From positions 1-64,000 of the forward strand of contig CAMWVA010000002.1 in the NCBI GenBank assembly GCA_947177575.1: a DNA stretch of 64,000 nt, given 5' to 3'. The position numbers and the translations under genes are program-made. The number at the start of each line of letters is the position of its first letter. Within the stretch, counting starts at the first letter, position 1. Below, in pieces: positions 1-64,000 of this stretch. The notes under the pieces are model-generated. The model ran no database searches. It had not been told where the DNA came from and saw only the letters and a list, made by a program, of their open reading frames with translations. This DNA comes from an uncultured Porphyromonadaceae bacterium. GTDB lineage: Bacteria; Bacteroidota; Bacteroidia; Bacteroidales; Muribaculaceae.

Positions 1-270
1 AAATAGGATTACTTCTCCCAATAAGTAAATTATTAACATAATTTAACTTTCGGGAGAGGGTAATTTGTATTTTTTAATTAAATTTGCACTGTACAATCAA
101 ATACCTCTCCCTTGTACATTCTTTACATTGGACAAGTGATTAGAATATCAACCAACCATATTAGTAGCGTGTAATTATAAATATTTGATATTTAACTTCT
201 TGGTTAAGTTTGTAATATTAATTTTAATGATTATAAATTAACCTTTTATCATTATGAAAAAATTTCTACT

Positions 271-1560
271 ATGGCGTTTGTATTGGCACTCTGTGCCAAT
301 GCAAATGCAGATACTTTAAAGATGCTGTCGTTCGGCAGCGCACAGGGTCCCGGAATAGGCGAACCCGGTATGATGGGCTTTGGCATTTCTCCTAATGGCA
401 AATATGTATGTGGTGCCATTGAATATGGAGGTGGAATATTTATTGGTGATCTGGAGAACGACAATATGATTTATCAGATTTCCGATGGTATTGATGGCGG
501 ACAACTCATGAACGTAAACAATGAGGGTGAAGCAATCGGCTTTGACGGTGAGCCTGGCATAACTTTCAATATAGATGGAATAGAGACATTTCTACAAGTC
601 TCTGATGAATTTAAGTATGTAGTTGGTCAGGATATTTCCGATGATGGTAGTGTAGCGGTTGGTTTATTAGTTGGTGAAGGCTCTCGCACTTATCCCGGAT
701 ATTCTAAGAATGGAGGCTTATGGCAACTGCTACCTATTCCGGATATAGATATGGGAGCCTATAATATAAAGCAGTGCGGAGCCAAATACGTAAGTACCGA
801 CGGTAGAATTATTCTGGGATATTTAGGTGCTATGGGACCGGCCACACTATGGCGTCTCAATGATAATGAAGAGTACGTACCTGACCCTATATTCGATGAA
901 TATGCAAAACGTTATAAAGATGATGAGGAACATCCGTATCTGGTCTTCGAACCAGAGGGTATGAGCCCTGACGGTCACTATGTACTAATCAAGGTAGGCG
1001 AATATCACAACGAAATTGAGGAGCCTACAATGGCCGCAGTCTATAATACTGAGACTAATGAATTAGAAGTATATGATGAAGTACAGAATATCGACATGTA
1101 CCATATAGGATTTCATCCTATAGCTATTGCAAATGATGGTACATTCGTTGGCGTCGTAGGAAATCCTGCAATGGATTTAGGTGCTTTTATAATGAAAGCC
1201 GGAGAGACACAAGCGGAAATGTTTATAGAAGCTTTTCTGGAATATGCTGAGGTATTCGGCATACTCGACTTAACCGGATATCATATTCCCTCAGATATAT
1301 CAGCAGACGGTAAACGCATTATCGGTAATGGATGGTACACTGCAGACGAAGACCCATACTCAAGCGATGCCTTCTTCTATTTTATGACTTACGTACTTGA
1401 AATCAATGACACGAATAGTGTAGAAAACATTGATACCGAGATTAATGAAGTGTCGCCTGCCGCTTATTATACAGTTGACGGTATACGTATGAATACTCCT
1501 GCTAAAGGACTCAATATCGTCCGTATGTCTGACGGTACAGTTCGTAAAGTATTGAAGTAA
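271..1560 (+). CDS. Secreted protein with C-terminal sorting-like tail; true start probably ATG at 254 but frameshifted by one base
   Basis: ORF track; N-terminus MAFVLALCANANA resembles the h/c-region of a signal peptide; C-terminus YYTVDGIRMNTPAKGLNIVRMSDGTVRKVLK matches the recurrent tail seen on other secreted proteins here. Confidence 0.75.
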   Translation: MAFVLALCANANADTLKMLSFGSAQGPGIGEPGMMGFGISPNGKYVCGAIEYGGGIFIGDLENDNMIYQISDGIDGGQLMNVNNEGEAIGFDGEPGITFNIDGIETFLQVSDEFKYVVGQDISDDGSVAVGLLVGEGSRTYPGYSKNGGLWQLLPIPDIDMGAYNIKQCGAKYVSTDGRIILGYLGAMGPATLWRLNDNEEYVPDPIFDEYAKRYKDDEEHPYLVFEPEGMSPDGHYVLIKVGEYHNEIEEPTMAAVYNTETNELEVYDEVQNIDMYHIGFHPIAIANDGTFVGVVGNPAMDLGAFIMKAGETQAEMFIEAFLEYAEVFGILDLTGYHIPSDISADGKRIIGNGWYTADEDPYSSDAFFYFMTYVLEINDTNSVENIDTEINEVSPAAYYTVDGIRMNTPAKGLNIVRMSDGTVRKVLK

Positions 1561-1589
1561 CTCTATTAATCTAAATACGCTTATGCTTT

Positions 1590-1641
1590 AAATCCGGATT
1601 ATACGTTCGCAGAAATTTCTGCCTACGTTAATCCGGATTTA
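1590..1641. terminator. Near-perfect long inverted repeat between two secreted-protein genes
   Basis: aaatccggattatacgttcgcagaaa / tttctgcctacgttaatccggattt. Confidence 0.5.
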
Positions 1642-1688
1642 ACATTTCTAACATAACCAATAACTATATTTAACCGAGAAACACTATT

Positions 1689-2711
1689 ATGCAACAATTC
1701 TTACTAAACCTTTGTGCAATATCAGTTACTTCAGTATCTATGGCTGCTACAATCGCTCTCAACAGCGTACCTGATACTGTGTCTCATGCTTTTCAGTCTT
1801 CCGGTACCTGTTATACAGAGTCCGCTATCGGTTATAATCGCACTTTTATTATTGAGGAAGGTTCCGGTGCATGGTGTGGGTTTTGTCCTTCCGGTATCGT
1901 ATTTATGGAAACTATTAAGGATAATTATCCTGATATTATCCGTGTAGTTGTACACTATAACGATGTGATGCAAGTAACGAGTGCCACTCCGCTTCTACAA
2001 CTGTTTACAGAATATCCTCAGCTTTATGTAAATCGTGATTTATCCATTATTCCATCGAAAGCAAATGCCTATGAAACCTTTGAGGCTTACTATAATGAGA
2101 AGCGTTTTACTATGGCTCTTATGGAGGTGACAAACATATCTATAGAAGATATTTATGATGACCGGATGCATTTCAAAGCAAAAGCTCGTTTTGCTGTGGA
2201 TCTCAACAATGATGACTCCCACTACAGTATGGCCTTTTCTATTACAGAGAATGGTATAGGACCTTATATACAGACTAATTATTATGCCGGCAACCGTTAT
2301 GGTGCAATGGGTGGCTGGGAGAGAAAAGGCTCCGCCGTCCCTACGGTTTATGAAGACGTTCTCCGTGTGTATGCTGAAGATAGCGAAAATAACTTTCCTA
2401 CTCAGATTAAGGCTGAGGAAGAATATGAGTTCGAGACCACTATTCCCCTGTCCGACATACAATCAGAGATTTTCCTGCTTAATGCAATGATAATCGACAA
2501 TACCACCGGTGAAATTGTAAATGCCAAACAAGTATCAGTCACTAAATCAGCTGTAGAAACTATCTCAGATAATAATATCGAAATCGTAGCAGAAGAATAC
2601 TACAATTTCAACGGCATCCGAATAGATAAACCTTTACAAGGTATCTTCGTTAAACGGACAGTATTCAGCGATGGACATGAGTACTATAGTAAAGTATTTA
2701 TTAATAATTGA
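1689..2711 (+). CDS. Omp28-family outer membrane/secreted protein with thioredoxin-like CxxC
   Basis: IEEGSGAWCGFCPSGIVFMETIKDNYPD motif (CGFC); C-terminal FNGIRIDKPLQGIFVKR...FSDG tail. Confidence 0.75.
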   Translation: MQQFLLNLCAISVTSVSMAATIALNSVPDTVSHAFQSSGTCYTESAIGYNRTFIIEEGSGAWCGFCPSGIVFMETIKDNYPDIIRVVVHYNDVMQVTSATPLLQLFTEYPQLYVNRDLSIIPSKANAYETFEAYYNEKRFTMALMEVTNISIEDIYDDRMHFKAKARFAVDLNNDDSHYSMAFSITENGIGPYIQTNYYAGNRYGAMGGWERKGSAVPTVYEDVLRVYAEDSENNFPTQIKAEEEYEFETTIPLSDIQSEIFLLNAMIIDNTTGEIVNAKQVSVTKSAVETISDNNIEIVAEEYYNFNGIRIDKPLQGIFVKRTVFSDGHEYYSKVFINN

Positions 2712-2739
2712 TTAGCACTTTTAAATAGCTAACATTATC

Positions 2740-3018
2740 TTACTTGTCGCCATAGTGACTCTTTAGCGACACAATTGTTACAATTATTTTTTCGTCCTCA
2801 ATACTGTAAATCATTCGTGCACTTTTGTCAATTCTTCGGCTCCAATAACCGGAATAGTTACCCTTGAGTCGCTCCACCTGTCCGGTTCCTGTCGTTGGGT
2901 GTTCTTTCAGTTCTGCTAAGAGGTCAAATATTTTTTTGAGTACTTTAGTTTGTCCTGAATGTCGCCACTCTTTCAGGTGTTGTTCAGCCTTTAGAGTAAA
3001 CTCTATTTTATAACTCAT
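2740..3018 (-). CDS. RelE/YoeB (Txe)-like mRNA interferase toxin
   Basis: 92 aa; RLKGNYSGYWSRRIDKSARMIYSIEDEKIIVTIVSLKSHYGDK resembles the YoeB core and C-terminal SHYGDK. Confidence 0.85.
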   Translation of the reverse strand: MSYKIEFTLKAEQHLKEWRHSGQTKVLKKIFDLLAELKEHPTTGTGQVERLKGNYSGYWSRRIDKSARMIYSIEDEKIIVTIVSLKSHYGDK

Positions 3019-3021
3019 ATT

Positions 3022-3321
3022 TCAGATGCCTAACAATTCTCTAATTTCCTCAATGGTATAAGCTTTGGTTTTACCTTCTTTGTGTTGTCTTATACCTTCG
3101 TCAAGCTCTGCTATATTTTCCGGATCATCAAACCAAGGATCGTCGGAAGGAGAGGGATTTGTGCTTATCTCAACCGATATTGAATTGGCTTCATTGATGA
3201 GAAGTGTCTCAATGAATTTTTTTAAGCTCTTTCCCTGTGCGACTGCCTTAAGAGAAAGTTTTTGTAAGACTTCCACAGGAAGGTCAATATTCTTTCGTTT
3301 GATATTCAATGTTGTTGCCAT
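3022..3321 (-). CDS. Cognate antitoxin
   Basis: Adjacent upstream of the toxin with a 3-nt gap; start taken at MATTLNIKRK (3321) rather than the ORF-track start; acidic C-terminal half. Confidence 0.75.
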   Translation of the reverse strand: MATTLNIKRKNIDLPVEVLQKLSLKAVAQGKSLKKFIETLLINEANSISVEISTNPSPSDDPWFDDPENIAELDEGIRQHKEGKTKAYTIEEIRELLGI

Positions 3322-3490
3322 AATCTTAGAATTTGATATGCAAAGGTATATAATATATACTATATATACAATTTTAATATAAGAAGTTTCATAGGTCAAT
3401 GCACTTCATCAGTTTTTTGGCGCTTTAACCATTCATTAGCTTTTCCTTCTATAGGCCTTGAAATAGTTAAAATTTTAAGAATTAGTAGGT

Positions 3491-3540
3491 TATAAAACAA
3501 AGAGGGCGTATCAAATTTGATACACCCTCTTTGTTTTATA
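3491..3540. terminator. 50-bp near-perfect palindrome
   Basis: tataaaacaaagagggcgtatcaaatttgatacaccctctttgttttata; single C/A mismatch; lies between two minus-strand genes. Confidence 0.75.
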
Positions 3541-3586
3541 TTTCTCAGCAGCTTGTGAGCAAACTCAGATGCTACCGAGACAGAAG

Positions 3587-6500
3587 TCAGAGCACTCTTA
3601 CCTTAGCGACTGTATTACCGACTTTGACAACGTAAATACCGGGTTCTACAGGTATAGTAGCTGTACCGTCAGAGCAATTAGTCAGACTATAGAGCTTACC
3701 GTCGGTAGTATAGATTGCGATATTGTCAGCTTCGGCACCAAGTACATAAATATTACCGCGACCGCCGGCAATACGCAGGCTACCGTTAACCTTATCTACT
3801 GAGTTACCGTCTATGAAGGCAGCATTGCTGAGAGGACCTTCATAGAGGTTGCCTTCACTGTCGGTCACAACAGTTGTAACATGATATACAGCACCACCCT
3901 CAGTCGAAGCATCAGTATGAATATAGCCTGTATCTGTTACCTTATCGGCTACCAATGTACGAGGAGCATTGCCATTTGTAACATAGACACGGTAGGAGTC
4001 AATATCCCATTCCGAAAGCTCAGCCGGTGTAAACTCTATATCGTCAATCATAGCAGCGAAAGCACCCCAGCTACGATATTCGAAAGCGAAGTAACGGGCA
4101 TTGTCAGGCAGCGTGAAGCGGACCTTCTCCCAGCTTTCGCCGCCAGACTTAGTGAAGGGCTGAAGCATAGTAAACGAGCTGATGTCATCGTCAGTTTCAG
4201 ATACCCATACGCCGATAGTCTCAGGATAAGAACTGTCGATAGTTCCGAACCAGAAGCTAACTGTAGTACCACCTTCAACACGCGGTGAAATCAGCCAGTC
4301 GGAAGACTGTACAGGCTCTTCAGATTCATCGTATGCGAGTGAACGGGCCATAATGTACTGTTTGCCTGAATGAGGACAGAGACGTGAGTCATTCATGGTA
4401 CCCATTGCCTCTGCATCAAATACCATCCATGCACCCGGGTCAGTATTACCGGACCATGAGAGACCATTAATAGCAAACGGCACTCCACCGTCACGGTCTA
4501 TATTGCGCCAACGTCCTATCATATCAGTATTACGGTGTGAAGGCATGTTCTCAAAACCTTCTGTACTGCCATACGAAGCATCAGGACGGCTCCATGTCAG
4601 CTCGACACCATTACCTATAGCATCCGAACCATGAAGGTCTTCAACAACAGGAAGAACATTGTCCGCCAGAACAAACGATACAGCAGCGGTATTGTTATGT
4701 TCTACCTCATCGTCATCAGAAACTATGCTTGCACGTACCTGCATGTCATTATATGCAAGATACTCTACCAGCATCGGGAAGGTGAAATTACGCTCGAAAC
4801 TACGTCCGGCATCAGTACGGCCGACATTGACAGTTTCCGAAGCAATAACATTACCGTCGCCGAGTACGTCAACCACAATAGAAGTAGTACCCATCTCTAT
4901 ACCGGAGTTAACAATGTTAACATTGAATACAGCATCATCGCCTACTACTACTGATTCAGGACCGGTCAGAGATTGCATTGCAAAGTCATGTTCAACGTTG
5001 CGCAGCACCTCAAAACGGTCAACAAGACAATAAGCATCACTGTAATCCGGAAGAATAGCACGAAGACGGAACTGTATCCAGCCCTGATTCATGAACGACT
5101 CAGGAAGGTTAATATTCCAGTCTGCCCATTTCTGATCTGAACCGGGTGTCAGATCTGCTATCATGGTATATTCAGGATTTTCAGCTGTACGACCCCATAA
5201 CTGCATAGAAGCTGCATGTGCATATTGCCAATAACGAATATTGACCATAGCCTTATCCACGCCGTCTGTAGTCATCTTAGGAGAGATAAGCTCACCTCTA
5301 CCGGGTCCGTTACCCATATTAAAGCAAGCGAGCGCACCTGCTGAAACAACAGGATCACCTATGCCGAAACCATCTAACGAATTAACTGAACTCCACAGAC
5401 AGTTACCGAAATCACCTTCAGTATTGTTCATCCAAGGACCACAATCAAAACCTGTATAACCGAAACGTTCGGAAACAGGTACAGGCAGGGCCGGACCTAT
5501 AAAATCAGATACGAACGGTGACAGTAGCGACTGACCGGCTTCATTCGACGCAAGAACACCAAGATAATAGTTCTGCTGATTAGCACCGGTGTACACGACA
5601 TCATAGGAACATTCAGATGTTGTACCTAAAAATACATTATCAAGGTTATTGTGGAGATAGATGTTATAAACAAGGCCATCTGTATCCACATAACCGTTAT
5701 GCTCACCCTGTACAGGTGCCTCCCAGCTCAGAGTGAAAGTCTTGTTATCACGTGAAGCTACAAGCTGTACATTAGCCGGATATAAAGGTATGTCTATACC
5801 TACGTATGCCTTTGCTAACTGTGCCACACCCTTGCCCTGCGAAGCAGTAGAAGGAGTAAGGAAGAAATTCTGCATACCGTTCTCGGGCACTTCGATTTCA
5901 AGAGAAACCTCCTGACCGGGCATAGCCTCTGTCTGTGCTAAGTTAGCACCGCAGTCAAGCACAAAGGTAATAGGCTCGTTCATATCGAGCGGTGTGTCGT
6001 TAACTGCTTTGACAGGTGCCGTGAAGCGGGCAGTAGCCTTAAGAGCACCTAACGGAGCTGCTTCAATAGTTAAGTCATCAGCATTACCCGGAGCAAGGGC
6101 CGAAGCAGCTTCATCAAGAGCAACCCGGAAATTGCGCATCTTCACACCACGATAACGGTAGGCACCGGAAGCGTTTGTATGGAAACCGATATAGTAGACA
6201 CCCGGTTGGGTTATACCGAAATCGGCATTCACTTCGGTATCTTCAGCTGTCTGACGATTAGCATGAGAATATATACAGGCCGACATAGACTCCGGTAGCG
6301 GATATGTGCCTATATGTATTTCAAGGTCATCATTATGGTCAGCTGCTCCATAATAATTGGAGTATTCAAAACTGATACTGTATCGGGCATCAATATCATC
6401 CAAAGCTATTGCCGGCAGGAAGAACCAGTCATCAGGCTGCTGATAGTACTGTACACTTCCAACAGCTATATAGGATTTACCGTCCTGTTCATAATAAGCG

Positions 6501-8053
6501 AACTCATTCTCATCATTGTTGGTATTTACCACAGTGAAGAGTTCGGTCTCAGCACGGGTAGGCTCAAAGGTAACAGGCAGTTCAAGCGGCGAACCAAGTA
6601 CTACTGACAGAGGTGCCGATGGCTCTGATACATGCCCGTTGGCTGTAGCAGTTACGGTTATTGCCACGCGACGCATATCACCTGTGATATCAAGAGTGTA
6701 CCAGGGATTAGCAATTGGCTCCTCGTTAATACGCTCACCGTCCACATAGACATCGTATGTCATATATGTCATGTCGATATAGCCGCCATTGACAGAAGCA
6801 GATGGTTTGGACCAATAGAGAAGCGCTCCATCCAAAGAAACCTGCGACGGGGGTATCGAAGTATCATGTCCGGCATAGAATGTATATGTATCTTTCGGAC
6901 CGGCAACACCATCGATCTGGCCGAAAACAGCTACATTGTGAAGACCTTCAGACACTGTGACGGGAGCCTTGACAGCGGCACCGGGCTCTACATTATCACT
7001 CCATACTTTATCACCGTCAATAGTGATAATCATTTCTACATTACCGGAAATAGGACTACCATCAAAGGTTGATTCCGGTGCTTTGAATGCAATATCACCT
7101 GTAAGAGAGGGACCGTCAAACTCCAAGGCTGTAAGCACAGGCTGAGCCGGAGCATTATCGGGAGCATACTGGTCTGTACAGTAAAGACCTGCAAACATAT
7201 ACCCCTGCGGTAAAGGTTCACCGTCATATACATCAAACGAACCGTCAGCAACATTAATATAAGCTAACTGATAGACACGTTCCGTATTGTTAGGATATAT
7301 CGTTACAAAGCAATGGTCTTGCGGACTGTATATCAGGTACTGTGATGTCAGGTCTCTCGGAATTACGAAATCCTCATAGTCTTCAAATACCTTGACTTCA
7401 TAGTAACTGGCATTATCACGGTCTACCATGTACATAATACCGTTAGTCTTGATACCATACAGTTGTTGATCAACCGGATTATAGACTAACGAAGCCATAA
7501 AGTCACTTCCGCCGTTACCGACATTTCCAATATGGCGAGTTGACCAGTCATTAGGATTAATCTCGATAAGCTGGTTAAAACCGTATGTCACCAAGTCAAC
7601 GGCAAGGCCGTAGAACATATCACGGTCACTATCATACGTTAAAGCATAACAATAGGCGAAATCTTCAACTGAAAAGTTTATGTTGTCAAGCCTGCGTCGT
7701 GAAGAGGTATCAAACACTTTCCAGAAAACCGACAGATCGCCTGTAACCTCATTCTGCGAAAACTCCGGTATATAAAGTATATTACCGCGCATAGCACCAC
7801 ATTGCAGCTGAGGTTCAGTATTGATAAATGCTGTGCTGCTAAAGGCAGAAGTGACTGTTCCGTCGCTCAGATTGATTGTACCGAAGTCTCCCATGTAGCC
7901 ATCACCAGAAAGGCCTCCGGAGAATATGGTATAAACATGCCCTACAGGAGAATCAGCTGACCTCGCCGGAGCATTGGACGGAGCCGTGGGCTGAATGCCC
8001 ACGGCTGCCGCTGCGATAGCGGCACCGCCCATCAAACTAAATATTAGTCTCAT
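3587..8053 (-). CDS. Giant secreted fibronectin-III/cleaved-adhesin-type (choice-of-anchor) surface protein
   Basis: 1488 aa; signal peptide; repeated Fn3-like segments; SDWLISPRVEGGTTVSFWFGTIDSSYPETIGVWVSETDDD cleaved-adhesin-like motif; C-terminal IAIYTTDGKLYSL...GIYVVKVGNTVAKVRVL. Confidence 0.75.
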   Translation of the reverse strand: MRLIFSLMGGAAIAAAAVGIQPTAPSNAPARSADSPVGHVYTIFSGGLSGDGYMGDFGTINLSDGTVTSAFSSTAFINTEPQLQCGAMRGNILYIPEFSQNEVTGDLSVFWKVFDTSSRRRLDNINFSVEDFAYCYALTYDSDRDMFYGLAVDLVTYGFNQLIEINPNDWSTRHIGNVGNGGSDFMASLVYNPVDQQLYGIKTNGIMYMVDRDNASYYEVKVFEDYEDFVIPRDLTSQYLIYSPQDHCFVTIYPNNTERVYQLAYINVADGSFDVYDGEPLPQGYMFAGLYCTDQYAPDNAPAQPVLTALEFDGPSLTGDIAFKAPESTFDGSPISGNVEMIITIDGDKVWSDNVEPGAAVKAPVTVSEGLHNVAVFGQIDGVAGPKDTYTFYAGHDTSIPPSQVSLDGALLYWSKPSASVNGGYIDMTYMTYDVYVDGERINEEPIANPWYTLDITGDMRRVAITVTATANGHVSEPSAPLSVVLGSPLELPVTFEPTRAETELFTVVNTNNDENEFAYYEQDGKSYIAVGSVQYYQQPDDWFFLPAIALDDIDARYSISFEYSNYYGAADHNDDLEIHIGTYPLPESMSACIYSHANRQTAEDTEVNADFGITQPGVYYIGFHTNASGAYRYRGVKMRNFRVALDEAASALAPGNADDLTIEAAPLGALKATARFTAPVKAVNDTPLDMNEPITFVLDCGANLAQTEAMPGQEVSLEIEVPENGMQNFFLTPSTASQGKGVAQLAKAYVGIDIPLYPANVQLVASRDNKTFTLSWEAPVQGEHNGYVDTDGLVYNIYLHNNLDNVFLGTTSECSYDVVYTGANQQNYYLGVLASNEAGQSLLSPFVSDFIGPALPVPVSERFGYTGFDCGPWMNNTEGDFGNCLWSSVNSLDGFGIGDPVVSAGALACFNMGNGPGRGELISPKMTTDGVDKAMVNIRYWQYAHAASMQLWGRTAENPEYTMIADLTPGSDQKWADWNINLPESFMNQGWIQFRLRAILPDYSDAYCLVDRFEVLRNVEHDFAMQSLTGPESVVVGDDAVFNVNIVNSGIEMGTTSIVVDVLGDGNVIASETVNVGRTDAGRSFERNFTFPMLVEYLAYNDMQVRASIVSDDDEVEHNNTAAVSFVLADNVLPVVEDLHGSDAIGNGVELTWSRPDASYGSTEGFENMPSHRNTDMIGRWRNIDRDGGVPFAINGLSWSGNTDPGAWMVFDAEAMGTMNDSRLCPHSGKQYIMARSLAYDESEEPVQSSDWLISPRVEGGTTVSFWFGTIDSSYPETIGVWVSETDDDISSFTMLQPFTKSGGESWEKVRFTLPDNARYFAFEYRSWGAFAAMIDDIEFTPAELSEWDIDSYRVYVTNGNAPRTLVADKVTDTGYIHTDASTEGGAVYHVTTVVTDSEGNLYEGPLSNAAFIDGNSVDKVNGSLRIAGGRGNIYVLGAEADNIAIYTTDGKLYSLTNCSDGTATIPVEPGIYVVKVGNTVAKVRVL

Positions 8054-8103
8054 GTGTATTATGGTTTAAGTATTTTACCAGAATATTACATCTGTACGTA
8101 ATA

Positions 8104-11100
8104 TCATTTCACCATTACCTTAGCCAGTGCATTACCGGCCTTGACAATATAGACACCAGCCTGAACGGGTATGCTCTGGCGGTCAGAAGAGATACGTACA
8201 TACTGCATTAGTTTGCCATCGGTTGCATATATGGCAAGCGCCTGACCTTCCAGACCTTCAGCCATTATTGCACCGGTAACACCATAGACACCTTCAAGAG
8301 CTCTGAGGTCATCAACCAGTGCGCCACCTACCGATGCGGTATTGGAACGCGGACCGTCCTTACGGAAACCATTATTGAGCACTGTGGTGATTATATTATA
8401 CGAAGCCGCACCATCAATAGGAGTATTATCAGTCCACGAAGTACCCTGAACATCATCGGCTATTATTTCCTGAACGCCGTCAACAGTACGAAGTACTTTA
8501 TAACCGGCCAACTCCCAGCTGAACAGACGGGCCGGAGTATAAACGAGATCATCTATCATAGCACCGAATGAATCAAAGCTGGCATAACGCAGAGCGAAAT
8601 AGCGTGCCTCGGCAGGCAGAGTGAAATTGACAAATTCCCAGTCTTCATCACCGCTCTTAGAGAATGTACGCAGACGCTTGAACGAACCGTTGGTAGAAGA
8701 AGTCTGTACCGAACCGTTCTCATCAGGTGTCACAGGCACGTATGGATCAAACTCAGGTTCTGTAGCACTCCACCATACTTCGATATATTCAGTATAGTCA
8801 ACACTGATAGAACCCATCCAGAAGGTCACTTCAGTACCGCCTGCTACTTCGGGAGATACGAGCCAGTCAGAAGCCTGAACCATACCTTCGTTGGTGTCTT
8901 CATCATACTCGCAGCTACGGGCCATGAGATATTGACGGCCGGAATGAGGAGCCAGACGAGCGTCGCCCATAATATTCAGAGCTTCGGCATCAATAGTCAT
9001 CCATGCAGCCGGCTCACGGTTATTAGGCCATTCCAGACCATTTACAACCCAGCAGGTGCGACCGTCAAAATCAATATTACGCCACTGGCCTATGTAGTCG
9101 GCGACTACGAATGGTTCTGCCATCTCGAAACCGTCTTCACCGCCAAAGGTCAGGTCGGGCTCGCTCCATGCAAGGTCTACAGTACCGCTGACAGTACGTT
9201 CGGCTGTCAGGTCAGTCACCACAGGAGCCTCATGAGCTTTAATCTCAAGACGTGCAAAGAGGGTATTGTTTTCAGGAACATCATCCTCGTCAGCCTCAAC
9301 AGTGGCTGTCACGGTCAGAGGAGCATTAGCTAAATATTCAGCCTGAATATCGAACGATACATTTTTCAGATACTCACGGTTACTCTGCAAACGACGTATA
9401 TTGTCAGTCTCTGAAAGGAGAACATTACCGGCAGCATCAGTAACTGTAGTGGTGAGCTCACCATTGATTACCTCAAGACCTGCATTGATGACACGTATCT
9501 GGAAATTAACCTTATCACCTACCGTAGCCTCTGTGACACCTGTTACCGAAGCCACTTTCAGGTCATTCTCTACATTCTGAAGCAGTTCGTAAGCATCAAT
9601 AAAGCCATATTCGTTGAGCTCAGTTGAAAGATCAGCATGAATTCTGAACTCTGCCCAAGAAGCATCATCAAAACCGTCGGAAAGCACTACTATATCTTCC
9701 TTCCATGTGCCTCGCTCCGGACGTTCAGCTTCGAAATCAGCTATCTTCACAAGTGTTTCAGCACCGTAACGACGGCCCCAGAGCGAAAGCGAAGGCGTGT
9801 ACTTCCAGTCAAGCCAGCGCAGTTTGAAACCGGTCTTTTGCGAAGCAGATGTGGTGACTTTAGGAAATACCAGTTCAGCCTTTGTCGGAACATCTCCGGT
9901 ATTGAAGATTACAAGACCGCCACTGTTAAAGTCCGTAGCCACACCTGTACCCATGCTAAGTAACGAAGCTATTGATTCGACAGATGAATTGATAAATTCA
10001 CCGGACATAGTATAAGATACAGGATTATAAGCAAATCCGTTCGAGCTAAAGTTCTCAACTAAAGGTATGGGATTAGGAGTACCTAAAGTCTCACGTGTAA
10101 ACAGTGAATAACGTGACTCGCCTATCTCATTGACAGCAGCGGGACCTATATGATACTGATGCTGCGGAGCAGTAGGAACAGTGTAAGAGTAAGAACATTC
10201 ACGAGTGGTGCCCACATGGTTGTAAGCCACACCTTCCACTACATATATACGATATTCAAGATTATCGACATCTACGTAACCTCCATTCTCACCTACAGGC
10301 TCCGGTTTATCCCATGTCATGGTGATGGTCATGTTATCAGCCGAAGTCGAATATCTGATATTACGGGGTGCGAGCGGACGGTCAACACCGACATACAGGC
10401 TGTGACCGGTTGATATACCCTCACCCTTTGAGTTGGTACCTATTACCGAGAAAGTGTTATAACCGGAAGCAGGTACATCTACTGATACTTCGCCTGACGC
10501 TCCGGGCAGCAGGTCGAGTTTAGAGGTAGCCTCACCGCAGGTGACGGTATATGTTATCATGTCGTCGGCATCAAGTGCTTTACCTGCCAGGTCAAGTACA
10601 GGAGCCTTTATAGTAACATCGGCCCTGAGAGCTCCTGCAGGAGCAGCTTTAGCACTGACTTCAGGAGTAGCGGGAGCCTGTGTCGAATAACCTTCAAGCG
10701 ATTCAACGCGGAAATTTCCTACTCTTACACCATAGCTGTTACGTGAAGTACAGTGGAAGCCTATATAATAGTCTCCGGCTTCGGGCAGAGCGAAACGACG
10801 GCTTATAGTAATAGGAGACGGCTCGTAAAGATTCTGACCGCTATAAATCAGCTGAGTCATCGACTGCGGATCAGCAGTGCGTCCTATATAAACACTAAGA
10901 TTCTCTGTAGCTTCATAGGGAGAGAAGTTACTGTAGGAGAAACTGAGATTATAGAGAGTCTCAGGCTTATCGAAAGCTAACAAAGGCAGGAACAACCAGT
11001 CATCAGCACTTGAAGTGCGTGAGAGATCGATACCTACATAATAATCACCTGTATCCATGTTACGGCCATAACCGAATTTTACGTTATCACCGTTCACGTC

Positions 11101-12804
11101 AAGTGATTGGAAGAGGCTGAATTCCTCCTGACTCGGAACCATTTCGAAAGGAAGTGGCATAGCATTGCCGAGCAGCAGGCTGAGTGATGCAGGCTCCGAA
11201 GTATGACCGTTAGCTGAAGCTGTCACACCTATATTAAGACGGCTAAGGTCACGGTCAGTGTTAAGACGGAACGAACATTCGGTAAGAGGAGTATCGTTAA
11301 GTTTGACACCGTTCTCAAATACGTCATAAGTCACAGCAGCTGTATCGACGAAACCGTTATTCACGCCTTTGTCACCTACAGGTTCCCATGTCAGCAGACC
11401 GTTATCAGCTCTAAGCATTGAAGGCGTACGGGGAGTGTCATTACCTAAGCAGAGAGTTGATTTGCGTACAGGACTCGATTTATCACCTATTTTAGCGATA
11501 AGAACAGTTTCATGCACACCTTCGGTACCTTCATACGCAAAAGTATGGCTTTCGCCTACAGGCACCTCGGACTCAAATACTTTATTACCGTCAACTTCAA
11601 ATACCATACGTACCTGCTGCTGTTCTATAGGCAGACGTCCGTAAGTCTGGTCGGGAGCGGTAATAGTTATATTGCCTGTCAGTGAAGCACCGGCAAAATC
11701 GAAAACAGCCTCAGCCGGCATAGCAGGAGCTTCAAGTTCGGCATAAGGGTCGGTACAACACAACAAAGAGAAATAAGGATTATCAGGATAGAGAGCGGAA
11801 CTTTCGGTAACGCTGTATGTCTCGTCATCAATAAAGAGAAGCTTTATCGATTCGGTAAATTCATCGGGATAGCAGGCTACAAATGAACGGTCAAGAGGAC
11901 TATAAGTCATGGCCGTGGCTGTCTGATAACGTACAAGGGTGTAATCTTCATCAACAGTACCCATTTCTATCAGAGAATCAGTAGCCTGATCAATAGTATA
12001 GACCTGATTATAGTAATCAAATACGTAAACCTGTGCGTCAGCAGGGTTATAGACTATAGAACCAAGAAAGTTGTTGCGCGACAGAAGGCCATGCTGCTGA
12101 ACAGCAAAGCCGTCGGACGGATCAATGGTAGCATAAAGACCGAACGAATAAGTTGACTGGTCAAGTGACAGGATGTGGAACATATCCTTGTCAGGATCGT
12201 ACGTCATACTGTAGGCGTAAGCGGCATAATCTTCACCAAAATAGATAGGTGTAAGCTCATCGCCTGTGGCAATGTCGACACGACGCCAGATGATATTTTC
12301 TACCTGTGCGCCCTCAACAATAGAGGTAAGTATGTCAGCAATATAGAGTATGCCATCGCGTATAGCACCGCCCTGAATATCGAAATTCTGTGCATCAGCC
12401 AGATAAGAACCGCTAAACATGTTCTCTACCTTTCCCGACGCCGGATCTATCTCACCCCAATAAGACTGTGAACTGGACTGTATGCCTCTGAATGAAGCGA
12501 CAACGCCACAGAGCGAACCACGTGGCTGGGCAACAGGAAGTCCCATAGGTGATTTTGAGGAATGACGTACGCGCATCAGGCCGCTTTCAGGACTACCGGG
12601 AATATTTGAAAGCTGAGTAACACCTGAAGCAGCCCGCAGACGTTGCGGTAAGGTGTGGACAGGGCGACCGACCGCCTCAGTCGTCACCGAGGCAGTTCGG
12701 GTGGAAGTAGCGACACGAGAATGTGCCTGCACATCGGTAGTCAGCAAAGCGCACAGAAGTGTACCGCTAAGACTCCAACCCACAAAATTGAAAAATTGTC
12801 TCAT
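8104..12804 (-). CDS. Giant secreted adhesin-like protein, tandem paralog of the 3587-8053 gene
   Basis: Domain-by-domain similarity to the neighbour (e.g. ASDWLVSPEVAGGTEVTFWMGSISVDYTEYIEVW); start taken at MRQFFNFVGWSLSGTLLCALLTT (12804) because this begins a signal peptide. Confidence 0.75.
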   Translation of the reverse strand: MRQFFNFVGWSLSGTLLCALLTTDVQAHSRVATSTRTASVTTEAVGRPVHTLPQRLRAASGVTQLSNIPGSPESGLMRVRHSSKSPMGLPVAQPRGSLCGVVASFRGIQSSSQSYWGEIDPASGKVENMFSGSYLADAQNFDIQGGAIRDGILYIADILTSIVEGAQVENIIWRRVDIATGDELTPIYFGEDYAAYAYSMTYDPDKDMFHILSLDQSTYSFGLYATIDPSDGFAVQQHGLLSRNNFLGSIVYNPADAQVYVFDYYNQVYTIDQATDSLIEMGTVDEDYTLVRYQTATAMTYSPLDRSFVACYPDEFTESIKLLFIDDETYSVTESSALYPDNPYFSLLCCTDPYAELEAPAMPAEAVFDFAGASLTGNITITAPDQTYGRLPIEQQQVRMVFEVDGNKVFESEVPVGESHTFAYEGTEGVHETVLIAKIGDKSSPVRKSTLCLGNDTPRTPSMLRADNGLLTWEPVGDKGVNNGFVDTAAVTYDVFENGVKLNDTPLTECSFRLNTDRDLSRLNIGVTASANGHTSEPASLSLLLGNAMPLPFEMVPSQEEFSLFQSLDVNGDNVKFGYGRNMDTGDYYVGIDLSRTSSADDWLFLPLLAFDKPETLYNLSFSYSNFSPYEATENLSVYIGRTADPQSMTQLIYSGQNLYEPSPITISRRFALPEAGDYYIGFHCTSRNSYGVRVGNFRVESLEGYSTQAPATPEVSAKAAPAGALRADVTIKAPVLDLAGKALDADDMITYTVTCGEATSKLDLLPGASGEVSVDVPASGYNTFSVIGTNSKGEGISTGHSLYVGVDRPLAPRNIRYSTSADNMTITMTWDKPEPVGENGGYVDVDNLEYRIYVVEGVAYNHVGTTRECSYSYTVPTAPQHQYHIGPAAVNEIGESRYSLFTRETLGTPNPIPLVENFSSNGFAYNPVSYTMSGEFINSSVESIASLLSMGTGVATDFNSGGLVIFNTGDVPTKAELVFPKVTTSASQKTGFKLRWLDWKYTPSLSLWGRRYGAETLVKIADFEAERPERGTWKEDIVVLSDGFDDASWAEFRIHADLSTELNEYGFIDAYELLQNVENDLKVASVTGVTEATVGDKVNFQIRVINAGLEVINGELTTTVTDAAGNVLLSETDNIRRLQSNREYLKNVSFDIQAEYLANAPLTVTATVEADEDDVPENNTLFARLEIKAHEAPVVTDLTAERTVSGTVDLAWSEPDLTFGGEDGFEMAEPFVVADYIGQWRNIDFDGRTCWVVNGLEWPNNREPAAWMTIDAEALNIMGDARLAPHSGRQYLMARSCEYDEDTNEGMVQASDWLVSPEVAGGTEVTFWMGSISVDYTEYIEVWWSATEPEFDPYVPVTPDENGSVQTSSTNGSFKRLRTFSKSGDEDWEFVNFTLPAEARYFALRYASFDSFGAMIDDLVYTPARLFSWELAGYKVLRTVDGVQEIIADDVQGTSWTDNTPIDGAASYNIITTVLNNGFRKDGPRSNTASVGGALVDDLRALEGVYGVTGAIMAEGLEGQALAIYATDGKLMQYVRISSDRQSIPVQAGVYIVKAGNALAKVMVK

Positions 12805-13160
12805 GAGAAAAGAAAAAATAAGTTTTTTGGATGTGACTTCCCTATGAAGCCGGTTGGTTGAAAAAAAATGGTAAACAAAAACATACGGGACTTCCCGCTG
12901 CAAGTGGCGGAACGCACCTTTCCGCAAAGTTATATAAAAACTTGCTATATTGCAAGACACTTTATAAAGTAAATGACCGATTTAACACGTTTTAATAATA
13001 TTGTAATATACCCTACATGTAAAAGTAATATATCATTTAGCTGTCTTATACATGCCCTACCGGGGGAATGTTACCGAAAGGATAAGTAAAGAGTGTGATT
13101 ATATGGGAGGGAATGTGTAATTTTGCATTCTGAAACGATACACACATCTGTACATCTGAT

Positions 13161-14582
13161 ATGTCACGCTCATCGAAGGTAGCAAGTATGGCGCACCGCG
13201 TCAATATCTGGAACACATACAAAGAGGCCTATATAGGATTGCTTCGTCTTGGCTTACCGGTACTGGTGACTCAGGTCGGTATCATTGTGGTCAGTTTTGC
13301 TGACACCATGATGGTAGGTGCGTATGGTCTTGACGAACTTGCCGCCGCTGCTTTTGTCAATAGCTTCTTTATGGTAGCGGTAGTGATGCAGATAGGTTTC
13401 GCCGGCGGTATAACTCCTCTTATAGGTGCGCTTTACAGTAAAGGCCAACGACATGAGGCAGGCCGGACCCTACGTGCCGGTCTACAGGTCAATACGTTGG
13501 TATCGGTATTCTTCATGGCGCTGATGGGCACGCTTTATTTTTTTATTGATTGCTTCGGTCAGCCGGAAGAATTGCTGCCGCTCATACGTCCTTATTATCT
13601 GGTTGTACTTAGCTCACTGCTACCGATGGCTATATTCAACTGCTGTCAGCAGACAGCTAACGGCACTACTGACACGGCTATGCCAATGTGGCTGATATTA
13701 GGCGCGAACGTACTCAATATAATAGGTAACTATGCTCTTATATTCGGCAATTTCGGATGTCCCCGACTCGGATTGCTCGGTGCCGGGTTATCTACTCTTA
13801 CAGCGCGTGCTTTAGCATGTATAGGAATATTGATTTGTTTCAGTCACAGACAACGTTATCGTGACTACTGGCAGGGAGTGCGTGATTCCTCCGCAGGCGT
13901 CGGAGCTCTACGGCGTGAAGTATGGGTGACGTCCTATCCGGTCGGTATTCAGAGTGGTGTGGAGTGTGCTCTGTGGAGTCTCGGTGCTGTGGTATCGGGT
14001 TGGTTCGGTAAAGTACAGTTAGCCTCATATCAGGTAGTCAACACGATAGCTCAGTTAGGATTCATGATATATCTGAGTGTGGGTACCGCCACCTCAATCA
14101 AGGTGGCAAACTGCACCGGACTGCGTGATGTTACCGGTATAAGACGTGTTGCTTCCGCCGGACTACATCTTAACCTGTTGTTAGGCACCTTGGCTTCAGT
14201 GGCATTCATAGTGTGGACACGTCCTCTGATACATCTGTTCAGTCCTGATGAATCCGTTATACTTTCAGCTATGGCTCTTATAGTACCGCTGGTAATCTAT
14301 CAGTATGGAGATGCAGTCCAGATAACATACGCCAACGCGCTGCGTGGCACAAGCGAGGTCCAACCGCTTCTATGGATAGCAGTAATCAGTTATCTTGCCA
14401 TCGGCGCACCGCTTATGCTTCTGTTAGCTGTCGGTGCAGACATGGGTAACATAGGCGTGTACTACAGTTTTTCGGGTGCTCTGATGAGTGCCTCACTACT
14501 GCTATGGCGTGCTTTTATGCGTGCCTGTCGACGGAAAGAACAGCTCTGGCAGCCTTCCGCCAAGAGCCTAAGTTATGACTAA
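13161..14582 (+). CDS. MATE-family multidrug/Na+ antiporter
   Basis: LPVLVTQVGIIVVSFADTMMVGAYGLDELAAAAFVNS; 12-TM pattern. Confidence 0.9.
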   Translation: MSRSSKVASMAHRVNIWNTYKEAYIGLLRLGLPVLVTQVGIIVVSFADTMMVGAYGLDELAAAAFVNSFFMVAVVMQIGFAGGITPLIGALYSKGQRHEAGRTLRAGLQVNTLVSVFFMALMGTLYFFIDCFGQPEELLPLIRPYYLVVLSSLLPMAIFNCCQQTANGTTDTAMPMWLILGANVLNIIGNYALIFGNFGCPRLGLLGAGLSTLTARALACIGILICFSHRQRYRDYWQGVRDSSAGVGALRREVWVTSYPVGIQSGVECALWSLGAVVSGWFGKVQLASYQVVNTIAQLGFMIYLSVGTATSIKVANCTGLRDVTGIRRVASAGLHLNLLLGTLASVAFIVWTRPLIHLFSPDESVILSAMALIVPLVIYQYGDAVQITYANALRGTSEVQPLLWIAVISYLAIGAPLMLLLAVGADMGNIGVYYSFSGALMSASLLLWRAFMRACRRKEQLWQPSAKSLSYD

Positions 14583-14602
14583 TGCAAATAAGTTTTCGAC
14601 AA

Positions 14603-14634
14603 TTCACACTATTTAAGATAAAAAATAGTGTGAA
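14603..14634. terminator. Inverted repeat downstream of MATE gene / upstream of parA
   Basis: ttcacactattt...aaatagtgtgaa. Confidence 0.5.
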
Positions 14635-14701
14635 AACGGGAGATAAAGATTAGTTTTGCAAGTTAAAATCAAAGAGAGAGTATAAAGAGAGAATAATAAG
14701 C

Positions 14702-15472
14702 ATGGGTAAAATCATTGCAATAGCCAACCAGAAAGGTGGAGTGGGTAAAACCACAACAGCCTTCAACCTGGCCGCATGTCTGGCCCTTGAAGGAAAAAAA
14801 GTGCTTCTTGTAGATGCCGACCCACAGGCTAACGCCACCTCTGGTATCGGGGTGGACTCAAGTGAAGTAACCTCGACTGTCTATGAGTGTCTCGTCGACG
14901 GAGTAGCCGTTGCCGAGGCTGTAGTACCTACACAGATTGACGGTCTCAATCTGCTGTCTTCGCGTATAGACCTTGTAGGTGCCGAAGTGGAACTGATGAA
15001 CAGTAACGACCGTGAACGCACACTGTCAAAAGTCCTCGCACCGGTAAAAGACGACTACGATTACATAATTATAGATTGTAGTCCTTCGTTGGGTCTTATA
15101 ACTATCAACGCCTTGACAGCCGCAGATTCGGTTATCATACCTGTACAGGCCGAATATTTTGCATTGGAGGGTATATCACAACTTCTCAATACTATAAGGA
15201 TTATAAAGAGTCGTCTGCGTCCGTCGCTGGAAATAGAAGGATTCCTGCTGACCATGTATGATGCACGTCTGCGTCTCGCCAATCAGATATACGAAGAGCT
15301 GAAAGGACACTTCGATGACAATGTGTTTGATACAGTGATACCACGTAATATCAAACTCAGCGAAAGTCCGAGTCATGGTGTGCCTGTGGTGCTCTATGAT
15401 CCTGACAGTCGCGGGTCGATAGCCTACGAGCAACTGGCACGCGAGATAATAGCCCGCAGTCGCCGTAAGTGA
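14702..15472 (+). CDS. parA: ParA/Soj chromosome-partitioning ATPase
   Basis: GKIIAIANQKGGVGKTTTAFNLAACLALEGKKVLLVDADPQANAT deviant Walker A. Confidence 0.95.
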   Translation: MGKIIAIANQKGGVGKTTTAFNLAACLALEGKKVLLVDADPQANATSGIGVDSSEVTSTVYECLVDGVAVAEAVVPTQIDGLNLLSSRIDLVGAEVELMNSNDRERTLSKVLAPVKDDYDYIIIDCSPSLGLITINALTAADSVIIPVQAEYFALEGISQLLNTIRIIKSRLRPSLEIEGFLLTMYDARLRLANQIYEELKGHFDDNVFDTVIPRNIKLSESPSHGVPVVLYDPDSRGSIAYEQLAREIIARSRRK

Positions 15473-15531
15473 CTTTTTTCTATAAACACAGTGATAGCAT
15501 ACAAACAGTCTGACACCCTGACCCAATAACG

Positions 15532-16425
15532 ATGATAAAACGTAACGCACTCGGCCGTGGCTTGGATTCGCTCATCTCTATTAAGGAGGTGCGCACCGAT
15601 GGCTCGTCGGCTATCAGTGAGATAGAGTTAGACAATATCCACCCCAACCCTTCCCAACCGCGAACCACCTTCGACGAAGATGCTCTCTCGGAACTGGCTG
15701 TGTCGATACGTGAGTTGGGGGTGATACAGCCGCTGTCGCTGCGCCGCCTCGACGACGGTTCTTATCAGATTATAGCCGGTGAACGTCGCTGGCGTGCCGC
15801 CCGTATGGCCGGTCTGCGTACTGTGCCGGCTTATATAAGGGAGGCTTCCGACACCGAAGTGACAGAGATGGCCCTTATCGAAAACATACAAAGGGAGAAC
15901 CTGAATGCTATAGAAGTAGCTCTTGCTTTCCGTATGCTTATCGACAAATATAATCTCACACAGGAACGCCTCTCAGCACGTCTGGGTAAGACCCGTGTCA
16001 CTATAGCCAATCATCTCCGCCTGCTGAAACTGCCTGCCGAGATACAGCTCGGTCTGCGTGACGGCAAACTGGAGATGGGTCATGCCCGTGCCCTGTTGGC
16101 TGTCTCCGATTCGAAGCGTCAGCTTGAACTCTACAATCATATAGTAGAGGAAGGGCTTTCAGTGCGCCGTGTCGAGGAGCTGGCACGCCAGACTGAAGAA
16201 GCTGTACCTGACAGTAAGGAAAAACCGGCCTCGGCAGCTCCTGAGGCAGATAACGAGCGTTACGCCGAAATGTCACGTCGGCTTTCAGGCTGGCTCCCTT
16301 CACCTGTCAGACTGAAACGCCGTCCGGACGGTAAGGGATCAATAACCGTAAAGTTCACCTCTGACGAGGAACTTGAAAATATCATGTCGGTACTGTCACG
16401 TCTCGACACCCAGTCTCCTCAATGA
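15532..16425 (+). CDS. parB: ParB/Spo0J partition protein
   Basis: IHPNPSQPRTTFDEDALSELAVSIRELGVIQPLSLRR...YQIIAGERRWRAARMAGL. Confidence 0.95.
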   Translation: MIKRNALGRGLDSLISIKEVRTDGSSAISEIELDNIHPNPSQPRTTFDEDALSELAVSIRELGVIQPLSLRRLDDGSYQIIAGERRWRAARMAGLRTVPAYIREASDTEVTEMALIENIQRENLNAIEVALAFRMLIDKYNLTQERLSARLGKTRVTIANHLRLLKLPAEIQLGLRDGKLEMGHARALLAVSDSKRQLELYNHIVEEGLSVRRVEELARQTEEAVPDSKEKPASAAPEADNERYAEMSRRLSGWLPSPVRLKRRPDGKGSITVKFTSDEELENIMSVLSRLDTQSPQ

Positions 16426-17195
16426 CGGCCATGCGCATGACCTCCTGTTATTGCTCTTCCTCACGGTGTCTGCCGCTATGGCAACGGCTGCTGCTATCGG
16501 CGCTGTGTGTACTGTTAGCTGTGCCTCCGGCCGATGCTTTGCTGTTAGCACAGTCACCGGAAACACCGGGTGACAGTACGGTCTATCTTGATGAGAAGGT
16601 ACTTGTGCCTGTACCCGGTGCCGAGGTAATCAATCAGGGTGATTCGGTGCTTACTGTTGTTGAAGACAGCCGCAATCCCTATCTGCTCAATGGCAAAAAA
16701 GAGTTTAATCCTGACCCGACAAGGGCTGTATGGATGTCGGCTCTGTTTCCCGGCCTCGGTCAGGTCTATAACCGGCGTTACTGGAAGCTACCGATAGTAG
16801 TGGGTGGTTTTATGGGGCTCGGATATGCTACCTCATGGAACAATAAGATGCTCAATGACTACACACAGGCTTACAGGGATCTTACCGACAGTGACCCGGG
16901 TACGAACAGTTACATGAACTTCTTTCCGCCCACTACCAACGAGGGCGATATTGATAAAACATGGCTGACTTCGGTAATGCGTTCGCGTCGTGACTATTAT
17001 CGCCGCAATCGCGATCTTTGCATTATCTTTGTAGTAGGTCTCTATCTCCTCTGTATGGTCGATGCCTACGTAGATGCTTCACTGGCTCATTTTGATATAA
17101 GCGACAATCTGTCAATGGACGTCACACCGACCATGTTAGGCAGTCCGGTGCCTTCCAAACCGGCCTTCGGGCTCAACTGGGCCTTTACTTTCTAA
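16422..17195 (+). CDS. DUF5683-type membrane protein
   Basis: WMSALFPGLGQVYNRRYWKLPIVVGGFMGLGYA; ATGA overlap with parB. Confidence 0.8.
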   Translation: MTAMRMTSCYCSSSRCLPLWQRLLLSALCVLLAVPPADALLLAQSPETPGDSTVYLDEKVLVPVPGAEVINQGDSVLTVVEDSRNPYLLNGKKEFNPDPTRAVWMSALFPGLGQVYNRRYWKLPIVVGGFMGLGYATSWNNKMLNDYTQAYRDLTDSDPGTNSYMNFFPPTTNEGDIDKTWLTSVMRSRRDYYRRNRDLCIIFVVGLYLLCMVDAYVDASLAHFDISDNLSMDVTPTMLGSPVPSKPAFGLNWAFTF

Positions 17196-17250
17196 TATTG
17201 CCACACTCTGTGGCCTCTCTCCACCCCAACACCAAAAACATCTCTTCGCA

Positions 17251-19098
17251 ATGACGATACGACACCTCCTACTCACAGCTCTTATGGCGGCAGCCATACT
17301 CACAGGCCATGCCCAGTCTCGCGGCAACGCCAACGTACTCGACCTCAAGCACAGTATCAGAGACAACTCGATAGTATATCCCGAGAGTTTCGAGACTGAC
17401 GCCCAGCGTATGCTTGAAGGGTGGTATATGAAAAATTATACTGCCAGTGACGAACGTTACCGTAATATGGGTGACACCGAAGTGCCGGATGCCGAAGTAA
17501 AACGGCGTCTGGCAGCCCTGCCTACAGTCATAGATATGCCTTTCAATCAGATAGTACGCAGCTACATCGATCGCTACACGCGCAACAGTCGTTCGCAGGT
17601 GGCAGTAATCCTTGGACTGAGCCATTATTATATGCCTATCTTTGAACAGGCTCTCGAAGAGCGCGGCCTACCTCTTGAGTTGAAATATCTGCCTGTCATA
17701 GAGTCTGGACTTGATCCGAACGCCGTGTCAAAACATGGTGCCACAGGTCTGTGGCAGTTTATGATAGGTACAGCCAAGGGTCTGGGCCTCGAGGTTAACT
17801 CGGTTGTAGATGAACGTCGTGACCCATATATATCTTCAGCTACAGCTGCCGGCTATCTGAAAGACTTGTATGACACCTACGGAGACTGGAGTCTTGCCAT
17901 AGCAGCTTATAACTGCGGACCCGGGGCTGTCAATAAGGCGATACGCCGTGCCGGAGGAGACCCTAAAAAACATGACTTCTGGTCTATATATAATTATCTG
18001 AGTCCCGAGACACGTGGTTATGTACCGATGTTTATTGCGGCTAATTACGTTATGACTTACTATCAGCAGCATAACATCAGCCCTGTGCTGGCAACTAAGC
18101 CTTTGGTGACAGACACATTGCAGGTGAGCGAGCGTGTGCATTTCGAACAGATTTCAAAAGTGCTTGATATACCGGTTGATGAATTGCGTATACTCAATCC
18201 GCAGTTCCGTGCCGATCTGATACCCGGTAGCGGAGAGGTATCTTATACTCTTATACTTCCTGCACGTCAGATACAAGCCTATATTCTGAGTAAGGACGCT
18301 ATCCTCGGCTATGAGAGTGAAAAATACGCACGTCGTGAGACAGCTGAACCCGGTGAGCAGTATGTATCGGAGGAGATATTAGCCGATGCGGCTATTGCTG
18401 CGGAAGAGATGGAGAATAAAGACGATGAGAATATTCGTTCGGAAATGGCTGATGCTCCTACATTAAGCAATGAACAGCGCCTCCGTTCGGTGATTCATAA
18501 GGTAAAGGCAGGTGAAACACTGGCTTCGATAGCTAAGGATTATGAAGTTTCGCCACAGGAAATCCGTGAAATCAACGGTCTGCGACGCAATGCTCTGCGT
18601 GTGGGACAGCAGTTGCGTATCAATACACCAACTTCATTAGGCAAGGAGATAGAGTCTCAAAAGGTAAATGCTATGGTAGCGGCTGTGGCTCAAAGTAATA
18701 ATAAATCAGCTGCTAAACAACAGTCAAAATCCTCGACCAAGCAAGCTTCTAAGCAGGCTGCCAAACCCGCCGCAGCTCCCAAACCTGCGATTCATACAAT
18801 CAAGAGTGGTGAAACACTGTCTACCATAGCGAAGAAATATGGTGTCTCAGTAGCTCAGCTCAAGCAGGCCAATGGCTTGAAGTCTGATGCTATTGCCGCC
18901 GGAAAAAACCTGACTGTACCAGGTGCTAAAGGTGTCGCAGCGGCTCCGGCCAAATCCTCAGGAACTAAGAAAGCAACCACACGCAAATCTTCCGGCACTA
19001 AGAAATCCGGCACTGTGGCAAAGAAGTCTTCCTCTTCCGGCACTGCTAAAAAGAAAGCGCCCGCACGCAAATCTTCCGGCAAAAAACGCAGACGTTAA
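17251..19098 (+). CDS. mltD: MltD-like lytic transglycosylase with LysM domains and basic C-terminal tail
   Basis: YLPVIESGLDPNAVSKHGATGLWQFMIGTAKGLGLEVN...AIAAYNCGPGAVNKAIRRAGG; two LysM repeats (HKVKAGETLASIAKDYEVS, HTIKSGETLSTIAKKYGVS). Confidence 0.92.
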   Translation: MTIRHLLLTALMAAAILTGHAQSRGNANVLDLKHSIRDNSIVYPESFETDAQRMLEGWYMKNYTASDERYRNMGDTEVPDAEVKRRLAALPTVIDMPFNQIVRSYIDRYTRNSRSQVAVILGLSHYYMPIFEQALEERGLPLELKYLPVIESGLDPNAVSKHGATGLWQFMIGTAKGLGLEVNSVVDERRDPYISSATAAGYLKDLYDTYGDWSLAIAAYNCGPGAVNKAIRRAGGDPKKHDFWSIYNYLSPETRGYVPMFIAANYVMTYYQQHNISPVLATKPLVTDTLQVSERVHFEQISKVLDIPVDELRILNPQFRADLIPGSGEVSYTLILPARQIQAYILSKDAILGYESEKYARRETAEPGEQYVSEEILADAAIAAEEMENKDDENIRSEMADAPTLSNEQRLRSVIHKVKAGETLASIAKDYEVSPQEIREINGLRRNALRVGQQLRINTPTSLGKEIESQKVNAMVAAVAQSNNKSAAKQQSKSSTKQASKQAAKPAAAPKPAIHTIKSGETLSTIAKKYGVSVAQLKQANGLKSDAIAAGKNLTVPGAKGVAAAPAKSSGTKKATTRKSSGTKKSGTVAKKSSSSGTAKKKAPARKSSGKKRRR

Positions 19099-19112
19099 GC
19101 CTGCCTAAATAG

Positions 19113-19168
19113 ATTCGTCGAAATAGCCTTGTCGAAATAAGTTTGTTGAAACAGGTTTGTCGAAAGGT
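19113..19168. repeat. Four degenerate 14-bp tandem repeats
   Basis: attcgtcgaaatag / ccttgtcgaaataa / gtttgttgaaacag / gtttgtcgaaaggt. Confidence 0.7.
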
Positions 19169-19192
19169 GAATCTATAAAAAGAAGCGACTCA

Positions 19193-19252
19193 AAACTGCT
19201 TTGGCTCCTTGCAAAGATATGGTGATATCTTTGCAAGGAGCCAAAGCAGTTT
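19193..19252. terminator. 28-bp perfect-stem hairpin
   Basis: aaactgctttggctccttgcaaagatat-ggtg-atatctttgcaaggagccaaagcagttt. Confidence 0.85.
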
Positions 19253-19389
19253 AAAAGGGCAGTGTCTACAAAGCCAAGAAGTATCTGTAAAGCCAAAAGG
19301 TATCGGCCCCCAATAATTATCAGAATGACTAACTGATTACTCTTTTTTTGTGCAATATCATGATTCTGCACAAAGTATAAGATTTATTT

Positions 19390-19420
19390 TTTGTAGCTAA
19401 TCTTGTAAAAAGTAATTTTG
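19390..19420 (+). promoter_or_regulatory. Bacteroidetes-type promoter of M6 protease gene
   Basis: TTTG - 19 nt - TAATTTTG (TAnnTTTG). Confidence 0.75.
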
Positions 19421-19447
19421 CAGCGTAAAAAATTTAAAAGTGACAGT

Positions 19448-20875
19448 ATGAATAGACTATACTTAACATCAATTCTTACCCTACTGCTGACCGACATCGT
19501 GTCGGCCGCCATACCCGGAAGGACTGACGAAACGTTTCCTCTCTACGGTAATCAGAAAACGTTGGTTATCCTTGCCGAATTTGATGGCACACCCTTCAAC
19601 GTAGACGATGCCTACGTATATTTCAACGGTATGCTTACCCAAGATGATTTCTCTGATTATTTCTGTAAAGGAAGCTGCCAACAATATTTTCGCGAAAATT
19701 CCAACGGTTTGTTTGAACCGCAGTTCGATGTTTACGGCCCTGTTCTGCTCCCCAAGAAGGCTTCATACTATGGTGCTAACATCAACAATATCTATGACAC
19801 ATACGCGCATGAGATGGTGATTGATGCGTGCAACATCCTTGATGACGATATCGATTTTTCTCTCTATGACACCAATGATGACGGTGTGGTTGACAATGTA
19901 TTTATTGTCTATGCCGGTTATGGAGAGTCCTCGGGCGGAGGTGCGGACACTGTATGGCCTCATGCAGCCTATATTTCAAAGAAGATGACAGAGTCTGTGA
20001 TTCTGGATGGAGTTATCCTCGACCGTTACGCCTGCGTCAACGAAATGGAGAAAGATTATCCTACAGGAATAGGAACATTTTGTCACGAATTTTCTCATGT
20101 TTTAGGTTTGCCGGACATATATCCTACCGACCAGTCCAATAACTATGCCACGGGCAGATGGGATGTTATGGATCATGGCTCGCTCAATGGCAACCAGCGG
20201 CGTCCGTGCAATCTTACATCATACGAACGCAGTGTGTTCGGATGGCTTGAACCTGAAGAAATAGTACCCGGTCAGACATATACTCTTCCGCCGCTTTATG
20301 AGAACAAGGCTTTTATTCTGCGGACAAGCTCACCTACAGAGTTTTTCTTTATCGAGAACCGTCAGTTACAGGGATGGGACAAATCGCTTCCGGGTCATGG
20401 CCTGCTTATATGGCACATCGACTATCAGGAGGATAAGTGGGCCGATAATACTCTTAACAATGACCCCTCCCACCTTTGCGTACAAGTGCTGAAAGCTGAC
20501 GGCATTGGCTCGGAAAGCTCCGAAGCCGGCGATACTTTCCCCGGTTCTACCGGTAAGTACGAATTATCGCGCGATATTCTACCCGAGTTCAGTACTTGGG
20601 ATGGTAACGGGCTTGGAATCGTTATCAAAGATATTGCTGAAAATTCCGATAAATCAGTGACTTTCCGTGTTGAAGCTGATGACAGCTCTGTAACCTCGAC
20701 AGCAATTGACACCATAGTCATAGAAAACCGCACAATCTCAAGTCCGTTACCTTTCACTGTTACAGATATTTCCGGTCGTGTGATAGCAAGCGAACTTTGT
20801 CGCGTAGACCTTCCCGCTCCCGGTGTTTACATTGTACGCACACAAGATACTACCAAGAAAATACTCGTTAAATAA
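19448..20875 (+). CDS. Secreted M6-family metalloprotease (immune-inhibitor-A-like)
   Basis: GTFCHEFSHVLGLPDIYPT (HExxHxxGxxD); signal peptide MNRLYLTSILTLLLTDIVSAA; C-terminal VTDISGRVIAS...GVYIVRTQDTTKKILVK; start moved to ATG 19448. Confidence 0.88.
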   Translation: MNRLYLTSILTLLLTDIVSAAIPGRTDETFPLYGNQKTLVILAEFDGTPFNVDDAYVYFNGMLTQDDFSDYFCKGSCQQYFRENSNGLFEPQFDVYGPVLLPKKASYYGANINNIYDTYAHEMVIDACNILDDDIDFSLYDTNDDGVVDNVFIVYAGYGESSGGGADTVWPHAAYISKKMTESVILDGVILDRYACVNEMEKDYPTGIGTFCHEFSHVLGLPDIYPTDQSNNYATGRWDVMDHGSLNGNQRRPCNLTSYERSVFGWLEPEEIVPGQTYTLPPLYENKAFILRTSSPTEFFFIENRQLQGWDKSLPGHGLLIWHIDYQEDKWADNTLNNDPSHLCVQVLKADGIGSESSEAGDTFPGSTGKYELSRDILPEFSTWDGNGLGIVIKDIAENSDKSVTFRVEADDSSVTSTAIDTIVIENRTISSPLPFTVTDISGRVIASELCRVDLPAPGVYIVRTQDTTKKILVK

Positions 20876-20884
20876 AGATTAGCA

Positions 20885-22771
20885 ATGAAACTTCTTTCCG
20901 CAAAAACACTACTTACCGCTGTTTTTATGACTGCGGCATCGGCAATGGCCCTTGCGGGAACAAATAAGTTCTCGTATAATACTCCCGGTGCTGAACAGTT
21001 TTGTATAGGTTTCGGTGTGGCAGACCATTATGATGTTGCCATATTTGTACCCGGTGAGCCTTTGGCTAACTTCAATACTACTTTAAAGGAATTTACCATT
21101 ACAGTGCCCGTGAATGACAACATCGACAACTTCAAGATGTGGGTGTCGACCAGCTTGAGTAATCCCGGCATCTCTCGGCATTTTTCCGGCGACATCAGCA
21201 ATGAATACGTAGATGTTGACCCTATCAGTGGCTCTAACTTAGGTACAATAACCTATACTCTCGAGGAACCTTACAAGCTTACCTCCAATGGAGTCTATCT
21301 TGGATATTCATTCGATGTTAAGGCAATAGACCCCAACGAAGAAGTTACCAGTTATCCTGTTGTAGCCACTGCCGATTCCAATCCCAACGCTCTTATCAGC
21401 CGCCTGGCTGCAAATTTTCCTAACTTTGAACCCACAGATCAGTATGCTCTTTGCTGTACGGCCACTCTTGAAGGAGATTTCGTTGACCTTGGAGCCGGAG
21501 TAACTTGCAGTAAATTATATGCCAAACGAGGCGAGCCTTCACAACTGAAAGCAACTCTTATCAATCATGGCATAGAACCGATTACCTCTGTGGAATACAC
21601 CTGCACGCTTGATGACAACACCCAAAGCGGCACTCTTGAAGTGAATGTTGACCAAGTCCTCGGTAGCACGTATGACATAACTGTACCCGTTAATGCCATT
21701 TCCGATAACGGTGATTATACCGGAACACTGTCCATCACCAAAGTCAACGGTGAACCCAACCAAAGTGCTTCTCCTTCCTGCACCGTAAAGGCAAAAGTTC
21801 TGGAACGTATCCCTGTTCATAGAGTGGTTGCTGAAGAGTTTTCGGGCACATGGTGTAATAACTGTCCGCGTGGCATCGCCGGTATGAGATTGCTTAATGA
21901 CACTTTCGAAGATTTCATCGGTATATCATATCACGGCAACGACATCATGGAGCTCAAAAGCGGTATTCCCGCTTTGGACTATGTCTATCCCAATGTCTTT
22001 TTCGATCGCGTTGGACCGGGTAGAGACCCGTATTTCGGTCTGGACCTTAATAATCTCGTTGCCGGCCGTATAGTAGATGAATATATGGAGGCTACGGAGA
22101 CTTTTGCTCCAGCCGACATTGATGTGCAGGCGGAATGGAACGATGACGAGACATCACTTCTTATTACAAGCGAAGTTACATTTGCCGAAGTGCCTGACGA
22201 TGGATTCAATTTCCGTGTGGCATACGTAGTTATCGAAGACGGACTCTCCGGTAGCGGAGCTGCTTGGTGGCAGAGAAACGGTCTTTCCGGTGTGACAGCA
22301 CTGAAAGACGATCCTTATCTGAAAGAATTCGTAAATGCTCCTGACCCGATAAGAGATATTGTTTACGATGAAGTAGCCGTATTCGCAACTAATCCGAGAG
22401 GCGTGGCTAACTCATTACCGAAATATAATGACCTGAAAGATAACGAGACCTATACGCATCAGTTTGAAGCTAAACTCTCTGACTTCAAGAATGCTAACGG
22501 TAATCAAAGCTATCAAAACCCAGCTAACATGCATGTAGTGGCTATGCTTATCAAGCAGGATACATCCTCAGCAGGAGTTATTTGTAACGGTGCAAAGGCA
22601 AAGGTACCAGTACCTTCGGCCGTTGAATCAATAAGCGCGGAAAAGGAAGTTACCTCTACTGAATTCTTTGACCTCACAGGACGTCGTGTGTCAGAGACAG
22701 CCAAAGGTATTGTCATAATACGTCAGACATTCAGTGACGGTACTGTCAAAACAGGTAAAATAATACGGTAA
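20885..22771 (+). CDS. Omp28-family secreted protein
   Basis: VVAEEFSGTWCNNCPRGIAGMRLLNDTF...PNVFFDR; C-terminal FFDLTGRRVSETAKGIVIIRQTFSDGTVKTGKIIR. Confidence 0.85.
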   Translation: MKLLSAKTLLTAVFMTAASAMALAGTNKFSYNTPGAEQFCIGFGVADHYDVAIFVPGEPLANFNTTLKEFTITVPVNDNIDNFKMWVSTSLSNPGISRHFSGDISNEYVDVDPISGSNLGTITYTLEEPYKLTSNGVYLGYSFDVKAIDPNEEVTSYPVVATADSNPNALISRLAANFPNFEPTDQYALCCTATLEGDFVDLGAGVTCSKLYAKRGEPSQLKATLINHGIEPITSVEYTCTLDDNTQSGTLEVNVDQVLGSTYDITVPVNAISDNGDYTGTLSITKVNGEPNQSASPSCTVKAKVLERIPVHRVVAEEFSGTWCNNCPRGIAGMRLLNDTFEDFIGISYHGNDIMELKSGIPALDYVYPNVFFDRVGPGRDPYFGLDLNNLVAGRIVDEYMEATETFAPADIDVQAEWNDDETSLLITSEVTFAEVPDDGFNFRVAYVVIEDGLSGSGAAWWQRNGLSGVTALKDDPYLKEFVNAPDPIRDIVYDEVAVFATNPRGVANSLPKYNDLKDNETYTHQFEAKLSDFKNANGNQSYQNPANMHVVAMLIKQDTSSAGVICNGAKAKVPVPSAVESISAEKEVTSTEFFDLTGRRVSETAKGIVIIRQTFSDGTVKTGKIIR

Positions 22772-22797
22772 ACCGATTGGTCAAACTTAGTTTCATG

Positions 22798-22831
22798 AAA
22801 ACGCGGGGTCGTACAGACCTCGCGTTTTTAA
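22798..22831. terminator. Rho-independent terminator
   Basis: aaaacgcggggtc-gtaca-gacctcgcgttttta. Confidence 0.8.
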
Positions 22832-22864
22832 TATACGTTCCCATATAATATAATTTTCTAAAAG

Positions 22865-22896
22865 TTTGGTGATTTATTAAAAATATTCTAACTTTG
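22865..22896 (+). promoter_or_regulatory. Bacteroidetes-type promoter of the AraC-type regulator
   Basis: TTTG - 20 nt - TAACTTTG. Confidence 0.8.
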
Positions 22897-22915
22897 CCAA
22901 CCTATAATTATCTGA

Positions 22916-24625
22916 ATGGGAATTGTTCTAACTAACACAATATTCTCTCGGTATATACTGTCCTGGCTTTTTTTATTTACAGGCATTTTGGGAGTCTGGG
23001 CTCAGAATAAAGAATCGTACGAACACCTCCTGAAACTTAAATCTGAAGTGCTTTACGAAAAAGGTATTTCGTATCGTAACGGCGGGATACATCTTGACTC
23101 TTCATTGGTGTGCTTTACCATTCTCGGTGACCGTGGGATTAATTCAAAAGAAGAATACGAGCATGAGCTTTCAATAAAAGCTTATGCCGAAATGGCATAT
23201 ATATGGTTCTTCCATTATTATGACTACTCAAAGGCTATTGAAAACATGGCAAAGGCCAAGGAATTGATGGATAAAATGAATATGGATCTCCCAATATACC
23301 ATCTATATTCCGGCCTGATATATAGCTCAATCAGTCATCAGAGCAAAGATACCGAGACCGCTGCCACCGCTATGAAACACTTGCGCCATGCTTTTAATAT
23401 CTCAGTTGCTTCCGGGGAAACTCATATTATCAATGTAGTATTCAGCAATATGATGTCGCTCGCCTACTCGATGGATATGTTTGATTCCGTTACTATGGAG
23501 AGTATGCGTTTGCGTAAAATGGCAGATGAAATAAACGAAGGTCCTGAAGCTTACTATACTTTCTTCAACTTACACACAATGGACGGTCTGAAGGCTTTGA
23601 GTCAAAAACGGTATACCGATGCATTGAAAGAATTCGATATGGTGACGGATAGCCTTCCCGCTAACGAAGCCTATAGCCGATATCGTTGCGGAGCATGGGA
23701 GTTCAAAGGATTTGTCCACACCGATGCCGGCCGATTCCCTGAAGCAGAAGCCGCTTTCAAGACTGCTCTTGCCATCGCTAACGAATTTGACCTTAGAGAC
23801 GCTAAAATTGAAATATTCTATGATCTCGCCGACCTTTACAAAAAGTGGAAGCGACCTGAACAACAGTTTGTATATCAAGCAAATTACCTGAATCTTAAGG
23901 ATTCCCTGCTAAGCTTTCGCCAGATTTCCTCAATGGATGAAATTCGCTTTATCGGTGATTTGCGCAAAGTTGAGAATAAACTTGCGGAAACCGGACGTCA
24001 CAACGAACGTATGCGTCGTACATTAATTGTTGTCGGTGCTCTACTACTTCTGACCGTTATAGGTATTTGGTTTACCATCTGGTTTATACGTAAGCTCAAG
24101 CGAACAACCCGAAGTCTTTATGCCAAAAATCAGGAAGTGTTCAAAGCGCAGGAAGAGGAAAGAACTCTCCGTATTCGTTACGAAAAAGAGCTTGCCGACT
24201 TGCGTGAACGTCTCGGCAAACCTGAAGTAGCACCGGTTTCCGTACAAAAATATAAAGGGAGTAATCTTACCGAAGAGGCTAAATGCGCAATTGCCGATAA
24301 AATCCGCGACACATTTGAAAATTCACCTGAAATATATTCACCGGGATTTTCTTCCGATAAACTGGCCGAACTGGTTGGAGAGAACTATAAATATATCAGC
24401 CAGGTCATAAATGAGAAGTGGGGGCTTAATTTTAATCAGCTCCTTAACAAGTACCGAATCCGTGAGGCCTGTAGCCGTCTTATGGACCGCGAACGATACG
24501 GGCATCTGACTTTTGAAGCTCTCGCAGCAAGCGTCGGCTTCAACAGTCGGTCTACTTTTGCAGCTCAATTCAAAGCGGTAACCGGCCTCACACCCTCCCA
24601 ATACATTTCCGAATCAAAGAAATAA
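22916..24625 (+). CDS. TPR - transmembrane - coiled-coil - AraC-family HTH regulator
   Basis: TPR-like N-terminus, TM RTLIVVGALLLLTVIGIWFTIWFI, C-terminal AraC HTH FNQLLNKYRIREACSRLMD...LTFEALAASVGFNSRSTFAAQFKAVTGLTPSQYISESKK. Confidence 0.9.
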   Translation: MGIVLTNTIFSRYILSWLFLFTGILGVWAQNKESYEHLLKLKSEVLYEKGISYRNGGIHLDSSLVCFTILGDRGINSKEEYEHELSIKAYAEMAYIWFFHYYDYSKAIENMAKAKELMDKMNMDLPIYHLYSGLIYSSISHQSKDTETAATAMKHLRHAFNISVASGETHIINVVFSNMMSLAYSMDMFDSVTMESMRLRKMADEINEGPEAYYTFFNLHTMDGLKALSQKRYTDALKEFDMVTDSLPANEAYSRYRCGAWEFKGFVHTDAGRFPEAEAAFKTALAIANEFDLRDAKIEIFYDLADLYKKWKRPEQQFVYQANYLNLKDSLLSFRQISSMDEIRFIGDLRKVENKLAETGRHNERMRRTLIVVGALLLLTVIGIWFTIWFIRKLKRTTRSLYAKNQEVFKAQEEERTLRIRYEKELADLRERLGKPEVAPVSVQKYKGSNLTEEAKCAIADKIRDTFENSPEIYSPGFSSDKLAELVGENYKYISQVINEKWGLNFNQLLNKYRIREACSRLMDRERYGHLTFEALAASVGFNSRSTFAAQFKAVTGLTPSQYISESKK

Positions 24626-24643
24626 GCTTGATTACACCTTGCT

Positions 24644-24700
24644 CGGAAATCATGATTTACTGGACATTACGTATTTTCTTTGTCCGAAATCATGATTTCC
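24644..24700. promoter_or_regulatory. Two identical 12-bp palindromes (AAATCATGATTT), centres 40 bp apart
   Basis: cggAAATCATGATTT (24644-24658) and ccgAAATCATGATTTcc (24684-24700). Confidence 0.6.
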
Positions 24701-24779
24701 GCCATATTCAAACTTGTATTTTTTAATTGTGGTTTAAAAAACATCTATATTTGCAAAAACAAAACTAATTTTCAACTTT

Positions 24780-27098
24780 ATGAAACAATTTTTACTCACC
24801 CTCGCAGCGGCAGCAACAGGACTGGCTTGTATGGCCTCCCCTGCCCCGAACGGCCCGCAGCACGTCAAATCCTACAATTGGGAATCAACCGACACTATTT
24901 CCTATTTCGTAGCAGCCCAGAGTTTCGTCAGCGGAACCTCCTTTAACATAGATGGAGGCGATTACAAGACCTACGAATTAGGTGTGGTGCATCAGGGAAA
25001 CAAAGTGGTGTTCACAAACCTTTTCAACCTTGTTGATACAGGTAGCTATGACTCTGCATACGACACCCCGATAGAAGGCGTATACAACGAATCCGACGGT
25101 ACGATTACATTTGATGCAAATGTGATATACACTAAGGTCGGTAACAGTTATGATACCTCTCTCTTTACTGTAAGTGAATTCAACGAGAATGGCTCCTATC
25201 TGCCCGAGAACGAGTTAAGCCAGCTGGTTTTTCACGTTACTCCGGATTTTAAGACCATCACTAACACTACTCCTTTCGGTCTGGTTTATGCATACGGTCT
25301 GCCTGAACGCTACAAAGCTTTCTGTGCTACTGTCATGGACCCCGAGTCTGACGGCCAGGTAATAAAGCTGAATGAAAGTGTAAAACTTCCTGCTTGCTAT
25401 GTAGGCAATAGATCAGAGAAAAACGTCACTATCTTCAATGCCGGTGCTAAAGAAGCTGAATATGTGATTGGCTTAACACAGGAAGGTGACGAATTTTCTG
25501 CCAAGCTTGCAAGCGGAACATTGAAGCCTTGGGGAAAGAAAGAATTGACTTTCCGCTTCAAACCCACCGAAGCCGGAGAATTTGAGGCTATTGCCACAAT
25601 TGAGACTGAGAATGGTAATCTTCAGATTGGCCTCGAAGCTGAAGCGTTAGCTAATCCTTCCTATTCTGAAGCTGTGAAGGCAGGTGATTTCTCTTTCGAA
25701 ACCGCTATTGATTACCCTGGTGTTATTGCTGACTTTGAGCATTCTCTTTCTGACGGTGGCACAGAAACAGTTAAGGCTATCCGTCTCGCTACTGGTGGTG
25801 CTTATGGAAGTTCTACTTTAAAGATAGCCTTCAATGTGCCCGAAGGAAAACAAGGTCATCTCTCTTATAAGGGCTATCTTGACAATCCCACCAACGCTAT
25901 CTATTCTGTAAACTTATTCATAGGTATAGATCAGGAAACCGGTTTACCGGCACCTGCCTACATGCTGTCAAGTGATTTTGAGGATAAATACACCGAACTT
26001 GACTTCGCTCCCGGTGATCATTATATATATATTAATCACATGGACGGATATTCGAAAAGCAGTGAGGTAGCAACCTATATCTGGGATCTTGAGCTGAATA
26101 TCAGCGATCCCGGTAACGGTGAACCTGAGGTAACCACTCCCGAACTTTTCATGGGCTTCGGTATTGCCGGAAAGGCTGAGAAAATAGGCACTATAGGTGT
26201 ACGAAATCACAGTGCCGAAGAAATGACAATCCTGAGTGTAACAAGCGACAACGATGAGTTTACCGCTACAGCTCCTTCTAAAAAAGCCGGTCTGCTCGAG
26301 ACTATAAATATTCCGGTGGAATATATCAGTGCAGAACCCGGAGAACGTGTTGCCAACCTGACTATAGAGACTAATCTCGGTACCGTGACTGCCAAGGCTG
26401 TGGCTAAGGTGTGCGAAGAGCCTGATTATTCAACCCTCGTATCTGAAGGTAAGGAATACATAACATTTGGTGTTGACGAAGACTATCCTTTTGTATTGGA
26501 AGACGGAAAAGCCTACAACATCACTTCCAAACATCCGGATGCATGGGAGACAAACTCTTCACTGCCTTTTGAAATCACAATTCCTGAAGGAATGGTAGGA
26601 CGCCTTGAATATTCCGGCCATGCATGGGGAACTCCTGCCGGCAATTACGGAACAGATCCACTCTGGGACTTCGGTTGTATCGAAATTATGCTTGCTAAGA
26701 AGGTACTCAACAGCGATGCTTTTATGGCCTGCTGGTATGATAATGACGTTGATATCTACTCTGATTACTGGAGAGAGCAGAGAGACCCTGGCGATGAGTT
26801 ATTCTCAGATCTCCAACAGAATCTTCCTGAAGGAACCAACGTCGGTATGTTCCGTTATTATCAAGGTGGTAACATGACATGGTATGGCGAAGACCGTATC
26901 GAAATTACCGATATTAAGGTAATCGTAGAAGACCCCTCAGCTCCCGGTTCTGTAGAAGGTATCATTGACATCAACAACTGTACTTTCGAATACTTCGACC
27001 TTCAGGGACGTCGTCTCGAAGCTCCGGTTAAGGGTATCAACATTGTCCGTATTTCAGATGTACATGGCAATGTAGTAACCAAAAAGGTAATCCGTTAA
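24780..27098 (+). CDS. Large secreted protein with choice-of-anchor/Ig-like repeats
   Basis: Signal peptide MKQFLLTLAAAATGLACMAS; two repeated modules (NVTIFNAGAKEAEY..., IGTIGVRNHSAEEM...); tail FEYFDLQGRRLEAPVKGINIVRISD...KKVIR. Confidence 0.75.
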   Translation: MKQFLLTLAAAATGLACMASPAPNGPQHVKSYNWESTDTISYFVAAQSFVSGTSFNIDGGDYKTYELGVVHQGNKVVFTNLFNLVDTGSYDSAYDTPIEGVYNESDGTITFDANVIYTKVGNSYDTSLFTVSEFNENGSYLPENELSQLVFHVTPDFKTITNTTPFGLVYAYGLPERYKAFCATVMDPESDGQVIKLNESVKLPACYVGNRSEKNVTIFNAGAKEAEYVIGLTQEGDEFSAKLASGTLKPWGKKELTFRFKPTEAGEFEAIATIETENGNLQIGLEAEALANPSYSEAVKAGDFSFETAIDYPGVIADFEHSLSDGGTETVKAIRLATGGAYGSSTLKIAFNVPEGKQGHLSYKGYLDNPTNAIYSVNLFIGIDQETGLPAPAYMLSSDFEDKYTELDFAPGDHYIYINHMDGYSKSSEVATYIWDLELNISDPGNGEPEVTTPELFMGFGIAGKAEKIGTIGVRNHSAEEMTILSVTSDNDEFTATAPSKKAGLLETINIPVEYISAEPGERVANLTIETNLGTVTAKAVAKVCEEPDYSTLVSEGKEYITFGVDEDYPFVLEDGKAYNITSKHPDAWETNSSLPFEITIPEGMVGRLEYSGHAWGTPAGNYGTDPLWDFGCIEIMLAKKVLNSDAFMACWYDNDVDIYSDYWREQRDPGDELFSDLQQNLPEGTNVGMFRYYQGGNMTWYGEDRIEITDIKVIVEDPSAPGSVEGIIDINNCTFEYFDLQGRRLEAPVKGINIVRISDVHGNVVTKKVIR

Positions 27099-27155
27099 AA
27101 TCTGACTCTTCAGAACAAAAAGAATTGAAGACTTCTATAATGTGTTAAACACACC

Positions 27156-28961
27156 ATGAAAAGAAATCTTATTCTCTTGATAATGGCATTGGTAGCTCTG
27201 AATTGGGCTGCCAATGCCCAACTTACAAGCCACACTCTCGGCTTCTGTGACGGACAGGTAAAGACAAGTGCAACCGATGGATTCTCTATCTCGGATGCCG
27301 ATCAGGATGTAAGCGCCGCTATCTTTATTCCCGCTTCTACAGCCAAAGTATATGCAGGTTGTGAGATTGCGCAGATTAATGCAGGTCTTGCCTCTACTCT
27401 CAATGTAGAAACTCTGGCGGTATGGATTCGTACTTCGCTCGATGGTGAAGACCTTGTCAGCGCCTCGCTGTCAAAGACAACCGAGCCCGCCATACAGAAA
27501 GGTTGGAATACCTTCTCTCTTCCTACCCCATATATCATCCCTGCTGACACCGAAGGCTTCTACATCGGTCTCACTTTCCACCAGAAAGGAAATTCAGTTG
27601 GCCTTTCTGTGGTACAGGGACTTCCTTTTGTAGACAATTCTTTGTGGGTGAAACTTGGTAACGATGCCGAGTGGACTGACCGCTCTGAAGAGGGCGTCCT
27701 TCCGATTGAAGCTATGGTGACCGGAGAGAATCTGCCTAAAGTAAACTTAGCGCTTACCGGTCTACACGTACAGCCTTCCGTTTCAGTCTCAAATGGTGAG
27801 ATTTCCGGCTCATTAACCGTAACAAACCGAGCTGAAGCTGTTAGCGGATTTGATATTGTATGCTCTATTGATAACCGTGAGGATATACAGACAAAACATA
27901 TTGATATTACTTTGGACTACAAGGAATCAAAGGAAATACCGTTTTCATTTGTTTTTGAGGGTCTGACTGAAGGCGAACATGTTTTCAATGTATTACTCGC
28001 AGGCATCAATGAGGGTGAAGATGTCAATATTGATGACAATATGATGTCGGCTACATTCTCTGCCGTGTCGCTGTTCTACCCACGTAATGTAGTGGTCGAG
28101 GAATTCACTACCGAGATGTGCGTCAATTGTCCGCGTGTAGCCGGATATATGCACGAGATGCTTGAAACCGCCGGCGCTGACGGACGTGTCATAGCTATCT
28201 GTCACCATTCCGGATTTGGTACTGACTGGCTCACAATTCCCGCCGACGTGACATATTTGGGACTTTACGGTAATGTAAGTCCGTTTGCACCTGCAATATT
28301 CGTAGACCGCTTCACAGCTGATTATCTGCCTGGATACAACAACGATTCTTCTGTGATGCTTCCGGAGTCAGCCGAAGAGTTAGCTCAGGCTGTAAATACC
28401 CGTAAGGAAGTTCCGGCATATATATATCTGGATTTAGAGGTGGAACTTACAGACGGCAATGCTCATGTGAAAGTGACAGGCGAACGCGCCACAGAAATTT
28501 TTACAAATAATCAGCCGCGTATTGTAGTCGGTCTCTTGGAAGATAACATTCCAGCTTTGCATCAAGCCGGTGTTGAAGAGGGTGAGACCTATATACAGCA
28601 GCACGTGAACCGGGTTTATAATTCTATCTGGGGTGAATATCTCGATTTCGATGACAATACCTATAGCTACGAGTGTGATCTCGAAGTCAAATCAGGATAT
28701 GTCAAGGAAAACCTCAGCGTAGTAGCTTATATATGGGATTATGATCCGGCGGATGCCGACAAATGCGAGATTGCTAATGCAAATGTCATATATTATCCCG
28801 ATATGACCGACAATACATCAGCCGTTGATTTTATCAATGCCGATGCTGAAGGTCAGACAAGCTATTTCTCAATCGACGGACTTCCGCTTACCGCTCCGGC
28901 CAAGAAGGGCATAACGATTGTGAGAAAAGCTGACGGAACAACCTCGAAGATTATCCGTTAA
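27156..28961 (+). CDS. Omp28-family secreted protein
   Basis: VVEEFTTEMCVNCPRVAGYMHEMLE...APAIFVDR; tail YFSIDGLPLTAPAKKGITIVRKADGTTSKIIR. Confidence 0.85.
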   Translation: MKRNLILLIMALVALNWAANAQLTSHTLGFCDGQVKTSATDGFSISDADQDVSAAIFIPASTAKVYAGCEIAQINAGLASTLNVETLAVWIRTSLDGEDLVSASLSKTTEPAIQKGWNTFSLPTPYIIPADTEGFYIGLTFHQKGNSVGLSVVQGLPFVDNSLWVKLGNDAEWTDRSEEGVLPIEAMVTGENLPKVNLALTGLHVQPSVSVSNGEISGSLTVTNRAEAVSGFDIVCSIDNREDIQTKHIDITLDYKESKEIPFSFVFEGLTEGEHVFNVLLAGINEGEDVNIDDNMMSATFSAVSLFYPRNVVVEEFTTEMCVNCPRVAGYMHEMLETAGADGRVIAICHHSGFGTDWLTIPADVTYLGLYGNVSPFAPAIFVDRFTADYLPGYNNDSSVMLPESAEELAQAVNTRKEVPAYIYLDLEVELTDGNAHVKVTGERATEIFTNNQPRIVVGLLEDNIPALHQAGVEEGETYIQQHVNRVYNSIWGEYLDFDDNTYSYECDLEVKSGYVKENLSVVAYIWDYDPADADKCEIANANVIYYPDMTDNTSAVDFINADAEGQTSYFSIDGLPLTAPAKKGITIVRKADGTTSKIIR

Positions 28962-29053
28962 TCTGACTTTGTTCCAAGGTTTTCCCTGATCAGGATAGCC
29001 TTTAATGATTGTCTCAAATTCATTACAATACTTAACTAATTAAAACAATAGTC

Positions 29054-30394
29054 ATGAAAACAAACCATATCCTCTCAATGGCACTTTGCACGGCTCTGAG
29101 TTTTGCGTTTAACGCGAATGCTCAGGATACTACTCCCGGCACTACTGACCCTACCATCGAGAACTGTTTCTCATTCACTCCGGCACCCGGCGTGCTTGAC
29201 TATGAAACTATGCAACGTGGTCTTACATACCTGACCATCTCTCCCAACAGCGATGTGATACCTTCTGTCAATGAGGCCTGTACCGAAAACATAGAGTTTA
29301 CTCTTAACGGTGAAACATTGGTTAATATCGCACCGGAATACCTTGTATTCAGCTATATAGACTTCCACGGTGGATTCTGGACCGGATCTTTAATACTCAA
29401 CCCGGAAAACCAGCTTCCATTGGAGACATTTCAACAGGCAGGTACATACGAGATAAAGTTCCCGGCAGACCTTATCCAAGTAAATGAAGTAAACACACCG
29501 GCATATACGCTCACCTACACATATTCCGAGCCTGTTGAAGGTGATGTGGACTTTGAGTCTGCTCTCGCCAATGCCGACGGTGATACCTTCTACAGCATGT
29601 ACATCAAGATGACGAATCCTGACCTTGCAGTCTCGATAACCAATGACTTCAAGTGTGAGATGTTCTATAACGGTGAATTGGAGTATACATTCGATAGCTC
29701 ACAGGTATCGGCTTATAGTAATACGTTCACTATCAATATCCCAAGTGAGGTTGTCGAGGCAGCAAAACCGGGCGAATACACATTCAATGTATTCCCGGGC
29801 AGTCTCAAAGCAGTCGACAAAGTCAACAACGTATATGGCTTCAACACTACCGAGCTTTCTTATACCTACACACTTATCGCCGCTCCCGCAGTTGTAGCTA
29901 TGGATCCGGAAAACGGGTCAACTGTTGAGGAACTCAGCAAGATTACACTCACCTTCAACCGTCTGATGAGCGAGGCTGAACCCTACGACTCGTCTATTAA
30001 ACTTCAGGTAATGCAGAATGACGAGCCTCTTGATGAATATGAAGTGGAACTCATGACCTTGGACGATGCCTTCGAAGGTGAAAAAGTGCTGATTGTCATA
30101 GAGCCTGCCATTACAACTGATGGTGAATATTCTATCGCCAATATCGCAAGTTTTGTATGCTTTAAACTTCATGCCGATGATGCATGGCCCAACTATTGGT
30201 ACTATGGTCCGATAGAATGTTCATTTAAGGTTGACAGCAGTGTAGGAGCTGAAATGGTTAGCTCTGATAATGAACTCGTTGATGTATACAATCTGCAGGG
30301 AATGTCCATTTTCAAGAATGTCAGCCGTGAGACTCTCCGCACTCTTCCTGAAGGAATATATGTAGTTAACGGCCGTAAGATGTACGTGAAATAA
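29054..30394 (+). CDS. Secreted protein with SbsA-type Ig-like domain
   Basis: Signal peptide; VVAMDPENGSTVEELSKITLTFNRLMSE; tail VYNLQGMSIFKNVSRETLRTLPEGIYVVNGRKMYVK. Confidence 0.7.
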   Translation: MKTNHILSMALCTALSFAFNANAQDTTPGTTDPTIENCFSFTPAPGVLDYETMQRGLTYLTISPNSDVIPSVNEACTENIEFTLNGETLVNIAPEYLVFSYIDFHGGFWTGSLILNPENQLPLETFQQAGTYEIKFPADLIQVNEVNTPAYTLTYTYSEPVEGDVDFESALANADGDTFYSMYIKMTNPDLAVSITNDFKCEMFYNGELEYTFDSSQVSAYSNTFTINIPSEVVEAAKPGEYTFNVFPGSLKAVDKVNNVYGFNTTELSYTYTLIAAPAVVAMDPENGSTVEELSKITLTFNRLMSEAEPYDSSIKLQVMQNDEPLDEYEVELMTLDDAFEGEKVLIVIEPAITTDGEYSIANIASFVCFKLHADDAWPNYWYYGPIECSFKVDSSVGAEMVSSDNELVDVYNLQGMSIFKNVSRETLRTLPEGIYVVNGRKMYVK

Positions 30395-30535
30395 TATCTA
30401 CGCCCTAAGATAGTACACATATATAATCTGTAGATTGAACCTTAATTCACACCATTTTTTAATATGTATCGTATGTGCTGCTTGGCGAGATTCTTTCGCC
30501 AGGCAGTACATTTTTAGTATGATATGCCCGTCATA

Positions 30536-30578
30536 CAAAATGCAGGATTATCGCACAGTGCGATAATCCTGCATTTTG
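30536..30578. terminator. Bidirectional terminator between convergent genes
   Basis: aaaatgcaggattatcgca-cag-tgcgataatcctgcatttt. Confidence 0.85.
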
Positions 30579-30602
30579 TTATTGCGTTTTATATAATCTG
30601 TT

Positions 30603-31637
30603 TTAGTCCGATAATTCTCCGACTATTGAGGTCTGAAGATAATCGGTAATCTGTTCCTTAGTATAACCGCTGCCTATAAGATACATAAGTTTTGTAACGG
30701 CTGCTTCCACCGTAATGTCATAGCCTGAAATCACACCGGCCTTGGTCAGCATATCACCGGTATAATATCGCTTTGACTCAGCACCACCGTTAAGACACTG
30801 GGTGACATTATATATTATCAGTCCGTTCTTCACAGCGTCTGAAATAGCGTTGAGGAACCACTGTTCGGTAGGTGCGTTACCGGCACCGAAGGTACGAAGC
30901 ACTACAGCTTTGATACCCTTAGTTGCAAGCTGGGCTTTGACAACATCTTCCGTTATGCCCGGATAGAGCCACATAACGAGGATATTCGGGTCCATGTTGT
31001 AGAAAGGCTCAAGCGGAAGCTTCGTATCGTGGCGAAGCAAATAAGGTTCGTTGTAGACGATATGAAGGTCGATAGCTCCGAGTGAAGGATAGTTGAAGCT
31101 GTGAAAAGCCTCGAAACCGGTTGAAGTGAACTTTGTAGAGCGACAACCTCTGATAATGTAATCCTGGAACGAAATCACAACTTCCTGTATAATCGGGTCT
31201 CCGTTCTCATCTTTTGCTCCTGCGACTTCTACGGCCGATATAAGATTTTCGGTACCATCCTCGCGTACTGCACCGATAGGCAGCTGTGAACCTGTGATGA
31301 CTACCGGCTTGCGCAGATTTCTCAACATGAAGGCCAAAGCAGAGGCTGTGTAAGCCATAGTATCCGTGCCGTGAAGTACGACAAAACCGTCAAACTCCTC
31401 ATAACGGTCTGCTATATCCTTGACAATCATATTCCAATAGGTAGGATTCATGTTAGATGAATCAATAGGCTGCGGAAACTGAACACTCTCTATCTCATAT
31501 CCGAGTTTGCTAATTTTAGGCACATTATCCATCAGATGTGAGAAGTCAAAAGGCTGGAGACCATCAGGTGTTTCGACCATACCGATCGTACCGCCTGTAT
31601 AGATTATAAGAATTCTTGTTTTTTTCTGGTTTTCCAT
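30603..31637 (-). CDS. ansA: Type I L-asparaginase
   Basis: ILIIYTGGTIGMVETPDGLQPFDF and FVVLHGTDTMAYTASALAFML. Confidence 0.92.
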   Translation of the reverse strand: MENQKKTRILIIYTGGTIGMVETPDGLQPFDFSHLMDNVPKISKLGYEIESVQFPQPIDSSNMNPTYWNMIVKDIADRYEEFDGFVVLHGTDTMAYTASALAFMLRNLRKPVVITGSQLPIGAVREDGTENLISAVEVAGAKDENGDPIIQEVVISFQDYIIRGCRSTKFTSTGFEAFHSFNYPSLGAIDLHIVYNEPYLLRHDTKLPLEPFYNMDPNILVMWLYPGITEDVVKAQLATKGIKAVVLRTFGAGNAPTEQWFLNAISDAVKNGLIIYNVTQCLNGGAESKRYYTGDMLTKAGVISGYDITVEAAVTKLMYLIGSGYTKEQITDYLQTSIVGELSD

Positions 31638-31691
31638 AATATTTAAATTGATATTGTAACACTCTTACAGTGTCAGTTTAATTCTTGGTTA

Positions 31692-32996
31692 TTACTCGTA
31701 ATACTGTTTGTGAATACCGAATACGAAATGATTTATTCTTATGATAACGAATACAAGCACGATTGCTACCATTACCGAAATCATTATGAACGGGAAGAGA
31801 TTGGTGTGCGAACCGGTAATCATCTCGAAGAAATTCACAATCACAGGTACCATTGAGATAGCTACATAATTTGCTACCTGTAGATAAGCGAGCGCAAGAG
31901 TTGATTTTGATTCCTTAACTACGATTTCTGTAGCCTTGGTATAGAATATCGGCTGTGCAAGACCGTTACCGAGACCTACTAAAGCTGCTGCTATAACATA
32001 GAGTGCCATAGAACGTGTGAACACGAACAGCAACAGACCACCAAGTATAAGGGCTGTGGCAAAGACGAATGTTCCCTTACGGAAAGCCTTCATTGTACCG
32101 GTAACGAACAGTCCGATTACGAACATAGCCAGATAGAAAATCGAGGTAACAGTCGAAACCTGTTCGGTCGACATGTGATACTCAGGCATCAGATTCGGCA
32201 GATAGTAGGCCGGAATCGAAGTGGCGAATACAAAGAAGAAGTAAGCTAAAAGAAGCCATATCGTACGTCCGATATAGAAACCGCCTTTTACAGTCTGACC
32301 TTTAGTAGAAAAACCGTCGGCATCAGCTACAGGTATTTCAAGAACAGGGCGCTTACCGGCCTTCTGAGAAGGGGCTAAATCAGCATTATCGCTATCTGCG
32401 GCAGGAGTAGAAGTCAGATCTGCAGCAGGTATCTTCTTCAGGAACGGTATCAGCAGAAGTGATACGAGCGGCAACAGATAAACAAGGAAGGGAAGATGCC
32501 AGCTCTTGGCAGCTAAAAAGCCTACCACGAATGTAGCGACCACAAGAGCTATGTTACCTATGGCAGAGATTATACCCATCTGCTTTGTACGGTACTTGCC
32601 GGTAAAGACATCGGCAATAAGACCTGTGGAGAAGGGAAGTATCAGACCGCAGCCCGCGCCAAGCAGACAGCTGAGCCAGATAAGAGCCGTAAGAGAACTG
32701 GAAGCCATCGAGAGAGCACCGGCAGCTATATATAGCACGGTACCTGCAACGATTACGGCGATTTTATGTTTTGTTTCCGAAAGTTTACCTGAAAGAAGCA
32801 CGAACGGAATAATCACGAGGTTTGGCAATACAGTCAGGAGCTGGATCTTGAAATCCGTGGCGTCGCTGAAAATGTGGCGCAGACTTCCCTCAATAGGGGT
32901 CACGGCAAGACCCGGCAGGTCTACGGCCAGCGAGAGCGACCATATCGCGAGGACAACCATCATCGAGATGGGGCCCTTTCCGGTTTTAACTTGCAT
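31692..32996 (-). CDS. MFS transporter
   Basis: 12-TM hydrophobic pattern; GCGLILPFSTGLIADVFTGKYRTKQMG. Confidence 0.85.
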   Translation of the reverse strand: MQVKTGKGPISMMVVLAIWSLSLAVDLPGLAVTPIEGSLRHIFSDATDFKIQLLTVLPNLVIIPFVLLSGKLSETKHKIAVIVAGTVLYIAAGALSMASSSLTALIWLSCLLGAGCGLILPFSTGLIADVFTGKYRTKQMGIISAIGNIALVVATFVVGFLAAKSWHLPFLVYLLPLVSLLLIPFLKKIPAADLTSTPAADSDNADLAPSQKAGKRPVLEIPVADADGFSTKGQTVKGGFYIGRTIWLLLAYFFFVFATSIPAYYLPNLMPEYHMSTEQVSTVTSIFYLAMFVIGLFVTGTMKAFRKGTFVFATALILGGLLLFVFTRSMALYVIAAALVGLGNGLAQPIFYTKATEIVVKESKSTLALAYLQVANYVAISMVPVIVNFFEMITGSHTNLFPFIMISVMVAIVLVFVIIRINHFVFGIHKQYYE

Positions 32997-33062
32997 AATG
33001 TGTGTTTTTAATAATCAGATATTCTACAGTGCGGCATACTATACCGCTCGTTTACGGCGGAA

Positions 33063-34028
33063 TCAGTCTGTAATGGTAACTGTATCTCCGTTAAAGACTC
33101 CGAGTCCGAGTTTCTTCATAATTGTCTTTACGGCTGCCTGAGCCTTGACAGAATTACCGGCATCATCCAACGGTGGTGCGAAAGCGGCTACACCGAACAG
33201 ACCGGGCATTACGCCAAGCACTCCACCGCCTACACCGCTTTTGGCAGGTATGCCGGAAGTGTACATCCAGTCACCTGTATTCTGATAAAATCCGACTGAC
33301 GAAATAAGTGTTGTAATCTTTGGAGCAAGTTCCCGTGCGAAAACTTCCTGACGGGTAACAGGATTAGTACCGCCATTGGCGATTGTTGCGGCACATATAC
33401 CAAGCTGTGCTGCGGTAATACCCACGGAACACTGACGTGTATAGAGGTCCAGACTCATCGGTACGTCATCGTAAATACGGTTGTAGTTTTTCAGCAACCA
33501 TGCTATGGAACGGTTCTCAAAATTAGTATCTGATTCCGAACGGTACAGTTCGTCGATGACTTCGGCCCGGCTACCGCAGAGCGCTTCGAAGTTATTGATA
33601 ATATTCTCCCATTTTCCCCATGAGTCGCCATGAGGCTTGACCATAGAACAGGCTGTTATAGCTCCTGCGTTGACCAGCGGAGTAGAAGGATGATCGTTCT
33701 CCAGCAGAATAGCGAATATCGAGTTAAAAGGAAGTCCTGTGGCATCGGCACCTATCTGTTTCAATACCTCTTCGGCACCCCATTGCTTAAGAATAAGAAT
33801 AGCTGTCAGTACTTTTGACACGGATTCGATACCGAACTTGTATTCAGTATCACCTACACTTATAGTCGTACCGTCGAGTAGAGTCAGACTGATACCGAAA
33901 AGGTCGGGATTGACATTGGCCAGATAAGGTATGTAGTGAGCATTAACACCGCCCTTTATATTTTTACATTCCTCGTAGGCTTCCTGTACAGCTTTCTGTA
34001 TCTGAGCCTTAGTAAGCTTTATTTCCAT
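33063..34028 (-). CDS. glsA: Glutaminase
   Basis: KFGIESVSKVLTAILIL, HPSTPLVNAGAITACSMV, GIPAKSGVGGGVLGVMPG serine-dependent glutaminase motifs. Confidence 0.95.
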   Translation of the reverse strand: MEIKLTKAQIQKAVQEAYEECKNIKGGVNAHYIPYLANVNPDLFGISLTLLDGTTISVGDTEYKFGIESVSKVLTAILILKQWGAEEVLKQIGADATGLPFNSIFAILLENDHPSTPLVNAGAITACSMVKPHGDSWGKWENIINNFEALCGSRAEVIDELYRSESDTNFENRSIAWLLKNYNRIYDDVPMSLDLYTRQCSVGITAAQLGICAATIANGGTNPVTRQEVFARELAPKITTLISSVGFYQNTGDWMYTSGIPAKSGVGGGVLGVMPGLFGVAAFAPPLDDAGNSVKAQAAVKTIMKKLGLGVFNGDTVTITD

Positions 34029-34234
34029 AAATTATGTGTTTTTATAGTATTAAAATCAGATATATTTATAGTACTTTACAGCAATAGGAAAAACATACCA
34101 GGAAACAAGTATTTGTCATTTAATATCGCCTGTATGTTTAGATATGCTCTATAAAATACTTACATTTATCTAACAATTAGCTTGAGTAATAGTTCATTTC
34201 ATCAATTAGCTACCTGTAGTATTACGGTAAAAAG

Positions 34235-34262
34235 AAAAACCTGTCTACACGACAGGTTTTTC
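34235..34262 (-). terminator. Terminator of the vWA gene
   Basis: aaaaacctgtc-tacac-gacaggttttt. Confidence 0.8.
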
Positions 34263-34321
34263 AAAATAATCATGCTATGTGGTGATTAAATAGCTATTAA
34301 AAAAGTGTTCTAACGACAGTT

Positions 34322-35011
34322 TTATTTCTTTTTTCTATTAAAGAATTCGGCAGATGCTTTTTTGCGGGCTTCTATGCGGTCCTCAGGAGCTTCACAAGAC
34401 TTTTCAAACTCCACACGGGCATTGAATCCATAAAATACTGACTCGCCGAAATCATCCCACATCTTTTTGATTCCCTCTTTGTCAGCTTTGAAAGCGAGAG
34501 TGTTGTCAATCTCCATCTTGCGTCCCATTTCTTCTACATCGATATTGGCGCCGATAAGATTGATTGTCCAGCCCTTTTCCTTAAGCTCTGCAATCAGAGA
34601 GGCTACCTGAGCCCAGGTGTAATGAGTAGATGAATTTTCCATACCGTCAGTGATGATAGTCACCATGCCGGTCGAGTCTTCGTGTGTAGAAGCTACTGCT
34701 CTCAGATCAACCAGTGTCGAACCTACGGCATCGAGAAGCGGTGTCAGACCATTTGGACGATACTGTTCAGTAGTAACATCCTTTACTTCGGCTATGGGTA
34801 CGTTCTTTACCAGATAGCGGGAAGGAACACTCGCATCGCTTTGGAACAGATAGATACTCACAAGATTGCGCTGAGTATCACCATGTTTATCTTGCAGCGA
34901 GCGTATCACGTTGAGAGTCTCGTTGCAACCCGATACGGTCTGTTGGGTTACACCTGACATCGAACCGCTCTCGTCGAGGATAATGAGGTTGAACACTGTT
35001 GTCTTTTCCAT
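34322..35011 (-). CDS. Cytoplasmic von Willebrand factor A domain protein
   Basis: FNLIILDESGSMSG (MIDAS DxSxS), TIITDGMENSS. Confidence 0.85.
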   Translation of the reverse strand: MEKTTVFNLIILDESGSMSGVTQQTVSGCNETLNVIRSLQDKHGDTQRNLVSIYLFQSDASVPSRYLVKNVPIAEVKDVTTEQYRPNGLTPLLDAVGSTLVDLRAVASTHEDSTGMVTIITDGMENSSTHYTWAQVASLIAELKEKGWTINLIGANIDVEEMGRKMEIDNTLAFKADKEGIKKMWDDFGESVFYGFNARVEFEKSCEAPEDRIEARKKASAEFFNRKKK

Positions 35012-35202
35012 AATTTTGTTGTTTTTCTAAGTGAATGTTTTTCGAATGAATGTTTTTGTTTTGGCGTGGAGGAGGGAAAAGAGAAGGAGAGAGGAAGAAT
35101 AGAATAGCGTGGAAGAGAGAGAAAAAACAGGATATATAGTCTGTAAGCCGTGGCGGCAGAAAGCCGTTATGTGTCAGAGGCAGTATATAGAGATCATAAG
35201 CA

Positions 35203-36075
35203 TCAGAAATCGAAATCAAAAAGTCCCTTGGTAGAGTCCTTGGACTGCTCTTTTGCTTCTTCGTTAAGCAACTCCTCTTTTTTAAGAGCCGTCTGTTGTT
35301 CCTGTGCTTTTTTAGGTGCAAGTACACCGAAAGCGTGCAGAAAACTACGCGACGATATTATAGAAGCCGAAGCTGAAGCATGTGAAACAAAAGTAGTGGT
35401 ACGTGTAAATAACTTAGCCATACGACCGCCGGTACGTACACGCTGGCCTTCTACCTCAATAATGGCTTTAGATTCAATTGCCGTACGCATGAAGTTACGC
35501 CTGTCGTAACTGGCACGGTTTATAACTTCATAGACTGTCTGAAGTTCATTGATAGTGAAGACTTGGTTCAGCAGCTCGAAAGCTACGGGACGAAGCTTCA
35601 GTATCTCCTTCAGGTACTCACGGGCCTCACGTATGATTTCGGCATGGTCGAATGCTAAGGGTGGTAGCATCGATTCGTCGAACCACATTGCTTGAGCCGC
35701 ATCATCACCGCCTATGACATTGTAAGCATCGGGACGTACAAGAGCGATAAATGCAACTGTCACTACTCGCTCTCTCGGGTCCCGGTCAGGACGGCTGTAG
35801 ACTTTAAATTGTTGGAGATAGACATTGTGCAGACCTGTTTCCTCGCGTAATTCACGTCTGGCGGTATGTTCTATACTCTCATCAATCTTCATGAATCCCC
35901 CCGGAAGTGCCCAGCAACCTATGTAAGGCTCACGACCACGTTCCACAAGAAGCAGTTTCAGCTTCTGTCCGTCAAACCCGAATATCACACAATCGGCTGT
36001 CATGGCCGGGTGCGGATATTTGTAGCAATAACATTTTTTGTCCTGCGGTCCAGTCGGGGAATTCATGGAATCCAT
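35203..36075 (-). CDS. NUDIX-HTH (NrtR/AraR-like) transcriptional regulator
   Basis: GCWALPGGFMKIDESIEHTARRELREETGL Nudix box plus C-terminal winged-helix region. Confidence 0.88.
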   Translation of the reverse strand: MDSMNSPTGPQDKKCYCYKYPHPAMTADCVIFGFDGQKLKLLLVERGREPYIGCWALPGGFMKIDESIEHTARRELREETGLHNVYLQQFKVYSRPDRDPRERVVTVAFIALVRPDAYNVIGGDDAAQAMWFDESMLPPLAFDHAEIIREAREYLKEILKLRPVAFELLNQVFTINELQTVYEVINRASYDRRNFMRTAIESKAIIEVEGQRVRTGGRMAKLFTRTTTFVSHASASASIISSRSFLHAFGVLAPKKAQEQQTALKKEELLNEEAKEQSKDSTKGLFDFDF

Positions 36076-36097
36076 AGTTCTTTCTGTTAATTTGACG

Positions 36098-36129
36098 CAA
36101 AGTTACATTGTAATTCTGAAATCACCAAA
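36098..36129 (-). promoter_or_regulatory. Promoter of the NUDIX-HTH gene
   Basis: On minus strand TTTG - 20 nt - TAACTTTG, with TTTGCGTCA repeats overlapping. Confidence 0.7.
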
Positions 36130-36195
36130 TATTTTTTGCGTAAAAATGACGCAAATTTGTAACTTTTTTATTTTTAAAATATATTTAGCTGATTA

Positions 36196-37539
36196 TCAGC
36201 GCTCAATTATAGCGTATGGAATATCTGTGTTGTTCATAAAATAGCCGAACCGCTCAGCCCCGTTGCCAATAGCGAAGACCGGTACCGGATTGGAGGTATG
36301 AGAACCGCTAATCCAGCCGATACCCATAGCTTCATTAATAATACGGAATACCCGCCCTACAAAATCGCTATATGAGTTATAGATGGTCTGTTCGCTACCT
36401 GCTGTACCGCTCATTGTGGCGGCAAACATAGCGCTCAGTTCCTCTTCGTCTTTTTCGCTAAGTGGTATGGCATCTCCCAAAGAGAAGAGTTCTCGCAGTT
36501 GTGCCTTCATTTCCGGCCAGGACATCGAAGCGGTCTCCGCTATGTCGCGGCACATCTCATTGAATTTATCTTTTGATATTTTCTGCACGTCTACCAAATC
36601 AAAACGTGCATTTCCCTTGGCTGCCATACCGCCTGTATCATGGTCGGCTGTGACGATTATCAGAGTTTCGTCGGGGTGTTCAAGATAGAAGTTATAGGCA
36701 TGGCGTATGGCATCCTGAAATGCAAGGACTTCGCGTATTACGGCAGCACCGTCGTTGCTGTGGGCTGCATGGTCGATATTACCGCCTTCACACATCAGAA
36801 AGAAGCGTTCGGGATGAGTCACACTTAGATGTGATATAGCCGCCTCGGTCATATCGGGTAAATTGAGTGAGCCCCAAGGGCCATCAATAGTATAACCTAT
36901 GCTCCATGGATGTTCGGTGTGAGTATCGAGAAGAAATTTACGGGGAGCTGTAGAAGCATTGAATTCATCAAGACCGTACACCACATCAAAGCCTCCGCGA
37001 CGCAGTACATCGGCAGCATCGGCACTGCCGCGCAGACCGGCGCCGGCTATGAGGTCATAGCCGGAAGCAGCGGCATCGGCGGTTATGTCGTCGAAGAGTT
37101 TGCGGTCGCGCACATGAGCATAGAATGCTCCCGGTGTGGCATCATCAGGGGCTACTGAAGTAATTACGCCTATACCGTAACCCTGATCTTTCAAATTTAC
37201 AGCTATCGAGGTAACAGGGATTGTATCGGGCGACACACCGAGCATATAGTTATTGGTTTTGTTGCCGGTTGACAAAGCTGTACCTGCCGCCGCTGAGTCG
37301 GTAGTGGTAGACGAGAAAGAATATGTCTGTACCGGTGAGGCCACAGGGAAGGTCATCATCAGCGGCAGCGAGTCGGGGTTGTGAACTGTGCGAAGATAGT
37401 TGCGTGTGGCCATGACGTGACCCATACCCATACCGTCGCCGATAAAATAGAAAATATATTTGGGAGTTTCAGCCCCGGCTGTCAGCGCGCACAGACCGGT
37501 AAAAGCAAGTGACAGGGCGAAATTTCTCTTTTTCATCAT
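36196..37539 (-). CDS. Alkaline phosphatase
   Basis: YIFYFIGDGMGMGHVMATRNYL, TTTDSAAAGTALSTGNKT, IIVTADHDTGGM. Confidence 0.92.
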   Translation of the reverse strand: MMKKRNFALSLAFTGLCALTAGAETPKYIFYFIGDGMGMGHVMATRNYLRTVHNPDSLPLMMTFPVASPVQTYSFSSTTTDSAAAGTALSTGNKTNNYMLGVSPDTIPVTSIAVNLKDQGYGIGVITSVAPDDATPGAFYAHVRDRKLFDDITADAAASGYDLIAGAGLRGSADAADVLRRGGFDVVYGLDEFNASTAPRKFLLDTHTEHPWSIGYTIDGPWGSLNLPDMTEAAISHLSVTHPERFFLMCEGGNIDHAAHSNDGAAVIREVLAFQDAIRHAYNFYLEHPDETLIIVTADHDTGGMAAKGNARFDLVDVQKISKDKFNEMCRDIAETASMSWPEMKAQLRELFSLGDAIPLSEKDEEELSAMFAATMSGTAGSEQTIYNSYSDFVGRVFRIINEAMGIGWISGSHTSNPVPVFAIGNGAERFGYFMNNTDIPYAIIER

Positions 37540-37588
37540 AATGTGTCAGACATCAAGGATTAAGATTATAGATAGAAATATCGCCGTC

Positions 37589-37933
37589 TTACTCCATATC
37601 ATCGGAATCAGCCTGCACTAAAGTTGTACCCATCATCTCGATGGGTTCGGCGAAGGCATTGAGCAGTTCGTTATGCCGTATCAGTCCGGCCAAGGCCTCG
37701 GCAGCCTTCACTGCTATGGCTTTTTCTGTCGGTGTCGTGGCCATAGCTGTATATTTGCATACAGCGAGAGCTATGACATCAATACCTTCAAGCGGATTGA
37801 GGTGCTGACACAGATGTCCTAATCTGGCCAGCACCTCGTCTGCTGTGGAATCAGGATCAAGAGTACCCGAGGTGGTGGAAATAAGTTGGGGACGGTATTT
37901 GGCGAGTTTCTCTGTCAATATATCGTAATGCAT
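37589..37933 (-). CDS. Small conserved hypothetical protein
   Basis: Start taken at MHYDILTEKLAKYRPQ (37933). Confidence 0.5.
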   Translation of the reverse strand: MHYDILTEKLAKYRPQLISTTSGTLDPDSTADEVLARLGHLCQHLNPLEGIDVIALAVCKYTAMATTPTEKAIAVKAAEALAGLIRHNELLNAFAEPIEMMGTTLVQADSDDME

Positions 37934-37998
37934 AATTTTAGCAGTTTTTAGTTTACTGCAAAAGTAATCATTCGCCCCCACATTGCAAAGCGCCGGAT

Positions 37999-38394
37999 TC
38001 AATAAGCAGCCCTCGATATAAGATTATAAATTCCTAATGAAGCCGACAGAGCGGCTGCTGCGGGCAGCAACCATAGTATCATCACACTTCCGGACGGAAT
38101 TAGAGAGAGAACGGGGCCTTGTAAAGCCGAATTTGTAATAAATGAGATGAGTGAAGGTAGCAACAGACATGTCAACACACCGGCTACGAAACCTGCAAGA
38201 GCTGCTAAGCCTACCGCTCGGCGGTTACGTCGCCGGACAGCTGCTATCTCACGGTGCAAGAGGTCGATTGTGTCAAGACGCTGTTGCAGGTGCATAATGA
38301 ATCGTTCGTCGGATGATATAAGTGGTTCGAAATTGTCGAACAGGATTTTCAGTTCATCGTCTTGGGTTGCTGTATCTTTATCGTTTTCTCGCAT
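37999..38394 (-). CDS. Putative membrane protein co-encoded with ECF sigma factor (anti-sigma-like position)
   Basis: Two TM segments; position directly downstream of sigma gene. Confidence 0.55.
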   Translation of the reverse strand: MRENDKDTATQDDELKILFDNFEPLISSDERFIMHLQQRLDTIDLLHREIAAVRRRNRRAVGLAALAGFVAGVLTCLLLPSLISFITNSALQGPVLSLIPSGSVMILWLLPAAAALSASLGIYNLISRAAY

Positions 38395-38413
38395 AGGCTT
38401 TGTAAATATTTAG

Positions 38414-38884
38414 TTAGAGTAGGTTGCGCAGATGGCGTCGGCCGCGTGCTAAATGTTGTCTCACTGCTTCGTCTGTTGTTTCGGTTATGGCGGCTATCTC
38501 CTTAGTTGAGTATCCTTCCATATAATACAGCAGCACAGACATACGCTCTTTGGGCGGTAATGAATCAAGAGCTGTATAGAGATGCTGGTAACGAAAGGTA
38601 TCATCAGCTCTCTGCTCGGCTGCAATACCGAGCAGAGAAGCCGGGTCGACGGAGAGCTTTTCTGAACGCTGACAGTTGAGAAACAGATTGTAGCCTATAC
38701 GGTAAAGCCACGCTTTGAAATTGTCCGGTCTGTCACCTTTGCCGAAGGCGAGGTAGGCTCTTATATAAGCTTCCTGCGCAAGGTCATCAGCTGACTGTGT
38801 ATCTCCACAGCATAATGCTGTCAGAAAACGTCTGAAGCCTGCCTGTGTGCCTTTTACCTGCTCTATGAACTGCTGGCGTGTCAT
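38414..38884 (-). CDS. ECF-type RNA polymerase sigma factor
   Basis: DDLAQEAYIRAYLAF (region 2) and LPPKERMSVLLYYMEGYSTKEIAAITETTDEAVRQHLARGRRHL (region 4). Confidence 0.93.
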   Translation of the reverse strand: MTRQQFIEQVKGTQAGFRRFLTALCCGDTQSADDLAQEAYIRAYLAFGKGDRPDNFKAWLYRIGYNLFLNCQRSEKLSVDPASLLGIAAEQRADDTFRYQHLYTALDSLPPKERMSVLLYYMEGYSTKEIAAITETTDEAVRQHLARGRRHLRNLL

Positions 38885-38903
38885 AGTTGCGAAGGCATAG
38901 TGA

Positions 38904-39353
38904 TTATATATCTTTACGGGTAGCTGTATCAGTGCTTTCAGCTTGCGATTTAATCTGATTGCGGGTCAGACGACAGACCAACAGATAACTTATTCCTATA
39001 GCTAACGACAGACCGCCGGGCAGCATCGTGAAGCCTATAATCTCGGAGTAGAACATAGTACCGGTGAGAAGTAATATCAGAGCTGTAAGAATAAGTACCA
39101 TGCCGATAGTGGAGAATATGCAGCCGCGTAGCAAGCGGAGATTAAGCAGTTCTTCGGGAGTCTTGGGTTGCTGGCGTGACTGGCGCAGTAATTCGACCAG
39201 GCGTTCAACATCGACATCTTTGTTGACCTCTATAGCTTTCATAAGTAGCTGAGTGCGGCTTTTGTTAACGTTCATTTTGGTCAGAGACGTTATGAGCACT
39301 ACGGCAACAGGTAACACTACGCAGACAAATATAGGTACTAAGATATCTTCCAT
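38904..39353 (-). CDS. DUF6249-like membrane protein
   Basis: Three TM segments, NVNKSRTQLLMKAIEVNKDVDVERLVELL. Confidence 0.6.
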   Translation of the reverse strand: MEDILVPIFVCVVLPVAVVLITSLTKMNVNKSRTQLLMKAIEVNKDVDVERLVELLRQSRQQPKTPEELLNLRLLRGCIFSTIGMVLILTALILLLTGTMFYSEIIGFTMLPGGLSLAIGISYLLVCRLTRNQIKSQAESTDTATRKDI

Positions 39354-39471
39354 AATTCGGATTGTTTTGAGATGATGAATAATTGTTGGTTAAGAAATCT
39401 GTTGCTTCCGGAATTGATTTCGTAAACATGACACATCTCATCGTCCGAATGTGACATCGGCAGCTATTTTT

Positions 39472-41313
39472 TTATGACATCTGCTGCATTTCGACAAGGC
39501 GTCGGTAATGACCGCCGAGTTCCATAAGCTCGGTGTGTGAACCGCGTTCCACAATTCGGCCTTCGTGCATGACACAGATTGTATCGGCATTGGTTATGGT
39601 AGACAGACGGTGGGCTATGACCAGGGTGGTACGGTTGCGCATAAGGCGCTCCAGCGCTTCCTGCACAAGACGCTCGCTTTCGGTGTCGAGTGCCGAGGTG
39701 GCTTCGTCGAGGATAAGTATCTGCGGATTCTTGAGTACGGCACGCGCTATGCTGAGGCGCTGACGCTGTCCGCCCGACAGACGGTTGCCCCGGTCGCCGA
39801 TAGCTGTATCGTAACCTTCAGGCATGGCCATGATAAATTCATGAGCATTAGCTATACGGGCTGCGGCCTCTACCTGTTCGCGTGTGGCGCCTTCGGTGCC
39901 GAAAGCTATATTGTTAAAGACGGTATCATTGAAAAGTATTGCTTCCTGATTTACATTACCCATCAGTGAACGCAGGTCAGCAACACGATATTCACGTACA
40001 TCATGTCCGTCTACTTCTACGCTACCTTCCTGTACGTCCCAGAAACGGGGGATAAGGTCTACCAATGTTGACTTGCCTGAACCTGACTGACCGACAAGCG
40101 CAACAGTGTGCCCGGCCGGAATGTCAAGGTCGATGTGGTCAAGCACACGGCGTTCTCCGTCGTATGAGAAAGACACATCGCGCATACGTATATGTCCCTT
40201 GCTTTTATCGCCTGTCGGTAAGGCAACCGGTGTCGACGGGTCGGCTATAGGATTACTGGCATGAAGAATCTTGTCGATACGCTGCATCGAAGCCATACCT
40301 TTCTGCACAGAGTATGAGGTTTTGGAGAGCTCTTTGGCAGGATTGATAATGCTGTAGAAAAGCACCATAAAGAGGATAAAGGCTCCGGCGTCAATCGAGC
40401 TGTCGCCTGCCAATATCAACGAACCGCCGAACCACAGCACTGCCGATACAGCTATCGTACCTAAAAATTCACTCATAGGATGGGCCAGTGCCTGACGGTA
40501 GTTTAGGCGGTTACACTGACGGTAATAAGTCTGTGTTTCTTCACCGAACACCTTTTCCATGTGCCGTTCGGCATTGAAAGCTTTTATAACTCTAAGGCCG
40601 CCGACACTCTCCTCAACAGTAGACAATATAGTGCCCCATGTGTTCTGAAGCGACAACGACTGCGCTTTTAGTTTTTTACCTACCGCACCCATTATCCAGC
40701 CGGCTATAGGCAACAGCACAAGAACGAAGACTGTCAGTTTCCAGCTCATAACAAGCATAGTGCCGAGACAGACCAGAATCATAATAGGATACTTGACAAG
40801 CGCGAAAAGACTTGCCATAACCGATGCTTCAACCTCGGTGACATCACCCGAGATACGGGCCATTATATCTCCCTTCTTCTCACCTGAGAAGAAACCTATG
40901 GGAAGCGACAGTATCTTTCGGTACATGGCATTACGTATGTCACGTACCACACCGTTACGCAGCGGCATCGTACACACCTCGCTGAGATAAGCCGTCATGG
41001 TCTTTATCAGCGTAAGCACTACGAGCGCTACGGCCAATACCGCCAGTGTAGCACTGCCGCCTATATCCTCGATAAGACCGGAAGTATAGTAGTAGAAATT
41101 ATTGGTCAGTACGTCTGTAATCGAAGCATCACCGAAATGCATCAGTTTGTAATCAGCCGTATCAAGACCGAACAATATGCGCAATATCGGCATGATAAAA
41201 GCAAACGAAAACACAGTAAACAGCGAGGTAAGCAGATTGAAAAGTATGCTGACCAGAATGTTCCACTTATACGGACGAGCGAAACGATTCAGAAAACTGA
41301 GCAGATCCTTCAT
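39472..41313 (-). CDS. MsbA-like ABC exporter (TMD-NBD fusion)
   Basis: VALVGQSGSGKSTLVDLIPRFWD (Walker A), LSGGQRQRLSIARAVLKNPQILILDEATSALD. Confidence 0.95.
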   Translation of the reverse strand: MKDLLSFLNRFARPYKWNILVSILFNLLTSLFTVFSFAFIMPILRILFGLDTADYKLMHFGDASITDVLTNNFYYYTSGLIEDIGGSATLAVLAVALVVLTLIKTMTAYLSEVCTMPLRNGVVRDIRNAMYRKILSLPIGFFSGEKKGDIMARISGDVTEVEASVMASLFALVKYPIMILVCLGTMLVMSWKLTVFVLVLLPIAGWIMGAVGKKLKAQSLSLQNTWGTILSTVEESVGGLRVIKAFNAERHMEKVFGEETQTYYRQCNRLNYRQALAHPMSEFLGTIAVSAVLWFGGSLILAGDSSIDAGAFILFMVLFYSIINPAKELSKTSYSVQKGMASMQRIDKILHASNPIADPSTPVALPTGDKSKGHIRMRDVSFSYDGERRVLDHIDLDIPAGHTVALVGQSGSGKSTLVDLIPRFWDVQEGSVEVDGHDVREYRVADLRSLMGNVNQEAILFNDTVFNNIAFGTEGATREQVEAAARIANAHEFIMAMPEGYDTAIGDRGNRLSGGQRQRLSIARAVLKNPQILILDEATSALDTESERLVQEALERLMRNRTTLVIAHRLSTITNADTICVMHEGRIVERGSHTELMELGGHYRRLVEMQQMS

Positions 41314-41510
41314 GTGCGTTAGAATATAAATTGCATGTGTTAGAACATGTGTTAGACTATGAATAGCAGAGTATGGCTATGAAGCCTAAAGTATGAAAAT
41401 AAGAATGTACTGACGAAGAAAGATGTGCAAAATTAGCCAAAATCATCAAAACCTCAAAGACTCCCCCCTTTCCACAACGCCACAGCCAGAAAAATCACTA
41501 ATTTTGCACC

Positions 41511-41640
41511 GCCTCCACCCTCCACTCTCCACTCTCCACCCTCCACTCTCCACCCTTACCTCTACTCCCTCTGTCCCCTCCTCCCGTCCTCCTGGTTCTG
41601 TGTGCGAGCTTCAGCTCGCCTGTCCCCTCCTCCCCCCGCC
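41511..41640. repeat. Polypyrimidine CCACTCTCCACCCT tandem repeat tract
   Basis: ccaccctccactctccactctccaccctccactctccaccc followed by C/T-rich tract. Confidence 0.75.
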
Positions 41641-41667
41641 ACTACTCACCCTAAAAACAACAACCCC

Positions 41668-41943
41668 ATGTCAGAAAAAACCAAAACCCTTACCAAAGCC
41701 CTTACCTCGGCCATCGCCGAGTATCTCGACCAAGAAGAAGCCTACGGCGACGACGCCATGCTCGTCATCGACCCGGACACCCTCACTGTAGACCTCATCG
41801 AAGAAGAGCCGGCCGACGCCGAAGCCTCCCCTCTCTACTACGTGCGCGTAATGGACCTCGTCCGTATGGACACAGAAAAGCCCGGCCGTTGGCTCGCTGA
41901 TAGCGAAACCGTAGCCGAGCTTTCCCGTGATATCCTGGAATAA
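41668..41943 (+). CDS. Small acidic hypothetical protein
   Basis: MSEKTKTLTKALTSAIAEYLDQEEAYGDDAMLVIDPDTLTVDLIEEEP; start after the low-complexity region. Confidence 0.55.
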   Translation: MSEKTKTLTKALTSAIAEYLDQEEAYGDDAMLVIDPDTLTVDLIEEEPADAEASPLYYVRVMDLVRMDTEKPGRWLADSETVAELSRDILE

Positions 41944-41964
41944 AAACGAGAGCCCAATAAAGCC

Positions 41965-42121
41965 CCCGGCGGAAGCATATATCAGCCCGAAGCCGTTTTG
42001 CTGATTCCTTTACCAGCGCGAAGCTGTTTCGCTGTTGCTTTTATCAGCCTAAAGCAGCCTCTTACCAGCGCGAAGCTGCTTTGCTGATTCCTGTACCAGC
42101 GCGAAGCTGGTTTCCGCCGGG
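41965..42121. repeat. 31-bp imperfect tandem repeat array bounded by 10-bp inverted repeats
   Basis: Units start 41981, 42012, 42043 (truncated), 42064, 42095; consensus aYcagcgcgaagctgctttgctgattccttt; ends cccggcggaa / ttccgccggg. Confidence 0.8.
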
Positions 42122-42140
42122 AGCTCTGCTCCCAAAGTCA

Positions 42141-43355
42141 TCAGTTCTTCACAGAAGCTGCCTCCTTCGGCCCGCGCCAGAGCTGCGGGTAGACTATCCA
42201 GCGCTGCACCACGTAAGCCAGCACAAGATAGACACCGGTCAGAACCCAGAGGCTGATATACTCAGGCCGCACCTGTGCCAGAGATGACCCATTAGCATTC
42301 ATCTTTATGAAGCCTTCCACTCCCCATGTCGCCGGCACGCAGTCGCTCATAAAGCGCCACATCCCGTGCATGGCATAGCGTGGCCAAGTCAGACCCGACA
42401 GGAATAAGAACGCTACCGAAGTGATAACCCACAGCACAAACACCGACTCGCGCTCCGAGCATACACTCTGCAGACAGAAGCCCACGCAGATACTTGCCAA
42501 AATCATCGGAGTCAGGAAAGCCAATATCTCCCAGAAGTCTCCCGCCATCGGGAAAGAGAATATCAGCGGCACGTAGTGCACAAGGAATATAGCCGGCAGC
42601 ATGATGATAGTGAAGTAGCACAGCATCTGTCCCAACATACTGCCAAGCACTGACTCACCCTGATTGACACCGACATAACCGATAAGACGCGGATTAGCGC
42701 GTTTAGCGCCTCCGGCCATACCTACCGCAAGAATAATGCACTGCTGAAGTATCAGTATCACCACACCGGGCATAATGAACGAGTCAAAACCGCTCGATGT
42801 ATTACCCATCGCGATATTATTTACGCTCATCAGGTCGCCACTTGAGATAGTTGCCGCCAACGGAGCCACTTCATTGATTTTCTGAAGCTGAAGCTCGGCA
42901 CTCATCTCCTGCATTACATTAGTCGAAGCTACCAAAAAGCCACGATAGCGCAGCAGCAGACTCATATCGCTATACAGAACGGCATTTGCCTGTTCGCCGA
43001 TACCGGTCTTGCGGCCGAAGCCTTCCGGAATCTCAAGAATACCGAAACACTCGTGACTGTGCATGGCACGTTTAGCTTCATTCATATCAGCGGCATAACC
43101 TCTGACATAAATCTCCTGACAGGCATCAAGCTTACGTACCAACTCGCGGCTTATCTGCGAACGGTCATGATCAACCACAACCATCTTGACCTCACGCACA
43201 AGCTCCGGATTATATATAAGTGAATATATAATAGGGTAGGCCATCGGCAGAAAAGCGAAAAACAGTATTATGCCCTGGTCGTGCAACACAAGTTTGAATT
43301 CCCTGCAATATACAAGGAAAAACGAGGCTATGGAGTTTTTAAATTTATTCCACAT
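42141..43355 (-). CDS. ABC-2 type permease
   Basis: FKLVLHDQGIILFFAFLPMAYPIIYSLIYNPE; 6-TM pattern with large extracytoplasmic loop. Confidence 0.85.
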   Translation of the reverse strand: MWNKFKNSIASFFLVYCREFKLVLHDQGIILFFAFLPMAYPIIYSLIYNPELVREVKMVVVDHDRSQISRELVRKLDACQEIYVRGYAADMNEAKRAMHSHECFGILEIPEGFGRKTGIGEQANAVLYSDMSLLLRYRGFLVASTNVMQEMSAELQLQKINEVAPLAATISSGDLMSVNNIAMGNTSSGFDSFIMPGVVILILQQCIILAVGMAGGAKRANPRLIGYVGVNQGESVLGSMLGQMLCYFTIIMLPAIFLVHYVPLIFSFPMAGDFWEILAFLTPMILASICVGFCLQSVCSERESVFVLWVITSVAFLFLSGLTWPRYAMHGMWRFMSDCVPATWGVEGFIKMNANGSSLAQVRPEYISLWVLTGVYLVLAYVVQRWIVYPQLWRGPKEAASVKN

Positions 43356-43367
43356 AACATTGACGCC

Positions 43368-44540
43368 TCAGGGCGTATAAACGGGTTTGACAAATGCCTT
43401 CTTGATGCGCCAAAGCACCGTGAAGGGTATGATAAGATACACGAGATAAGCTACAAACCAGATACGTGAGTAATAGACCGGTATGCCGTTGAGTGCTTGG
43501 TCTATGTATATAAGGAAGTTGTAGCGTATCGGCATAAGCCAGCTGAATATCGAGACTGCACCATACATGCTCTCAATAGGGAAGGAGAAGGCTGCTATCG
43601 AGAACGAAAGTATGCCTAACAGTGCGCACATCGATAGCGACAGTCGTAGATTGGGCAGAACACCGAAGAAGAACACAGCCAACGCCTGAGCAGCGAATAC
43701 GAACATCACCTGCGAAAGACCGAACCACCACCATGAACCGTTCATGGGATAAGAATTCCAGCCGTAGAGCCATGAGGTCATAAAGGCTGACATCACGAGC
43801 CATATCACTGTCTGAGGCAGTAGCTTGCCGAAAAGAGCTTTTACAATCGAACCTCCCGACATCTGCATCAGCTGTATCGAAGTATGATACTTGATTTCCT
43901 GTCCGAGACTAAAACAGGTCATAAGCATTATCATAAGCTGCAGACAGCAGGGTATGAACGAATTGCAGAGATATATGGCATAATTCAGTCCCGGGTTGCC
44001 TAAACCGCGTACGGTGATGTTGACCGGTTGTAGCAGACTTGCGGGTAAAGCCACGGCTGACTCGGCGCCTACAGCATCGAGTACAGACATCGCCACTCCG
44101 GCCTTAGTAAACAGCGCTGTAGTCTTAAAGGTCTTGAAAAGCAGCGAGGCCGGCACGAAGTAGGTCATGTTGGTGTAGAAGGTGATGGCTGGGCCGTTGC
44201 CTGAAAGCAGGTTAGCCTGGAAATCCTCCGGAATCATAAAGAAACCGTATATCTTACCTTCCTGCAACAGATGACGCGCTTCGGTGAAGCTCTCGCAGCT
44301 CTCGGCATATTCCACCATCTGCATACCGGCGAGATTCTGCGATATTTCGCGCGACAGAGCCGTGCCGTCGCGGTCTACTATGGCAGCCGGTACTTTGATA
44401 GGCAGACCGTTCTCCATGAGTCCGGCCAACAGAAAGAAGCAGAACAGAGGCAGCACGAAGAATCCGGCCCAATAGATGGGGCGGCGTACTATCTGAAGCA
44501 CGCTTCGCTGAATTATGGCTTTGAGTCCGGAATTTTTCAT
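43368..44540 (-). CDS. ABC-2 type permease
   Basis: IVRRPIYWAGFFVLPLFCFFLLAGLMENGLPIKVPAAIVDRDGT; start at MKNSGLK (44540). Confidence 0.85.
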   Translation of the reverse strand: MKNSGLKAIIQRSVLQIVRRPIYWAGFFVLPLFCFFLLAGLMENGLPIKVPAAIVDRDGTALSREISQNLAGMQMVEYAESCESFTEARHLLQEGKIYGFFMIPEDFQANLLSGNGPAITFYTNMTYFVPASLLFKTFKTTALFTKAGVAMSVLDAVGAESAVALPASLLQPVNITVRGLGNPGLNYAIYLCNSFIPCCLQLMIMLMTCFSLGQEIKYHTSIQLMQMSGGSIVKALFGKLLPQTVIWLVMSAFMTSWLYGWNSYPMNGSWWWFGLSQVMFVFAAQALAVFFFGVLPNLRLSLSMCALLGILSFSIAAFSFPIESMYGAVSIFSWLMPIRYNFLIYIDQALNGIPVYYSRIWFVAYLVYLIIPFTVLWRIKKAFVKPVYTP

Positions 44541-44547
44541 AACAGCC

Positions 44548-45612
44548 TTATTTTTCCACACCTTCGTATATTACAGACATACCGGGACGGAAACCGTCTA
44601 TACGCTGTTCGGGACGTGCCTTAATCTGGAACGTGCGTGCGTCGTAGTCGCCGGTAGACTTCGTAGCCTGCCAGTTAGCATACGTGCCGAGGTCACGTAT
44701 ATAGTAGACGGTCATCGTGGTGTGTACGTCAAGTGCGGGGATATGGACCTTTATCTTTGAACCGTTGCGCAGGTCTTTGAGCATATTCTCACGCATGTTG
44801 AACACTGCCCAGTGGTCGTCTTTCTGGAGCGACATAATGGGAGCACCGGTAGCTACAAGTTCTGACACCTGTGGATAGACTACGGTTATCTCGCCGTCGC
44901 AAGGAGCGATAAGATACTGGTCCTCCATGATAGCACCCACTTCCTTGACACCGGCTTTCGATACATTAACCATAGCTTCGGCAGCTTCCTTGTCTTCCTT
45001 CTGGGCACCGGCTACGGCAAGTTCATACTGACTCTGGGCAGCGGCCTTTCCGGCTACTGCTGCATCGTAGGCAGCTTTGGCCTCGTCGCGCTTCTGCTCG
45101 CTCACTACCCCTTTTTCATAGAGGTTCTGCATACGGCGGTAGGTCTTTTCGCTGATACCGACGGCTGCCTGTGCCTGATCTACGAGGTCTTTAGCAGCCG
45201 ATATAATCTGTTTGCGTGTTCCGGCATCTACCTTGCGGTTGGTGGCGCGGGTCACGTCCTCCATAGCCTGTGCCTGTTCCATACGGGCATCAAGCAGCGA
45301 CGAATGTATGCGTACCAATGTGTCGCCGGCTTTGACCTTCTGACCCTCTTCAACGTAGAAATCAGCTATACGTCCCGGCATCTTGCCCGATATACGTATC
45401 TCGGTGGCATCACCCTGACCTTGTATGGTATCGGGGCCCTGCTTTATACACAGGAAGCCGATTATCGCCATACCGATGAGTATAAGCAGAATGATTACGA
45501 TAGTGAGTATAAGACCCCGGTCTTTGGCTGTGACCTGTGCCGGTGTGTTGAAAGGTGAATTGCTGTCTACGGTCTGTACCGGAACGGCATTGTTATTAGA
45601 AGCGTTATCCAT
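44548..45612 (-). CDS. HlyD/EmrA-like membrane fusion protein
   Basis: IRISGKMPGRIADFYVEEGQKVKAGDTLVRIHS; PCDGEITVVYPQVSELVATGAPIM. Confidence 0.92.
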   Translation of the reverse strand: MDNASNNNAVPVQTVDSNSPFNTPAQVTAKDRGLILTIVIILLILIGMAIIGFLCIKQGPDTIQGQGDATEIRISGKMPGRIADFYVEEGQKVKAGDTLVRIHSSLLDARMEQAQAMEDVTRATNRKVDAGTRKQIISAAKDLVDQAQAAVGISEKTYRRMQNLYEKGVVSEQKRDEAKAAYDAAVAGKAAAQSQYELAVAGAQKEDKEAAEAMVNVSKAGVKEVGAIMEDQYLIAPCDGEITVVYPQVSELVATGAPIMSLQKDDHWAVFNMRENMLKDLRNGSKIKVHIPALDVHTTMTVYYIRDLGTYANWQATKSTGDYDARTFQIKARPEQRIDGFRPGMSVIYEGVEK

Positions 45613-45667
45613 GGGGTGTGATTTTTAGTAGGGATGTGTTGTGTTTGACCGATAATCTCTTTTTATA

Positions 45668-47104
45668 TCAATAATACTTCATCGCTCCTGTTACCTTGCT
45701 CAGATATACTTCGCACAGGCGTATGGCGATTTCGGCGTCTATTTTCTCTGAATTGGCCTGTAACCAGGCTGTCTGGGCTGCTGTCACATCGTCGGTAGTA
45801 AGTACTCCCTCGCGGAAGGCTAACTGTGCCTGACGCAGATTCTCGTCAGCTTTGGTAAGGTTCTTACGGGTCATGTCGTAGGTTTTGAAAGCCTCCTGGA
45901 AGCTGTACTGTGCCTGACGTACCTGCAGGTCTACCTTCTCTTCCATATCTTCGAGCAGCAGACGCTGTGCATTTGTAGTGGCCTGAGTGGCACGGTAATG
46001 ATTGTAACGTCCGCCCCAGTGCCATATAGGTATAGTGACGGTAGCGCCGATACTGAAACCGCCGCCAAACCGCTTCTCGAATCCGTCTATCACATTCGGG
46101 TTACTGAAACTCCAAGCGCCTACCAAAGCAACTTTCGGCAACATCGTACCCAAAGCGAGTTTTTCGCGTCCTTTAAGCATATTGATGCCATGACGCAGCA
46201 CCTCAAGGTCCTGACGGTTGGCATATACATCGTTCATGTTGATATTGTAATCGGGTGCCTGTGTCGCGCTGCTACGCAAGCCTTCATCCGAAAGTTCCAT
46301 ATATGTATCAGCCGGCAGACCGCACAGCTGAGCTAACGCCATACGCGACAGCGTCAGACCGTTGTCAACCTTCGTAAGCATAATCTGTGCCTCGTTGAGC
46401 TTAACTTCGACAGTAAGCAGGTCGCTACGTGTAGCCATACCTTCCTCAAGCAGAGCATTGACATTGTAGCGCAGCGAATCAACCAAATTAACGAAACTCT
46501 GAGCTAACTTCTTCTTCTCTTTGAGTGATACCACCTGCCAGTAAGCCTCATCGACAGCATACACTATATCCTGTGCCGCACTGTTACGGGCTGCTATCGC
46601 TGCCTGTTCAGCATACTTGGTGATGTCATTAAGAGCACGTATCATACCGCCCATAAATATAGGCTGTGTCAGCGTAAAAGCACCTGCAAAGACATTGCGC
46701 GTATCATAAGTCATAGCCTCCTTAGGTATCACAGCCACTTCGGAAGGAATATAACTACCCGTCTGCGGATCCTTAATAGGAATACCGTCCGGACCCGTCA
46801 CCAGATTGTAATTATACTTCATCGTCTTGGGGTCGAACGACATAGTCGGCAACTTGGCATCCTCGCCAAGCAACGCAATCTCATGCTGATTATGCATGTA
46901 AGTACCGTTAAAGTCAATACCCGGCAGATAAGCCGAGAAAGCCGCCTTACGCTCCAAAGCCGCCCCGCGTACACCCTCATCGGCAACACGCAGCGTCTTA
47001 TTATTGCGCAACGCCATACTGCGGCAAGAGTCAAGACTCACCGTCTGCGCTGAGGCTGAACCGGCCAAAGCAAAGGCCAGCGAAAGCAATAGACATTTTT
47101 TCAT
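45668..47104 (-). CDS. TolC-like outer membrane efflux protein
   Basis: VSLDSCRSMALRNNKTLRVADE...; QPIFMGGMIRAL; coiled-coil OEP repeats. Confidence 0.92.
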   Translation of the reverse strand: MKKCLLLSLAFALAGSASAQTVSLDSCRSMALRNNKTLRVADEGVRGAALERKAAFSAYLPGIDFNGTYMHNQHEIALLGEDAKLPTMSFDPKTMKYNYNLVTGPDGIPIKDPQTGSYIPSEVAVIPKEAMTYDTRNVFAGAFTLTQPIFMGGMIRALNDITKYAEQAAIAARNSAAQDIVYAVDEAYWQVVSLKEKKKLAQSFVNLVDSLRYNVNALLEEGMATRSDLLTVEVKLNEAQIMLTKVDNGLTLSRMALAQLCGLPADTYMELSDEGLRSSATQAPDYNINMNDVYANRQDLEVLRHGINMLKGREKLALGTMLPKVALVGAWSFSNPNVIDGFEKRFGGGFSIGATVTIPIWHWGGRYNHYRATQATTNAQRLLLEDMEEKVDLQVRQAQYSFQEAFKTYDMTRKNLTKADENLRQAQLAFREGVLTTDDVTAAQTAWLQANSEKIDAEIAIRLCEVYLSKVTGAMKYY

Positions 47105-47286
47105 TATGGTGTGGAATTAGGGATTTCGTCGATATAGTCACTTTCTATACTTCTCTCCATCCAGATGTGGTTCTTTAACAAATACAATCCACCCCCCTCA
47201 TTAGTTTACCCCTCCCCCGCTTTTAACACACCGCCTTACAAAATTATAAACAAATTTCATTTACTATTTTGCAAAACCTGGTATAT

Positions 47287-47320
47287 TATAATGTAGACCT
47301 ATGACTGGTCATACATTATA
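47287..47320. promoter_or_regulatory. Palindrome upstream of the efflux operon
   Basis: tataatgtagacc-tatgact-ggtcatacattata. Confidence 0.5.
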
Positions 47321-47398
47321 CGTAAGTTAAAACTGTAACAATGAAAGGCTAAAAGTAAAAACATAGTCATTGCTAAAGATAGTTTGGCAAATTCTTCG

Positions 47399-47668
47399 TA
47401 ACTTTGCAATTGCAGTATACACTCTTTTAAGTATATATGCAGACATATTGAAGATGAGCGTCAAACATTCCGTTATCTGATACTGAAAATCTGGACAATT
47501 TTCTTATCTACGCAGATGACAAGCGATGACGCTCACGCTGAAGTGTATATCTCAGCCTAAATAGCTGTCTTATATACCGCAAGCGTGAGCTTTTTACTTG
47601 TTACCCGTAGATGGCAGTCCAGAGCCTCAGTATGGTAACATAGTAATTAAGTTCACGCTTTTTTATTC
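47399..47668 (+). ncRNA. Candidate structured RNA with terminator; promoter -7 element at 47399-47406
   Basis: TAACTTTG at 47399; nested stems tatacac/gtgtata, tgagcgtca/tgacgctca, gttatctg/cagatgac; long stem 47581-47605 with 47634-47660 then TTTTTTATT. Confidence 0.5.
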
Positions 47669-47820
47669 CCCCGATTAATAACCTTATTTATGCATAATAA
47701 CAAAATTAACAACGCTAAGCTGTATCTTCTGCTACCTTATTTCCCAAATTCCAATATCATTAAGATGTGTAAACGAATTATTGATTTTTGTGAAGGATAA
47801 TGTAAAAAAATAGTTGAAAT

Positions 47821-47854
47821 TTTGTAGTTATTTTAAATTTATTCTCTATCTTTG
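47821..47854 (+). promoter_or_regulatory. Promoter of the vWA/ATPase/tubulin-like operon
   Basis: TTTG - 22 nt - TATCTTTG, about 29 nt upstream of first ORF. Confidence 0.7.
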
Positions 47855-47882
47855 CCCGAAACAAAGACTTGTAAATTGGTGA

Positions 47883-49292
47883 ATGAACGAAGTTCAACAT
47901 CTATTAGACCTGTCATCTTATATAGTATGCCACTATCAAGAGCTTTTTAATATTTTTAACATGAAACGAGTAGATGTAAAGATTAAAGGACTTTTAATCT
48001 CGCTTAATGGCCTTTCCATTAAATTGCGAGTTATTTCAAGTGTCCTGATGTTTCTTACCACATATTTATGTATTAATGCTGAAAGTCTTACTACTCACTA
48101 TATTGTTGCTTTTGACCGTTCAGTAGAACTTTACCAATCAGACTACATAAACCCAAGAATTTTACATATTCTGAATCGTCTTCTTAAAGATAATAATTAT
48201 AATAGTGAGCAGGATTATGTCTCAATGATAGGTTATTCAATTGAGATGAGTAACCCTTCAATTGAGCGTTTTACTCGTCCCTATCGTAATGTCAACGGGG
48301 AGGAAATGATATGGAAAAAGATTAATGACACAAACTTGTCGTCTTTGTTTCCGACTTGGCCTAAGGGTCAACCTATTCTTGATCCAAATGCTCTTCCGTC
48401 AGCTTCACTTCAGTCTCTTTCCAAGCCTTATGCCGTAATGGAAACAAGTATTAACAAGGATTCTGTTATGAACGCAGACCGGACAATTTTACTTGTAGTT
48501 TCTGACGATGTAGTCAACGGCACGGATGATAATTATGCTCAGGAATGGAATCGTGTAGCGACTACTTCAACAAATTATCATAGATTTAATGAGCTTAGGA
48601 AGAATGTCTTTTCTACTATGGAAAAATTTAATGAAGAGTTTAAATTTATTCATATAGGATTAAAGTACGGTAATTCCACACGTGATAATATTTCAATTTC
48701 AGAAGATGGTATATATAAAATAACTCCTTATGAAGTTGTATCGGCTGAGCGTCCTTCTATTCATTCAGTAACTGATTTTCCGGTTCCGTTGCCTCTTCAG
48801 AGGGTACGTGGTGGTTTCCGACTAAATATTGAAACCGGTTCGCTGAATACGAAATATCTAATACGTGATATTTCTATCAGTAATGCAGACGGGAAACAGT
48901 TAGGCGTTTCAAACGATGGTGTTTTTGATATTGAGCTTAAGTCAGAAGATGTTACTCCCGGAGACACACTTAATATAGCGATGTCGCTATTCTTAAAAGA
49001 TGGGCTTTATAACGCAAGCATCATTTCAGCTGATAATCCAAGATATAGCGACGGTATGCGTATCCGGCAGGTAATTCGTCTTCAGGAAGAAACCAAAGTA
49101 CTTGGTCTGGTACCACTTAGTGACAGTTTTTGGTGGTGGTACCCAGATGATATTTTTACTGCTGTGATGATATGGGATCTTATTATTCTTATATGCTTAA
49201 TAGGGTTTGTAGCTTTTATTCTCTACCGGTGGTTTATCAAAATAATTACTTATATTCCTGAAAATAAAAATCTCAAGATAACAAAAATCTGA
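47883..49292 (+). CDS. Membrane-tethered vWA-like protein (operon gene 1; alternative start 47961)
   Basis: Signal/TM near N-terminus, THYIVAFDRSVELYQ (degenerate MIDAS), C-terminal TM AVMIWDLIILICLIGFVAFILYRW. Confidence 0.65.
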   Translation: MNEVQHLLDLSSYIVCHYQELFNIFNMKRVDVKIKGLLISLNGLSIKLRVISSVLMFLTTYLCINAESLTTHYIVAFDRSVELYQSDYINPRILHILNRLLKDNNYNSEQDYVSMIGYSIEMSNPSIERFTRPYRNVNGEEMIWKKINDTNLSSLFPTWPKGQPILDPNALPSASLQSLSKPYAVMETSINKDSVMNADRTILLVVSDDVVNGTDDNYAQEWNRVATTSTNYHRFNELRKNVFSTMEKFNEEFKFIHIGLKYGNSTRDNISISEDGIYKITPYEVVSAERPSIHSVTDFPVPLPLQRVRGGFRLNIETGSLNTKYLIRDISISNADGKQLGVSNDGVFDIELKSEDVTPGDTLNIAMSLFLKDGLYNASIISADNPRYSDGMRIRQVIRLQEETKVLGLVPLSDSFWWWYPDDIFTAVMIWDLIILICLIGFVAFILYRWFIKIITYIPENKNLKITKI

Positions 49293-49295
49293 TCC

Positions 49296-52200
49296 ATGCA
49301 AGTCAATATAAATCTTAACAATCGTCCACAGGCCGACAAGATTAATGTCGATCTGCAGTGGAACCTTGAAGTACTTGAACAGAAAAAAGGTCCATTATCT
49401 AAATTATTTAATAAATATACACGTATAAAGCGTACTGTACGTCTGGATATTGTTGATATTAAGGTACCAGAGGAAGTAGTTTGCAATCGTGATAATCTGT
49501 TTTCTATACTTTATAAAGAACAAATATTTGAACAGCAAGACTTTCCGGTCTCTATGGTTATTGAAAGTATGGAAACACCTTTCCAGCTTCTTTTCCATCA
49601 GAGCGAGATTAAAGACTGTAAACGTCAGCAAAACAAGAATCCTCGTTCCTACCGTATCTCATTTACAGTTCGTCTTCTTGAAGAAAATAGAGATACAGTC
49701 ATAACTTCTGAAAAAGGTGAGGTGGATATTGTTTTTGAACCACTTAATCTTCAACCTAATTTTATCATAGATCTTGAAAATGAGGATATACAGTATTCTT
49801 CCCGACTTAAGCGTACTAAAGTCGGTACATTTGTTGCATGGCTTGATGAAGCCTTTCTCTTTACACCGGATCAACATGTAAAAATTAACCTTAGTCTTTT
49901 TGAAAAAGACAGGGAATTAAGAAATTTAATTTCTTTTGAGAACGGAGAGCAGAGTGAAACCATAACTCTTGTTGGTGGAAGAAATAATTTACATCGTCTT
50001 CCGATATATGTAGATTTTACTGAGATTCCCAATCCTGTCCTTGATTCTGAAGATTTTACTATCAAAGCTACTATAGAATTATCTCCAGCTTATAGTCCTG
50101 AAGTCAAAGAGACTATCCTTAAGCAAGAGGTATTTCATCTTCTTAAAGATCAGCAAGGAACCGAACTCAAAACTTATGTTGGTTTCGGAGAAGATGTTCC
50201 ATCTGTCTATGACCGTACTCATTCAGCACCGGAGGTCAGAATGCACTTCGTTCCACGTAGCCCTCTGACAGGTCAAGCAACTATTATATTACGTAACATA
50301 GCTACAGACAATACCAATCCAAGAGCAGGTCTTCATATCAATAACCTAATGCTGAATGAGCAGGTTATTGACGATATAAAAATTGTAGGCGAAGACAATC
50401 ATCTGCTTGACAGTTTTATCACTATCGATGGTGCCGGGCTTGACAGAATGAATAGTTCTGCAGGTCTGTTTATACCTAATGGAGAAGATGCCGAAACAAG
50501 ACTTACAATGACTTTCGACCCTTCCAGAATTGTAGATATACTTAATACTACAAGTTATGATTTTAGTATTAAGGCTGAGCTTTCCTTTGACTATTGGGAG
50601 GATCGTAATGGAACAGGTATTCTTGATGAAGAGAATAAAAGAACTATGAGAATTCCTATCAAATGGAATCTTCACCTCGACCCTAACAAGGAATGGCTCT
50701 GTGTTGATTACGGTTCCTCAGCCATTGTGTGTCTATACGATAAAGAAATCATTGACCTTCATGACGCCAAAAACCGAATCTTCCGTCTTACGAAGTTTAG
50801 TGATGATACTTTCGAAAAGGGTACTAAGTTCCTTTCATCTGATATAGTTTTCCATACAGTTTCCGATTCTAAGGATTCAACTCTCAGTCAGCAGTTAAAT
50901 TCGGAAAAGGCTATTGAAGAATTTAAGAAACTTAATCTGTCAGTATGTCTGTCACCAACCTCAAGTCTTGTTGCTTATGATGTAAATACGCAGTTACCAT
51001 GTCTGAAAATACTTGTCGGTAACAAATATCTTCCGGATAGCAGACACTTTACTGATTTTAAATATACTCGTCGTGATAGTAACGGGCATGTTGGTAGTAT
51101 ACTTGCAAAAGATGCGAAAACTCGTGATGAAGATACATGTTTGTTAAAAATCAATACAATCTTTAGTGAAGCATATTCAGAACTTTTCAAGTTTTTCATT
51201 CTTCCCAAGAGTAAGGATCGTAATATTAATAAACTTATTCTTACCTATCCCAATACTTATACACCTGCTCATCTTAAGGCATTGGAAAAGATTGTGATGA
51301 ATACTTTCCCAAAGATTAGACCGGGATATCTGAGATTTGTAAGTGAATCTGATGCAGTCGCTTCCTATTATCTCCAGAATCTTGAAAGACTTAATCCTGC
51401 TTCCAGTGTTCGTGCTACGGAAACTGTGTTAGTATTTGATATGGGTGCCGGAACTCTTGACCTGACATTATTCAGAAAAAAAATAAATGGTGAAGGTCGT
51501 ATTGAGGTTGATATCCTTGGCAAAATAGGTACAGGTAGGGCAGGTAATTATTTAGACTATCTGATAGCTGAGATACTAAAAGATAAATATCCGACTTTAA
51601 TTAAGGATAAACATACTGTTTCTACCAGGTCGGTACTCCAGATGTCCACTCAGTATGAACGATTGGGACTCAAACAGCTTATTAAAGATGAAATAAAGCC
51701 TAATCTGCTTGCTAATACGGATATTAATATCACTCTCCCCCTTAATACTGATCCGGTACCAACCACTATGAAAATTGCTGCTGATGAGATTCTGGAGGAC
51801 TCACGTTTTAAAGAATTTCTTAATAATATCTCTTTTAATCTTATCAAACGCCTACTTGCGTATGTTAATGAGCCGAACCTTAAGATAGATACCTTACTTC
51901 TCTCGGGTAGAAGCTGTCGTATGAAGGCTATTCGGAATGCACTTCTTACTTCTTTTCAGCGAATGGGATTTAACATTACCCCTCTGATGTTTAGTGGAGG
52001 TACAGACCGTACTTATGCAGATCGTGAGAAGACTGTTGTAGTTGATGGTGCTGTAATCAGAGCGACTGTATTCAGTGCCAAGGATTCTCCGGTAATAATG
52101 CGCTCTCGTCGTCTCTATGCATCTTATGGATTAGTTTATGAAAAACTTGGCGGCAAGTATACTTATGTGGAACTTCTCAATGGTTCTGATACTCCTTTTG

Positions 52201-52538
52201 TAACAGACTACACCAATCTTACAGATTTTGTCGGTGAATCAAAGATAGCTAAAGGAACAGGGGCAGCTCAGACTATAAAACTGGTACAGACCTACCTTTC
52301 TCCTGAGAATACTGAAAAGGCGTATAACGATGGAGATATGGAGTTTATCTCTGATATGGAAGAATTCGAGATGTCTAATTTCGAACATGCTGACAGCCTT
52401 AATGTAAAACTCAAACTGGATTATAGAAATAATATCCAGCTTTATGTGAACGGTATGGTTACTAAAGGCCGTGCGCCTCGTGGTGTCGATCTTGAGAGCG
52501 AAATCACAAAGAAAAGTATCTGGCCTGTTACTATCTAA
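49296..52538 (+). CDS. Divergent Hsp70/actin-fold ATPase with long N-terminal extension (operon gene 2)
   Basis: WLCVDYGSSAIVCLYD (phosphate-1-like), VLVFDMGAGTLDLTLF (phosphate-2), LLLSGRSCRMKAIRNALL (adenosine-like). Confidence 0.75.
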   Translation: MQVNINLNNRPQADKINVDLQWNLEVLEQKKGPLSKLFNKYTRIKRTVRLDIVDIKVPEEVVCNRDNLFSILYKEQIFEQQDFPVSMVIESMETPFQLLFHQSEIKDCKRQQNKNPRSYRISFTVRLLEENRDTVITSEKGEVDIVFEPLNLQPNFIIDLENEDIQYSSRLKRTKVGTFVAWLDEAFLFTPDQHVKINLSLFEKDRELRNLISFENGEQSETITLVGGRNNLHRLPIYVDFTEIPNPVLDSEDFTIKATIELSPAYSPEVKETILKQEVFHLLKDQQGTELKTYVGFGEDVPSVYDRTHSAPEVRMHFVPRSPLTGQATIILRNIATDNTNPRAGLHINNLMLNEQVIDDIKIVGEDNHLLDSFITIDGAGLDRMNSSAGLFIPNGEDAETRLTMTFDPSRIVDILNTTSYDFSIKAELSFDYWEDRNGTGILDEENKRTMRIPIKWNLHLDPNKEWLCVDYGSSAIVCLYDKEIIDLHDAKNRIFRLTKFSDDTFEKGTKFLSSDIVFHTVSDSKDSTLSQQLNSEKAIEEFKKLNLSVCLSPTSSLVAYDVNTQLPCLKILVGNKYLPDSRHFTDFKYTRRDSNGHVGSILAKDAKTRDEDTCLLKINTIFSEAYSELFKFFILPKSKDRNINKLILTYPNTYTPAHLKALEKIVMNTFPKIRPGYLRFVSESDAVASYYLQNLERLNPASSVRATETVLVFDMGAGTLDLTLFRKKINGEGRIEVDILGKIGTGRAGNYLDYLIAEILKDKYPTLIKDKHTVSTRSVLQMSTQYERLGLKQLIKDEIKPNLLANTDINITLPLNTDPVPTTMKIAADEILEDSRFKEFLNNISFNLIKRLLAYVNEPNLKIDTLLLSGRSCRMKAIRNALLTSFQRMGFNITPLMFSGGTDRTYADREKTVVVDGAVIRATVFSAKDSPVIMRSRRLYASYGLVYEKLGGKYTYVELLNGSDTPFVTDYTNLTDFVGESKIAKGTGAAQTIKLVQTYLSPENTEKAYNDGDMEFISDMEEFEMSNFEHADSLNVKLKLDYRNNIQLYVNGMVTKGRAPRGVDLESEITKKSIWPVTI

Positions 52539-52556
52539 AATTGAAAAACTAATAAT

Positions 52557-55370
52557 ATGAAATATCTAAGTCAAAAGATTAAATATCTTTTTCTCTGTAC
52601 TATATCAGTGCTGAGCTTACTCGGTGTGTCATTTCAGGTAATGGCTGACCAGCTTTATCTTAATGTAGAAACCGGAAAGGTAAGTCTCCTTAGGAACAAT
52701 AAGCAGACATATTGGTCTTTGTCAAAAGAAAAAAATTCTTTTAAAACTTTAAAAGATTCTACTAAGGTAACAATTAGCAATATTAGACGATCTGATGAAT
52801 TGGAAGAAAAAGACAGAATCGTTATTATTGATGATTTTACCAATAAAGAAGTCTTTGCAGATTCAATGCAAAGTTATTTGTCAGAAAGTAACTTAAAAGG
52901 CAGGAATGTTAAGCTTCCTACTAACACAAATTATACTATAAAGCATGGAAGCAATGTATGGAACATGGCATTTATTGACCCAATCATCATCAAACAAAAG
53001 CAAGAAATTCAGAATCTCGAAAAAGAAATTAAAAAATTAAAAAAAGAAGAAGTATCTAATTCCAACCCTATAACAGAAAATCCTTCTTCAAATTCTCAAT
53101 GGGAAATCCTATGTATGGTTGGTATAGGTATCTTACTGCTATTTGCTATAATAGATACTTTTCTTTGGTTCAAAGGAAAGAAAAGAGTTCATGGTAAAAC
53201 TATAAAAAAGGAATCTGAATCATCAGAGGATAAAGGACCTGACAACACTCCAAAACAAATAGAAGAAAGCACTCCAACAGGAGATATTTCTACCAGTCAG
53301 AATGAGAGTCATTCTTCGCAAAAAGAAAATAAACCTCAGGAAGACGAAATCGAACAACCAAGGCGTAATCAAAAAGAGTTATTCCAACTGTTCGGTATGG
53401 ATGATAGTGTGGTAAATCCAAACAAAACTGAAATTATACCTTCTATTAATGGTTCTCCTTCGGAAAAATATGATACAAGTATAATAGAAGACTTTGCCAA
53501 AAAAATTATTCGTAGAATAAAAGGTAAGGATAAAAAAGAACTTAAATCTTTACTTAAAAAAGCCGAAGAAGATACAAGAGGACAGTCTTATGAAGCTACG
53601 CTTTATAAATTTATAGATCTATTAGCAGCTCATAATTTCTCTGAAAGGGAAACAATCAGTGGAAGTAGTAATAAAATAAATCCAGCTCAACTGTCATTAG
53701 ATATAAATAAGACAGTATTAAGAGACTGGCTGCTTAAGCGTCTTAAAAGTTATAACATTTTTGAAGATGTAAGTCAGTCTGCTGATATGAATACCATATT
53801 CGGTATGATTGTTGACAATTGGGAAAAGAGTAGTTCTATCCCTGTATATACAGATGAAGAAATAGTTTCAAATGCTGTTAGAGAAGGAAAACTTTCAGAA
53901 GAAGATAAGAAACTTCTTACAAGTCAGCTTATCCACCGATTGAACAACATTCTTTCCGATACAGAGAAATTCGATAGGACCCTTAGCTCTGAAGATTTCC
54001 TGACAGAAATCGCCAATATTGTTAGAGCTAATAATAATAGGCCTGAACTTCCGACGGACATTGTTGAGGCAAGAGAACAAGGACGTAAAGAAGTACTCAC
54101 CATATTTAAAGAGGCAATTCCTGATATGAAATGGGATCTCATAACTATAGATAAGAAAACTCTTGAACAAACTTTTGAGCGTGTAATGCTTTTCCGTCTT
54201 AATGATAAATTAGGATTAGACACCTCAAATCTCGAAGAGGCTTATGATATACTTCGGCATAGTTGTAAAAATGATAAGATATTTACAGCCCTGCTTGCTG
54301 AATATGGTGCAGAAGATAATAAAGAGTTAATTAAGCTAATAGGTACCAAGCAGCTTGAAGATACCCGTAAGACATTTGCCGGACGGGTGGTAAATATTGT
54401 ATCTGAAGAAAACATATCTTCTCTTAACAAGTTATTTACAGCTTTAATAAATCTTATTAAGGATTTGAAAGATACACATACACTTGTTATTAATGAACTA
54501 AGTGATAATATCAGGAAACTTGATCCCGCTTTCACTTTGACAACTAATGATGCATGTGACCTAACGGATATTTACAGCCGCCTTGTAAGTGAGAAACTGA
54601 AAAAAGCAGAGAATAATATTTCTGAACTTAATGATAAAGTTGAAAATCTTAAACAAAAGCTTTCTTATGCAGACGACAAGATTTCCAACTTAAAAACTAA
54701 AGTTAATACACTTGAGAAAGATAAGAAAGAATTGATGTCAGAATCTTCCTATCTGCTTAACAGCCTGCATGAAGGTGCTCGGAAGATTGCAACTTCATGG
54801 CGCCCTGTTCTTATGGCTACTTCACTTGATTATGATGCTGAATGTAAGGAAATCAATGATGACCTTGAAGAAGCCCTCAGAGAAGTATGTGAACGTATGG
54901 CTGCATTTACTGTACCGATTGAAACAACTGTACCGATTGAAACACGCAAACAGATTCAGCAGTTATTATGCGATGAGTTTGTTAAGCATGGAAGTATTCT
55001 GAACAAACTTTGTTGTTACTATGCTTATAGTCGTCTGCCATTTATGACTGATAAGGCACTTCCGAATGGTATTATCTTCCATCGACAGGCTATTTCCAAT
55101 CTTTTCAATATGATTGACGAACTTTATGCATACTTTGGTATCCGGCTTGATATACCTTTGCTTTTCGTAGCAAGTATAGAAGAAGGCAATTTTGAAAATG
55201 TTACCGGCCGTGCCTATGGAGATCTTGACAATCTTCATCCCAATTCACGAAATCATAAAGATAATATTGACTCCAATTCAAAACCGACTGAATTGGTAGT
55301 CGATGTCGTTGAGATAGGTTATACTGTTGATGGTGTCGAAAGGCGTAAATCTAAAGTAATAACATACTAA
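52557..55370 (+). CDS. Signal peptide - extracytoplasmic domain - TM - long coiled-coil protein (operon gene 3)
   Basis: N-terminal signal, TM WEILCMVGIGILLLFAIIDTFLWF, coiled coil KKAENNISELNDKVENLKQKLSYADDKISNLKTKVNTLEKDKKEL. Confidence 0.7.
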   Translation: MKYLSQKIKYLFLCTISVLSLLGVSFQVMADQLYLNVETGKVSLLRNNKQTYWSLSKEKNSFKTLKDSTKVTISNIRRSDELEEKDRIVIIDDFTNKEVFADSMQSYLSESNLKGRNVKLPTNTNYTIKHGSNVWNMAFIDPIIIKQKQEIQNLEKEIKKLKKEEVSNSNPITENPSSNSQWEILCMVGIGILLLFAIIDTFLWFKGKKRVHGKTIKKESESSEDKGPDNTPKQIEESTPTGDISTSQNESHSSQKENKPQEDEIEQPRRNQKELFQLFGMDDSVVNPNKTEIIPSINGSPSEKYDTSIIEDFAKKIIRRIKGKDKKELKSLLKKAEEDTRGQSYEATLYKFIDLLAAHNFSERETISGSSNKINPAQLSLDINKTVLRDWLLKRLKSYNIFEDVSQSADMNTIFGMIVDNWEKSSSIPVYTDEEIVSNAVREGKLSEEDKKLLTSQLIHRLNNILSDTEKFDRTLSSEDFLTEIANIVRANNNRPELPTDIVEAREQGRKEVLTIFKEAIPDMKWDLITIDKKTLEQTFERVMLFRLNDKLGLDTSNLEEAYDILRHSCKNDKIFTALLAEYGAEDNKELIKLIGTKQLEDTRKTFAGRVVNIVSEENISSLNKLFTALINLIKDLKDTHTLVINELSDNIRKLDPAFTLTTNDACDLTDIYSRLVSEKLKKAENNISELNDKVENLKQKLSYADDKISNLKTKVNTLEKDKKELMSESSYLLNSLHEGARKIATSWRPVLMATSLDYDAECKEINDDLEEALREVCERMAAFTVPIETTVPIETRKQIQQLLCDEFVKHGSILNKLCCYYAYSRLPFMTDKALPNGIIFHRQAISNLFNMIDELYAYFGIRLDIPLLFVASIEEGNFENVTGRAYGDLDNLHPNSRNHKDNIDSNSKPTELVVDVVEIGYTVDGVERRKSKVITY

Positions 55371-55380
55371 AATTACAATC

Positions 55381-56574
55381 ATGAAAAAGTGGATTATAGG
55401 ATTGGTATTATTAGTAATTGTAGGATATATTATTAAAATAATAATAGATCCACCTGTCGAAGTTTGGACTGATAATAAGGTCTATGCAGGTTATCAATCT
55501 ACTACTGTCAATGAGACGGCAACAGCACCAGCTGCCGCTGAGGTGTATATAGATGCCTCAGGCAGTATGAAGCCGTATTTTATGGCAGATGACAATGTAA
55601 TGACTCACCTGTTGGGAACTCTTCAGACTCTTACGCCCAATACCTCAGTCTATTTTCTTGATAATCCTAAGACTTATAAGGGTGAGCCCGGAGAAATTTT
55701 GAAAAAAGAGGATCAGCCGAATCTGTCAGCAACTACTTTTCATAGTTTCTTCTCGAAAGCTGCAGCACAGATTGATACTACTGACGTGATAGTGTACTTA
55801 ATCACTGATGGTATTATGAGTATAGGTAATCGTGGAGATACAAGAAGTGCTTTGACATATCTCAAAGGTAAGATAACAGAGGCTCTGCAGAATCATTCAG
55901 ATCTTGCAGGCGCTATACTGAGGTATTCCGGTGGCTATAAGGGTACTTACTGGAATATGAAGAATAAGCCCATAACCTTATCTAAGCAGATACAACGTCC
56001 TTTCTACGTTATAGCCCTCGGACGTAAAGCAGCCATACGCTGGCTTGAAGACATCAATGATAAGAAACTAGCTGAGTTAAAAAATCCGACTTCGATTTAT
56101 TTCGGTGTACATGATTTTAAAGCTCACAATGATGCTAAAATGTCTGCCGATACACTTTTACCGCTTCAGAATCCCGGTGATGAAGTGACATTGGTACTTA
56201 ATCTACCGCAATGCCTGAACAATCTTGATGTAAATAAAGTGGAAGTAGTACATAACGGCGCTGCTCTCACGGACATACGTCCTGACGGAACCACACAAAA
56301 AGTTAAGGCTGAGAAAGAAGCTAATGGTACACTTAGAGTTTTTGCTCATAATGCTCCCTTCGTTCCGAATGTCAATGGAGAGTATGTAGTAACTATCTAC
56401 TCATTGAATACTATACCTGACAGCTGGGTTTCTACATGGAGTAACGACAACGATGAGGAAGGTCCTGATGAAATCACTACTTTTGGTCTCTCCTACCTCG
56501 TCGAAGGCATTAAAAACGGTCTTGAGCCGCAGGATACGCTGTTTCGTGCCGACATGGTTTTCCTTCCTAAATAA
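55381..56574 (+). CDS. Signal-anchored vWA domain protein (operon gene 4)
   Basis: N-terminal TM IIGLVLLVIVGYIIKIII; EVYIDASGSMKPYF MIDAS; VIVYLITDGIMSIG. Confidence 0.85.
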   Translation: MKKWIIGLVLLVIVGYIIKIIIDPPVEVWTDNKVYAGYQSTTVNETATAPAAAEVYIDASGSMKPYFMADDNVMTHLLGTLQTLTPNTSVYFLDNPKTYKGEPGEILKKEDQPNLSATTFHSFFSKAAAQIDTTDVIVYLITDGIMSIGNRGDTRSALTYLKGKITEALQNHSDLAGAILRYSGGYKGTYWNMKNKPITLSKQIQRPFYVIALGRKAAIRWLEDINDKKLAELKNPTSIYFGVHDFKAHNDAKMSADTLLPLQNPGDEVTLVLNLPQCLNNLDVNKVEVVHNGAALTDIRPDGTTQKVKAEKEANGTLRVFAHNAPFVPNVNGEYVVTIYSLNTIPDSWVSTWSNDNDEEGPDEITTFGLSYLVEGIKNGLEPQDTLFRADMVFLPK

Positions 56575-56596
56575 AAACACCTCTAACATATATATC

Positions 56597-57145
56597 ATGG
56601 ATTTTATTTATTTCACAGTCACCGGTTCAAAATCATGGACCCCTGACTATCATGCGAATTTTTTCATTACCGAAGGCGGTTTTGCCTGGGGTATAGCAGG
56701 AGCAGTTATCATAGCCGTTATTTGTGCTTGTATCTTTTACTTCGGCTTCTGCAATAACAAGGATTCTGTCAAGGGAGCCTCTGTTACTGTCTGGGGTATA
56801 GTGCTTGTGGTAAGCGGTCTGCTTGGATATTTCTATGCCGATATGATATTGATCGGTGAGTCTAACGCCCGAGACAACAACGGTCTGTTTCGTACGCACT
56901 CATTCTATAAAGCCAATGAGGATTATTATATAGCCAAGACCAAAACAGGGGTATCACCTGCTATGGCTGGAGGGCTCGCTGCAAAAAAAGAAAAGATTAA
57001 GACAAATCTGGACAAAGGTAAAGATGTACGTTTCGATTTTGATCTTACTACTGGGCTGTTTACAGTGCTGATTTATTTTATTGTCAGCATTATCATAAAA
57101 CGTTTCAGCCGAAACGGCAGGGCAATTCCTTTCCAGAATCCATAA
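56597..57145 (+). CDS. Multi-TM small membrane protein (operon gene 5)
   Basis: Three hydrophobic segments; start at MDFIYFTVTGSK (56597), ORF-track extension overlaps the previous gene. Confidence 0.7.
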   Translation: MDFIYFTVTGSKSWTPDYHANFFITEGGFAWGIAGAVIIAVICACIFYFGFCNNKDSVKGASVTVWGIVLVVSGLLGYFYADMILIGESNARDNNGLFRTHSFYKANEDYYIAKTKTGVSPAMAGGLAAKKEKIKTNLDKGKDVRFDFDLTTGLFTVLIYFIVSIIIKRFSRNGRAIPFQNP

Positions 57146-57157
57146 TACCTCTGAAAG

Positions 57158-58777
57158 ATGAAGAAAAAGTTATTTATATTTGCCATAGGAGGCACTGGTG
57201 AGCGTGTACTGCGTTCGCTAACAATGCTGTTTGCTGCGGGAGTAGAGTCTCTGAGCAATTATGATGTTTATCCTATAATTATAGACTATGATCTGAAGAA
57301 TGCTGATAAGCAGCGTACAGTGGAGCTACTCCGCAATTACAAAAAAATACACAATGCCGCTTTTATGGCTCACGGAGAATTAGGCTCACAGGATAGACAA
57401 TTTTTTGCTGCTGATTTACACAGTGTAGACGGCCTGGAGGATTATATTTTTCCATTCAAACCTGCGCAGGATAATATCAAATTCAGAGATTATATAGGTT
57501 ATGGTAAATTTGCAGGTGATACTCTTCTTACCGAAGATTTGCTACGAAGTCTGTATGACGACTCACAACGTCCCGACACAGAACTTAATCTTGATATGAC
57601 AGTGGGCTTTAAGGGAAATCCCAATATAGGAAGTGTTGTATTCAATTCAATAGCTTCGACAGATGAATTCCGAAACTTCCTAAATCATTTTCAGCCCGAG
57701 CAAGAGGATAAGGTCGTTATTATAGGATCGCTGTTCGGTGGTACGGGTGCGGCAGGTATCCCGGAGATTACCAAAGCTATAAATGCTAAAAAAGAAGCTG
57801 CTGATATAGCTACGGTCCTGGTATTGCCTTATTTTTCACCTATGGAGCAAAAAGATGGTGCCATACGCGCTGACCGCTTCAACTCAAAGACAAAGGCGGC
57901 GCTGAGTTATTACAAAAATTCAGGTATTCTGAATCAGATAAATAGAGTTTACTACATAGGTGATCCACATCGTACTATTATTGCTTATAGTGAAGGCGGC
58001 GATACCCAAAAAAACAACGCCAATGTAGTCGAACTTATAGCGGCCATGATGATTGAGCACTTTGCAGCTAATCGCGGAGAAGTGGGACAAAAAGAGTATA
58101 AGTTTTCTATAGATGCTTCGATAACGGAAGACAATACACAGAAATCAGCCCAGCGTCTGTTTACTTATGATTTTGATCCTATATCTATTAATAAGGTCCT
58201 ACTGCCTCTTATAAGGCTTGCCATAGCTCTTAAGTTCTTTCATGAAAGTATATGGGGGAAAAAGACTTCCGGTCAGGACTTTCATAAGTACCTTAAACTT
58301 AACGATGCTATTGAGGTAAACGAAGCAAACGGTAATAAGAGTCGTCTAACTGTATTGTGTGCTACATTGGAAAAATTCTATAAACAATATCAGGGATGGC
58401 TTAAAGAACTGGATTTTGAAGGTGACGGAACCACTATTCCCGGCAATTCTCATCGTTTTGCTCTGACTGATATGAATAAACCTTATGCCGATCTTATTCT
58501 GCGTCCTGCTGCCACCGATAAAGAAGCTCAGGAACCCGGCTTTTGGCAAAGGCTTTCAAATCTGATAGGAAATTCCAATACTAAACCTGTCCTTACAGAT
58601 GATAATCTGATGAGTTGGATGAACGGTGAGTTTAGAGATAATGGCAATGGGAATGGTCATTATGACACTAAAAGAAATGCTGTACGCGAGGGTCATGAGC
58701 CGGAATACGTATTTGCCGATATCCTTTACAAGGCATCTGACAAAGGGTTACATAACCTGATATCTTCAACCAATTAA
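57158..58777 (+). CDS. Tubulin/FtsZ-like GTPase superfamily protein (operon gene 6)
   Basis: KLFIFAIGGTGERVLRSLTMLFAAG N-terminal loop; VVIIGSLFGGTGAAGIPEITKAI resembling the GGGTGTG tubulin signature. Confidence 0.75.
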   Translation: MKKKLFIFAIGGTGERVLRSLTMLFAAGVESLSNYDVYPIIIDYDLKNADKQRTVELLRNYKKIHNAAFMAHGELGSQDRQFFAADLHSVDGLEDYIFPFKPAQDNIKFRDYIGYGKFAGDTLLTEDLLRSLYDDSQRPDTELNLDMTVGFKGNPNIGSVVFNSIASTDEFRNFLNHFQPEQEDKVVIIGSLFGGTGAAGIPEITKAINAKKEAADIATVLVLPYFSPMEQKDGAIRADRFNSKTKAALSYYKNSGILNQINRVYYIGDPHRTIIAYSEGGDTQKNNANVVELIAAMMIEHFAANRGEVGQKEYKFSIDASITEDNTQKSAQRLFTYDFDPISINKVLLPLIRLAIALKFFHESIWGKKTSGQDFHKYLKLNDAIEVNEANGNKSRLTVLCATLEKFYKQYQGWLKELDFEGDGTTIPGNSHRFALTDMNKPYADLILRPAATDKEAQEPGFWQRLSNLIGNSNTKPVLTDDNLMSWMNGEFRDNGNGNGHYDTKRNAVREGHEPEYVFADILYKASDKGLHNLISSTN

Positions 58778-58787
58778 AATTAACAAT

Positions 58788-61700
58788 ATGCCTGATAATA
58801 TAAATGGGACTGATACCCAGGTAGCTGAGGCCATTAAGAGAAATTACTTTACCAATGAGAATCCTAACGCCGTTTATAATACAACCGGTATGCATGGTGT
58901 GGTAGGCGGTAGTGTGGATATATCGCAGATTGAAGACGGTGTAACCGAACGTGGCGTCGGATTAGGGAAACTTGGTTCATCAATGCCAACTCCCATGGCG
59001 CGACTGTTTCTCTTTGCCACAGCCTTCGAGCAAGTCAATAGTTTGCAGAGTAAAAACTCTCATCAAGGCCATATAGGCATACCTGACAATGAAGTGCGTC
59101 TTGTACCCACTCCCTATCATGACCTTGTCAGCGAAATGTTGGATATGCTGGAATTTACTTTTAAATATGGTGACCATCCTGATTTTCATGTGGAGCGTTG
59201 GGATATAGGCTTTGAGAAACAGAATCTTGACAGATCAGAAGTTGATGCACATAAAGATTTAGGAGTCGCACTTGAATCAGCCTTCAGTTTCGGTGCGCTT
59301 CAGAATCGTTTGCCGATATTTCTTTTCAAATGGAAAAATCATGTCATCGGAGGCACTTCACCTGTATCACTCGTCTATACCTCGGCCAATCTAAGGTCTG
59401 TTCTGAATAAAAACAGATTTAGTTTTAACGGTGATGCCGGCAATCCTCTTTTTACTGATCAGGCTACACCTCTTCATAAGCGTGACAAGGCTTTTCAATC
59501 ATATATATATAAACTCTATCTGAACTACCTGATAAATTCTCCTGTCTATCTTACAGGAGTAGCGCGTTATATACAGGACAGCGGTACCACTTATTCGCCT
59601 GGTATCTATAATGCTGCACGCCGTGCCCCGAATTTCGATGGTCTTCCTGAACTGAAGTCAAAAGAGAGTGGAGAGAGGGTAACGCTCGGTTCGATAACAT
59701 TTCGTCATTCCGATCATTCGGTAAAGATCGATAGGTCAACTACTGACTATCTTCTCGCACCTACTGCCACTCACTATGAAAAAGGAGAAGTAGGTAAAAA
59801 AATCCCTATGATACTCACTAAGTATGGTATTAACGGATTGAAATATGTAGGCGATAAGAATTGGTTGCCCGGTACCCATTCTATTCCTGGAGTACTGACT
59901 CCGAATATTTATGACCGTACGCTGCCCGGTTTCGAAAAAGTAAAGTATCCATATTTAACGGTTTCCGACTTTTTTGAGGATAAAATTATCGAGGTTAGCT
60001 ATGACATAAATCGTGAGCGTTTCTATACTGGATGTGATGATAATATCAATTTTCTGTTACCACTTAAAAAGATTTTCTTTGAATATTTCAAGTTATCGGA
60101 TCTTATTACCGAAAACGGACGCTTTACAGATATGCTTAAAGCGGAGTATGATGAAGAACATGAGAAGCTGATTCTAGAACTTACCCTACCTCTTGTACAC
60201 GGACGAAAAATCACTCTCACTAAGACTTATGATACCTCTGACCAGAGCAAGGATAAGGTAGATTGCTATGACTCGTCACATACCTTCGATTTCGCGGTAT
60301 TTCCTTTTTATCGTCTTGAACCGGACCGTGATCAGAATGTGTACAATATAATGTTAGGCAGCTCTTTTAACGGAGTGAGTCTGAAATTTTTTGAACTTCC
60401 CGTAATATCTAATCAGGGTGTTGAGGAAGTAACAGCAGTTGTAAAACGCAGATCCGAAAAAAGCCGTGATAAAGCTTTACTCTCTACTGACCATATACAT
60501 GTAGACGGGCCATTTAGTTTTATAGAGCTTACAATACAGGCTGAAAATGTCAGTGCTCTTGTCATTCCTATGTTTGATATTGTAAATTCCAATCCGACTA
60601 TTGTAACTAATAAGTACATTTTCGGGGTGGATTTCGGTACTACTAATACTCATGTAGCCTATTTTGTCGGACCTGTGGGAGTACCTATTGCCACAGCTGA
60701 TCCTTTTAGTTATAAAGAGGAGGACAGTCAGATGGTGATGTTCAACAGTAAGTCCGGAGCAGGAGAGTTTGTCACCTTCGTGACAGCAGCCAAGCGTGAG
60801 TTCGTACCCTTAACCATAGGCGAGACAATAAAATTCCCTATCAGGACCGCGACATTTCAGGCAGCCGGCAGGCCTAATACTCTGGAAATGTTCTTTAATA
60901 CCAATATAGGTTTTAATTATAGCGAGGATATATCGCGTGCAAGTGACTATAAGACTAATATCAAGTGGGATCGCTTTGATGGCCTTTCTCATCAGAGGAT
61001 GCAGACCTTCTTTACTCAGATGCTGTGGATGATGAAAAACAAGAGTGTTCTCAACGGTGCTACGGCTGATTTTACCGTGATAGTGACTTACCCACTGTCT
61101 ATACGTGACAGTGACAGAGCTATCTTTAAAGATGCTTGGCGACAGGCAGTGACAGAGGTAAAAGGGCATATTGACATCAGGTATCGTACCGAGAGTGTGG
61201 CCCCCTATTATTCTCATCTTGCGGAGATGAAGTATGGTGAAGCTTATGCTAATATAGATATAGGAGGTGGTACGACTGACATATTGTATGTTAATCCACA
61301 AAGTGGCGAAGCCTGTGTATTCTCAGCTTTCTTTGCTGCAGATGACCTGTGGAATGACGGACTCGACCGTAGTAATATGGGTAGAAAGAAGAACGGTTTT
61401 ATTACTTACTATAAGGAAACTCGTAGAGACCGGCTTGGAGACCGTATGACTGATGTGCAGAATATGATTGACAGTGCTTCTTCTTCGGCCGATATTATAA
61501 ATTATCTTTTTGCTAATGATTCGTGGACGAGACTATCAGAAACTATAAAGTTTTCACCACGTATGATTCAGTTGCCTGTAGTTCATTTCTCTGCTCTGAT
61601 GTTTTATATGGCTTATGCTATTCATCTGGCTGAATTTGAGGTGCCACATTATATATCGTTTACCGGTATGGGGTCCAAATATGTACAGTTAATCAGTACT

Positions 61701-62264
61701 CATCCTGATTCGGTTGCCAAGATAATCAAGGCTATTTTTCGCTATGTTGGAAATCTTTTTAATGATGATGAACTTAAGAAAGCAGATAATATAAAAGTGT
61801 CTTTCGTTGAAAAACCGAAAGAAGTAACTGCTGAAGGAGCTCTGATATCGCTTAACTATGGTAGTGAGGATGATGAAGAGGTAATTAATCCTAATCAGGA
61901 CACTTTCTATGGTTTTGAAGAAGAAGAGGTGTATAATAACACATCGTTGAGATATGGAAATCTGAATAACGATATACAGAGTAAAGTCATAAAGCTTTTC
62001 AAAAGTTTTCTTGATATGTTCGCTAAGGAAGATATTATAGATGCTTTAAGTGAAGTTGGACATGGCGTTGATAATGATATCATCACAAGATTACGTAATT
62101 GTGCAGATTCGAGTTATCGTCAGATGCAAAATTCCTCTAAGAAAGGCCAGCGAGATACTGATAAAGTTAAGGAACCGATGTTCTTCTGGCCTCTGAAGAA
62201 TTCATTATACGAGATAGGTAAAGAGATAGCAGAAGCAAGTATCAATAAATCAGGTGAAAAATGA
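58788..62264 (+). CDS. Protein with ~600-aa novel N-terminus and C-terminal Hsp70/actin-fold ATPase (operon gene 7)
   Basis: YIFGVDFGTTNTHVAYFVG (phosphate-1), AYANIDIGGGTTDILYV (phosphate-2), ISFTGMGSKYVQLI (adenosine). Confidence 0.8.
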   Translation: MPDNINGTDTQVAEAIKRNYFTNENPNAVYNTTGMHGVVGGSVDISQIEDGVTERGVGLGKLGSSMPTPMARLFLFATAFEQVNSLQSKNSHQGHIGIPDNEVRLVPTPYHDLVSEMLDMLEFTFKYGDHPDFHVERWDIGFEKQNLDRSEVDAHKDLGVALESAFSFGALQNRLPIFLFKWKNHVIGGTSPVSLVYTSANLRSVLNKNRFSFNGDAGNPLFTDQATPLHKRDKAFQSYIYKLYLNYLINSPVYLTGVARYIQDSGTTYSPGIYNAARRAPNFDGLPELKSKESGERVTLGSITFRHSDHSVKIDRSTTDYLLAPTATHYEKGEVGKKIPMILTKYGINGLKYVGDKNWLPGTHSIPGVLTPNIYDRTLPGFEKVKYPYLTVSDFFEDKIIEVSYDINRERFYTGCDDNINFLLPLKKIFFEYFKLSDLITENGRFTDMLKAEYDEEHEKLILELTLPLVHGRKITLTKTYDTSDQSKDKVDCYDSSHTFDFAVFPFYRLEPDRDQNVYNIMLGSSFNGVSLKFFELPVISNQGVEEVTAVVKRRSEKSRDKALLSTDHIHVDGPFSFIELTIQAENVSALVIPMFDIVNSNPTIVTNKYIFGVDFGTTNTHVAYFVGPVGVPIATADPFSYKEEDSQMVMFNSKSGAGEFVTFVTAAKREFVPLTIGETIKFPIRTATFQAAGRPNTLEMFFNTNIGFNYSEDISRASDYKTNIKWDRFDGLSHQRMQTFFTQMLWMMKNKSVLNGATADFTVIVTYPLSIRDSDRAIFKDAWRQAVTEVKGHIDIRYRTESVAPYYSHLAEMKYGEAYANIDIGGGTTDILYVNPQSGEACVFSAFFAADDLWNDGLDRSNMGRKKNGFITYYKETRRDRLGDRMTDVQNMIDSASSSADIINYLFANDSWTRLSETIKFSPRMIQLPVVHFSALMFYMAYAIHLAEFEVPHYISFTGMGSKYVQLISTHPDSVAKIIKAIFRYVGNLFNDDELKKADNIKVSFVEKPKEVTAEGALISLNYGSEDDEEVINPNQDTFYGFEEEEVYNNTSLRYGNLNNDIQSKVIKLFKSFLDMFAKEDIIDALSEVGHGVDNDIITRLRNCADSSYRQMQNSSKKGQRDTDKVKEPMFFWPLKNSLYEIGKEIAEASINKSGEK

Positions 62265-63100
62265 TCAGTATCACCGTTACCCAACAATCAGCAAACAATC
62301 GTGCTAAAGCTGTAGTTGCCGATAGTCCTTTAGCTTCTTCGCAGACCGAAACCGATACATTAGCTACTGTATCAAATACCGCAGTGCTAACCGATACAAC
62401 TTCTGTAACACAGACCACGCTTGCCACTCCACCTGAGAGTAAACAGGATGAAAGTGACAATACAGTTGCTTGGATTGGTGTGGGTGTGGGATTAGTAGTC
62501 GGTGTGATAGCGTGGAAGCTGATTTCAGACTTGAAGAAAAAGATTACTTTGCTTGCTAATAAGGTTGATAAGCTGACAGAAGAAAACCAGTTACTCAACG
62601 CCCATTTCAACGAGACTAATTATTCCCTGACCTCTCTTAACACTCGTCTGAGTAAAGTAGAAAGTACCACTTCTTACCTTCAAGATTTTTGGTATCAAAA
62701 TTCAATCTCGTCGAAAGTAAGTGAGTACGGCAACAGTAGTAACGAAAGAGAGCGGATATCATCACCTACGACACTGATCAGATATGCTACTTCACGGATG
62801 CCTGATGAATTGGGAGTATTACGCTTCTCGGAACGTTCGATGAGTGAGGAACCTTCGGAACAGAAAATGTTTATTTTGGAGTTGGATCCAGTTTCCGGTA
62901 CCGGGACTTATAAGATTAATCCCAAGGCTATGAATACCATACTTCAGGATCTTGATGTGTTCAAGAATTTTGTTAAACCGTTTTCTGTTACCGGGAATAT
63001 TACCGGTGCCACAGTTATTGATAAAGTTATTGGTAGAATTGTCAAGGACGGTCCGTATTGGGTAGTCGAGCAACCTCTTGAAATCACTTTAGTAAAATGA
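62261..63100 (+). CDS. TM plus short coiled-coil protein (operon gene 8)
   Basis: TM TVAWIGVGVGLVVGVIAWKLI; ITLLANKVDKLTEENQLLNAHF; ATGA overlap with gene 7. Confidence 0.65.
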   Translation: MISITVTQQSANNRAKAVVADSPLASSQTETDTLATVSNTAVLTDTTSVTQTTLATPPESKQDESDNTVAWIGVGVGLVVGVIAWKLISDLKKKITLLANKVDKLTEENQLLNAHFNETNYSLTSLNTRLSKVESTTSYLQDFWYQNSISSKVSEYGNSSNERERISSPTTLIRYATSRMPDELGVLRFSERSMSEEPSEQKMFILELDPVSGTGTYKINPKAMNTILQDLDVFKNFVKPFSVTGNITGATVIDKVIGRIVKDGPYWVVEQPLEITLVK

Positions 63101-63103
63101 AAA

Positions 63104-63205
63104 AGGGTGTGTCATAAATGACCTTTGTAAGAACCTGTTTTCAGTATGACAAAATATTGCTTAAAATACCATACTTCAGAGATATAGTTATTTAGGACAC
63201 ACCCT
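63104..63205. mobile_element. 102-bp MITE-like element
   Basis: Terminal inverted repeats agggtgtgtcataaat / atttaggacacaccct (15 of 16), non-coding interior. Confidence 0.55.
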
Positions 63206-63225
63206 AAAATTTAAAAATAAAAGTT

Positions 63226-63792
63226 ATGACAGACATAGATAATGTACGTATTCCTATAGATAGTGAGGAATTTGCCAATGCATGGCGTATAGTTTCAGAA
63301 GCATTGCTACAACATATTCAGAGAGGAGGCGTTTTCCCCTTTCCTCCTGGTCAACCTTCTTCTAAGCAAACTATTGCAGGACAGACTGGTGAACAGACGA
63401 AGGAACTTGTAGATATCCTACCTTCAGAACCTCCTAAAAAAAGTGAAAGAAAAATTGTAGGAAATTACTATGCTGTAGACCCTCTTACAAACAGCAATAG
63501 AGAATACATTTTTAAACGACGTGGACTCAAAGAAGATCAGGATTCCAATCATCTTTATCACGTAATCTGTTTTGATGATAATACTTTCGAATTTGAACTA
63601 ATTCCTACTCTTGAGAAGGAAGGAAGAGAGAATTTCAAAAATTCCACAAAGAGAGAGGAATTCATTTTAGTCAATGGTCAGATAACACCTGACTGTCCTA
63701 TAAAAATTATCCACAAAGGAAAAGGAATATTTGATGGCCGTTTTTATAAAATCACTGAACCTGTAGAAGTAGATTTAACAGGAACAGAATAA
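63226..63792 (+). CDS. Hypothetical cytoplasmic protein (operon gene 9)
   Basis: 188 aa, same strand, follows the MITE-like element. Confidence 0.6.
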   Translation: MTDIDNVRIPIDSEEFANAWRIVSEALLQHIQRGGVFPFPPGQPSSKQTIAGQTGEQTKELVDILPSEPPKKSERKIVGNYYAVDPLTNSNREYIFKRRGLKEDQDSNHLYHVICFDDNTFEFELIPTLEKEGRENFKNSTKREEFILVNGQITPDCPIKIIHKGKGIFDGRFYKITEPVEVDLTGTE

Positions 63793-63820
63793 GAGGTAGG
63801 CTAACATCATACTGAAGAAT

Positions 63821-64000
63821 ATGAAAAAAATACTTCTGATAGCCGGTATCATTGTAGTTGTCATTTTTTTCGTAAAGAAGTGTCGTAGTGGCGAAAACGG
63901 AATTGATACCAATGATACTTCCATAGCCGGGTACACCGGTACAGTAAGTGAGATCAACGGCAATGTATTGACTTTAGTTTCTGGCCTTAATGCGCGCCTG
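63821..64000 (+). CDS. Signal-anchored protein, truncated by window edge (operon gene 10)
   Basis: ATG at 63821: MKKILLIAGIIVVVIFFVKKCRSGENGIDTNDTSIAGYTGTVSEINGNVLTLVSG, open to the end. Confidence 0.6.
   Translation, partial: MKKILLIAGIIVVVIFFVKKCRSGENGIDTNDTSIAGYTGTVSEINGNVLTLVSGLNARL

Follow-up and report, generated by a model that had tools for sequence, protein, structure and literature searches.

A tubulin-fold GTPase and an Hsp70/actin-fold ATPase form a conserved pair in an operon of a gut bacterium

Here, we show by sequence analysis, fold prediction and comparative genomics that a tubulin/FtsZ-fold GTPase (TUB) and a large ATPase with an Hsp70/actin domain (ACT2) constitute a conserved pair, either adjacent or fused. 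Indeed, the ACT2 gene lies directly 3′ of the TUB gene in 44 of the 46 testable loci, with a median gap of 6 nt, and in the genomes of two distant relatives from one family both are fused as one polypeptide (1681 and 1615 aa). Since they form a single chain in these relatives, TUB and ACT2 almost surely work together. Conservation covers a core rather than the whole operon, in the order vWA protein, small membrane protein, tubulin, large Hsp70/actin protein and membrane adaptor. This core is accessory and patchily distributed: it occurs in 15/61 close relatives, 20/294 order-level and 14/397 phylum-level genomes, and the same core is carried on cyanobacterial plasmids. Tubulin and actin/Hsp70 are the two great folds of cytoskeletal and chaperone NTPases; in these loci the one almost always adjoins the other, at times within one polypeptide, in an operon with predicted vWA proteins.

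Layout of the operon

The operon was found in the window, by which we mean the whole stretch of 64,000 nucleotides that was analysed. It comprises 12 co-directional genes running from 47,883 to 66,259 of the contig and continues, as the preliminary description had anticipated, past the window end. The ten ORFs that had been listed were all found at their claimed starts. The last of them (63821) is truncated by the window end and has its stop at 64891 of the contig; two further genes follow up to 66259, and next comes a 468-nt gap. The intergenic gaps across the ten ORFs are 3, 18, 10, 22, 12, 10, -4 (ATGA), 125 and 28 nt, which agrees with the earlier count of gaps mostly under 30 nt and one ATGA overlap, the single exception being that of 125 nt. 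The TAnnTTTG promoter reported previously is also present, in a TTTG-N22 context and 28 nt upstream of the first ATG; across the window this pattern was counted 12 times, where chance would give 2.4. The features are the following:

47821..47854, + strand: Bacteroidetes-type promoter, TTTG-N22-TAnnTTTG, the motif being read as TTTG-N22-TATCTTTG
47883..49292, + strand: vWA1, with an export signal, a putative vWA-like extracytoplasmic domain and a C-terminal TM (428-446) (sequence pattern; position matched by fusions)
49296..52538, + strand: ACT1, cytosolic, 1080 aa, Hsp70-type ATPase domain (profile matches)
52557..55370, + strand: CC1, 937 aa, signal/TM 8-26, TM 184-202 and coiled coil
55381..56574, + strand: vWA2, N-terminally anchored predicted vWA protein with MIDAS DASGSM (conserved motif)
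56597..57145, + strand: TM, small membrane protein with about three TM helices
57158..58777, + strand: TUB, tubulin/FtsZ-fold GTPase, 539 aa (AlphaFold, PDB fold matches, Pfam family matches)
58788..62264, + strand: ACT2, 1158 aa, C-terminal Hsp70/actin ATPase domain (Foldseek, profile, adjacency to TUB)
62261..63100, + strand: CC2, with TM 70-88, a coiled coil and a conserved C-terminal adaptor domain of ~130 aa
63226..63792, + strand: H188, carrying the adaptor domain once more but no TM
63821..64000, on to contig 64891, + strand: TRYP, membrane-anchored trypsin-like serine protease (Pfam Trypsin_2 1e-23; TNWHV, GNSGGP)

A MAG labelled Bacteroides sp. (locus L004) shares all 12 genes and their order, with a protein identity of 65-94%, and the full window-type layout was found in three loci. 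The expectation that homologs keep the gene set together thus holds for the five-gene core and not for the whole set. As extras, the window operon has a second, putative vWA-Hsp70 pair and a trypsin-like protease; ZorAB, TerD and DO-GTPase/GAP1 are all absent from it, and its genes showed no recognisable nuclease or other domain typical of killing.

Features of the encoded proteins

TUB was modelled by AlphaFold with a pLDDT of 82 and a pTM of 0.89. All 50 PDB matches listed by the fold search are tubulin/FtsZ-family entries or tubulin-containing complexes, mostly with a probability of 1.00 and with PhuZ on top; among these listed matches the best E-value is 1.4e-3, and the low TM-scores (0.2-0.4) indicate that the match is confined to the fold core. 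Model and fold search agree on the tubulin fold, on which the preliminary description had staked its reading beforehand. The T1 (IGGTGER) and T4 (SLFGGTGAAG) motifs are invariant or nearly so across 45 homologs, in which residues G11, G12, G14 and S191-F193-G194-G195-T196-G197 are invariant. In the TUB family, 18 of the 19 members match Pfam Tubulin and 16 of the 19 match Tubulin_2 (PF13809) under an E threshold of 0.1 (lowest value 4.9e-8); the window TUB itself falls under the curated Tubulin_2 cut-off (17.4 vs 27 bits). Its AlphaFold model contains no extended coiled coil, the longest helix having ~26 residues. By inspection, no NxDxxD-like T7 catalytic loop motif is evident after the putative H7, and TUB may therefore bind GTP but not hydrolyse it as FtsZ does. 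Tubulin-like relatives were also found in Cyanobacteria (6e-23). Long branches meet in the TUB tree, making the order of subtypes uncertain.

The actin/Hsp70 fold proposed earlier for 49296 and 58788 is supported, for their ATPase domains, by both profile and fold matches. ACT2 matches Hsp70 (9.4e-10) and MreB (1.2e-8) with Foldseek and MreB by profile (6.7e-5), and it carries phosphate and adenosine motifs (DFGTTNT, DIGGGTTD, GMGS). The ACT1 profile matches BiP/DnaK structures (1.7e-6), PADLOC PDC-M61B (1.9e-8) and the ACT2 family (4.6e-8), with the motifs DYGSS, FDMGAGT and LSGRS. While both proteins share the ATPase domain fold of DnaK/Hsp70 and MreB/actin, they are far larger (1158 and 1080 aa), possess long N-terminal regions of no assigned domain, and show no Pfam match to an Hsp70 substrate-binding domain, the fold matches covering the ATPase domain. 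Membership of ACT2 in the SrfB family found no support in Pfam, as no ACT2 member matches PF07520 at E up to 0.1.

Two vWA proteins had been announced; for vWA2 this is probable, as it bears an intact MIDAS motif, DASGSM. The motif is kept among its homologs, many of which have a lipoprotein-type cysteine; vWA2 has no Pfam match, and its sole PDB profile match, to a region of ITIH4, is weak (E 0.67). For vWA1, the vWA fold could not be demonstrated by profile methods, and a close relationship to vWA2 was negative by profile comparison; the putative assignment draws on FDRS and the sequence pattern, and on fusions in relatives. In two of these (L027, 1966 aa; L031, 1246 aa), a signal-led N-terminal region is followed by a TM (401-419 and 405-423, respectively) and by ACT1, their window counterpart being two genes, vWA1 and ACT1, 3 nt apart. 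The vWA1 and ACT1 proteins are thus predicted to form a second transmembrane unit, which is a single chain in these two relatives. As the first 26 residues of vWA1 are unconserved, its true start is probably M27, at position 47961.

The adaptor domain of CC2 and H188 was seen in 34 proteins, almost always after ACT2, and in locus L089 it is fused with ACT2. No known domain was recognised in CC1, and its derivation from ZorA was rejected by profile comparison. Across loci, the protease is trypsin-like in 15 cases and of the aspartyl family in five other loci, without overlap.

Sister loci and relation to described systems

FtsZl1 (Pfam Tubulin_2 PF13809) operons were proposed from gene context to be involved in membrane remodelling (Makarova & Koonin 2010, PMC2875224). 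The preliminary description considered our operon as related to these but distinct, and both parts stand. Like them, it encodes a diverged member of the tubulin superfamily in which T1 and T4 are present, a predicted vWA protein and membrane partners, and some sister loci hold OmpA-type (MotB/ZorB-like) proteins. In most FtsZl1 proteins the FtsZ-like domain is followed by an extended coiled coil, and a P-loop GTPase or OmpA-type gene is frequent though not universal (PMC2875224). In contrast, the window operon has neither P-loop GTPase nor protein kinase, no Walker A motif or OmpA match was found in any of its genes, and TUB scores below the Tubulin_2 cut-off and is devoid of the extended coiled coil. 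The main text of Makarova & Koonin 2010 (PMC2875224) does not mention an Hsp70 or actin-fold partner. For this family, whose 2010 description drew solely on gene context, the operon supplies a defined partner and a role that can be tested.

In the GTPase-centric conflict systems with GAP1-N2 of Kaur et al. 2020 (PMC7159879), which feature tubulin, vWA or HSP70, the tubulin and HSP70 themes are listed as non-overlapping, and the tubulin theme is given for firmicutes and actinobacteria only. Our operon resembles these by its tubulin-domain gene, two predicted vWA genes and membrane proteins, and by the Hsp70 found in some of them. It differs in having neither DO-GTPase nor GAP1 and in that tubulin and Hsp70 occur together. 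One sister locus (L036) does encode DO-GTPase1/2 (5.9e-10 and 1.4e-8) plus a weak GAP1-M/N2 match, i.e. DO-GTPases with a GAP1-like protein. A search of the open PMC literature yielded no account of a pairing between tubulin and Hsp70 other than that of Kaur et al. 2020.

A ZorA/ZorB-like pair is present in 16 of the 46 sister loci, which recalls Zorya (PMC11890865); the ZorB-like protein matches solved ZorB (2.4e-13, 9.5e-9), and PADLOC gave ZorB1 (4.5e-12) and ZorA2 (8.7e-7). The window operon differs from Zorya by the absence of ZorAB, and ZorC, ZorD and ZorE were not recognised. ZorAB acting in trans was also rejected: the genome (86.5% complete) yields just a weak MotB-like protein and a coiled-coil match, and no pair. 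TerD proteins are found in sister loci (6.4e-44), and in L101 an L,D-transpeptidase and an SH3 gene adjoin the core. These links to ZorAB, TerD and DO-GTPase/GAP1, like the tubulin-Hsp70 fusion, lay beyond the reach of the preliminary description. The links suggest that one switching core is common to several separately described conflict systems. PADLOC defence models matched the flanks of these loci and of control loci alike, and a phage origin was rejected, with zero matches among 50,697 phage records.

Possible roles of the system

We give about even odds to a reading as an accessory, membrane-bound system with two NTPase folds, in which envelope sensing would be coupled through a TUB-ACT2 switch to an output, in conflict or envelope-stress defence. 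The system probably senses envelope damage or invaders, and an anti-phage role is possible. The vWA proteins would detect an envelope event (damage, phage contact or a foreign protein) via a metal-dependent binding site, and the membrane proteins would relay the signal to the cytosolic Hsp70-like ATPases. These might control the assembly of TUB into a membrane-attached polymer or ring, and assembled TUB would trigger the output, for which the trypsin-like protease is the likeliest enzyme in the window version. TUB and ACT2 are accompanied by a vWA protein with a predicted extracytoplasmic location, by a small membrane protein and by an adaptor that has a TM anchor. Among the evidence for this reading, the ZorAB-like pair and the L,D-transpeptidase and SH3 gene point to the envelope and the DO-GTPase/GAP1 and TerD proteins to conflict, and the accessory spread and the exchange of one protease type for another also speak for it. 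As the same core is tied to a ZorAB-like motor, TerD or DO-GTPase/GAP1 in sister loci, it may be a reusable sensing-and-switching unit. More tentatively, it could represent a widespread and so far unrecognised immune or envelope-sensing machine. In it, the tubulin GTPase and Hsp70/actin ATPase would be obligate partners, at times within one protein, and form an interchangeable switch; an extracytoplasmic vWA sensor would feed this switch, and its outputs could include a Zorya-like ion motor, TerD, double GTPases or proteases.

Of the possibilities named in the preliminary description, membrane remodelling and secretion found no specific support. TUB filaments could bend or pinch the membrane with the Hsp70-like ATPases as assembly factors, and the relationship of TUB to Tubulin_2/FtsZl1, the several membrane partners and the proposal in PMC2875224 are in line with this. 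However, that proposal is itself context-based, and a conflict or stress role accounts better than a general one in shape for the patchy, accessory distribution, the occurrence on plasmids and the association with ZorAB, TerD, DO-GTPase and proteases, so that we judge remodelling unlikely. A quality-control machine devoid of a defence role, in which vWA and protease would recognise misfolded envelope proteins and the Hsp70-like ATPases and TUB organise the response, also seems rather improbable to us. The Hsp70-type domains, the vWA, the trypsin-like or aspartyl protease and the sister loci with peptidoglycan-related genes speak for it, but housekeeping implies steady inheritance while presence is patchy even inside one genus, and Pfam recognised no Hsp70 substrate-binding domain.

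Cytomotive segregation or positioning of DNA or of a cell structure, as by TubZ/PhuZ, is suggested by the tubulin fold, the PhuZ top match and the cyanobacterial plasmids. It is very improbable, as no centromere-binding gene was seen, export or membrane attachment is predicted for the vWA and protease partners, the loci lie on chromosomal contigs and no replication gene was recognised in the operon. Finally, the outer genes vary among loci, as might be expected of unrelated genes that are neighbours by chance, a reading to which we attach next to no probability. For the core it is refuted by the 44/46 adjacency, by two TUB-ACT2, two exported-region-ACT1 and one adaptor-ACT2 fusion, and by conservation in Cyanobacteria.

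Operon layout and predicted folds

The operon is genuine and conserved, and in part it is new: it belongs with the tubulin-vWA systems as a variant whose core is a tubulin-Hsp70 pair. The ten ORFs first described lie where they had been placed, behind a Bacteroidetes promoter (TTTG-N22-TATCTTTG, 47821-47854). The gaps between them are short apart from one of 125 nt, and one pair overlaps at an ATGA. As anticipated, the operon runs past the window: on the contig, which extends to 75,824, two more genes follow and end at 66,259, before a 468-nt gap. All 12 genes are found in unchanged order, at 65-94% identity, in locus L004 of a MAG labelled Bacteroides sp.

The tubulin-like protein (TUB, 57158) alone scores below Pfam cut-offs (Tubulin_2, 17.4 bits vs 27). 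Within its family, 18 of 19 members match Tubulin (best 5.6e-6) and 16/19 match Tubulin_2 (best 4.9e-8). The tubulin fold claimed for TUB is supported by an AlphaFold model built with 45 homologs (pLDDT 82, pTM 0.89), for which the 50 PDB matches listed are all tubulin/FtsZ-family proteins (FtsZ, CetZ, PhuZ, tubulin) or tubulin-containing complexes. Most of these have a probability of 1.00, but the best E-value is modest (1.4e-3) and TM-scores are low (0.2-0.4), so that the likeness is confined to the GTPase core.

The actin/Hsp70 fold proposed for two further genes also stood. Profile searches match ACT1 (49296) to BiP/DnaK (1.7e-6) and ACT2 (58788) to MreB (6.7e-5), and the ACT2 AlphaFold model (pLDDT 78.5) matches Hsp70 (9.4e-10) and MreB (1.2e-8) in Foldseek. 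The two proteins are related across the phosphate-2 region (profile match, 4.6e-8).

Of the two vWA proteins announced in the preliminary description, vWA2 (55381) is retained as a predicted vWA protein: DASGSM and its surrounding residues are conserved across 27 homologs, and a lipoprotein-type cysteine is present in many of these. The single PDB profile match is a region of ITIH4 at E 0.67. For vWA1 (47883), the domain was not shown by profile. In loci L027 and L031, the ACT1 chain itself begins with an exported region followed by a transmembrane segment (401-419 and 405-423, respectively), so that vWA1 and ACT1, two genes in the window, probably form a single transmembrane unit.

Conserved core and subtypes

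TUB homologs occur in 15/61 close relatives, 20/294 genomes across the order and 14/397 across the phylum; being found in a minority of genomes at each level, the system is accessory. We read the neighbourhoods of about 50 loci and counted gene order over 46 testable cases. ACT2 is the next gene after TUB in 44 of them (median gap 6 nt), vWA2 is near TUB in 32/46, and adaptor-domain proteins (34 in total), which share the C-terminal domain of CC2 (62261) and H188 (63226), are near TUB in 27/46. In L089, this domain is fused to ACT2. A single ORF, TUB first, encodes both TUB and ACT2, with both nucleotide-motif sets, in two genera belonging to one family:

L104:11096-16141, fusion protein of 1681 aa (genome G606)
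L105, ORF from 548, fusion protein of 1615 aa (genome G552)

A Picosynechococcus plasmid also carries vWA2, the membrane protein, TUB, ACT2 and the adaptor in that order, and a Gloeothece plasmid has vWA2 on the opposite strand to the core. Both cyanobacterial plasmids examined were typed mobilizable. In similarity, TUB scores 6.3e-75 and 1.8e-73 there, and ACT2 6.8e-66 and 5.1e-51. The expectation that the whole gene set would stay together failed, the conserved part being the core, around which the loci vary:

(a) Window type: vWA1, ACT1 and the coiled-coil gene CC1 upstream, trypsin-like protease downstream; only three loci keep this full layout (window, L004, L019)
(b) Motor type: MotA/TolQ-like protein bearing a long coiled coil, paired with a MotB/OmpA-like partner; 16/46 loci
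(c) Ter type: at least two TerD proteins (6.4e-44); L033, L034, L035, L022, L093
(d) L036:2812-8613: directly beside TUB-ACT2, a pair of DO-GTPases (5.9e-10, 1.4e-8) together with a weak match to GAP1-M/N2
(e) Protease: trypsin-like in 15 loci, aspartyl-protease family in five others, both together in none

The motor-type partner matches solved ZorB structures (2.4e-13, 9.5e-9), the gene pair matches the PADLOC ZorB1 and ZorA2 models, and the fusion loci also have a motor gene of this kind. In Ter-type loci, the genes after the TUB-ACT2 pair encode a ~600-aa protein that lacks known domains, and the TerD proteins. The aspartyl proteases, found where the trypsin-like protease is absent (L076, L079, L089, L096, L098), are retropepsin-like. 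In L101, which sits close to the window type in the tree, the genes after the core (15510-17413) encode an L,D-transpeptidase and a membrane protein with an SH3 domain, pointing to peptidoglycan.

Relation to known systems and proposed role

FtsZl1 operons combine vWA, P-loop GTPase, kinases and OmpA proteins, and membrane remodelling was proposed for them (Makarova & Koonin, PMC2875224). The window operon, in contrast, has no Walker A motif or OmpA gene, and its TUB lacks an extended coiled coil in the AlphaFold model and scores under the family cut-off. It is therefore not classed as FtsZl1 proper, although it is related, as first put forward. In GAP1-N2 systems, tubulin and HSP70 were given as non-overlapping themes (Kaur et al., PMC7159879), whereas here tubulin is almost always directly followed by an Hsp70-fold protein; L036, from a same-genus relative, links the core to those systems through its DO-GTPases and weak GAP1-like match. 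Searched against Pfam with a limit of E 0.1, the window ACT2 gives no match, which may be why the pairing went unreported.

The analysis shows the parts, their predicted membrane positions, the TUB-ACT2 pairing and the fusions. We propose that a vWA signal from the extracytoplasmic side would cross the membrane to the Hsp70-like ATPases, which could gate TUB assembly at the membrane, with an output that would differ by subtype. Defence or conflict is our first choice of role, with roughly an even chance of being correct. When the flanks were tested for signs of a defence island, defence models matched both the flanks of these loci and control flanks. For the motor subtype with its ZorAB-like pair, Zorya offers a model: its defence requires ZorB-peptidoglycan binding and ion flow through ZorAB, and envelope damage by phage is the proposed signal (PMC11890865).

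Genomic surroundings

G+C is 0.34-0.41 inside the operon vs about 0.42-0.52 over the preceding 20 kb. The TolC-like gene upstream is present throughout the genus, and close relatives that share it lack the operon at this site. In several of them it adjoins the MATE-ParA-ParB genes, whereas about 26 kb or more separates the two in the window (13161-17195 and 45668-47104), a difference in spacing that indicates a rearranged region. A gene for a Panacea (SocA-like) antitoxin and its partner ORF of 144 aa, probably a toxin-antitoxin pair, lie 5 kb beyond the operon (L002:8190-9199, contig 71190-72199), and such a gene with its partner also adjoins the L004 operon (L004:19744-20753), which might hint at a mobile island. 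Other genes outside the operon are:

contig 66728-69625 (L002:3728-6625) and 72652-75822 (L002:9652-12822), two membrane metalloproteases of the M48 type, with a DUF2167 domain in one and Sel1 repeats in the other
contig 69981-70985, HTH-IrrE-type regulator between them
window 34322-35011, minus strand, vWA protein standing alone outside the operon, MIDAS DESGSM

Follow-up and report, generated by a model that had tools for sequence, protein, structure and literature searches.

The window, i.e. the whole 64-kb stretch of DNA analyzed here (64,000 nucleotides), is the start of a 75.8-kb contig in a draft genome of 3.2 Mb. A run of co-directional genes, all on the plus strand, begins at position 47883, extends past the window end and includes the gene of a tubulin-like protein (P0001; 57158..58777), a single open frame from ATG to stop that encodes 539 aa. 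The strand opposite this frame, read in register, contains stops throughout, and the gene is separated from its neighbours by 12 and 10 bases. Both stretches quoted in the initial annotation, AIGGTGERVLRS and GSLFGGTGAAGIPEI, were found in the protein as cited.

Gene content of the operon

The first gene of the window's subtype encodes a 469-aa protein with a C-terminal TM segment and no family match (47883..49292). It is followed by two accessory genes of this subtype, one for a second Hsp70/actin-like protein of 1080 aa (49296..52538), which matches the PADLOC candidate PDC-M61B (E = 1.9e-8), DnaK models (E ~1e-3) and Pfam HSP70 (E = 0.029), and the other for a 937-aa protein with a signal/TM segment and a long coiled coil (52557..55370). 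Between these and the tubulin-like gene are encoded a vWA-like protein of 397 aa (55381..56574), with an N-terminal membrane anchor and the motif DASGS at residue 58, and a small membrane protein of ~182 aa with three TM-like segments (56597..57145; the mechanical ORF start is 56453). Downstream come a giant actin/Hsp70-superfamily protein of 1158 aa (58788..62264), a one-TM coiled-coil protein of 279 aa (62261..63100), a homologous C-terminal domain of which is found in most loci, a 188-aa protein (63226..63792) related to the C-terminal part of the coiled-coil protein (own HMM, E = 3.8e-6), and a membrane-anchored trypsin-like protease of 356 aa (Trypsin_2, E = 6.8e-24), which starts in the window (63821..64000) and runs on to contig position 64888 (L002:888). 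TM-like segments are present in the upstream vWA-like and small membrane proteins and in the downstream coiled-coil protein; none was found in the tubulin-like protein or in the actin/Hsp70-like protein that follows it. A staphylococcal-nuclease-like N-terminus of the protease, suspected by eye, was dropped because there was no Pfam match.

The anchored protein is putatively assigned to the vWA family by motif only, because neither Pfam, which yielded no vWA match, nor a PDB profile search, which retrieved integrin alpha-E alone (E = 0.66-0.78), confirms the assignment. A DxSxS-type motif was detected in 71 of the 81 vWA-like proteins, with an expression that also allowed E and with some matches elsewhere in the protein; 47 of the 81 make up the vWA-like alignment (A8). 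No P-loop GTPase family was matched among the operon proteins scanned, and the window's operon contains neither partition genes nor MotA/MotB-like (ZorA/ZorB) motor genes.

Two large M48 metallopeptidase genes (one with DUF2167, the other with Sel1 repeats) are located after the operon (L002:2728-5625 and L002:8652-11822), as is a SocA/Panacea antitoxin-like gene with a small partner (L002:5981-8199; E = 1.6e-20), beside which lies a gene resembling, by eye, an HTH plus ImmA/IrrE-type protein. Elsewhere in the window, adjacent genes at 3587-8053 and 8104-12960 encode paralogous, secreted-looking giant proteins of 1488 and 1618 aa.

Membership in the tubulin superfamily

The alignment of the tubulin-like family (A2, 65 rows) comprises the window protein and homologues from 64 of the 82 loci described below, near-duplicates and two fragments having been dropped. 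Residues G11, G12, G14, R16, D43, G150, F151, G153, P155 and G158, as well as S191, F193-G197, G200 and P202, are invariant in the 65 sequences, and because these columns are invariant the tubulin-like signature is not a chance resemblance. The loops can be followed in the columns of all 65 homologues: T1 (residues 10-17) reads GG[TS]GxR, T2 (D43-D45) DxD, T3 (150-158) GFxGxPxxG, which we take to resemble GAGANPEVG of FtsZ, T4 (191-202) SxFGGTG[AS][AS]GxP and T5 (P224-F226) PY[FY]; T6 (265-269) contains D269, and the columns of H7 (290-303) are Q284, N286 and E292. The T4 signature GGGTG[TS]G is not matched, the GGTG core being kept with the first G replaced by F (FGGTG[AS][AS]G in 65/65). The initial annotation had pointed to FGGTGAAG in place of GGGTGTG as an unusual feature; the variant is indeed present, but as an oddity of the window protein it was rejected, being fixed in all 65 aligned relatives.

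In FtsZ, the T7 catalytic loop after H7 has the motif GxxNxD. Among the 65 aligned homologues, no conserved motif of this type was found at 304-321; residue 301 is D in 45 of the 65 and H or K in the others, with H in the window protein. We infer that the protein binds GTP; hydrolysis is uncertain because the T7 motif is absent.

In Pfam searches, 63 of the 65 aligned members matched Tubulin_2 (E ≤ 0.1; best 1.3e-9) and 62 matched Tubulin (E ≤ 0.1; best 3.1e-9). For the window protein, searches of Pfam, NCBIfam and PADLOC returned sub-threshold matches only, with 17.4 bits for Tubulin_2 (PF13809; cut-off 27) and 17.6 bits for Tubulin (cut-off 33).

An AF2 model built from the 65-row alignment has a pLDDT of 87.9 and a pTM of 0.91. 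All 50 Foldseek matches listed are FtsZ, tubulin, CetZ or PhuZ structures (best E = 6e-5); their TM-scores are low, as the match is limited to a single domain of the model. VIA-align gave Z = 17.6 for CetZ (3zid; 206 residues, rmsd 3.8 A), 17.3 for FtsZ and 17.0 for tubulin. The matching part is the GTPase domain, up to about residue 340 (the VIA alignments end near 350), whereas the C-terminal part (341-539) is helical, without a strand of at least 3 residues. The tubulin/FtsZ-type layout proposed from the sequence is thereby borne out in the GTPase-domain fold and in loops T1-T6, but no canonical tubulin C-terminal domain was seen in the full-length model, so that the outcome which the initial annotation had named as refuting, a fold without this domain and without T-loops, is realized by half. 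Taken together, the alignment and the model indicate that the protein is a divergent GTPase-domain member of the tubulin superfamily, and probably neither FtsZ nor tubulin. Formation of FtsZ-style filaments is doubtful because neither a canonical C-terminal domain nor a T7 motif was seen.

The same genome separately encodes a canonical FtsZ (G000:C39:14619; E = 1.9e-44), so that identity with the division FtsZ was rejected and the earlier suggestion of a non-division tubulin is supported. At 539 aa, the tubulin-like protein is also longer than this FtsZ (open frame of 464 aa), as had been claimed of FtsZ in general.

The actin/Hsp70-like partner

The 1158-aa protein encoded next to the tubulin-like gene has a long N-terminal extension and an ATPase fold at residues 608-1030. 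In its AF2 model (pLDDT 85.3, pTM 0.70), the best Foldseek matches are MreB (E = 1.7e-9) and DnaK (E = 2.1e-9), and the VIA Z scores are 14.5 for the DnaK NBD, 13.9 for MreB and 13.7 for MamK. The motifs are D615-GTTNT, D824-IGGGTTD and G960-x-G962; Asp615, Asp824, Asp831, Gly960 and Gly962 are invariant in all 50 sequences of the partner alignment (A3), which comprises the window protein and 49 loci out of the 79 that have the gene. The phosphate-1, phosphate-2 and adenosine motifs all being present, the partner is predicted, from the model and the motif columns, to be an actin/Hsp70-fold ATPase.

Conservation and distribution of the gene pair

Among 82 loci labelled by simple HMM matching, i.e. 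the best 80 of 465 confirmed relatives on genome contigs plus two contigs from a viral collection, 79 have an actin-like gene adjoining the tubulin-like gene and 77 have a vWA-like gene (motif-based) upstream; 73 received the label for the small TM protein and 69 that for the coiled-coil protein. The vWA-like, small TM, tubulin-like and actin-like genes occur together in 72. Most label misses are due to cut contigs or faulty ORF calling: the small-TM label is missing in 9 loci, and L051, L062, L084, L092 and L110 look like faults of the simple ORF caller. True solo tubulins, without an actin-like partner, were found at three loci (L061, L086 and L095). Beside the solo tubulin of L061 is a gene of the membrane-stress family PspA/IM30 (L061:6703-7425; PF04012, E = 1.5e-19), and L095 carries a gene of the same PspA/IM30 cluster.

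In a survey of 297 genomes of the family, the tubulin-like gene was detected in 82, the actin-like gene in 68 and both in 67; the 15 tubulin-only genomes largely represent a distant class, whose actin-like partner was missed by the single-protein search and found by a profile (L147-L149). In a sample of the phylum, 15 of 395 genomes had tubulin-like matches. Plasmids of the Cyanobacteria Gloeothece and [Synechococcus] sp. NIES-970 have the same gene order as the Bacteroidota loci, with DxSxS-type, DFGTS and DIGGGTSD motifs in the encoded proteins, the vWA-like gene of the Gloeothece plasmid being on the opposite strand.

The flanks differ between lineages. In six Pontibacter loci, the tubulins are 91-97% identical and a flank gene is common to 1 of 15 pairs, whereas the Larkinella and Fibrella loci have most of their flanks in common; therefore, the unit is mobile in some lineages and settled in others. 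The flanks of the module are conserved in Spirosomataceae. One tubulin-like gene (L142; G686:C38:42249-43727) is broken by seven in-frame stops, so that the system decays in some genomes.

A scan of viral contigs with the single tubulin-like protein found no relative, and a scan with alignment A1 found two (L112 and L113); a search of phage records with the tubulin-like protein of L081 gave no match. The near-identical L112 and L113, from the viral-contig collection, carry the module together with MotA/MotB-like genes and a non-specific DNA/RNA endonuclease (PF01223, E = 7e-48).

Accessory modules and flanking genes

Of the 73 loci whose downstream sequence spans 8 kb or more (from the same best 80 of 465 relatives and two viral-collection contigs), 34 have both MotA- and MotB-like genes and 9 have the window-type Hsp70-like gene, with no locus having both. 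On a quick-method tree of 85 tubulin rows, the accessory state requires 6 changes, and the tree shows one clade with the motor and one without; the window's subtype is marked by the second Hsp70-like ATPase and the anchored trypsin-like protease.

All 21 MotB-like proteins aligned (A5; 21 of 34 matches) match ZorB models (best 4.6e-17), and their best PDB profile match is ZorB (8vvn, E = 4.7e-12, vs 0.0066 for MotB 6ykp). Asp14, within FWxxxxDxMT, is invariant in these proteins, and we take it to correspond to the MotB proton site. The evidence for the MotA-like proteins is weaker: of the 29 aligned (A4; 29 of 37 matches), 10 match MotA_ExbB and several match ZorA (best 5.7e-9), and the PDB profile search gave no motor match. 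Among the flank genes of 20 loci (113 genes, 31 families), the 25 families listed do not include ZorC, ZorD or ZorE. The distant homologue L139 is accompanied by genes of the MotA-like and vWA-like types and by one that looks MotB-like by eye, and L141, at 1615 aa of the size of FtsZl1, adjoins vWA- and MotA-like genes. The distant class (~30% identical) is further characterized by a 1300-aa actin-like partner, another protein of 480-660 aa and TerD paralogues, which follow the tubulin-actin pair in L137, L147 and L148 (L148:1945-2565 vs TerD 3ibz, E = 5.3e-16).

For the defence-island analysis, the 113 flank genes of 20 loci that remained after removal of core and labelled accessory genes were compared with 118 control genes, drawn from 20-kb regions chosen arbitrarily in these genomes, with at most 6 genes from each. 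Specific PADLOC matches amounted to a handful among the flank genes (a few candidates of the PDC series and one type I methyltransferase) and to three or so among the control genes, and the commonest flank match, mad2 (9 genes), comes from a generic model that matches 20-43 times in each genome. With so few matches in 113 flank and 118 control genes, enrichment of defence genes beside the tubulin-actin loci is not supported.

Comparison with known systems

FtsZl1, as presented in the main text of the 2010 paper (PMC2875224), has vWA, GTPase and OmpA-family neighbours and was proposed to act in membrane remodelling. In the terms of that text, FtsZl1/Tubulin_2 proteins and the present family share a divergent GTPase domain of the FtsZ/tubulin type, in which T1 and T4 are present and which aligns poorly past H5. 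Both also have a C-terminal part that is helical, a vWA gene (here motif-based) and membrane-protein genes in their operons, coexistence with a normal FtsZ and a patchy spread. However, the window protein does not reach the Pfam cut-off, T4 reads FGGTG[AS][AS]G rather than GGGTG[ST]G, and FtsZl1, with its extended coiled coil and helical C-terminus, has ~1000 aa compared to 539 aa, with a helical C-terminal part, in the window protein. Neither an actin/Hsp70 partner nor a proton channel, MotA, MotB, TolQ or phage is named in the main text, where 'actin' occurs in other senses only (PMC2875224). Against the background of FtsZl1-like systems, what is new is the pairing with an actin-like protein and the link to ZorAB.

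Tubulin/HSP70 conflict systems centred on GTPases, for which regulated NTP-dependent assemblies were proposed, are described in passages of Kaur et al. 2020 (PMC7159879). The GAP1-N2 systems described there are similar in having a tubulin domain with a helical/coiled-coil C-terminus, vWA and TM parts, HSP70-type ATPases and trypsin; TRAFAC GTPases with GAP1, in Firmicutes and Actinobacteria, are their own features, and tubulin and HSP70 are separate themes in them, whereas the systems described here, in Bacteroidota and Cyanobacteria, have tubulin and actin/Hsp70 genes as neighbours and no TRAFAC/GAP1 core in the operon proteins scanned.

The likeness to Zorya (PMC11890865) lies in the motor of one clade: a ZorB-like protein with an invariant membrane Asp and an OmpA-type domain, and a ZorA-like MotA core with a long coiled tail. 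Unlike Zorya, these loci have tubulin-, actin- and vWA-like genes as obligate company and showed no ZorC/D/E in the genes scanned; the window's clade lacks the motor, and Zorya was rejected as the identity of the window's operon because there are no motor genes. The TerD paralogues, which recall TerD-type stress/conflict operons, stand beside the distant tubulin-actin class and are absent from the window's subtype. Searches of the open-licence PMC literature turned up no publication that describes a tubulin-actin gene pair together with a ZorAB-like motor.

Discussion

The folds and motifs, the conserved gene order and the swapping of modules are direct results of the computation. The role of the protein, which the initial annotation had left as unknown, is narrowed by the operon context. 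The reading that we tentatively prefer, and consider plausible without being confident of it, is a membrane-associated, nucleotide-switched machine of two NTPases that serves in envelope stress or conflict and has swappable output modules. Its core would consist of the anchored vWA-like protein, the small TM protein, the tubulin-like GTPase, the giant actin/Hsp70-like ATPase and the TM coiled-coil protein. The two cytosolic NTPases would most likely form a nucleotide-gated hetero-complex beneath the inner membrane, tethered to the envelope by the TM and coiled-coil proteins and by the anchored vWA-like one. When the envelope is hit, by an entering phage or by another membrane stress, nucleotide turnover would follow and switch the output modules: in the motor clade a ZorAB-like ion motor, and in the window's clade the second Hsp70-like ATPase with the anchored trypsin-like protease. 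GTP binding and hydrolysis by this machine, as well as its complex, localization, trigger and stress or conflict role, are what we infer from its parts. Both NTPase folds, the adjacency and co-occurrence of the pair, the plasmid copies, the patchy spread, the mobility in Pontibacter, the ZorB/ZorA-like partners, the TerD genes and the ideas on NTP-dependent assemblies in passages of Kaur et al. (PMC7159879) count in favour of this reading. The motor-less window operon, the motif-only vWA assignment, the lack of T7 and the unsupportive defence-island test count against it, as do the conserved flanks in Spirosomataceae, which fit vertical, housekeeping-like inheritance; because of that test, the preferred reading rests on composition and distribution.

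The same Spirosomataceae flanks favour a membrane-remodelling or cytoskeletal machine of normal physiology, in which the tubulin-like protein would polymerize non-canonically and, with the actin-like protein, shape or organize the inner membrane. This explanation, possible but somewhat unlikely in our judgement, agrees with the reading of FtsZl1 in the main text of Makarova & Koonin 2010 (PMC2875224), with the adjacency of two cytoskeletal superfamilies and with the three solo tubulin loci, where PspA/IM30 is next in L061 and a gene of the same cluster is present in L095; however, the patchy presence, the plasmid copies and the swapping of protease/nuclease and motor modules speak against it, as does the protein itself, in which neither a canonical C-terminal domain nor a conserved T7 was seen. 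The ZorB/ZorA-like partners in 34 of the 73 loci (among the best-80-of-465 set) would instead fit an anti-phage system working like Zorya, with the tubulin/actin pair as infection sensor and gate and the motor or the protease/nuclease as effector. The trypsin-like protease or Endonuclease_NS (L112, E = 7e-48) next in line, the two loci from the viral-contig collection and the PDC-M61B match of the second Hsp70-like protein are compatible with such a system, but the lack of ZorC/ZorD/ZorE in the scanned genes, the unsupportive flank test and the absence of the motor from the window's subtype make it distinctly unlikely. A diverged FtsZ paralogue for cell division or for plasmid or chromosome segregation (TubZ-like) would account for the GTPase fold, with CetZ and FtsZ as the best VIA matches, and for the occurrence on cyanobacterial plasmids; given the canonical FtsZ elsewhere in the genome, the lack of the tubulin-like gene in most relatives and the lack of partition genes in the operon, we regard it as very improbable.

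Beyond the preferred two-NTPase machine, a bolder proposal, which we rate as unlikely but worth stating, is that the tubulin-fold GTPase and the actin/Hsp70-fold ATPase are obligate partners in a categorically new machine, in which a partner surface missing from the tubulin-like protein, perhaps along with the missing catalytic loop, would come from the actin-like one, and the two together would gate interchangeable envelope effectors, including a Zorya-type ion motor. Cultured hosts of the system are available (Hymenobacter, Pontibacter, Spirosoma and Prevotella lacticifex). If a two-NTPase machine is indeed at work, NTPases of the tubulin and actin superfamilies would act as a single unit not in eukaryotes but in bacteria, in a role other than division, and FtsZl1, long unexplained since 2010, would gain a defined partner and a tie to the 5:2 ion motors of Zorya.
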